Positions 1-24,136 of a stretch of 24,136 nucleotides of DNA are shown one piece after another. Made by a program: the position numbers and the translations under genes. The notes under the pieces are model-generated. The model saw only the letters and a list, made by a program, of their open reading frames with translations. It did not search any database and was not told where the DNA came from. This DNA is from a virus, in IMG/VR virus record IMGVR_UViG_3300044998_000647, positions 1 through 24,136 of that record; one strand, written 5' to 3'. How positions within the stretch are numbered: position 1 is the first letter of the stretch; the number at the start of each line of letters is the position of its first letter.

Positions 1-529
1 AGCGGCCGAAGATCTCCATCGCAATGGCCGCGCGGTTGGCCGGGTTCTGGATGCGCGACAGGCGGTCGGCGATCAGCTCGAACTGCTGGTCGGGCGACAG
101 GCCGGTCAGGTCGGCGACGGTCAGGCCCAGGCGGGCGAGGTCGCGCCGCGCCGAGGCTGAGCCGCGCGCCGCCTCGATGATGTTCCGGGTCATGGTGCGG
201 AGGCCCTTCTCCAGGTCCTCGGCCCCGGAGCCCGACTGCTCGGCGGCGTAGCGCAGCTCGGACAGCGCCTCCACTGCCACGCCCGTCCGCTGGGACATGT
301 CGAGCATGTCACTGCCCATGTCCGCGAACAGCTTGGCCGCCCCCAGGAACGGCAGGGCGAGGGTGACGCCCAGGCCGGCGATGCGGGCGCCCAGCGCCGT
401 GATGCTCGCGCCGAACGCCTTCAGCCGGGCGGACGCGGCGCCCAGCCCCTTGACCAGCCGGCTGTCTTTGACGAACAGCTCGACGTAGGCGGCTCCAGCA
501 CGAATCCCCGAGGCGGCGGCCATCGTCAT
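1..529 (-). CDS. Tail tape measure protein, N-terminal part, cut by the window edge
   Basis: About 176 residues are visible. They begin MTMAAASGIRAG at 529, with ATGA overlap to the preceding stop; a second ATG at 523 is the alternative start. The stretch AAYVELFVKDSRLVKGLG, the hydrophobic ALGARIAGLGVTLALPFLGAA (about residues 45-66), and then SDMLDMSQRTGVAVEALSEL match the N-terminus of tape measure proteins. The protein sets tail length and reaches the host membrane on infection. The gene continues beyond position 1, so its length cannot be read. Confidence 0.88.
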   Translation of the reverse strand, partial: MTMAAASGIRAGAAYVELFVKDSRLVKGLGAASARLKAFGASITALGARIAGLGVTLALPFLGAAKLFADMGSDMLDMSQRTGVAVEALSELRYAAEQSGSGAEDLEKGLRTMTRNIIEAARGSASARRDLARLGLTVADLTGLSPDQQFELIADRLSRIQNPANRAAIAMEIFGR

Positions 530-726
530 CTCCGATCCACGAACACCTGCTTGAGCACGTCAATCGGCACCTTGCGCACGGGCAGCTCCCGCCGGCGGTG
601 GTAGGGGTTGAAGTCCGCCGGCTTGTAGGGCGTCGGTTTCTTGCGATGGTCGCGGTGGACGTTGGCGGTCAGTGCCAACAGGGCCGACGTGTGCGCCCAG
701 CGCTCGCGGCTGCGGGCCTCGGCCAT
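526..726 (-). CDS. Second tail chaperone frame (66 aa from its own ATG, or -1 frameshift product)
   Basis: The ATG at 726 overlaps the previous stop (TGATG), so reinitiation is possible. The product MAEARSRERWAHTSALLALTANVHRD (read as two blocks) and KPADFNPY resembles the second frame of tail chaperones. However, the same frame upstream also reads well (LVWHCAGVLGIDPGPFTLREL, key segment before the ATG), and it is reached by a -1 shift from the 166-aa gene. A lambda G/GT-like fusion is therefore likely. No classical slippery heptamer was found. The stop overlaps the tape measure start (ATGA). Confidence 0.72.
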   Translation of the reverse strand: MAEARSRERWAHTSALLALTANVHRDHRKKPTPYKPADFNPYHRRRELPVRKVPIDVLKQVFVDRR

Positions 727-1226
727 CAGGCAGAGTTCCCGGAGGGTGAAGGGGCCGGGGTCGATGCCGAGGACTCCGGCGCAATGCCAAACGAGCGTAA
801 CAACCTGTTCGCTTCGCGGTCGGCGTCGAAGCCCTCCAGGACCTTCTCCGCCCGGCCCAGCAGCCGGTCCCGGACCTTCCGGCTCTCGGCCACGATCTTG
901 CGCAGGCTGCTCCGCGCCCTCGCTTCGGGGAAAAAATCGATCAGTTCCTCCAGGAAGGCGTCGGTCGCCAGGGTGATGGCGTCGCCGGCCAGCGCCCGGC
1001 CGAAGTCCTCGTCCGAGATCTGCTTGGCGTCCGCCTCGTCCTTGCACAGGCAGTAGAGCACGTCGGCGAGCATCACTGGGTCGCCGACGAGCGCGCCCAG
1101 CGGCTTGAAGCCGTCGTCCACCAGCTTGTACAGATCGACGTTGAGCAGCCCGCGGACGCGCTTGATCGCCGCCACGTTGATGGCGATGGTCCAGGTCCGC
1201 CCCGCGTTGTCGTTGAAAGTCCGCAT
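726..1226 (-). CDS. Tail assembly chaperone (166 aa)
   Basis: MRTFNDNAGRTWTIAINVAAIKRVRGLLNVDLYKLVDD (key residues: N5, R10, W12, and the V-K-R-V helix) is typical of small siphovirus tail chaperones. Its C-terminus becomes low-complexity (ESSASTPAPSPSGNSA). That part overlaps a better-looking reading in the -1 frame, which leads into the following gene. The start at 1226 has GAGGAAC before it. The protein would bind the tape measure before tube polymerisation, like the lambda gpG/gpGT pair. Confidence 0.8.
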   Translation of the reverse strand: MRTFNDNAGRTWTIAINVAAIKRVRGLLNVDLYKLVDDGFKPLGALVGDPVMLADVLYCLCKDEADAKQISDEDFGRALAGDAITLATDAFLEELIDFFPEARARSSLRKIVAESRKVRDRLLGRAEKVLEGFDADREANRLLRSFGIAPESSASTPAPSPSGNSA

Positions 1227-1242
1227 CGAGGTTCCTCGTGAT

Positions 1243-2274
1243 TCACCGGGCCACACGGATCGGGATCGGTACCGGCCGCCACTCGGCATCGGAGTCGGGC
1301 GGCCACGACCGCAGGGGGATGGGGACCGGCGTCCAGACCTCCTCGGTGTCCGCCTTCGGCCGGGTCCGCTGCGCGACTTCGGCCGAGCAGCCCCACATCG
1401 ACACCTTGCGGCCCATGCCGCTGGTGCAGCAGACGACCGAGACGAGTTCGTTGGTGTCGCTGCGGAAGATGCCGCCGCCCGAGTCCCCCGACGACACGCT
1501 CAGGCTCATGCGCAACTGGCCCTGGCCGTTCTCGCCCTCGACGACGGTGCCGTCTTCACGGTTGCCCGGCCGATCCAGGCCGTAGCCCATGTGCCAGATC
1601 GGCGTGCCCGGCTCGGGGTTCTTGGCGGCGATCAGGGCGTAGGGCAGGTCCGCGACCTCCTCCTCGGTCACGCACCAGGCCACGTCCGGGGTCTTGTGGT
1701 GGGCGACCACCCGCAGGCCCAGCGACCGGCCGTCCTTGAGCGTGAGCGTGCCGCGCTGCCCCACGCCCGACACGCAGTGGGCGGCGGTCAGCACGTCCCA
1801 GCGGCCATCGGGCCGGCGTGGGCCGATCACCGTGGCCGTGCAGCCGGCGTTGCCGAAGCGGATGCGGCCCAGGGCGTTTACCGGGTCGAGCTTGCCGCCC
1901 GGCGGCTTGGGGTCGGGCTTCGGCGGTGCCGGCGGGGTGGGCGGCACGGGCTGGCATTGCTCGATCTCGACCGTGACCCGCGCCTCGTCCACCTGCAGGC
2001 CATCGCCCACGGTCCGAATGACCAGCAGTTCCACCTCGTAGGTGCCGGGGTGGGCGGCGAACTCCAGCAGGCCGCGCGGCGTGGTCGCGCGCTCGACGCC
2101 CTTCGAGGGATGGACGCGCCACAGTAGGGCCGCCTTGGCGTCCACGCCCTCGGCGCGGAGGCGGACCAGGGAGTGGGGCTTGTACTTCGTCTCGCCCGCG
2201 ATGCGGAGCGTGTCTGCCCGCGCCGCGGCGGGGGCGAGTGCCAGGACCAGACAGACCAACGGAATCGAACGCAT
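1243..2274 (-). CDS. Secreted trypsin-like serine protease inside the tail gene cluster
   Basis: This 343-aa protein begins with a signal peptide (MRSIPLVCLVLALAPAAARA, cleavage near residue 20). An Ig/PKD-like beta domain follows (21-105), then a Pro-rich linker (109-128). The peptidase domain (130-300) has the complete triad: H166 in LTAAHC, D197 in PDVAW, S265 in GDSGGG. Cysteine residues could form disulphides. Two short repeats (WTPVPIPLRS at 314-323 and WRPVPIPIRV at 332-341) close the protein. The start at 2274 has a perfect AGGAGG before it. The gene is in frame order between tail tube and tail chaperone. It would act outside the cytoplasm, either on the host cell or on incoming phage proteins. 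Confidence 0.9.
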   Translation of the reverse strand: MRSIPLVCLVLALAPAAARADTLRIAGETKYKPHSLVRLRAEGVDAKAALLWRVHPSKGVERATTPRGLLEFAAHPGTYEVELLVIRTVGDGLQVDEARVTVEIEQCQPVPPTPPAPPKPDPKPPGGKLDPVNALGRIRFGNAGCTATVIGPRRPDGRWDVLTAAHCVSGVGQRGTLTLKDGRSLGLRVVAHHKTPDVAWCVTEEEVADLPYALIAAKNPEPGTPIWHMGYGLDRPGNREDGTVVEGENGQGQLRMSLSVSSGDSGGGIFRSDTNELVSVVCCTSGMGRKVSMWGCSAEVAQRTRPKADTEEVWTPVPIPLRSWPPDSDAEWRPVPIPIRVAR

Positions 2275-2294
2275 GGTGCCTCCTGAAAGGTGGA

Positions 2295-2735
2295 TCACGG
2301 CACGACGAGCCACAGAGGCGGGTTGGCGGCGAACGTCGGCTTGATGGTGACGCTCACGGTGACCGCCTCCTCCAAGGGCTCGTTGCGGCTGAAGGTGGTG
2401 ACCATGCACGTGGCCCGTAGGCCTTGCGAGCCGGACAACGTGATGTCACCGTCCATGACCGCGAACTCCAATGCCCCGCGGTTGAGGAAGGCGTCGCGGA
2501 TAGCAGCGAAGTCGTCGTCGGCGGTGTCCCAGACCATCTCGAACTCGACGGAGGCGTCCTTGAGCGTGGCGACCGTGGCCCGCCAGCCGCCCGTGCCCCG
2601 GGTCGAGACGTCTGCCTCGCCCGCTTCCAGGTTCAAGGTCACGTCCTTGACGTTCTGGACCGGGTTCCAGACCGGGGCGGCGAAGGTGCCGGTGTTGCGG
2701 TACAGCCGGGCGTCGAGGCCGAGTCGGACAGCCAT
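2295..2735 (-). CDS. Major tail tube protein
   Basis: This 146-aa protein starts MAVRLGLDARLYRNTG and continues with WNPVQNVKDVTLNLEAGEAD, recorded as two blocks (residues 23-32 and 33-42). It has the family's STRGTGGWRATVATLKDASVEFEM region (about 44-67). Alternating strands with a Gly-rich loop fit tail tube proteins, which stack in rings to make the tail. GAGGAG lies before the ATG. The gene comes right after the connector genes. A secreted protease gene follows, which is unusual at this point of a tail operon. Confidence 0.85.
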   Translation of the reverse strand: MAVRLGLDARLYRNTGTFAAPVWNPVQNVKDVTLNLEAGEADVSTRGTGGWRATVATLKDASVEFEMVWDTADDDFAAIRDAFLNRGALEFAVMDGDITLSGSQGLRATCMVTTFSRNEPLEEAVTVSVTIKPTFAANPPLWLVVP

Positions 2736-2750
2736 CGTTGGTCTCCTCTG

Positions 2751-3185
2751 CTAGCGCACCGAGTCGCGCCATAGGGCCGGCAGCTTGGGCTTCTCCCCTT
2801 CCAGGGCCGGCTGCATGAACGGCCGGGGCCGGTAGCGCACGTGTCGCGCCTTGCCGCCTTCTTCTTCCAACACCGCGTCGCCGCCATGCTCCAACAGCCG
2901 CGGCGCCTGGGACTCTTCCTTCGTCAGCGTCGGGCCGATGACCACGCTTTGGCGCTGCGGGTCGTAGGCAAACAGGATGGACTTTCGCAGCAGTCCCACG
3001 TGCGAGTACGGCGGCGTCCCAGGCGGGCTGGTCCCCTTGCGCTTGCGGATCGAGGTTTTGGCCCGCTGCCGCACGAACGCGCCGAACTTCGAGAACACCC
3101 GCCGGGTGCCGGTGTCTACTGACCGCTTGACCTTCTCCCGGTCGAAGAAGCTGCCCTTGGCGGCCTGGAACGTCATGCCGATCAT
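2751..3185 (-). CDS. HK97 gp10-like tail completion protein (144 aa)
   Basis: The N-terminal half is basic and helical (KVKRSVDTGTRRVFSKFGAFVRQRAKTS as key residues about 18-45). The central TSPPGTPPYSHVGLLRKSILFAY, split here as TSPPGTPPYSH and LLRKSILFAY, is a typical gp10-like segment. The C-terminal RPRPFMQPALE is also typical. The family takes part in head-tail joining and virion morphogenesis. GGAGGTGA precedes the ATG, and a second ATG lies three codons downstream. It ends with TAG. Confidence 0.8.
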   Translation of the reverse strand: MIGMTFQAAKGSFFDREKVKRSVDTGTRRVFSKFGAFVRQRAKTSIRKRKGTSPPGTPPYSHVGLLRKSILFAYDPQRQSVVIGPTLTKEESQAPRLLEHGGDAVLEEEGGKARHVRYRPRPFMQPALEGEKPKLPALWRDSVR

Positions 3186-3188
3186 GCG

Positions 3189-3614
3189 TCACCTCCAGAC
3201 CCGAAAGGTCAGCGTGACGACGCTGGTGAACTGCCGCAGCTCGTCCAGGTGCTCCAGGGCGTAGACCGGCTCGTTCTTGACCTCCGTGCAGCGGGCGGCG
3301 GGGTAGCCGGCCAGCTTCTGCGTGCGGAAGTGGTCGGCGATTCCCTCGACCAGGGCCATCAGGGCGTCGAGCGCCGCTTGGCTCATGTCGGTCTTCTTCT
3401 GCACCGCGACGTCGATCACGTAATCGAAGCTGTCGCGGTTGCGGTCCAGCGACTTCGAGGCCAGCGACCGGGGCACGACGCTGACCTTCAGCTCGGTCAT
3501 CTCCGACAGCTCGAACCGCGGCTGGTAGTGCCGCTCGGCGGTCAGCGGCTGGCTGAACGGGGTCGCGTTCAGCTGGGCAACCACCGCGTCGGCGATGTCG
3601 AGGATCACGGCCAT
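3189..3614 (-). CDS. Tail terminator-like protein (141 aa)
   Basis: The pattern of strands and helices (MAVILDIADAVVAQL, then FELSEMTELKVSVVPRS, FDYVIDVAVQKK, and the last strand TSVVTLTFRVWR) fits tail terminator or tail-completion proteins of siphoviruses. It starts immediately after the TAG of the preceding gene and its stop overlaps the ribosome-binding site (GGAGGTGA) of the next. The protein would cap the tail tube and join it to the head. This is inferred from order and size. Confidence 0.68.
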   Translation of the reverse strand: MAVILDIADAVVAQLNATPFSQPLTAERHYQPRFELSEMTELKVSVVPRSLASKSLDRNRDSFDYVIDVAVQKKTDMSQAALDALMALVEGIADHFRTQKLAGYPAARCTEVKNEPVYALEHLDELRQFTSVVTLTFRVWR

Positions 3615-3995
3615 CTACTCGGTCCCCACCTGCTTCGTGTGAATCCGCAGCACCTTGCGAAACACGTCCGACCAGCGCCAGGGCGGCTCTTTGCCCGGGG
3701 CCATGACCTCGTAGATGAAGGTCTTGGTCCCCTGCGTCTCGCGGATCAGGTCGCCGCGTTCCGGCAACGTCGGCGTGCCGCCGAGGACCAGGTCCGCCGC
3801 GTGGACCAGGAAGTCGCGGTCGGTCCACTCCATCCGCACGCCGCCGTAGCCGTCGTCGAGCTTCAGCAGCGTCCGCCCGACCGTGGCCTGCACCGCGACC
3901 TGCAGCGCCCCGCGACGGTAGACCACCTGCCGCGAGGCGTGCGTCTTGAGCTGATCGGCCAGCCATTCGGAGCCGGTCTGCAGCAGGTCGGGCAT
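3615..3995 (-). CDS. Head-tail connector type protein (126 aa)
   Basis: MPDLLQTGSEWLADQLKTHASR starts the protein (key helix residues 1-22), followed by a strand-rich middle (VVYRRGALQVAVQATVG, and ERGDLIRETQGTKTFIYEV). This layout, between capsid and tail tube genes, is that of head-completion or stopper proteins. GAGGA lies before the ATG. It ends with TAG, and the next ATG follows with no gap. The name is given by position and fold pattern, not by a recognised motif. Confidence 0.7.
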   Translation of the reverse strand: MPDLLQTGSEWLADQLKTHASRQVVYRRGALQVAVQATVGRTLLKLDDGYGGVRMEWTDRDFLVHAADLVLGGTPTLPERGDLIRETQGTKTFIYEVMAPGKEPPWRWSDVFRKVLRIHTKQVGTE

Positions 3996-4002
3996 GGCGT
4001 CC

Positions 4003-4338
4003 TCACTGGTCCATGCGGACGCGCACGGTCGTGTCGTTGTCGCCGGCGGCTCGCACCGACTTGCCGATCTGCTTGTTGCCTGCGGCCACGGTGGTCGCCT
4101 GGTTGGCGGCGTCGTTCCAGTACACGACCGCGCCGGCGGCGATAGCCGTGCCGACCCCGGTCGCCTTGGCGAAGTCGAACACGCCCTCGACGGCCAGCGC
4201 CCCGAGCTTGTTGGCCTTGATGTCGAGCTTGGCGACGCCCACCAGGTCGCCCTGCACGACCACCTCGCCGGCGGCCACGTCGGCGGCCGGCGTGTAGTCG
4301 ATGGACGCCCCCTCGTGGACGAAGGTTGCCTGAGCCAT
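4003..4338 (-). CDS. DUF2190 family capsid decoration-type protein
   Basis: This 111-aa protein has the DUF2190 pattern: MAQATFVHEGASIDYTPAADV (two blocks, residues 1-21), VVVQGDLVGVAKLDI, and GVFDFAKATGVGTAIAAGAVVYW. It is rich in Gly, Ala and Val and has no charged coiled coil, as expected for a beta-rich capsid-surface protein. Its place directly after the capsid gene is typical. It probably stabilises or decorates the head. GGAGGAG lies before the ATG. Confidence 0.88.
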   Translation of the reverse strand: MAQATFVHEGASIDYTPAADVAAGEVVVQGDLVGVAKLDIKANKLGALAVEGVFDFAKATGVGTAIAAGAVVYWNDAANQATTVAAGNKQIGKSVRAAGDNDTTVRVRMDQ

Positions 4339-4371
4339 GAGTCCGTCTCCTCCCTCTGGTGGTTGGGTGCC

Positions 4372-6459
4372 TTACGCCCCGGCGCTCTTGACCGCGGCCC
4401 GGAAGTCCTGCATCGCCACGCCGAAGTCGAAGTAGCCGCGCCACTTCATCCCGAGCGTGTCGAAGTCCGTCTCGCCCGACTCGACGGTCGGCGTCCGCAG
4501 GCCCCGCAGGTACGCGATCTCGATAGCCGCCACGTCGGCCGGGTTGGCGAACAGATACCAGGCGGTCGCGCTGCCGCCGGCGATCCCCTGCGAGTTCAGG
4601 TACGGCGAGGCCAGGGGCTCCCACTTGCCGGCGTGCGGGTTGTTGGCCGGCTTCGGCTTGTCGGCGGTGGTCGTCTCGTTGACCCGCGTCTCGGTCATGA
4701 GCTGCTGGGCCGTCACCTTGAGCGAGGTCGGCACCAGCAGGATGGCCGGCGAGATCAGGATCGGCTTGCCGTCCTTGTCGGTCTGGTCCAGGAACAGCTG
4801 CTCGGCCGTCGTCAGCGAGCTGATCTGCAGCGCCGTGCCGGCACCGCTCTGGAAGTTCTTGTTGGCCACGCTGAAAAAGCCGCCGGGGTTGGACAGCAGC
4901 AGCGTGAACACGGCCGACTCGACCGCCAGCGCCGACTGCCGGCCGAGGATGCGCGGGATCTGCAGGAACGCGCCCAGGTCGTCGTTGATGATCATCTGCC
5001 GGGTCAGGGCGATGATCTTGCCGTAGGTGTCGATCTGGTTCGTGTAAGACTCTTCCGTGAGGTTCGCGTGCTTCAGCTCGCCGTCGGGGCCGACCTTCTC
5101 GAAGGTGCCCTGGCCGGTCATGCGGTAGCGCGTGACCTGCTTGAAGTCGTTCACGTCCGCCTGGGCGCAGATGCGGACGGCGACGCTCTCGACGGCGCTG
5201 TACGCCTCCAGGAGCGCCTTGTTGGCGACGTTGGAGAGGATGCCCGACAGGCTGATCGTGGAGAAGCCGCCGGCGGCCGCACGCAGGGCGCGGTCGGCCT
5301 CGAAGGCGGTGCGGATGGTGTCGTCGGTCATCCGGCCGGGCCGGGCGTGGCCGCCGGCGGCGTGGATGACGTGGTAGAACAGCTCGTGCAGCCCCATGCC
5401 GCGCAGGTCGCGGGACTGGGCCGCCTCGACCGTCTGCTGCCCGTACCAGGCCAGGACCTTGGCCTCGGGCATCCGCACCGACAGGCACAGGGCCGCCTCG
5501 ATGGCCGCGGCGGTCGGGGGCTTGCCGTTGGCCGTGTGGATGGCCGGGCCTTGCGGCCGGGAGGCCCGCAGGACCTCCAACTCGGCGCGGGTCGCGTCCC
5601 AGCCCTCCTCGATGGCCTTGGCCTCGATCTCGGGGTGCTTGCCGCCGCAGACCTTGCGGATCGCGGCGATCCGCTTCACCTCGGCCGCCGCCTCGGCGCG
5701 GATTGTGGTCGCGGGGCTGGGCGGGTCATCGGGCGGCGTCTTCTTGGCGCCCTGGGCGTCGTACACGGCCCGCAAGCTCTTGGTCTGCTGGTCGTTCAGC
5801 GTGTCGATGGCGAAGCCCTGCGCCTCAAGCCACTGCGAGAAGTCCATGTCGGTCGTCTCCCCAGGTTGGTCGGCGGTCGCCGCGATCTGGGCCGAGGTGT
5901 TCTCGTCCGCGCCCAGCACGACGAAGCTGATCTCGCCCAGCGTCGCCCGCCGGGCGATGTTCACGGGGCCGGCGAACTCCCGGCCGTTGGCCTGCGCGGT
6001 CTTGCCCTCCGGCACGAACTCCACCTGCTCGGCCCGCGCCCCGATGGAGGCCTGCCAGGCGAAGCCCCGGTCGTTCAGGGCGATGACCTGCCGGGCCTTG
6101 GGCGAGTCGCCCATCACCTGGCCGGCGACGATCAGCTGGTTGTTCATGACCGCGACGGAGTCGGTCTGCCCCAGCACGAAGTCCACGTCGCGGGTGTGGT
6201 CGAGCAGGATCGGCCGGCGCTGGCGGCCGGCGTCGAGGCCGGCCAGGTCCACGACGACCGGGTAACGCCAGCCGACGAGCTGCATGGCCCCGCCGGTGTA
6301 GGCGGTCATGGTGAAGCGCCGCAGCTTCTGCGCGTCGCCCTCGCCGGCAGCCGCCTCCAAGGTGACCGCGTCCGCGAGCAGGTTGAGCCGGCCGTCATGG
6401 GACGGCCGCTTCGCGCTCGCGCGGATCACCTTCGGCGTCTTCAGCGTCTTCGTCGTCAT
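4372..6459 (-). CDS. Prohead protease - major capsid protein fusion
   Basis: This 695-aa protein joins two functions usually on separate genes. The N-terminal part (about residues 45-195) is a prohead protease-like domain. Likely catalytic residues are H88 in LLDHTRDVDF and S138 in WQASIGARAE, and the typical EISFVVLGADENT follows at 176-188. A linker with scaffold-like helices (205-330) leads into the major capsid protein (about 330-695), with DDTIRTAFEADRAL, FKQVTRYRMTG and ESVAVRICAQADVNDF blocks. Self-cleavage would release the capsid part. GAAGAGGAG lies before the ATG, and the gene overlaps the portal by 65 bases. Confidence 0.9.
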   Translation of the reverse strand: MTTKTLKTPKVIRASAKRPSHDGRLNLLADAVTLEAAAGEGDAQKLRRFTMTAYTGGAMQLVGWRYPVVVDLAGLDAGRQRRPILLDHTRDVDFVLGQTDSVAVMNNQLIVAGQVMGDSPKARQVIALNDRGFAWQASIGARAEQVEFVPEGKTAQANGREFAGPVNIARRATLGEISFVVLGADENTSAQIAATADQPGETTDMDFSQWLEAQGFAIDTLNDQQTKSLRAVYDAQGAKKTPPDDPPSPATTIRAEAAAEVKRIAAIRKVCGGKHPEIEAKAIEEGWDATRAELEVLRASRPQGPAIHTANGKPPTAAAIEAALCLSVRMPEAKVLAWYGQQTVEAAQSRDLRGMGLHELFYHVIHAAGGHARPGRMTDDTIRTAFEADRALRAAAGGFSTISLSGILSNVANKALLEAYSAVESVAVRICAQADVNDFKQVTRYRMTGQGTFEKVGPDGELKHANLTEESYTNQIDTYGKIIALTRQMIINDDLGAFLQIPRILGRQSALAVESAVFTLLLSNPGGFFSVANKNFQSGAGTALQISSLTTAEQLFLDQTDKDGKPILISPAILLVPTSLKVTAQQLMTETRVNETTTADKPKPANNPHAGKWEPLASPYLNSQGIAGGSATAWYLFANPADVAAIEIAYLRGLRTPTVESGETDFDTLGMKWRGYFDFGVAMQDFRAAVKSAGA

Positions 6460-7924
6460 CGGTCGGCTCCTCTTCCCCGTCCGGCCCCTGTTCGTCGTCC
6501 GGCTGCTCTTCGTCGGCGGGTGACGGCTGCGCTGGTGCGGTGGTCAGGCCCAGCTCCTGCATCAGGGACAGTTCCTTGGCCCGCTGGCGCAGGGCCTCCT
6601 CCCAGTCCCGGCCTTGCTTGGCGTACTCGTGGGCCAGCGTCGTCGTGTGGTTGCCCAGCCGCGTCGCCTGGGCGCTGGCCTCTTTGGTCGGATCGACGTG
6701 CTCGTGGCCGTCCCAGAACCACTGGTGCGGCCAGTCGGCGATCAGTCCCAGGCCGGCCGGGAGCAGACCGGGGACTAGCGCCGCCTCGTCGAACCAGGCG
6801 GCGAGGACGCGGTCCAGCACGGCGCACTCCAGGTGCGCTTGCTCGACGCGGATCGCCTTGAAGTAGGTCTGGTGGTCCAGCCGGCCGGAGGCGTAGTTGT
6901 AGCCCGAGCTGTTGCCCGCCGCGACGTTGAACGGCATGTTCAGGCAGCGGGCGATCTCGTTGAGGACCTCGCGCTTGAACTCGGCGTAAGTCGTCGCCGG
7001 CTGCTCGGCCTGCAGCTGGCTCATCTTCCAGCCGCCGGGCATGGTGACCAGTGCCCGCTGCTCCAGCTCGATGGGCTCGAACGGCTCGGCGGCGTCGGCC
7101 TCGCCGTTGGCCGGCGCGTCCGTGTAGAGGATGCCGGCGAAGTCGGCGGCCGTCTCCGCGGCCGCGAGGACCGCCAGGGTGAAGCGCCGCAGCTGGGCGA
7201 ACAGCGGCAAGGCCGGCGTGATGTCCGGGATGCCGCGGGCCTGGCCGGGGCGGTCGGCCCGGAACCAGTGGACCACCGACGCGGCCGGCACCCGGTCGTA
7301 GTCGAGGAAGTAGCGTCGGCTCGTCTCGCCCGGGTGCTCCCGGAGCACGTGGTACTCGACCGGGTTGCCGGCCGCGTCGAAGACGATCCCGTCGATGGCG
7401 TTGGCGTCCTGGGCCGACAAGTCCGGGGTGCAGACCTGGTCGGCCTCGACCAGGCGCAGGTCGAGCTGCACGGGCGTGGGCAGCATCGGGTTGCTGGTCA
7501 GGACGGCGAACCCTTCCCCGTCGTGGGCGCGGGCCATCCGCATGGTGCGCAGCTTGTCGGCCAGGCCGACCGCCTTCGACCAGGCGGCGAACGCTTGCTC
7601 GATCCGTCGGTTGGCCTCGGGGTCGTCCGTGAGCAACTGCAGCCGCGGCCCGGTGCCGACCACGTCGTTGGCCAGGGTCAGCACGATGCCGCGGGCGTAG
7701 CTGTTGTTGGCGACCTCGTACCGCGCCCGGTTCCGCAGCACGCGCCGGACCTCGGCGCTGTTGGCGGCGTTGGCCGACAGCCCGTCCGCGTTCGCCCAGT
7801 GCCGGCGGTTGTCGTCGTTGGTCACCGCCGCGTCATAGCGGGCGCGGAGCACCCGCACCGCGCGGCCACGGACGGGCCGGGCCGGCTTAGCGGCGGCGAA
7901 CAGGTTGGACAGCCAGCGGAACAC
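6395..7924 (-). CDS. Phage portal protein, lambda family
   Basis: This 509-aa protein is a lambda-type portal. The N-terminal RARYDAA, then WANADGLSANAANS and RRVLRNRARYEVANNSYARGI (residues around 40-80), is the family signature. Later blocks include LVEADQV, VPAASVVHWFRADRPGQARGIP, and ARCLNMPFNVAAGNSSGYNYASGRLD in the C-terminal half. The tail is a long acidic run (DEEQPDDEQG to DDDEDAEDAEG). It forms the ring through which DNA enters the head and is the platform for the connector. Start is GTG 7924, directly after the preceding stop. The end overlaps the next gene by 65 bases. Confidence 0.95.
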   Translation of the reverse strand: MFRWLSNLFAAAKPARPVRGRAVRVLRARYDAAVTNDDNRRHWANADGLSANAANSAEVRRVLRNRARYEVANNSYARGIVLTLANDVVGTGPRLQLLTDDPEANRRIEQAFAAWSKAVGLADKLRTMRMARAHDGEGFAVLTSNPMLPTPVQLDLRLVEADQVCTPDLSAQDANAIDGIVFDAAGNPVEYHVLREHPGETSRRYFLDYDRVPAASVVHWFRADRPGQARGIPDITPALPLFAQLRRFTLAVLAAAETAADFAGILYTDAPANGEADAAEPFEPIELEQRALVTMPGGWKMSQLQAEQPATTYAEFKREVLNEIARCLNMPFNVAAGNSSGYNYASGRLDHQTYFKAIRVEQAHLECAVLDRVLAAWFDEAALVPGLLPAGLGLIADWPHQWFWDGHEHVDPTKEASAQATRLGNHTTTLAHEYAKQGRDWEEALRQRAKELSLMQELGLTTAPAQPSPADEEQPDDEQGPDGEEEPTDDDEDAEDAEGDPREREAAVP

Positions 7925-8122
7925 TCAGTTGACCCCCGGCGGCACGAACTTGTTGAAGCGCAGGCCGCGCTGCTTGGCCTTGGCGGCTTCCTTGGCGCAC
8001 AGGTAGCGGTCGGCCTCGATCTGGTCGGGCAGCGGGTGCTGCTCGACGCTACCGGCGTCGCCGGCGGCCTTGGCCGGCCCCTCGGCGTTCTTGCGGATTT
8101 CGTCTTCGAGGTCGTCGGCCAT
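7925..8122 (-). CDS. Small phage protein upstream of the portal (65 aa)
   Basis: The start at 8122 (MADDLEDEIRKNAEGP) is chosen because GGGAG lies upstream and the longer 77-aa version would begin inside the promoter-like element. The pattern PDQIEADRYL ... LRFNKFVPPG is one I recall from short proteins placed just before the portal in several prophages. The protein is charged and predicted helical. It ends with TGA directly followed by the portal GTG. A head-assembly or head-tail joining helper is possible. No catalytic motif is seen. Confidence 0.75.
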   Translation of the reverse strand: MADDLEDEIRKNAEGPAKAAGDAGSVEQHPLPDQIEADRYLCAKEAAKAKQRGLRFNKFVPPGVN

Positions 8123-8151
8123 CTGCGTCGCTCCCGCGTGACGCCCGACGG

Positions 8152-8200
8152 CAGGCATCTATCCGTAGACCTACCCGGTGCGGGAGCGAGTTGACGCAAG
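8152..8200 (-). promoter_or_regulatory. Repeated promoter-like element, copy A (before the head operon)
   Basis: This copy matches 19476-19524 at 40 of 49 positions. The core GTAGACCTACCCGGT (8165-8179) and GTTGACGCA (8190-8198) are exact, with the same 25-base offset between their starts. On the minus strand this gives CAAC, 19 bases, then GTCTAC, about 42 bp before the first gene of the head operon. A purine-rich stretch (8199-8220) lies upstream in the direction of transcription. Confidence 0.65.
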
Positions 8201-8232
8201 GGGGGGAGGGAAAACAGGAGATCGTGGTACAT

Positions 8233-8427
8233 CTAGCAATCCCGACTGCGCGGCACGGCGGGCACAGCCTCGAACGTGACGACCTTGCGTCCGCAGTGGC
8301 GGCAGACCTTCCGTCGGCGGATGCGGCCGTCACGGAGCGGCTCCGTGTGCGTGGTGTGGAAGTGCCGGCATCCGCACCGGGGGCATTGGATGCCCAGGTC
8401 CTCCCGCTTGGCCCGTGCCGCGCTCAT
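8233..8427 (-). CDS. 64-aa zinc-ribbon protein
   Basis: The protein starts MSAARAKREDLG and has two cysteine pairs: CPRCGC (residues 15-20) and CRHCG (about 46-50), with HFHTTHTEPLRDGRIRRRK between them (key His and Arg residues). The pattern recalls the zinc ribbon of NrdR and of small phage activators of the Ogr type, though it is not clearly either. It starts by an ATGA overlap with the terminase stop. A nucleic-acid-binding role is likely. Its presence downstream of the terminase in the same unit suggests late-gene control or packaging support; this is inferred. Confidence 0.75.
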   Translation of the reverse strand: MSAARAKREDLGIQCPRCGCRHFHTTHTEPLRDGRIRRRKVCRHCGRKVVTFEAVPAVPRSRDC

Positions 8428-9701
8428 CGCCGGCTCCTCCGCTGCATCGCGGCGAAGCTCACGCGCTCGCGCTTCGCGGGGGCGGTGCCGGCGGTGCCGA
8501 AGAGGACCGCGCCCTGCATCGACGCCGCCACGGCGCAGCCGACCAGGCAGTCCAGCCAGTGGTTGTCGCCCCGCTCGGGACGCTGCTTCCACTCGTCCAC
8601 CGTCCGGCCGCGGCCTTCGGTCTTCACCCGGTACTCGGCGGTGAGGTGTTCCCCGAAGAGGCGGTGCGGCTCGGGTTTGTCGCCGAAGAGGGACAGGCAG
8701 CCCCGGTCGCCCATCGGCACGGCCAGCCTGGCGTGGACGAACGACTTCCAGTAGTTGGTGTCGTACAGCCCGTGGCGGACGGCCCGCTTGCCGTGGACGT
8801 TGGGGATGCGCCAGTTGTGCCCGACGCGGTCGCCGGGCCGGCGCTTGTACTCGCTGAAAGGCTGGCTCGAGGCGCCCACGAACCGTCCGTGGCTCGGCAT
8901 GACCACGGAGGCGTGGACCGACTGCCGGCAGAACTGGTAGACGACGTCCGTGGCCGAGCCCCAGTTGGCGTCGATCAGGCAGCGCTCGATCCGCAGCTCG
9001 GCCCCGTCGTCCCGACGCCAGCCCCGGCCGAGAAGGTTGGCGGTCAGCGACTCCAGGCCGGCGTAGATCGCTCCCTCCAGCCCGCTGGCCTTGGTCACGG
9101 CCGCGAGCGTCAGGCGGGCGTCGCGGAGGGTGAAGTACGGCCGCTTCTGGTCGGGGAACGTGCCGTAGTCGAGGACGTAGCCGGTGAAGTCGTCCTCCCA
9201 GGCCGCCACGACGTAGAAGAGCAAGTTGGCCTGCACGTCGATGAAGGCCGTCAGGTGGTTGCAGCCGACCGGCACCTCCCCGCGCTTCATCCGGTTGAGC
9301 TTGCCGGCGATCTGGTCCGCGGTCAGCTCGTCGGCGCCGGCGGCCTCCTCGGGGAGCGGCTCGTTCTGGTACTCGGCGAAGAAGGCGGCCTCGTCCTGCA
9401 GCTTCAGGTTCATCGCGTGCTGGACGGCCGACAGCTCGTCGTGGTTGAACCGCTCGGGCCAGGCGATGACCGCGCCCGCGTCCATCGCGTCGCGGTTGGC
9501 CCGGTAGAACTCCGTGGCCTCCTCGCCGGCGTTGCCCCGCCGCAGGCTGTCGGCGCGCAGCTCGGCGTACTGCTGCCAGAGCTTCTCGTTGGCCGGGAAC
9601 GAGTAGACCATCTTGGTCCGCTCGCCGTTCCACTCGGGGTGCTTGTCGCGGTCGAGGATGTTGTCGGCCATGTCGCCCGGCCGGATCACGGTGCAGGGCA
9701 T
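8424..9701 (-). CDS. Large terminase subunit, nuclease part, downstream of the amber codon
   Basis: This 425-aa segment is the second half of a GpA-like terminase and lies in the same frame as the ATPase part above. FIDVQANLLFYVVAAWEDDF holds the first conserved Asp of the RNase-H-like nuclease. RCLIDANWGSATDVVYQFCR and NHWLDCLVGCAVAA hold further acidic residues at the expected spacing. The first ATG after the TAG is at 9701, which loses 26 conserved residues; no good ribosome-binding site is seen there (GGGAAGAAG lies 12 or more bases away). The nuclease would cut concatemeric DNA into heads. Its stop overlaps the zinc-ribbon gene (ATGA). The nuclease motifs look intact, so decay is recent if it is decay at all. 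Confidence 0.85.
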   Translation of the reverse strand: MPCTVIRPGDMADNILDRDKHPEWNGERTKMVYSFPANEKLWQQYAELRADSLRRGNAGEEATEFYRANRDAMDAGAVIAWPERFNHDELSAVQHAMNLKLQDEAAFFAEYQNEPLPEEAAGADELTADQIAGKLNRMKRGEVPVGCNHLTAFIDVQANLLFYVVAAWEDDFTGYVLDYGTFPDQKRPYFTLRDARLTLAAVTKASGLEGAIYAGLESLTANLLGRGWRRDDGAELRIERCLIDANWGSATDVVYQFCRQSVHASVVMPSHGRFVGASSQPFSEYKRRPGDRVGHNWRIPNVHGKRAVRHGLYDTNYWKSFVHARLAVPMGDRGCLSLFGDKPEPHRLFGEHLTAEYRVKTEGRGRTVDEWKQRPERGDNHWLDCLVGCAVAASMQGAVLFGTAGTAPAKRERVSFAAMQRRSRR

Positions 9702-9779
9702 GATGCCCGAGATCTTCTTCCCTGGCCCGGCCAGGCCGAGGACCGCCCCGGCCAGGATGCTCTCGCGGGTGGCGCACTG

Positions 9780-10691
9780 CTACAGGCTCCTCGCCGATTC
9801 GTCGGTTTGCGGGTCATCGAGGACGACCAGCGTCGGGCGGACGGTCCTGCCGTCGGCCCGCTTGTACTTCATCCCGCGGATGCGGCCGGTGATCCCCGCG
9901 ACCTTGATAATCGCCCCGCTCGCCTTGCTCTGGGGGATCGTCGACAGCACGATCTCCCTGGCCGTCCAGCCGATGTGGGTGCGCTCGCCTTTGTACAGCT
10001 GGCCGTTGCAGCGGTTGGCGATCCCGTCGAGGCACTGGATCGGGTAGACGACCTCGGGGAAGTCCTCCAGGAGCAGGTCGTTGCCGTCCAGCTCCATCTT
10101 GATGGAGTCGAGCATGTCCATCGCGTGGCCCTCGTCGGAGCCGATCAGGCACACGAACTCGCGGTGCCCGTAGAGCACGGCCCAGATGCAGGCGCACTCG
10201 CAGATGGTGCTCTTCCCCGAGCCGCGCGGCATGGCCAGGGCGAACAGGCCGCCGCGCAGCACCGCCTGCTCGATCCGGGCGATCACTTTCAGGTGGTCGC
10301 GGGACCAGGGCAGGTGGAACGTGAGTGGGAAGTACGTCTCGCAGAAGTAGCGGAAGTCGGACGCCGCCTTCTCCTTCCTCTCGCCGTTGACGACAGCCGG
10401 CAGCTCGCCGATGTCCCGGCCCGCCAGCGACAGCGCGATGTTGCGGGCGCGGGCGCGCCCCTTGAGGACCTCGTAGGGGTCGCCCGCCGGCTCGGGCTTC
10501 GGGGCGTGCCGCAGCTGCACCAGCCAGGCGACGTAGCGCAGGAGGTCCACGTGCCGGGCGTCGCCGATGCGCAGCCCGGCCCGGCTCCGATGGCGGTGGA
10601 GCTGCCGCTCGTTGATCACCTCGCCCAGCGGCGTGGAGTTCAGCAGGCGGCACAGCTCGCTCGGTCGCAGGCGCCGGGGGTCAATCGCCAC
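9780..10691 (-). CDS. Large terminase subunit, ATPase part, ending at an in-frame amber codon
   Basis: Residues 1-60 form a small DNA-binding-like domain similar to the 73-aa neighbour. The packaging ATPase follows, with Walker A PRGSGKST (155-162) and Walker B LVVLDDPQ (288-295). The frame stops at TAG 9780-9782, just after DDPQTDESARSL, in the middle of a conserved region. Past the TAG the same frame continues QCATRESILAGAVLGLAGPG and runs into the nuclease part. With the TAG read through, the protein would be about 755 aa, a normal GpA-like terminase with an extra N-terminal domain. Translation starts at GTG 10691. Either the gene is newly broken, or the codon is read through, or there is a sequencing error. 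Confidence 0.85.
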   Translation of the reverse strand: MAIDPRRLRPSELCRLLNSTPLGEVINERQLHRHRSRAGLRIGDARHVDLLRYVAWLVQLRHAPKPEPAGDPYEVLKGRARARNIALSLAGRDIGELPAVVNGERKEKAASDFRYFCETYFPLTFHLPWSRDHLKVIARIEQAVLRGGLFALAMPRGSGKSTICECACIWAVLYGHREFVCLIGSDEGHAMDMLDSIKMELDGNDLLLEDFPEVVYPIQCLDGIANRCNGQLYKGERTHIGWTAREIVLSTIPQSKASGAIIKVAGITGRIRGMKYKRADGRTVRPTLVVLDDPQTDESARSL

Positions 10692-10902
10692 GGCCCATCT
10701 CCTTCAGCAGCCAGGCGGAGTAGTGGACCAGGTTGATCGTCCCGTCCGCGTTCGCGGGCGCGCCGGCGGCGAGGTCGGCCAGGAGCATCTCCGCGGTGAC
10801 CGGCTGGCCGCCGACCCGCGTGAGCAGCCGGGCGGCGTTCGCCACGGTCAAGGCGTTCGGGTTCAGGCCCGCTGCGGGCGTCGCTTCGTGGTCTTCGGCC
10901 AT
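10681..10902 (-). CDS. 73-aa small-terminase-like DNA-binding protein
   Basis: This is the first gene of the packaging operon, with GGGGGCGGG before its ATG. It overlaps the large terminase start by 11 bases, the usual place of a small terminase subunit. The sequence LNPNALTVANAARLL, then INLVHYSAWLLKEMG, resembles the first 60 residues of the large terminase below it (LRPSELCRLL, then VDLLRYVAWLVQL), so both may share one HTH-type domain. A role in recognising the packaging site is inferred from position and this resemblance. At 73 aa it is shorter than most small terminases. Confidence 0.68.
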   Translation of the reverse strand: MAEDHEATPAAGLNPNALTVANAARLLTRVGGQPVTAEMLLADLAAGAPANADGTINLVHYSAWLLKEMGRGD

Positions 10903-10991
10903 GATCCCGCCCCCTGAAAAACCTGGAGAATTCCGGTCGAACTTGGCTTGCTGTTCTCCCGGAGCCCGAGGTAACTGTCCTGACCTGACGT

Positions 10992-11014
10992 GGCCGCGCG
11001 ACTGTCGCGAGGCC
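10992..11014. promoter_or_regulatory. Palindrome in the divergent intergenic region, possible operator
   Basis: GGCCGCGCGAC (10992-11002), a single T, and GTCGCGAGGCC (11004-11014) form an almost perfect 23-bp dyad (10 of 11 pairs). It lies in the 146-bp gap between the divergent packaging (minus) and HARE-HTH (plus) genes. A tandem CTGACCTGAC lies just before it. The site could control both directions. Confidence 0.45.
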
Positions 11015-11048
11015 GACCCACGACACCCCGCAGTACGGGAGAAGACCG

Positions 11049-11468
11049 ATGTCCGCGAAGAAGACCCCCCAGACGAAGGCTCCGAAGACCGCCAAGGCGA
11101 AGAAGGCCCCGGAGGCCGACGCCGCGCAGGCCGAGCAGGTTCAGGCCCTGCCCCCGGCCGCGGAGCCGACCCCTGAGCCGGCCAAGGCGAAGGGCAGGCG
11201 GAAGGCCAAGGCGAAGGCCGAGCCCAAGGCCAAGAAGGTCAGCGCCCTGGATGCCGCCGCCAAGCTCCTCGGCGAGGCGGGCGCGGCGATGAGCTGCAAG
11301 GAGATGATCGAGGCGATGGCGGCGAAGGGGTATTGGACCAGCCCTGGCGGCAAGACGCCCGACGCCACGCTCTACGCCGCGATCCTCCGCGAGATCACCG
11401 CCAAGGGGAAGGACGCCCGGTTCTACAAGGCCGACCGGGGCAAGTTCGCCCTGGCCAACGGCAAGTGA
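11049..11468 (+). CDS. HARE-type winged-helix protein with histone-H1-like tail
   Basis: This 139-aa protein has a long Lys/Ala/Pro-rich tail (residues 1-65; AKKTPQTKAPKTAKAKK and GRRKAKAKAEPKAKK) resembling histone H1-type tails. A HARE-HTH/HB1 winged helix follows (about 66-139): SALDAAAKLLGEAG, SCKEMIEAMAAKGYW, TPDATLYAAILREI, and GKFALANGK at the end. Proteins of this type are frequent in planctomycetes, where they are thought to bind DNA and organise or regulate it. It is the first gene of the only plus-strand unit here, set between replication and packaging, and a palindrome lies 35 bases upstream. It may condense phage or host DNA or act as a regulator. It is also a clue to host lineage. 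Confidence 0.88.
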   Translation: MSAKKTPQTKAPKTAKAKKAPEADAAQAEQVQALPPAAEPTPEPAKAKGRRKAKAKAEPKAKKVSALDAAAKLLGEAGAAMSCKEMIEAMAAKGYWTSPGGKTPDATLYAAILREITAKGKDARFYKADRGKFALANGK

Positions 11469-11478
11469 GGGGGTTCCC

Positions 11479-11655
11479 ATGACGACCAACCACCATCCTT
11501 CCGACGGCCACGACTACGACCGGGTCCAGCCCGGCAGCGAATGCCCGCGGTGCGGCGAGGACGACATCGACTCCCTCGTCTGGATCGACGACGAGCGCGT
11601 CCGCTGCGCGAGTTGTGACCACGTCTACGAACCCGGCCGGCGCGAGGACGAGTAG
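11479..11655 (+). CDS. Small 58-aa zinc-ribbon protein
   Basis: This short frame encodes MTTNHHPSDGHDY and then a four-cysteine ribbon: C22, C25 (CPRC), C43 and C46 (CASC). The C-terminus is acidic (RREDE). GAGGGGG lies five bases before the ATG, and the gene starts 10 bases after the stop of the HARE-HTH gene, so the two form one unit. The spacing of the cysteine pairs and the ribosome-binding site make a real gene likely despite the size. It may be a nucleic-acid or protein-binding accessory of its neighbour. No function is known. Confidence 0.72.
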   Translation: MTTNHHPSDGHDYDRVQPGSECPRCGEDDIDSLVWIDDERVRCASCDHVYEPGRREDE

Positions 11656-11683
11656 CCCCGCCCTTGGCCACCCGTTCGCCCAC

Positions 11684-11711
11684 GAGGCCCCAGGACGGGG
11701 CCTCTTCTCGT
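11684..11711 (+). terminator. Terminator of the plus-strand unit
   Basis: GAGGCCCC (11684-11691) and GGGGCCTC (11697-11704) form a perfect 8-bp stem with a 5-base loop, followed by TTCTCGTT. It lies between the plus-strand zinc-ribbon gene and the convergent DUF1937 gene and could also act in the other direction. The T-run is imperfect. Confidence 0.6.
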
Positions 11712-11726
11712 TGGTCGGGGTTCGGG

Positions 11727-12101
11727 TCAACTCGCCACCCCCGGCCCGACGTGGGCCAACGTGGGCGGACCGTGGGCCTCCTCCACGCCGAGAAACCGGA
11801 CCGGCTTGCCCAGCTCCCGCGCGATGCGGACCTCCGCCTGTACCCCCGCACTCTCCTTCCAGCCGTCCAGCATCAGGACCACCACCTCGTCGCACCGCTC
11901 CAGGTGGGCGCGGTCGTAGCGCTCCCAGAACCGCCAGTCGGTCGGCAGGCCGAACTCGACCAGCGGGTGGCTGTGGGCGATGGGCGAGAAGACCAGCATC
12001 CCGGCCCGCAGGAACGCGGCGACCAGGCGGCAGGCGGCGCGGAACCGCTGCTCACGCACGGTGGGGTCGGGGTGTGAGTACGGGCTGGCGAGGTAGATCA
12101 T
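11727..12101 (-). CDS. DUF1937 family protein (deoxyribosyltransferase-like fold)
   Basis: This 124-aa protein begins MIYLASPYSHPD and has FSPIAHSHP (residues 38-46), then HLERCDEVVVLMLDGWKESAGV (key residues D71, D79, G80, W81, S84, G86) and a nearby conserved Glu (E90) in VQAEVRIARELGK. This is the DUF1937 pattern, related in fold to nucleoside 2-deoxyribosyltransferases. Its ATG overlaps the methyltransferase stop (ATGA), so the two are co-translated. A role in nucleotide or modified-base metabolism next to a DNA methyltransferase is reasonable but unproven. It ends in a convergent region facing the plus-strand unit. Confidence 0.88.
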   Translation of the reverse strand: MIYLASPYSHPDPTVREQRFRAACRLVAAFLRAGMLVFSPIAHSHPLVEFGLPTDWRFWERYDRAHLERCDEVVVLMLDGWKESAGVQAEVRIARELGKPVRFLGVEEAHGPPTLAHVGPGVAS

Positions 12102-13411
12102 GCCGGCACCTCCTCGGGCGCGGCAACCCGTTCTGCCTTGCGGCCCGTGAACTTCTCCCAGCGCTGGACGATCACGTCGCAGTAGAGCGGATCCAGCTCC
12201 ATCAGGAACGCCTTGCGGCCCGTCTGCTCCGCGCCGATCAAGGTCGAACCAGACCCGCCGAACAGGTCCAGTAGGTGCTCGCCGGGCCGCGACGAGTACT
12301 GAATCGCCCGCACCGCCAGCTCGACCGGCTTCTCGGTCAGATGGACCATGTTCTGCGGGTTGACCTTCTTGACCGACCAGACATCGACGGCGTTGTTCGG
12401 CCCGAGGAAGACGTGCGCCGCGCCTTCTCGCCAGCCGTAGAAGCACCACTCGTGGTTGCCCATGAAGTCCTTGCGGGTCAGCACCGGGTGCTCCTTCACC
12501 CAGATAATCGCCTGCGAGAAGTACAGCTCGCACGCCTTCAGGACCGGCGGGTAATTGGCACAGTTGGCGTAGCCGCCCCAGATGTAGAACCCGCGGCCGG
12601 GAAGGAGCACGCGGGCGAGGTTCCCGAACCAGGCGTGCAGCATCTGCTCGAACGCCTCGTCGGAGACGAAGTCGTTGGCCAGCGGCCGGTCCTTGGCCCG
12701 CAGCTTCTTGCCAGTCGGCTTGGCCTTCTCCGGGTGCCGCACCACGTCCATCTTCTGGTGGTGAGTCGTCTCGAAGGAGGAGAGGCCGGCGGCGATGGCA
12801 TTGTTGCTCCGCGGCTCGACCTTCACGTTGTACGGCGGGTCCGTGTTGACCAGGTGGATCGCCGCGCCGCCGAGCAGCCGGTCCACGTCCGCGGGCTTGC
12901 CGCTGTCGCCGCACAGCAGGCGGTGGTCGCCAAGCAGCCACAGGTCGCCTGGTCGCGTTGTCGCTTCGTCGGGCGGCGCGGGCACTTCGTCGGGGTCGGT
13001 CAGCCCGTCCTTCACGCCGGGGTCGAGCAGCCGGGCCAGCTCGTCCTGGTCGAAGCCGAGTAGGCCCAGGTCGAAGTCGCATGCCTTCAGTTCCCCCAGC
13101 TCGATGGGGAGCAGATCGTAGTTCCAGTCCGACAACTCGGCGCTCTTGTTGTCGGCGATGCGGTAGGCCCTGATCTGCTCGGGCGTCAGGTCCGTGGCGA
13201 CGTGGACCGGCACCTTCTCCAGGCCCAGCTTCAGCGCCGCCTTGTAGCGCGTGTGGCCGACGACGATGACGCCCTCGGCGTCCACGACGATCGGCTGACG
13301 GAACCCGAACTCGCGGAGCGACGCCGCGACGGCGTCCACCGCGTCGTCGTTGACGCGGGGGTTGTTCGGGTAGGGCTTGATCTCGGACAGCTTCCGCAGT
13401 TCGATCTTCAT
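12098..13411 (-). CDS. ParB-like domain fused to DNA adenine/cytosine-N4 methyltransferase
   Basis: This 437-aa protein starts with a ParB/Srx-like nuclease-fold domain (residues 1-115): IKPYPNNPR, then FGFRQPIVVD, GHTRYKAA and LTPEQIRAYRIADNKSAE. The methyltransferase follows, with motif IV DPPY (191-194), TEKPVEL (359-365), and the SAM-binding motif I LFGGSGST (383-390). The order DPPY before FGGSGS is that of beta-class amino-methyltransferases. The start at 13411 follows GGAG at a good distance; 13 more upstream codons are open but lie before it. Such phage fusions usually modify phage DNA, against host restriction or for packaging control. No restriction enzyme gene is next to it, so it is probably an orphan. 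The target site cannot be read from the sequence. Confidence 0.93.
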   Translation of the reverse strand: MKIELRKLSEIKPYPNNPRVNDDAVDAVAASLREFGFRQPIVVDAEGVIVVGHTRYKAALKLGLEKVPVHVATDLTPEQIRAYRIADNKSAELSDWNYDLLPIELGELKACDFDLGLLGFDQDELARLLDPGVKDGLTDPDEVPAPPDEATTRPGDLWLLGDHRLLCGDSGKPADVDRLLGGAAIHLVNTDPPYNVKVEPRSNNAIAAGLSSFETTHHQKMDVVRHPEKAKPTGKKLRAKDRPLANDFVSDEAFEQMLHAWFGNLARVLLPGRGFYIWGGYANCANYPPVLKACELYFSQAIIWVKEHPVLTRKDFMGNHEWCFYGWREGAAHVFLGPNNAVDVWSVKKVNPQNMVHLTEKPVELAVRAIQYSSRPGEHLLDLFGGSGSTLIGAEQTGRKAFLMELDPLYCDVIVQRWEKFTGRKAERVAAPEEVPA

Positions 13412-13522
13412 GGCTCTCTGCTCCGTCGAAAGTTCGGACCTCGAAAACAAACTCTGCTTACCTTGGCGGCTGTTCCCGCCGCGGGGCCGGGCCGCAGAAC
13501 GGGCGGGAAGTACCTACCCGAC

Positions 13523-13736
13523 GACTTCTTGACCTTTTGCTCCCCCTCCCTCGCGTATGCGCGCGGGCGGGCCGGATTCGCCCGCGAGGGATAGGGGGTG
13601 CAAGAAGTCAAGAAGGGAGGGGAGCGGCTGAATGTCCTTGTCTCTTCGCATGTTTCGACCTCCACCTTCTTGCCGACCTTTTGACTTCTTGCTCCCCGCC
13701 CCACCCTTCTTGCACGCGCAAGAAGCCCTCTTGCGA
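13523..13736. other. Iteron-like repeats and large imperfect palindrome, candidate replication origin
   Basis: The stretch between the prim-pol and methyltransferase genes (13412-13746) has no convincing gene. It holds seven copies of CTTCTTG or its complement CAAGAAG at 13525, 13601, 13609, 13666, 13685, 13706 and 13719. Several are joined to GACC, CTTTTG and TCCCC units. An 8-bp stem (13562-13569 with 13579-13586) is the centre of a larger imperfect palindrome: GACTTCTTG at 13523 is mirrored by CAAGAAGTC at 13601, and CCCTCGCG by CGCGAGGG. A second small hairpin lies at 13717-13735. Repeats plus dyad next to the primase fit an origin. A regulatory or protein-binding region is the alternative. 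Confidence 0.5.
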
Positions 13737-13746
13737 GCCGCCCCGG

Positions 13747-15849
13747 TCAAGAGGCCCCCAGCAGCCGGTAGAGCTTGCTGGGGCGTCCCGCCGTGCGGAC
13801 CTCCGTGTACTCGATCAGCCGCTGGTTCAAGAGCGTGGTGCGGACCTCCTCGTGCTCGCGCTCGCTCCAGGGGTGCTTGCGGTTGATCTGCCAGAAGGGC
13901 ATCCAGGCGTCGCCGTGCTTCTCCTGCCACTTGCGCAGCGTCACCACCAGCTTCTTGCAGCGGGCGTCGAACTCGTTCTCGCTGACGTACTCGCCGGCCA
14001 TGAAGAGCATGCGGCGGGTCTGGTGCTCGACGAAGGCGCACGCCCAGCGGGCCGCGTCCGCGTCGATCCGCGGGTCGAGGTGGTTGGCGCTGCAGGCGTA
14101 GACCAGCGCCAGCCGGCGGGCCTTCTCGTTGGCCCGCGCCCAAATCGCCATGCCCACCGGGTCGCCCTTGTCCTCGGCCAGCGAGTACTGGTCGTCGGCC
14201 CGTTGGCGAAATGCCCGCAAGACGTCGGCGGCCTCGGGCGTGGCCTCGACGACCTTGGGGATGGGGTGCCAGTCCGCCAGGTTGCCACGCTTCTCCCCCG
14301 GACAGAAGTCCGCCCACCATCGCGCCGTCGCCAGGACCGGCGCCGGCAGGTCGCGGACGACCGCGTCCTGGCCCCGGCCGCGCTTGCCCGTCTCGAGGAT
14401 GAGCATGCGGGCGAAGAAGCCGTTAGTGAGCATCTTCAGCGACAGCGCCTCGTAGTAGTGCTTGGGGATGGCGGTGCCGAAGATGCACAGGCACGGCTGG
14501 TCGATGACGCCCGGCTCCTTGCCCGCCTTGACCCGCATCGGGTAGAGCGCGCTGGCGCTGGTGTACATCTTGAGCAGCACGTTCATGATCCCCTCGTGCC
14601 GCGCGTCCTTGCCGAGGTTGATCTTGGTCATCAGGCCGTCGATCTCGTCAGTCTGGAACAGCACGGACGGGTGCAGGAACAGCCGGTCCTCGATCCCCTC
14701 GCCGCTGGCGAAGGTGTCGCCCAGGCTTTCGGTCAGTCCGGCCTCCAGCAGCACCTTCTGGTTGACCTTGCGCGGGTAGTCCTTGCCCGCCCCGGAGTTG
14801 GCCAGGCCGAGGACGTAGAGGTTGGTGCGGTTATCGGCGGCGTCGCGGACCTTGCGGCCGGCGAGCAGCGCCTGCAGCGACAGCGCCCCGCAGAAGGCGA
14901 GCGCCCGCTCCGGGTAGGGCGCGGTCTGGAGCGTGTACGTCATCACCTCGCCGATGAAGCCGGGGACGCAAAGCAGCTCGTCGGGGATCGGGCCGGGGTC
15001 CGGGTTGTCGGGGGCCTCGTCGCCCGGCCCCTCAGCGTACATCTGGTCCCAGTGGTTCTCGGCCAGCGCGACCGCGACCTGGTCCGGCTCGTAGCGGGCG
15101 ACGCTCGACGCGATCCGCTCGACCTCGCGCGGCGGCAGCGGCGGGGCACAGCGGTCGGCGTTGACGCGGAGGAGCGCCGCCGCCATCTCGGCCTGGGACA
15201 TCCCCACCCGCCGCATCGCCCCCGCCAGGCGCGCCAGGGTCGCGTTCCGTTGCCCCTTGGGGATTTGGTTCGCCTCGGGCGGACCGGCCGCGACGTGGGC
15301 CGACGTGGGCGTTCCGTTGGCCAACCCGTCGAGTTCCTGGGCCAACCACGGCGGCGGTTCGGGGAGGCGGTCGGGCGGGTCGTCCAGCTCCAGACCCGGT
15401 GCCCAGCGGTAGGCCTTCCCTCCCTCGATCACGGACGGCGGGGCCACGATGTAGCCGCCGTCGGCGCGGGTATCGACCTTCGGGGCGAGCCGCCCTTCGG
15501 TGCAGCGCCAGCCCTTGCCCGCCGGCTGGCGGAACACGCGGTGGCTACCGCCGCGCGGCGTGATGGCCATCGGCCCCGCCGCCAGGTCGAACATCCGCTC
15601 GGGGTTGCCGCCGGGCCAGGAGTTGGCGTCGCCGTCGATGTCGATGATGACCAGCCCCTCCGTGGCGACGGCGACGTTGGCGCTGGGGTGCTGCGTCCAC
15701 CAGCGCTCGATCTGGTCGGGGTCGATGGTCGCGTCGTGGAAGCCGTGCTCGGTGAGCGGGACCTTCGTGCCGGGCGCGCAGGGGAACACCCGGTAGCCCA
15801 GCTCGGCATAGCGGAGAGCGGCGGTCAGCAGCTCGTTCGGCGTCACCAC
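13747..15849 (-). CDS. Bifunctional prim-pol and helicase/ATPase replication protein
   Basis: This 700-aa protein combines three parts. The prim-pol domain (residues 1-170) has the acidic pair in VIIDIDGD (D70, D72), the SxR/His segment GGSHRVFRQP (H103), and GGYIVAPPS (131-139). A primase C-terminal domain follows (KGQRNATLARLAGAMRRVGM, 198-217). A DUF3987-like ATPase domain has Walker A NSGAGKD (351-357) and Walker B-like LFQTDEID (397-404). The C-terminus reads as a winged helix ending GRPSKLYRLL. It would prime and unwind the phage genome. Two GTG codons lie in a row at the start (15849 and 15846); the second gives a GTGA overlap with the helicase stop and may be the true start. The candidate origin lies directly downstream. 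Confidence 0.92.
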   Translation of the reverse strand: MVTPNELLTAALRYAELGYRVFPCAPGTKVPLTEHGFHDATIDPDQIERWWTQHPSANVAVATEGLVIIDIDGDANSWPGGNPERMFDLAAGPMAITPRGGSHRVFRQPAGKGWRCTEGRLAPKVDTRADGGYIVAPPSVIEGGKAYRWAPGLELDDPPDRLPEPPPWLAQELDGLANGTPTSAHVAAGPPEANQIPKGQRNATLARLAGAMRRVGMSQAEMAAALLRVNADRCAPPLPPREVERIASSVARYEPDQVAVALAENHWDQMYAEGPGDEAPDNPDPGPIPDELLCVPGFIGEVMTYTLQTAPYPERALAFCGALSLQALLAGRKVRDAADNRTNLYVLGLANSGAGKDYPRKVNQKVLLEAGLTESLGDTFASGEGIEDRLFLHPSVLFQTDEIDGLMTKINLGKDARHEGIMNVLLKMYTSASALYPMRVKAGKEPGVIDQPCLCIFGTAIPKHYYEALSLKMLTNGFFARMLILETGKRGRGQDAVVRDLPAPVLATARWWADFCPGEKRGNLADWHPIPKVVEATPEAADVLRAFRQRADDQYSLAEDKGDPVGMAIWARANEKARRLALVYACSANHLDPRIDADAARWACAFVEHQTRRMLFMAGEYVSENEFDARCKKLVVTLRKWQEKHGDAWMPFWQINRKHPWSEREHEEVRTTLLNQRLIEYTEVRTAGRPSKLYRLLGAS

Positions 15850-17564
15850 GGAATCTCCTCCTCCGCGGTGACCGCGTTGTACCCGAACGGGAAGTCGAGC
15901 GCGTTCTCAGGCAGATCGCCGAGGGCATCATCGGCCAGATGCTCGCCCTCCAGCGGCGGAGGGATGTCGCCGAGTTCATAGCCGATGACTCGGTCGTAGT
16001 CCTCGCCGGTGACACTGCGGACGGTGATCTCCCGCGTGGGGGCCAGGCGTCCCGCCTGCGCCAGGGCAACCGCTTCCTCGGCAGTATCCGGGACTGGATC
16101 GGGCGAGCGCCGCTTCCACCAGGCGACTGCCTTGTGCCGGGCATAGCCGGTGTGCTCGAAGCAGACCCACTCGGACTTGAAGTCGTGGAAGCCGACCTTG
16201 TAGTCCACGCGCATCGACTTCGGGGCGTCGTCGCCCGCGCCGCGCTTGCGGTGGACGCTGTAGAACACGTCCCGCACGGGGTACTTCTTGGTCGTCACCT
16301 GCCCGGAGAGGATGCCGGCCTCGCTCGCCTTGGCGTCGTGCTTCTGTCGCTCCGGCGGCGGGAACTCGTAGCCGCAGTCGGGGCAGCGGGCGTAGCCGGC
16401 GGCGATGACCGAATTGCACTCGGGGCACTCCTTGGCCGGGGCCGGCCCGCCGCCGGCGTCGCGCTCCCTGACCTTGATCTGGTCCACGGGGCCGTGCCGC
16501 AGCACGTTGCCGCCGAAGTCGAGCACCAGGCAGTTGGCCTTGCTTGGGTGCAGGCGGAAGCCGCGGCCGACCATCTGGTAGTACAGCCCGGCCGACAGCG
16601 TCGGGCGCAGCAGCGCCACGCAGTCGATATTCGGCGCATCGAAGCCGGTGGTCAGCACGTTGACGTTGCACAGGTACTTGAGCACGCCGGCCTTAAACCG
16701 GGCCAGGGTCGCGTCCCGCTCGTCGAGCGCCGTGTCGCCGGTGACGAAGCCGCAGTCAATGCCGTACTTCGCCTTCAGCACCGAGACGATGTGCTCGCCG
16801 TGCTTGACCCCGCTGGCGAAGATCAGCACCGCATTGCGGCTGCGGGTCTGCTCGACGATCTCGTCGCAGGCGGCCTCGACCAGCGCGTCGTTGTCCATCA
16901 GGTCCTCGACCTCGCCGGCGATGTACTCGCCGCCCCGGACGTGCAGCCCGCTGGTGTCGGCCTTCGCCTTGCCCGCCTTGGTGACCAGCGGGCAGAGGTA
17001 TCCGCCCACGATCAGCTCGCGGACGCCGACCTCGTAGCAGACGTGGTTGAGGAAGCCGTCCGGCGTGCAGATCGACCCGGTCTTGAGGCGGAACGGCGTC
17101 GCCGTGAAGCCGATGATCCGCAGGTTGGGGTTGATGGTGCGGGCGTCGGCCAGGAATTGGCGGTACATGCCGTCACCTTCGGGCGGGATCATGTGCGCCT
17201 CGTCGATGACGACGAGGTCGAACGCCTCCAGTTCGCAGGCCCGCTTGTAGACCGACTGGATGCCGGCAATGATCACCGGGTGCGCGGTGTCGCGGCGCTT
17301 GAGGCCCGCCGAGTAGACGCCGAAGCGGACCTCGGGGCAGACCGCGTTGAGCTTGTCGGCCGCCTGCTCCAGCAGCTCCTTGACGTGGGCCAGGATCAGC
17401 ACGCGGCCCTGCCACAGGCCCACGGCGTCCTTGCAGACCGACGCAATGACGGGCGTCTTGCCGCCAGCGGTGGGGATCACCACGCACGGGTTGTCGTCCC
17501 GCACGCGCAGGTGGTCGTACAGCGCGGCCTTGGCCGCCTCCTGGTAGGGTCGCAAGAGCAGCAT
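15843..17564 (-). CDS. SF2 DEAH helicase, RadD-like, with C-terminal zinc finger
   Basis: This 573-aa protein has the full superfamily 2 set: motif I TAGGKT (residues 32-37), motif II DEAH (121-124), motif III TATP (154-157), motif V around VLTTGFDAP (303-311), and motif VI QMVGRGFR (330-337). A four-cysteine zinc finger follows: C380, C383, C394, C397. The C-terminal 150 residues include WVCFEHTGYARHKAVAWW and are typical of phage RadD-like helicases. It would unwind or remodel DNA forks and junctions next to RusA. The start at 17564 is chosen for the ATGA overlap with rusA; a start 17 codons upstream is open but reads as Arg/Pro-rich noise. Its stop overlaps the prim-pol start. Confidence 0.92.
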   Translation of the reverse strand: MLLLRPYQEAAKAALYDHLRVRDDNPCVVIPTAGGKTPVIASVCKDAVGLWQGRVLILAHVKELLEQAADKLNAVCPEVRFGVYSAGLKRRDTAHPVIIAGIQSVYKRACELEAFDLVVIDEAHMIPPEGDGMYRQFLADARTINPNLRIIGFTATPFRLKTGSICTPDGFLNHVCYEVGVRELIVGGYLCPLVTKAGKAKADTSGLHVRGGEYIAGEVEDLMDNDALVEAACDEIVEQTRSRNAVLIFASGVKHGEHIVSVLKAKYGIDCGFVTGDTALDERDATLARFKAGVLKYLCNVNVLTTGFDAPNIDCVALLRPTLSAGLYYQMVGRGFRLHPSKANCLVLDFGGNVLRHGPVDQIKVRERDAGGGPAPAKECPECNSVIAAGYARCPDCGYEFPPPERQKHDAKASEAGILSGQVTTKKYPVRDVFYSVHRKRGAGDDAPKSMRVDYKVGFHDFKSEWVCFEHTGYARHKAVAWWKRRSPDPVPDTAEEAVALAQAGRLAPTREITVRSVTGEDYDRVIGYELGDIPPPLEGEHLADDALGDLPENALDFPFGYNAVTAEEEIPW

Positions 17565-17908
17565 CAGACGCACCGGACGCGGACCACGGTTTTCCCGCCC
17601 TCGACGGGGTCGCACTTGACGATGGCGAGCCGGACGACTTGGCTATCGTCACCGTAGACGCCCCCGTGCTGGAGGGCGTCGAGGAGGGCCTTCTGCACGT
17701 TATCGATGTCGCGCCGCCGGCGGTCGGGCGGGTAGACATCGACCTCCACCGCCAGCGGTCCGCTCAGCGGGTTGACGCGCCGGGCCGCGAGGATCGCCAG
17801 CACGCGCTGGCGGAAGCGGCGGCCCTCGCGGCTGATCAGGGTGCGGAACCCCACCCGCCGCCAGTAGTGGTTGATCGACGGCGGGTAGGGCAGCTCGGCC
17901 TCGAACAT
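17564..17908 (-). CDS. rusA: RusA-family Holliday junction resolvase
   Basis: This 114-aa protein matches RusA in length and pattern. It opens with the family's LPYPPSINHYWR and has the core RRRRDIDNVQKALLDAL. The metal-binding and catalytic residues line up by spacing with E. coli RusA D70, D72, K76 and D91: here D67, D69, K73 and D88, with the same gaps. The enzyme dimer cuts four-way DNA junctions made during phage recombination or replication. The start at 17908 overlaps the DUF669 stop (ATGA), and its own stop overlaps the helicase start in the same way. The reading frame is open further upstream, but that part is out-of-frame DUF669 sequence. Confidence 0.93.
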   Translation of the reverse strand: MFEAELPYPPSINHYWRRVGFRTLISREGRRFRQRVLAILAARRVNPLSGPLAVEVDVYPPDRRRRDIDNVQKALLDALQHGGVYGDDSQVVRLAIVKCDPVEGGKTVVRVRCV

Positions 17909-18372
17909 CAGTTGCGCCTCCACGGCGGCGTGCTGTTGGCGGACGGCTGCGTGCCTGCCGTCCCGGGCTGCAGGGCTTCCTTCTTCGTGTAGCCCTTGAT
18001 TTCGTTGGTGATCTCGCCGGTGTCGTCGCGCTTCTTGCACTTCACGGAGATGACCAGGGGCAGGTTGTGCAGCTCGACCGAGTCGTTGGGGGCCAGCACG
18101 CCCACGGCCCGGCAGATGGCGGACAACTCGGCGCGGGCGATCTGCACCGCCGTCGCGTTCGGGTTGTCGAGGTTGAGCCGCGCCCACAGGTAGCGGTTCT
18201 TGTACGGCCCCTCGACGATCTGGAAGGTGAGCTGGAGGAAGTGGCCCGTGTTGGCCTTGTTCGGCTTCATCTCCGACTCGGTGATGACGGCCAGGTACTT
18301 GCCGGCGGGGATCGGGTCGAAGTCGCTGGTCGGTTCGACATGGTTGGCGTCGAAGCCACGGAGGTCAGCCAT
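17908..18372 (-). CDS. DUF669 family protein, probable phage single-stranded DNA-binding partner
   Basis: This 154-aa protein matches the DUF669 pattern: an N-terminal IPAGKYLAVITESEMKPNK, then a strand pair around LQLTFQIVEGPYKNRYLW (read as two blocks, residues 43-63), and a following ARAELSAICRAVGV helix. The family is common in phages beside AAA_24 ATPases and has an OB-fold-like single-strand-binding role by proposal. The acidic tip usual in bacterial SSB is missing; the C-terminus is instead Pro/Ser-rich and ends PPWRRN. The gene sits between the ATPase (8-base overlap) and the RusA gene (ATGA overlap), which supports a joint recombination role. Confidence 0.87.
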   Translation of the reverse strand: MADLRGFDANHVEPTSDFDPIPAGKYLAVITESEMKPNKANTGHFLQLTFQIVEGPYKNRYLWARLNLDNPNATAVQIARAELSAICRAVGVLAPNDSVELHNLPLVISVKCKKRDDTGEITNEIKGYTKKEALQPGTAGTQPSANSTPPWRRN

Positions 18373-19153
18373 GTTCGTTCGCTCCTTGGGTGGGTTGGTG
18401 GTTGGAAAGGGCCGCGACGAAGGCAGCCCACGACAGGGGCAGGTCCTCGGTCAGCCCGTAACGGTTCTTGGCGATGCACGAGGGGCCGCCGACGGTCCGC
18501 AGCACGCGCTCGCCGCCGTCCTTGCCCAGCGCGTGGGCGATGGTGCGCTTGCGGCCGAATCCGGCGTCCTCCGTCTGCGTGCGGACCTTCCGCGTGGCGA
18601 ACAGCACCGCGTCGCACCACTCGCTGACCAGCGCGCTGGCGTGCTTGTGCAGGCGCGGCGAGTAGCGGTCGTAGGGCGACGACTCCGGGTCCTCGAACTT
18701 CTCGACCTTGGCGTGCGCGATCAGCACGACGACCATGCCGCGCGTGTTGCGGAGCGCGTTGAGGTGCTCGACGACCTCGCGCCAGTAGGTCAGGGCGTGC
18801 GTGTAGCCCTTGGCGTAGCCGCCGTCGGCCTTCTCGATGCTCTTGGCCCCGGACTCCTGGCAGACCTTGTCCCAGATCATCCGCTCCAGCCAGTCGAGGC
18901 TGTCGATGACGACCGTCTCGTACTCGTGCGGCTCGGCCCGCAGCCCGGCCAGCGCGGCTAGGACCTCGTCGTAGGTGGTCGCCAGGGGGAACTTGTCGCA
19001 GTCGATCTCGTCCAGGCCGTCCTCGGTCTGGACGAAGACCGGCCTGGGCGCGCCGGCCGCGAAGGTGGACTTGCCGATCCCCTCGGTGCCGTAGACGAGC
19101 AGTCGCGGCGGCTTCGGGGTGCGGCCCCGCTGGACGCGGGCCAAGAGGCTCAT
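18365..19153 (-). CDS. AAA_24-family phage ATPase, Sak4-like recombinase
   Basis: This 262-aa protein is a RecA-fold phage nucleotide-binding protein. The Walker A motif is GTEGIGKST (residues 22-30), and the Walker B strand is ETVVIDSLDWLE with the family's Asp-Ser-Leu. A third strand, GMVVVLIAHAKVEKFED, carries the His seen in Sak4-like proteins. These proteins bind single-stranded DNA and promote annealing or strand exchange during phage replication. Partner genes agree: a DUF669 single-strand-binding-type protein and a RusA resolvase follow directly. It overlaps the 101-aa gene by ATGA and the DUF669 gene by 8 bases. The family call is firm; recombinase activity is taken from characterised Sak4 relatives. 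Confidence 0.9.
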   Translation of the reverse strand: MSLLARVQRGRTPKPPRLLVYGTEGIGKSTFAAGAPRPVFVQTEDGLDEIDCDKFPLATTYDEVLAALAGLRAEPHEYETVVIDSLDWLERMIWDKVCQESGAKSIEKADGGYAKGYTHALTYWREVVEHLNALRNTRGMVVVLIAHAKVEKFEDPESSPYDRYSPRLHKHASALVSEWCDAVLFATRKVRTQTEDAGFGRKRTIAHALGKDGGERVLRTVGGPSCIAKNRYGLTEDLPLSWAAFVAALSNHQPTQGANEHG

Positions 19154-19455
19154 GCGTGGACCTCCTCGGGTTGGTGGTTGGTCTTGTCGGTGACGCGCTC
19201 GACGCGGAAACCGTCCGCGCCGAACTCGCGGCGGATGAAGCCGACGAACAGCCGGTTGCAGTCCCGGCCGACCGGCGTGCCCGCGTCGATGACGCAGGCA
19301 CGCCGGTCGCGGTCCAAGAGATGGGCCGCGTCGAGGCGGACCTGGGCTTCGCCGTGCAGGCTCTCCGTGCCCCAGATGGCCAACAGCAGCGTGGCCTCGA
19401 CCTCCTCGAGCGGGACGTGCGGCGGGAAGGAGTAGCGGTAGAGTTCCTTGGTCAT
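19150..19455 (-). CDS. Uncharacterised 101-aa protein, first gene of the replication operon
   Basis: No family is recognised. The protein starts MTKELYRYSF after GAAGAGG at a good distance from the ATG. It reads as a compact soluble alpha/beta protein. Its middle segment, ESLHGEAQVRLDAAHLLD, is followed by DRRACVIDAGTPVGRDCNRLF, recorded here as two blocks at about residues 31-48 and 49-70. It is the first gene after the repeated promoter-like element and overlaps the next gene by ATGA, so it is expressed with the recombination proteins. A planctomycete-type phage early protein is the most that can be said. Confidence 0.75.
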   Translation of the reverse strand: MTKELYRYSFPPHVPLEEVEATLLLAIWGTESLHGEAQVRLDAAHLLDRDRRACVIDAGTPVGRDCNRLFVGFIRREFGADGFRVERVTDKTNHQPEEVHA

Positions 19456-19475
19456 GTCGCGCCTCTTCCGAATGA

Positions 19476-19524
19476 CGGGCCTCTACCCGTAGACCTACCC
19501 GGTCCGCAGGCGGGTTGACGCAGG
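19476..19524 (-). promoter_or_regulatory. Repeated promoter-like element, copy B (before the replication operon)
   Basis: On the minus strand this reads TGCGTCAAC, 19 bases, then GTCTAC. Its copy at 8152-8200 matches at 40 of 49 positions with identical spacing. The two invariant blocks on the plus strand are GTAGACCTACCCGGT (19489-19503) and GTTGACGCA (19514-19522), and the 10 bases between them vary (5 of 10). It lies between the sigma gene stop and the first replication gene, about 34 bp before its ATG. Conserved blocks around a variable spacer are what a promoter would show. The core GTAGACCTAC is also near-palindromic, so an operator is an alternative. Confidence 0.65.
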
Positions 19525-19526
19525 GC

Positions 19527-20153
19527 TCAGAGATAATCCCGTAGCCCCGCGCCCTCGAAGGCGCGGCGGACGTGTTCCATTCGCCGCAGCAGCGTCGTGC
19601 GCGGCAGGCCCAGGTCGCGGGCTACCTGGGAGACGGAGTCGTGCTTGAGCCGCTCGGCCACGTCCCGGAGGTCCGCCGGCAGGTCGGCCAGCACGTCGGC
19701 CACGTCGCCGGCGAGCTGCGCCCGCTCCTCGTCGCTGCGGGGGTCGCGGCCGAGCCGGGCGTCCTGCTCGCGCCGGCCGACCGTTTCGGCCAGCTCGACC
19801 GGGCCGTTGTCGCCGGTCTCGATCAGGACGTGCAGCGACGTGGCCCGCCGGTGGTCGCGCTTTTCCGCCCGCTTGTCGCGGAGGAGGCTGGCGGCGTACC
19901 GCTCGACCACGGTGGTGACGAAGACGTGCCAGTGGGCCTCGCCGGGGTCGAAGGCCGACAGCTGCTTGAGCAGCTTGAGGGCGAGTTCCTGCTCGATGTC
20001 GTCCCGGTCACTCCGGGTGAAGCCGGCCCGGCCCACGAGCTGCCGGGCCTTGCGGCGGATCAGGCGCGCCGCGAAGGCATCGAGCTGTTTCGGACTCGCC
20101 GAACTGTGAGGATGGGGTTGGGGAGTTGGAGATTGCCTCGTGTCTGGTTTCAT
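19527..20153 (-). CDS. Phage-encoded sigma-70-family RNA polymerase sigma factor
   Basis: This 208-aa protein has the layout of a small sigma factor. A region 2 stretch (residues 22-98) includes DRDDIEQELALKLLKQLSAF, the aromatic HWHVFVTTVVERYAASLLRD, and a basic end. A region 4 (about 152-204) has the HTH DSVSQVARDLGLPRTTLLRR. The start at 20153 is chosen because the frame upstream of it runs into the terminator hairpin; AAAGGG lies close before the ATG. The product would redirect host RNA polymerase. Its gene ends directly before a conserved element (19476-19524) that recurs before the head operon (8152-8200) and could be its promoter. Regions 2.4 and 4.2 are recognisable only in outline. 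A sigma-like regulator with another role is possible. Confidence 0.82.
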   Translation of the reverse strand: MKPDTRQSPTPQPHPHSSASPKQLDAFAARLIRRKARQLVGRAGFTRSDRDDIEQELALKLLKQLSAFDPGEAHWHVFVTTVVERYAASLLRDKRAEKRDHRRATSLHVLIETGDNGPVELAETVGRREQDARLGRDPRSDEERAQLAGDVADVLADLPADLRDVAERLKHDSVSQVARDLGLPRTTLLRRMEHVRRAFEGAGLRDYL

Positions 20154-20236
20154 GACCCTTTGCCCGAACGGGTGGTTGATCCCGCCGTGCCCGTTGCACA
20201 GCGACCACCCGCCGGCCGGGTTGCATGACCGGCGCG

Positions 20237-20277
20237 CGAAAAAACGGCGGCGCAACTGAAGTCGTTGCGCCGCCGTT
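20237..20277 (-). terminator. Strong rho-independent terminator of the accessory unit
   Basis: On the minus strand a 14-bp perfect stem (AACGGCGGCGCAAC, loop of 7, GTTGCGCCGCCGTT) runs straight into a run of six T. It closes the 399/324-aa transcript, so the downstream sigma-factor gene must have its own promoter or depend on readthrough. Confidence 0.85.
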
Positions 20278-20299
20278 CGATCAGGTCACGAATTCCCGA

Positions 20300-20332
20300 G
20301 TTGCAGTTGCACGAAACCGGTGCAACTGCAAC
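20300..20332. repeat. 13-bp perfect inverted repeat just after the 324-aa gene
   Basis: GTTGCAGTTGCAC (20300-20312) and GTGCAACTGCAAC (20320-20332) pair perfectly around a 7-base loop, 3 bases past the stop codon. No T-run follows on the minus strand, so it is not a classical terminator by itself. It may protect the 3' end of the message, help the next hairpin, or be a protein-binding site. Confidence 0.6.
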
Positions 20333-20335
20333 CCG

Positions 20336-21310
20336 CTACCCCGTCTTCTGCCCGCGCGGCCTCCCCTTCCAGCGCATGATCTGGTCCAGGTCCAGGGCCG
20401 TCTCCCAGTACAGGCGCAGCTCGCGCGCCGACTCGTCGGCCAGGCAGCGGCTGACGTCGGCCTTCGTCAGCCCGGTGCGCTTCGCCAGGTCCTTCTGGCT
20501 CGGCCGGGGGAGCAGCTCCGGGGTGCCCGTCCGTTCCTTGGTCGCGTAAGCGTAGTCCCTGGCCGCCAAGAGGTGTTCCGCCATCTCACGGACCAGCGCC
20601 TCGATCTTGCCGGCCCGCTCGGCCCGCTTGCGGGGCGGCCGCTTCGCCTTGACCCCGTCGGTCAGCCCCGAGTCGGTCAGCCGGCTTTCGACGTAGGCCA
20701 TGTCGAAGGAAAGCGCGGCCGGCCCGAAGGTGACCACGGACTCCAGGGCGATGGCCAGGTTCGTGGTCGCGCTGCCCCAGCGCCGGACGCTCGCTTCCGT
20801 GGGCAAGAAGAGGAGGGCCTTGGGCCGGCGGGACATCTCGGCGGTGAGGGCGGGGCGGCTATCCTCGTAGACGTGCCGGGCGAAGTAGACCTCGCGCGGG
20901 CGCTGCCCCCAGGTCGCCTTGCCCACGCGCCAGAGGTGCCCGGTCACGGCCTCGGCGGGCGGCCCGCGGACGCCCGCGGCGTCGGACACGGCGGCGAGGA
21001 GTGCCGGTACGTCCACGGCCCACCGCTTCAGGCGGTCGAGCGGGACCTCGACGGCCCCGCACTCCGGGCAGGGGATGTAGGCGTGCCGCCGCCCCGTCCG
21101 GCTGCTGGTGACGAACTCGACGCGGCCGACGTAACCGCGCCCGCAGTCCCAGCACGGCGCGGACGTGGCCGGCGTCGTCTCGCGCAACAGCCCGAGGCCG
21201 ACCAGCCGTTCCAGTGCGGGGCCGAGGTGCTTGTGGGCCTCCTCCGCGAAGAACACCGGCGGCTCGTCATCCAGCCGCTGCAACATCAGGGGCAACGGAT
21301 CGGACACCAT
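20336..21310 (-). CDS. Uncharacterised 324-aa zinc-ribbon and HTH protein
   Basis: The N-terminal part looks like a winged-helix fold (FFAEEAHKHLGPALERLVGLGLL, key helix at residues 20-42). A four-cysteine zinc ribbon follows: C53 and C56 (CWDC), then C81 and C84 (CPEC). The middle, about residues 125-200, includes LWRVGKATWG and KALLFLP and resembles no family I know. A basic linker (KAKRPPRKRAER, 221-232) precedes a C-terminal helix-turn-helix (SQKDLAKRTGLTKADVSRCL, 271-290). The two nucleic-acid-binding modules suggest a DNA-binding regulator. It overlaps the 399-aa gene by 44 bp and ends 3 bases before the first of two hairpins. It may act on the palindrome at the head of its own unit, but this is untested. 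Confidence 0.82.
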   Translation of the reverse strand: MVSDPLPLMLQRLDDEPPVFFAEEAHKHLGPALERLVGLGLLRETTPATSAPCWDCGRGYVGRVEFVTSSRTGRRHAYIPCPECGAVEVPLDRLKRWAVDVPALLAAVSDAAGVRGPPAEAVTGHLWRVGKATWGQRPREVYFARHVYEDSRPALTAEMSRRPKALLFLPTEASVRRWGSATTNLAIALESVVTFGPAALSFDMAYVESRLTDSGLTDGVKAKRPPRKRAERAGKIEALVREMAEHLLAARDYAYATKERTGTPELLPRPSQKDLAKRTGLTKADVSRCLADESARELRLYWETALDLDQIMRWKGRPRGQKTG

Positions 21311-22466
21311 CGATGTTCCACCGTTTGAGGTACTTCTGGGCCAGCTCGATCCGCTCGGGCCGCTGGTTCCGCAGGCTGCAGCTGCTCGGGTACGCCACGT
21401 CGAACGTCAGTGTGCCCGGCTTGCGGCCGTCGAGCGGCAGGAACTCGAAGCAGAAGGTGACCATCGTGACGTTGACCGACGACAGCGGCACGCGCTCCTT
21501 GTTGAGGACCTCGTCCAGCATGTCGTAGACGTCGTCCGGGCCGGCGTCGGGGTCGGCCTCCAGGACCATGCGCCGGTGGCTGTTCTTGAACGACAGCCGC
21601 AGCCGGCGGACGCGCGCCCGCACGCAGTCCTCGGGGTCCGTGGCCAGGGAGAAGGTCCGGTGCTTGAGCCCGTTCAGGTCGTAGGCCGCATCCGGGTTCC
21701 AATCCTCCAGCTCGACGCCCAGGACGATCTGGGCGAACAGCTCTTCCAGCCGCGGCTTGATCTTGGGCGGCACCTTGGCGAACAGCTCCAGCGTGCCCTC
21801 GGCGCGGTTGTAGGCGAAGACGATGGCGAACGTCTGGCGGAAGGTCCGCGGCGCGAGCTTGCCGTCCTGGTCGTGGGCGGTGACGTTCTGGACGAAGTCG
21901 TCGGGGTGGGCGAAGAAGTAGTCCGTCCCGCGGCGGGTGAGGGTTTCCACCGTGCAGACCTTGCCCCGCCCCTGCTCACACAGCAGCAGGTCGGACAGGC
22001 CCTTTTCGAGCTGCTTGAGGGTCGCCGGCGACTTGTCCGGCTCGACCTGTGGCAGGTCCTTGCGCTTGCGCCACCAGGCCAGGTGCTCGACCTGGTGGAT
22101 CAGGATCGCCCGGTTGACGATCTCAGTGCGGTTCAACCACGCCCACATCGCCTTGTGGTAGGGGCCGCCATCTTGCGGCATGGCGGCCGGCAGGTCGGGG
22201 TCGCCGGCCAAGACGCCGGCCTCGATGATGGCGCCGATCCCCGTCTCGCAGGCCAGATCGAAGACGTTGTGCAGCGCCCCCTCGACGTTGTCGAACTGAG
22301 CCGGCGTCAGCGCGTTCAGCGCCTGCACGATCGGCTCGATCTCGCGCTCGCCCAGCCCCTCCCACGCGATGCCGAGGTCGCCGTGCCCGAGCCGCTGGAA
22401 GAATTCCTTCAGCAGGCAGTTGGGAACCATCCTCAACACAGTCGGAATCGAAAACGCACGCGACAT
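21267..22466 (-). CDS. Uncharacterised 399-aa protein, first gene of the accessory pair
   Basis: I do not recognise a family. The start at 22466 (MSRAFSIPT) is chosen because AAGGGGG lies 8-10 bases upstream; the frame stays open for 90 more codons upstream, but that part runs through the promoter-like region and reads as non-coding. The protein is mixed and soluble, with no signal peptide or membrane segment. Visible blocks are an N-terminal helical part (residues 15-85), a Trp-rich stretch (MWAWLNRTE, HLAWWRKRKDLP, residues 107-139), and a C-terminal half of alternating strands ending in YPSSCSLRNQRPERIELAQKYLKRW (360-383, quoted as one segment of key residues C363, R366, R369 and the following helix). 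It overlaps the next gene by 44 bp, so the two products are probably made together. Regulation, immunity or defence would fit the position, but none is shown. Confidence 0.8.
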   Translation of the reverse strand: MSRAFSIPTVLRMVPNCLLKEFFQRLGHGDLGIAWEGLGEREIEPIVQALNALTPAQFDNVEGALHNVFDLACETGIGAIIEAGVLAGDPDLPAAMPQDGGPYHKAMWAWLNRTEIVNRAILIHQVEHLAWWRKRKDLPQVEPDKSPATLKQLEKGLSDLLLCEQGRGKVCTVETLTRRGTDYFFAHPDDFVQNVTAHDQDGKLAPRTFRQTFAIVFAYNRAEGTLELFAKVPPKIKPRLEELFAQIVLGVELEDWNPDAAYDLNGLKHRTFSLATDPEDCVRARVRRLRLSFKNSHRRMVLEADPDAGPDDVYDMLDEVLNKERVPLSSVNVTMVTFCFEFLPLDGRKPGTLTFDVAYPSSCSLRNQRPERIELAQKYLKRWNIDGVRSVAPDVAAAG

Positions 22467-22560
22467 GCCGCTTCGCCCCCTTTCCGTCACCGCCGGACGA
22501 CACATCGGTGCCGCCGTCGGCCGGGTTCGTGGCGAAGCACCTTCGTTCGGACGAGACTTT

Positions 22561-22576
22561 CCGTTCCTATGAACGG
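22561..22576. promoter_or_regulatory. Perfect inverted repeat at the presumed transcription start (possible operator)
   Basis: CCGTTC and GAACGG form a perfect 6-bp inverted repeat around the 4-base spacer CTAT. It starts about 5 bp downstream of the candidate -10 at 22581-22586, where a bound repressor would block initiation. The HTH of the 324-aa protein in the same unit, or the 145-aa HTH protein, could be its ligand; this is inference. Confidence 0.4.
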
Positions 22577-22580
22577 CGGT

Positions 22581-22610
22581 ATAGTAACATGTTGGGCGGT
22601 GCCGAGACAA
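22581..22610 (-). promoter_or_regulatory. Candidate sigma-70 promoter of the 399/324-aa unit
   Basis: On the minus strand, TTGTCT (22605-22610) and TACTAT (22581-22586) are separated by 18 bp, each matching 4 of 6 consensus bases. The segment is visibly more AT-rich than its surroundings. It lies between the stop of the HTH gene and the 399-aa gene, about 115 bp before that gene's start. It was found by eye and has not been scored. Confidence 0.45.
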
Positions 22611-22660
22611 CTTCAGAGTCGGCTTACAAGAGGATCGGAACCTCAGCAAGGTCAGATTTA

Positions 22661-23098
22661 CTAGTGGGTTGCGGCCTGTACGGGCTGTGCGGCCTGCGCC
22701 ATTAATTCTTGCCACATCCGCCGCTGTTTTCCCCAATCCAGCGCAGCTGCAATCGGTTGCAGCTGGCGCAGGTGAATCGGGTCACGGCCCCGGACGGTCC
22801 GGGGCAGGAACAAGATCGCCTCTTGGATGTCGGGGGCCAGGTAGACCAGGTTCATGATCTGGCTCACCCGCGCCCGGGTGACGTGCCCGAGGCGGGCCAG
22901 CTCGGTGTAGTGGGCGATCTCCCCGGCGCGGAGGAGGCTGTCGAACCGGATGGCCAGCGCCATCAGCCGGGCGATCCGCGGCACCCGGCCCGGCGTGGCC
23001 GGGCGCGGCGGCTCCCCGCCCGGCCGCAGCTCCTTGCGGCTGCCTCGGCCACGCCGGTAGAAGTGGACGTCACACTCGACGGTCAGCGTCTCGGTCAT
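22661..23098 (-). CDS. Small ParB-like HTH protein coupled to the recombinase
   Basis: This 145-aa protein carries a clear helix-turn-helix in its middle (AHYTELARLGHVTRARVSQI, about residues 60-80), followed by the segment PDIQEAILFLP. The same short HTH protein is, to my knowledge, often encoded next to large serine recombinases in proteobacterial and planctomycete elements. The N-terminus reads VECDVHFYRRGRGSRKEL, and a Pro/Gly/Arg-rich linker leads into the HTH. Its ATG overlaps the recombinase stop (ATGA), so the two are translated together. A role as a recombination accessory or regulatory factor is inferred from this coupling. It ends with TAG, which shows that TAG is an ordinary stop codon in this element. 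Confidence 0.82.
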   Translation of the reverse strand: MTETLTVECDVHFYRRGRGSRKELRPGGEPPRPATPGRVPRIARLMALAIRFDSLLRAGEIAHYTELARLGHVTRARVSQIMNLVYLAPDIQEAILFLPRTVRGRDPIHLRQLQPIAAALDWGKQRRMWQELMAQAAQPVQAATH

Positions 23099-24136
23099 GC
23101 GATCTTCTCCCTCCCGCCCTGGTCCGCCAGCTCATCGGCCAGGGTCTTGATGCCCGCCGGCTGGAACGTGATCGACACCTTCCCCCTGGCCCCGTCGTAG
23201 TCCACCCGCTCGACGAGCAGCTGCACCACGCGGGCCTGCTCGGCGGGCGTGAGCGACTCCCACACCGGGTCGAAGACCGACAGCGCCAGGGCGACCTCGT
23301 CATCGTCGATCCGCCGCCGGCGGATGGCGGCCGCCTCCTCCCGCACCCGCCCGGTCCGGTCCTCGGCCAGGCGGATGCGCTCCTGCAGGTCCGCCAGGCG
23401 GGCGATGGTCGGGTCGTCCACGGGGTTCGGCGGGATCTTCTGCAGCTCGGCGTGCCAGCGGGCCAGTTCGCGGTCCAGCCCGCGCCGCTCGGCCTCCAGC
23501 TCCGCCAGGCGGGCCTCGTCCTGAGCGCGGGCCTGGGTGATGGTCGCCTGCAGCAGGTCGGGGTCCTTGCCGATGCAGCGGATCTGCTCGACGACGAGCT
23601 GCTCGATCTGGGCAGCGGGAATGGACTTGGACGGGCAGGTGTTCCAGCCACGCTTCTGGGCCGAGGAGCAGACGTAGTAGCGGTAACGCTTGTTGCCGTC
23701 CTTGGTCGTGTGGGTCGGCGTCATGGCACAGCCGCAGGGGACGCAGCGCAAGAGGCCCTTGAGCAGCGCCCCGAACTTGTTCCGCACCGGCGCGCCGCGG
23801 GTCCGGCCGTTGCGGTGCAGCAGTGCCTGGACGCGGGCGAAGACGGCCGGGTCCACGATGGCAGGGTGCTCGCCGTTGTGGACCTCGTGCTTGTACCTGA
23901 TCTTGCCGACGTAGGCGACGTTGGTCAGCAGGCGGTGCAGGTTCGTGCGGGTGAACGGCTTGCCGCCGCGCTCACGGCCCTTGCGGGTCTGCCAGCGCTT
24001 GTTCCGCCAGCCTCGCCGCTCCAGCTCTTGCACCACGGGCAGCAGCGACTCGTGCTCCAGGTAGAGGGCGAAGATGGCCCGCACGCGCTCGGCCTCGGCC
24101 TCGTTGACGACCAGCCGGAAGCCGCGCGGGTCCACG
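23095..24136 (-). CDS. Large serine recombinase (phage integrase), C-terminal part, cut by the window edge
   Basis: This is the C-terminal 347 or so residues of a large serine recombinase. Its N-terminal resolvase domain with the catalytic serine lies beyond the right edge, so activity cannot be judged. The visible part starts in the recombinase domain, where the stretch around RRGWRNKRW and LLTNVAYVGKIRYKHEVH is typical of the family. A zinc ribbon follows (CVPC, then CSSAQKRGWNTC), with the usual YYVCS segment. After it comes a long charged coiled coil rich in Glu, Arg and Ala, which in large serine integrases controls synapsis and directionality. The protein would catalyse integration and excision of this prophage. 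Its stop overlaps the start of the next gene by ATGA. The family is clear; the att site and any directionality factor are not visible. Confidence 0.93.
   Translation of the reverse strand, partial: VDPRGFRLVVNEAEAERVRAIFALYLEHESLLPVVQELERRGWRNKRWQTRKGRERGGKPFTRTNLHRLLTNVAYVGKIRYKHEVHNGEHPAIVDPAVFARVQALLHRNGRTRGAPVRNKFGALLKGLLRCVPCGCAMTPTHTTKDGNKRYRYYVCSSAQKRGWNTCPSKSIPAAQIEQLVVEQIRCIGKDPDLLQATITQARAQDEARLAELEAERRGLDRELARWHAELQKIPPNPVDDPTIARLADLQERIRLAEDRTGRVREEAAAIRRRRIDDDEVALALSVFDPVWESLTPAEQARVVQLLVERVDYDGARGKVSITFQPAGIKTLADELADQGGREKIA

Follow-up and report, generated by a model that had tools for sequence, protein, structure and literature searches.

Candidate cognate promoters of a phage-encoded ECF-type sigma factor in an apparently temperate phage family

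Comparison across related phages strongly supports the view that a two-block DNA element in an uncultivated virus serves as a promoter for an ECF-type sigma factor which the phage itself encodes, a reading to which we assign a probability of about 0.92. The window analysed is the whole 24,136-nucleotide stretch of IMG/VR record IMGVR_UViG_3300044998_000647. It holds two copies of the element, both on the minus strand (Table 1). As the initial annotation had placed them, copy B lies between the stop codon of the sigma gene (19527) and the start of the first replication gene, and copy A precedes the head operon. The core proposal of that annotation, a cognate promoter of the phage's sigma factor recurring before other operons, is borne out by the comparative tests.

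The two copies share more than chance repetition would provide. The stretches 19478-19525 and 8154-8201 (plus-strand coordinates) are 83% identical across 48 nt. Read on the minus strand, both copies take the form TGCGTCAAC-N10-ACCGGGTAGGTCTACGGRTAGA, with a single base differing outside N10. The pattern first reported, two exact blocks at fixed distance around 10 variable bases, is reproduced in both copies; on the plus strand the exact blocks are GTTGACGCA and CCGTAGACCTACCCGGT, and N10 and the flanks vary slightly. Copy A equals copy B at 26 of 28 informative positions, compared with a maximum of 20 in 20 Markov shuffles of the window. The window is 70% GC and contains 13 exact 15-mer repeat pairs, so a lone exact 15-mer is unremarkable and two blocks in register are remarkable.

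Table 1. Coordinates of the predicted promoter elements and of genes in the window.
Feature	Position	Strand	Basis or remark
Predicted promoter copy B (replication operon)	19478..19522	-	Predicted, sequence comparison
Copy B, -35 block CGTCA	19516-19520	-	
Copy B, 16-nt spacer	19500-19515	-	
Copy B, -10 block GGTAGGT	19493-19499	-	
Copy B, downstream box	19478-19492	-	
Predicted promoter copy A (head operon)	8154..8198	-	Predicted, sequence comparison
Copy A, -35 block CGTCA	8192-8196	-	
Copy A, spacer	8176-8191	-	
Copy A, -10 block GGTAGGT	8169-8175	-	
Copy A, downstream box	8154-8168	-	
ECF-type sigma factor	19527..20153	-	Pfam, TIGR02937, phrog_1740, AlphaFold2/Foldseek
Conserved 101-aa protein	19150..19455	-	In most relatives, the first gene after promoter B
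AAA_24 ATPase	18365..19153	-	Pfam AAA_24, 1.4e-53; second gene of replication operon
Single-strand DNA-binding protein	17908..18372	-	phrog_6015, 1.6e-47
DNA helicase	15843..17615	-	phrog_16, 3.6e-95
DNA primase	13747..15849	-	phrog_3022, 4.7e-65
Small gene (gpW position)	7925..8122	-	Directly before portal, first behind promoter A
Portal protein, head operon	6395..7924	-	phrog_21, 1.8e-66; TIGR01539
Serine recombinase	23095..24135	-	Pfam Recombinase and Zn_ribbon_recom; gene cut by window edge

The gene ending beside copy B encodes a sigma factor by several lines of evidence. Its product matches Pfam Sigma70_r2 (1.6e-5, above the gathering score), TIGR02937, the NCBIfam model of the ECF superfamily (2.4e-12, above cutoff), and the PHROG sigma family phrog_1740. 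Region 4 is recognised by TIGR02937 and by the fold, with no region 4 match in Pfam. The protein has the combination that defines ECF factors, namely regions 2 and 4 and no region 3. The start methionine is likely at 20153, in a reading frame open from 20255. An AlphaFold2 model built from 36 homologues (mean pLDDT 79.7) consists of two helical domains, and its Foldseek matches in the Protein Data Bank are nearly all sigma factors, and ECF factors from complexes with RNA polymerase rank first or close to first. Overall TM scores are low (about 0.3) because the two sigma domains are placed differently; the predicted fold supports the identity of the domains rather than their exact arrangement. 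A search of an annotated phage collection with the sigma protein returned no match.

In the window and its relatives, the sigma gene sits between the recombinase and the replication genes. The operon behind copy B is headed by the 101-aa protein, which matched no family in Pfam or PHROG, and encodes the AAA_24 ATPase, single-strand binding protein, helicase, and primase. The first gene of the head operon probably starts at 8122 rather than 8158, because its homologues start there. Upstream of the recombinase in relatives such as L001 is a DUF2924 gene. Several other genes were observed in these regions. Two minus-strand genes between recombinase and sigma (20336-21310 and 21267-22736) are conserved, belong to no Pfam family, and are missing from many relatives; the product of the former, which contains CxxC pairs, is a possible regulator. 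A 139-aa ORF at 11049-11468, rich in Lys and Ala and with a possible helix-turn-helix tail, lies on the plus strand, opposite to the identified phage genes. In L001, a ParB-methylase homologue occurs in two pieces about 900 bases apart (11985-13205 and 14106-14408), as if interrupted by an insertion.

Alignment of related phages redefines the blocks of the element. The conserved pair is CGTCA-N16-GGTAGGT in the window type. In register, the consensus is CG[A/T]CA, exactly 16 bases, GGTARGT or a clade variant (e.g. CAAAGGT), and a weaker box ending in TAG. Mean information across 27 phages is 1.29 bits in the -35 core, 0.75 in the -10 block, and 0.32 in the spacer. In the two most diverged clades the motif itself is new, and its placement follows the same logic. 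The initial annotation had instead taken GTCTAC, at a distance of 19 bases, as the -10 block. This assignment was rejected: the true -10 block is immediately upstream of GTCTAC, a string that is not conserved: relatives whose sigma factors are 52-67% identical show GTGAC or GTACTC in its place.

The element recurs with the sigma gene well beyond the window. It was found directly behind the gene in approximately 30 diverged phages, including those with sigma factors at 52-67% identity, which provides the linkage that the initial annotation had suggested looking for. A search with the gene downstream of sigma yielded 57 loci, and nearly all with enough upstream sequence have sigma there; sigma and this usual neighbour are separated in L017 and L068-L070. 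Further copies were sought by using the element of each contig to scan that contig. A generic pattern with 3 mismatches allowed gave no matches over whole contigs, because the motifs are phage-specific. The contig-specific scans gave two to five copies per phage, placed before replication, head, DUF2924-recombinase, methylase, and tail operons, and the further copies carry the same phage-specific variant as the contig's own element. For example, copies precede the head operon in the window, G002, G008, G009, G011, and G012, the DUF2924-recombinase operon in G003, G004, G006, G011, G012, and others, and a methylase gene in L024. All three main sites are present in G011 and G012. The closest named record is that of the relative L018, a genome bin titled Fimbriimonadales whose assignment may be wrong; the neighbouring gene is present in 7 of 201 genomes of that bin's phylum.

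A first permutation test on second copies was biased, as the copies had been chosen by similarity; we therefore used a leave-clade-out search and a choice based on position. With a matrix that excluded the phage's own clade, and with the search limited to the region upstream of the target gene, the second site was recovered in 21 of 22 regions. In 10 dissimilar phages, blocks were 0.82 identical to those of the same phage and 0.48 identical to those of other phages (permutation p = 1e-5). The same search found no copy before DUF2924 in G005, and a search across the contigs of G232 and G239 found no second copy.

Relatives were also collected blind to sigma, through the small head gene. Among the best 80 of 543 head loci, most have a two-block element just upstream, and sigma is present in 14 of 28 long contigs from these 80. 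All eight gpW-selected long contigs with the gene that usually follows sigma have sigma as well. In 12 new contigs, the head element was picked by position alone and the remainder of each contig was searched; a top-ranking further copy lay directly behind the sigma stop codon in 10 of these, including G220 and G238, where its score does not exceed the shuffle maximum and only its position makes it convincing. The element also stands behind sigma in G217 and G219, although sigma has a different neighbour there. Separately, seven head loci (L159, L185, L187, L198, L209, L219, L224) show a terminator-like hairpin with a T run (e.g. AAGGCCATGCGGGGCCGCATCCCCGCGTGGCCTTTTTT) at the place of the promoter, just upstream of the small head gene.

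The initial annotation had counted an element in phages lacking the sigma gene as evidence against its proposal. Formally, one long contig is such a case: G218 has a single orphan head element and no sigma gene. We read this element as a remnant. Many contigs are fragments, and the other sigma-less contigs examined also lack the genes lying between helicase and recombinase; they are probably cut short. At the place of the sigma block, G218 (L283 and L284, approximately 23268-27381) carries a putative HerA-like ATPase, a NurA-like nuclease, and a 399-aa DruA-like ORF, names that derive from reading of the sequence.

Sharing of a variant within a phage shows that the copies have a trans-acting factor in common and does not by itself identify that factor. 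It could be another DNA-binding protein of the phage, a repressor or activator for which the element is an operator; a candidate is the small protein encoded at 22661-23098 beside the recombinase, which accompanies the recombinase in most contigs. We consider this improbable. The element has no dyad symmetry and consists of two blocks at a fixed 16-nt distance, its copies stay with sigma in phages where the gene has changed place (G217, G219, G005), and the genes at 20336-21310 and 21267-22736 are absent from many element-bearing phages. In addition, the two domains of sigma covary with the two blocks. Across 27 phages, divergence in region 4 tracks the -35 block with region 2 held constant (partial r 0.35), and divergence in region 2 tracks the -10 block when region 4 is controlled for (0.38), against cross terms of 0.04 and -0.06. 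These correlations are robust to clade removal, thinning to 19 phages, narrower blocks, and a neighbouring-protein control. A second set of 16 phages, based on the distant head-operon element and largely independent (three phages are shared with the first), gave 0.41 and 0.52 with cross terms of 0.09 and -0.04. Over all tests, partial r ranged from 0.33 to 0.46 for region 4 with the -35 block and from 0.33 to 0.53 for region 2 with the -10 block, with cross terms near zero. Plain Mantel tests were dropped as evidence in favor of partial tests with cross terms, as the spacer also correlates by descent. Related sequences can make partial Mantel tests look too significant, and the spacer also correlates with sigma (region 4, second set); we therefore take the covariation as strong support rather than proof. 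On these statistical grounds, the specificity of the motif appears to follow sigma.

Phages often use host promoters, and the element might accordingly belong to an ordinary class read by a host sigma factor. This is less probable still, given that the motif differs from phage to phage and is concentrated in phage DNA in the two genomes or bins where this was seen (G050, G016). All five matches with 0-1 mismatches in the 3.5 Mb cellular genome G050 fall inside one 43 kb prophage stretch, where they are associated with a tail gene, a large methylase ORF, the portal, the replication genes, and the recombinase side. The rest of that genome has no match with fewer than 2 mismatches, and weaker matches occur at about the frequency of control patterns. 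Likewise, genome bin G016 (2.9 Mb) has a single window-type element, which is on the phage contig. Type I restriction-modification genes and a PIN-domain protein adjoin the recombinase end of the G050 prophage (L140, 8418-12685). Finally, although the element-bearing family is mosaic, recent duplication or exchange of a segment with no regulatory role is very nearly negligible as an explanation, because the spacers have diverged (identity between copies 0.40 within phages and 0.33 across) while the -10 core is alike (0.94 and 0.62), and diverged phages carry the copies at equivalent places ahead of the same operons.

If the element is a promoter of the phage sigma factor, region 4 would bind the -35 block (CGTCA in the window phage) and region 2 would melt the -10 block (GGTAGGT), which is separated from it by exactly 16 bases. 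With the phage sigma bound, host RNA polymerase would then transcribe the replication operon from 19455 downwards and the head operon from 8122 downwards. In relatives, sigma would also drive the DUF2924-recombinase operon, which in some lineages (e.g. G003) leads on to the sigma gene and may thereby close a positive loop. Transcripts would be expected to start at approximately 19484-19487 for copy B and 8160-8163 for copy A, because the promoters of phage 7-11 start transcripts 6-9 nt from the element (PMC8948821). Transcription itself, its start sites, the loop, and activation of sigma in the lysogen are what we infer from the comparisons.

A few phages are known to have sigma factors with private promoters, which mostly serve middle or late genes. 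The closest precedent is gp47 of phage 7-11, likewise a phage-encoded sigma with bipartite promoters of its own, which have been mapped before late genes as GTAAtg-(16)-aCTA (PMC8948821). Phage 7-11 is a phiEco32-like phage with late promoters, whereas the window family has a serine recombinase, an ECF-type sigma factor, and other promoter blocks, and its promoters would also serve replication and recombinase operons. The sigma factor gp36 of phiEco32 has private middle and late promoters (PMC8948821); these have a single element, tAATGTAtA, without a -35 block, whereas the window family conserves both blocks. Sporulation-type sigma factors of Bacillota phages are discussed for their effects on host dormancy (PMC9429907), in contrast to the window family with its promoters in the phage itself. 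Among bacterial proteins, SigL of Mycobacterium tuberculosis gives the best sequence match in the Protein Data Bank, a weak one, and also ranks among the top fold matches. ECF factors of this type are two-domain proteins like the phage sigma, and the promoter blocks of SigL differ from those of the window phage. Bacterial ECF factors usually have an anti-sigma partner; none was identified for the window sigma. A literature search for ECF sigma factors in temperate phages found no earlier description, which does not show that none exist. As judged from sequence, the new features would be an ECF-type sigma in serine-recombinase phages, a broader range of operons, and a sigma and promoter that visibly diverge together.

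A tentative and rather doubtful extension is that the lysis-lysogeny decision passes through sigma, with a positive-feedback switch in place of the classical repressor-controlled cascade and with sigma-promoter pairs drifting into mutually exclusive specificities. Sigma would in that case simultaneously turn on all lytic operons and the recombinase-sigma operon that encodes it. More broadly, control of the recombinase, replication, and head operons seems to rest with one ECF-type sigma factor throughout a large uncultivated family of apparently temperate bacterial viruses, represented by 543 related head loci. Its dozens of sigma-promoter pairs, which diverged in parallel, offer a natural data set on DNA recognition by ECF sigma factors, and are a likely source of mutually independent promoter-sigma pairs.
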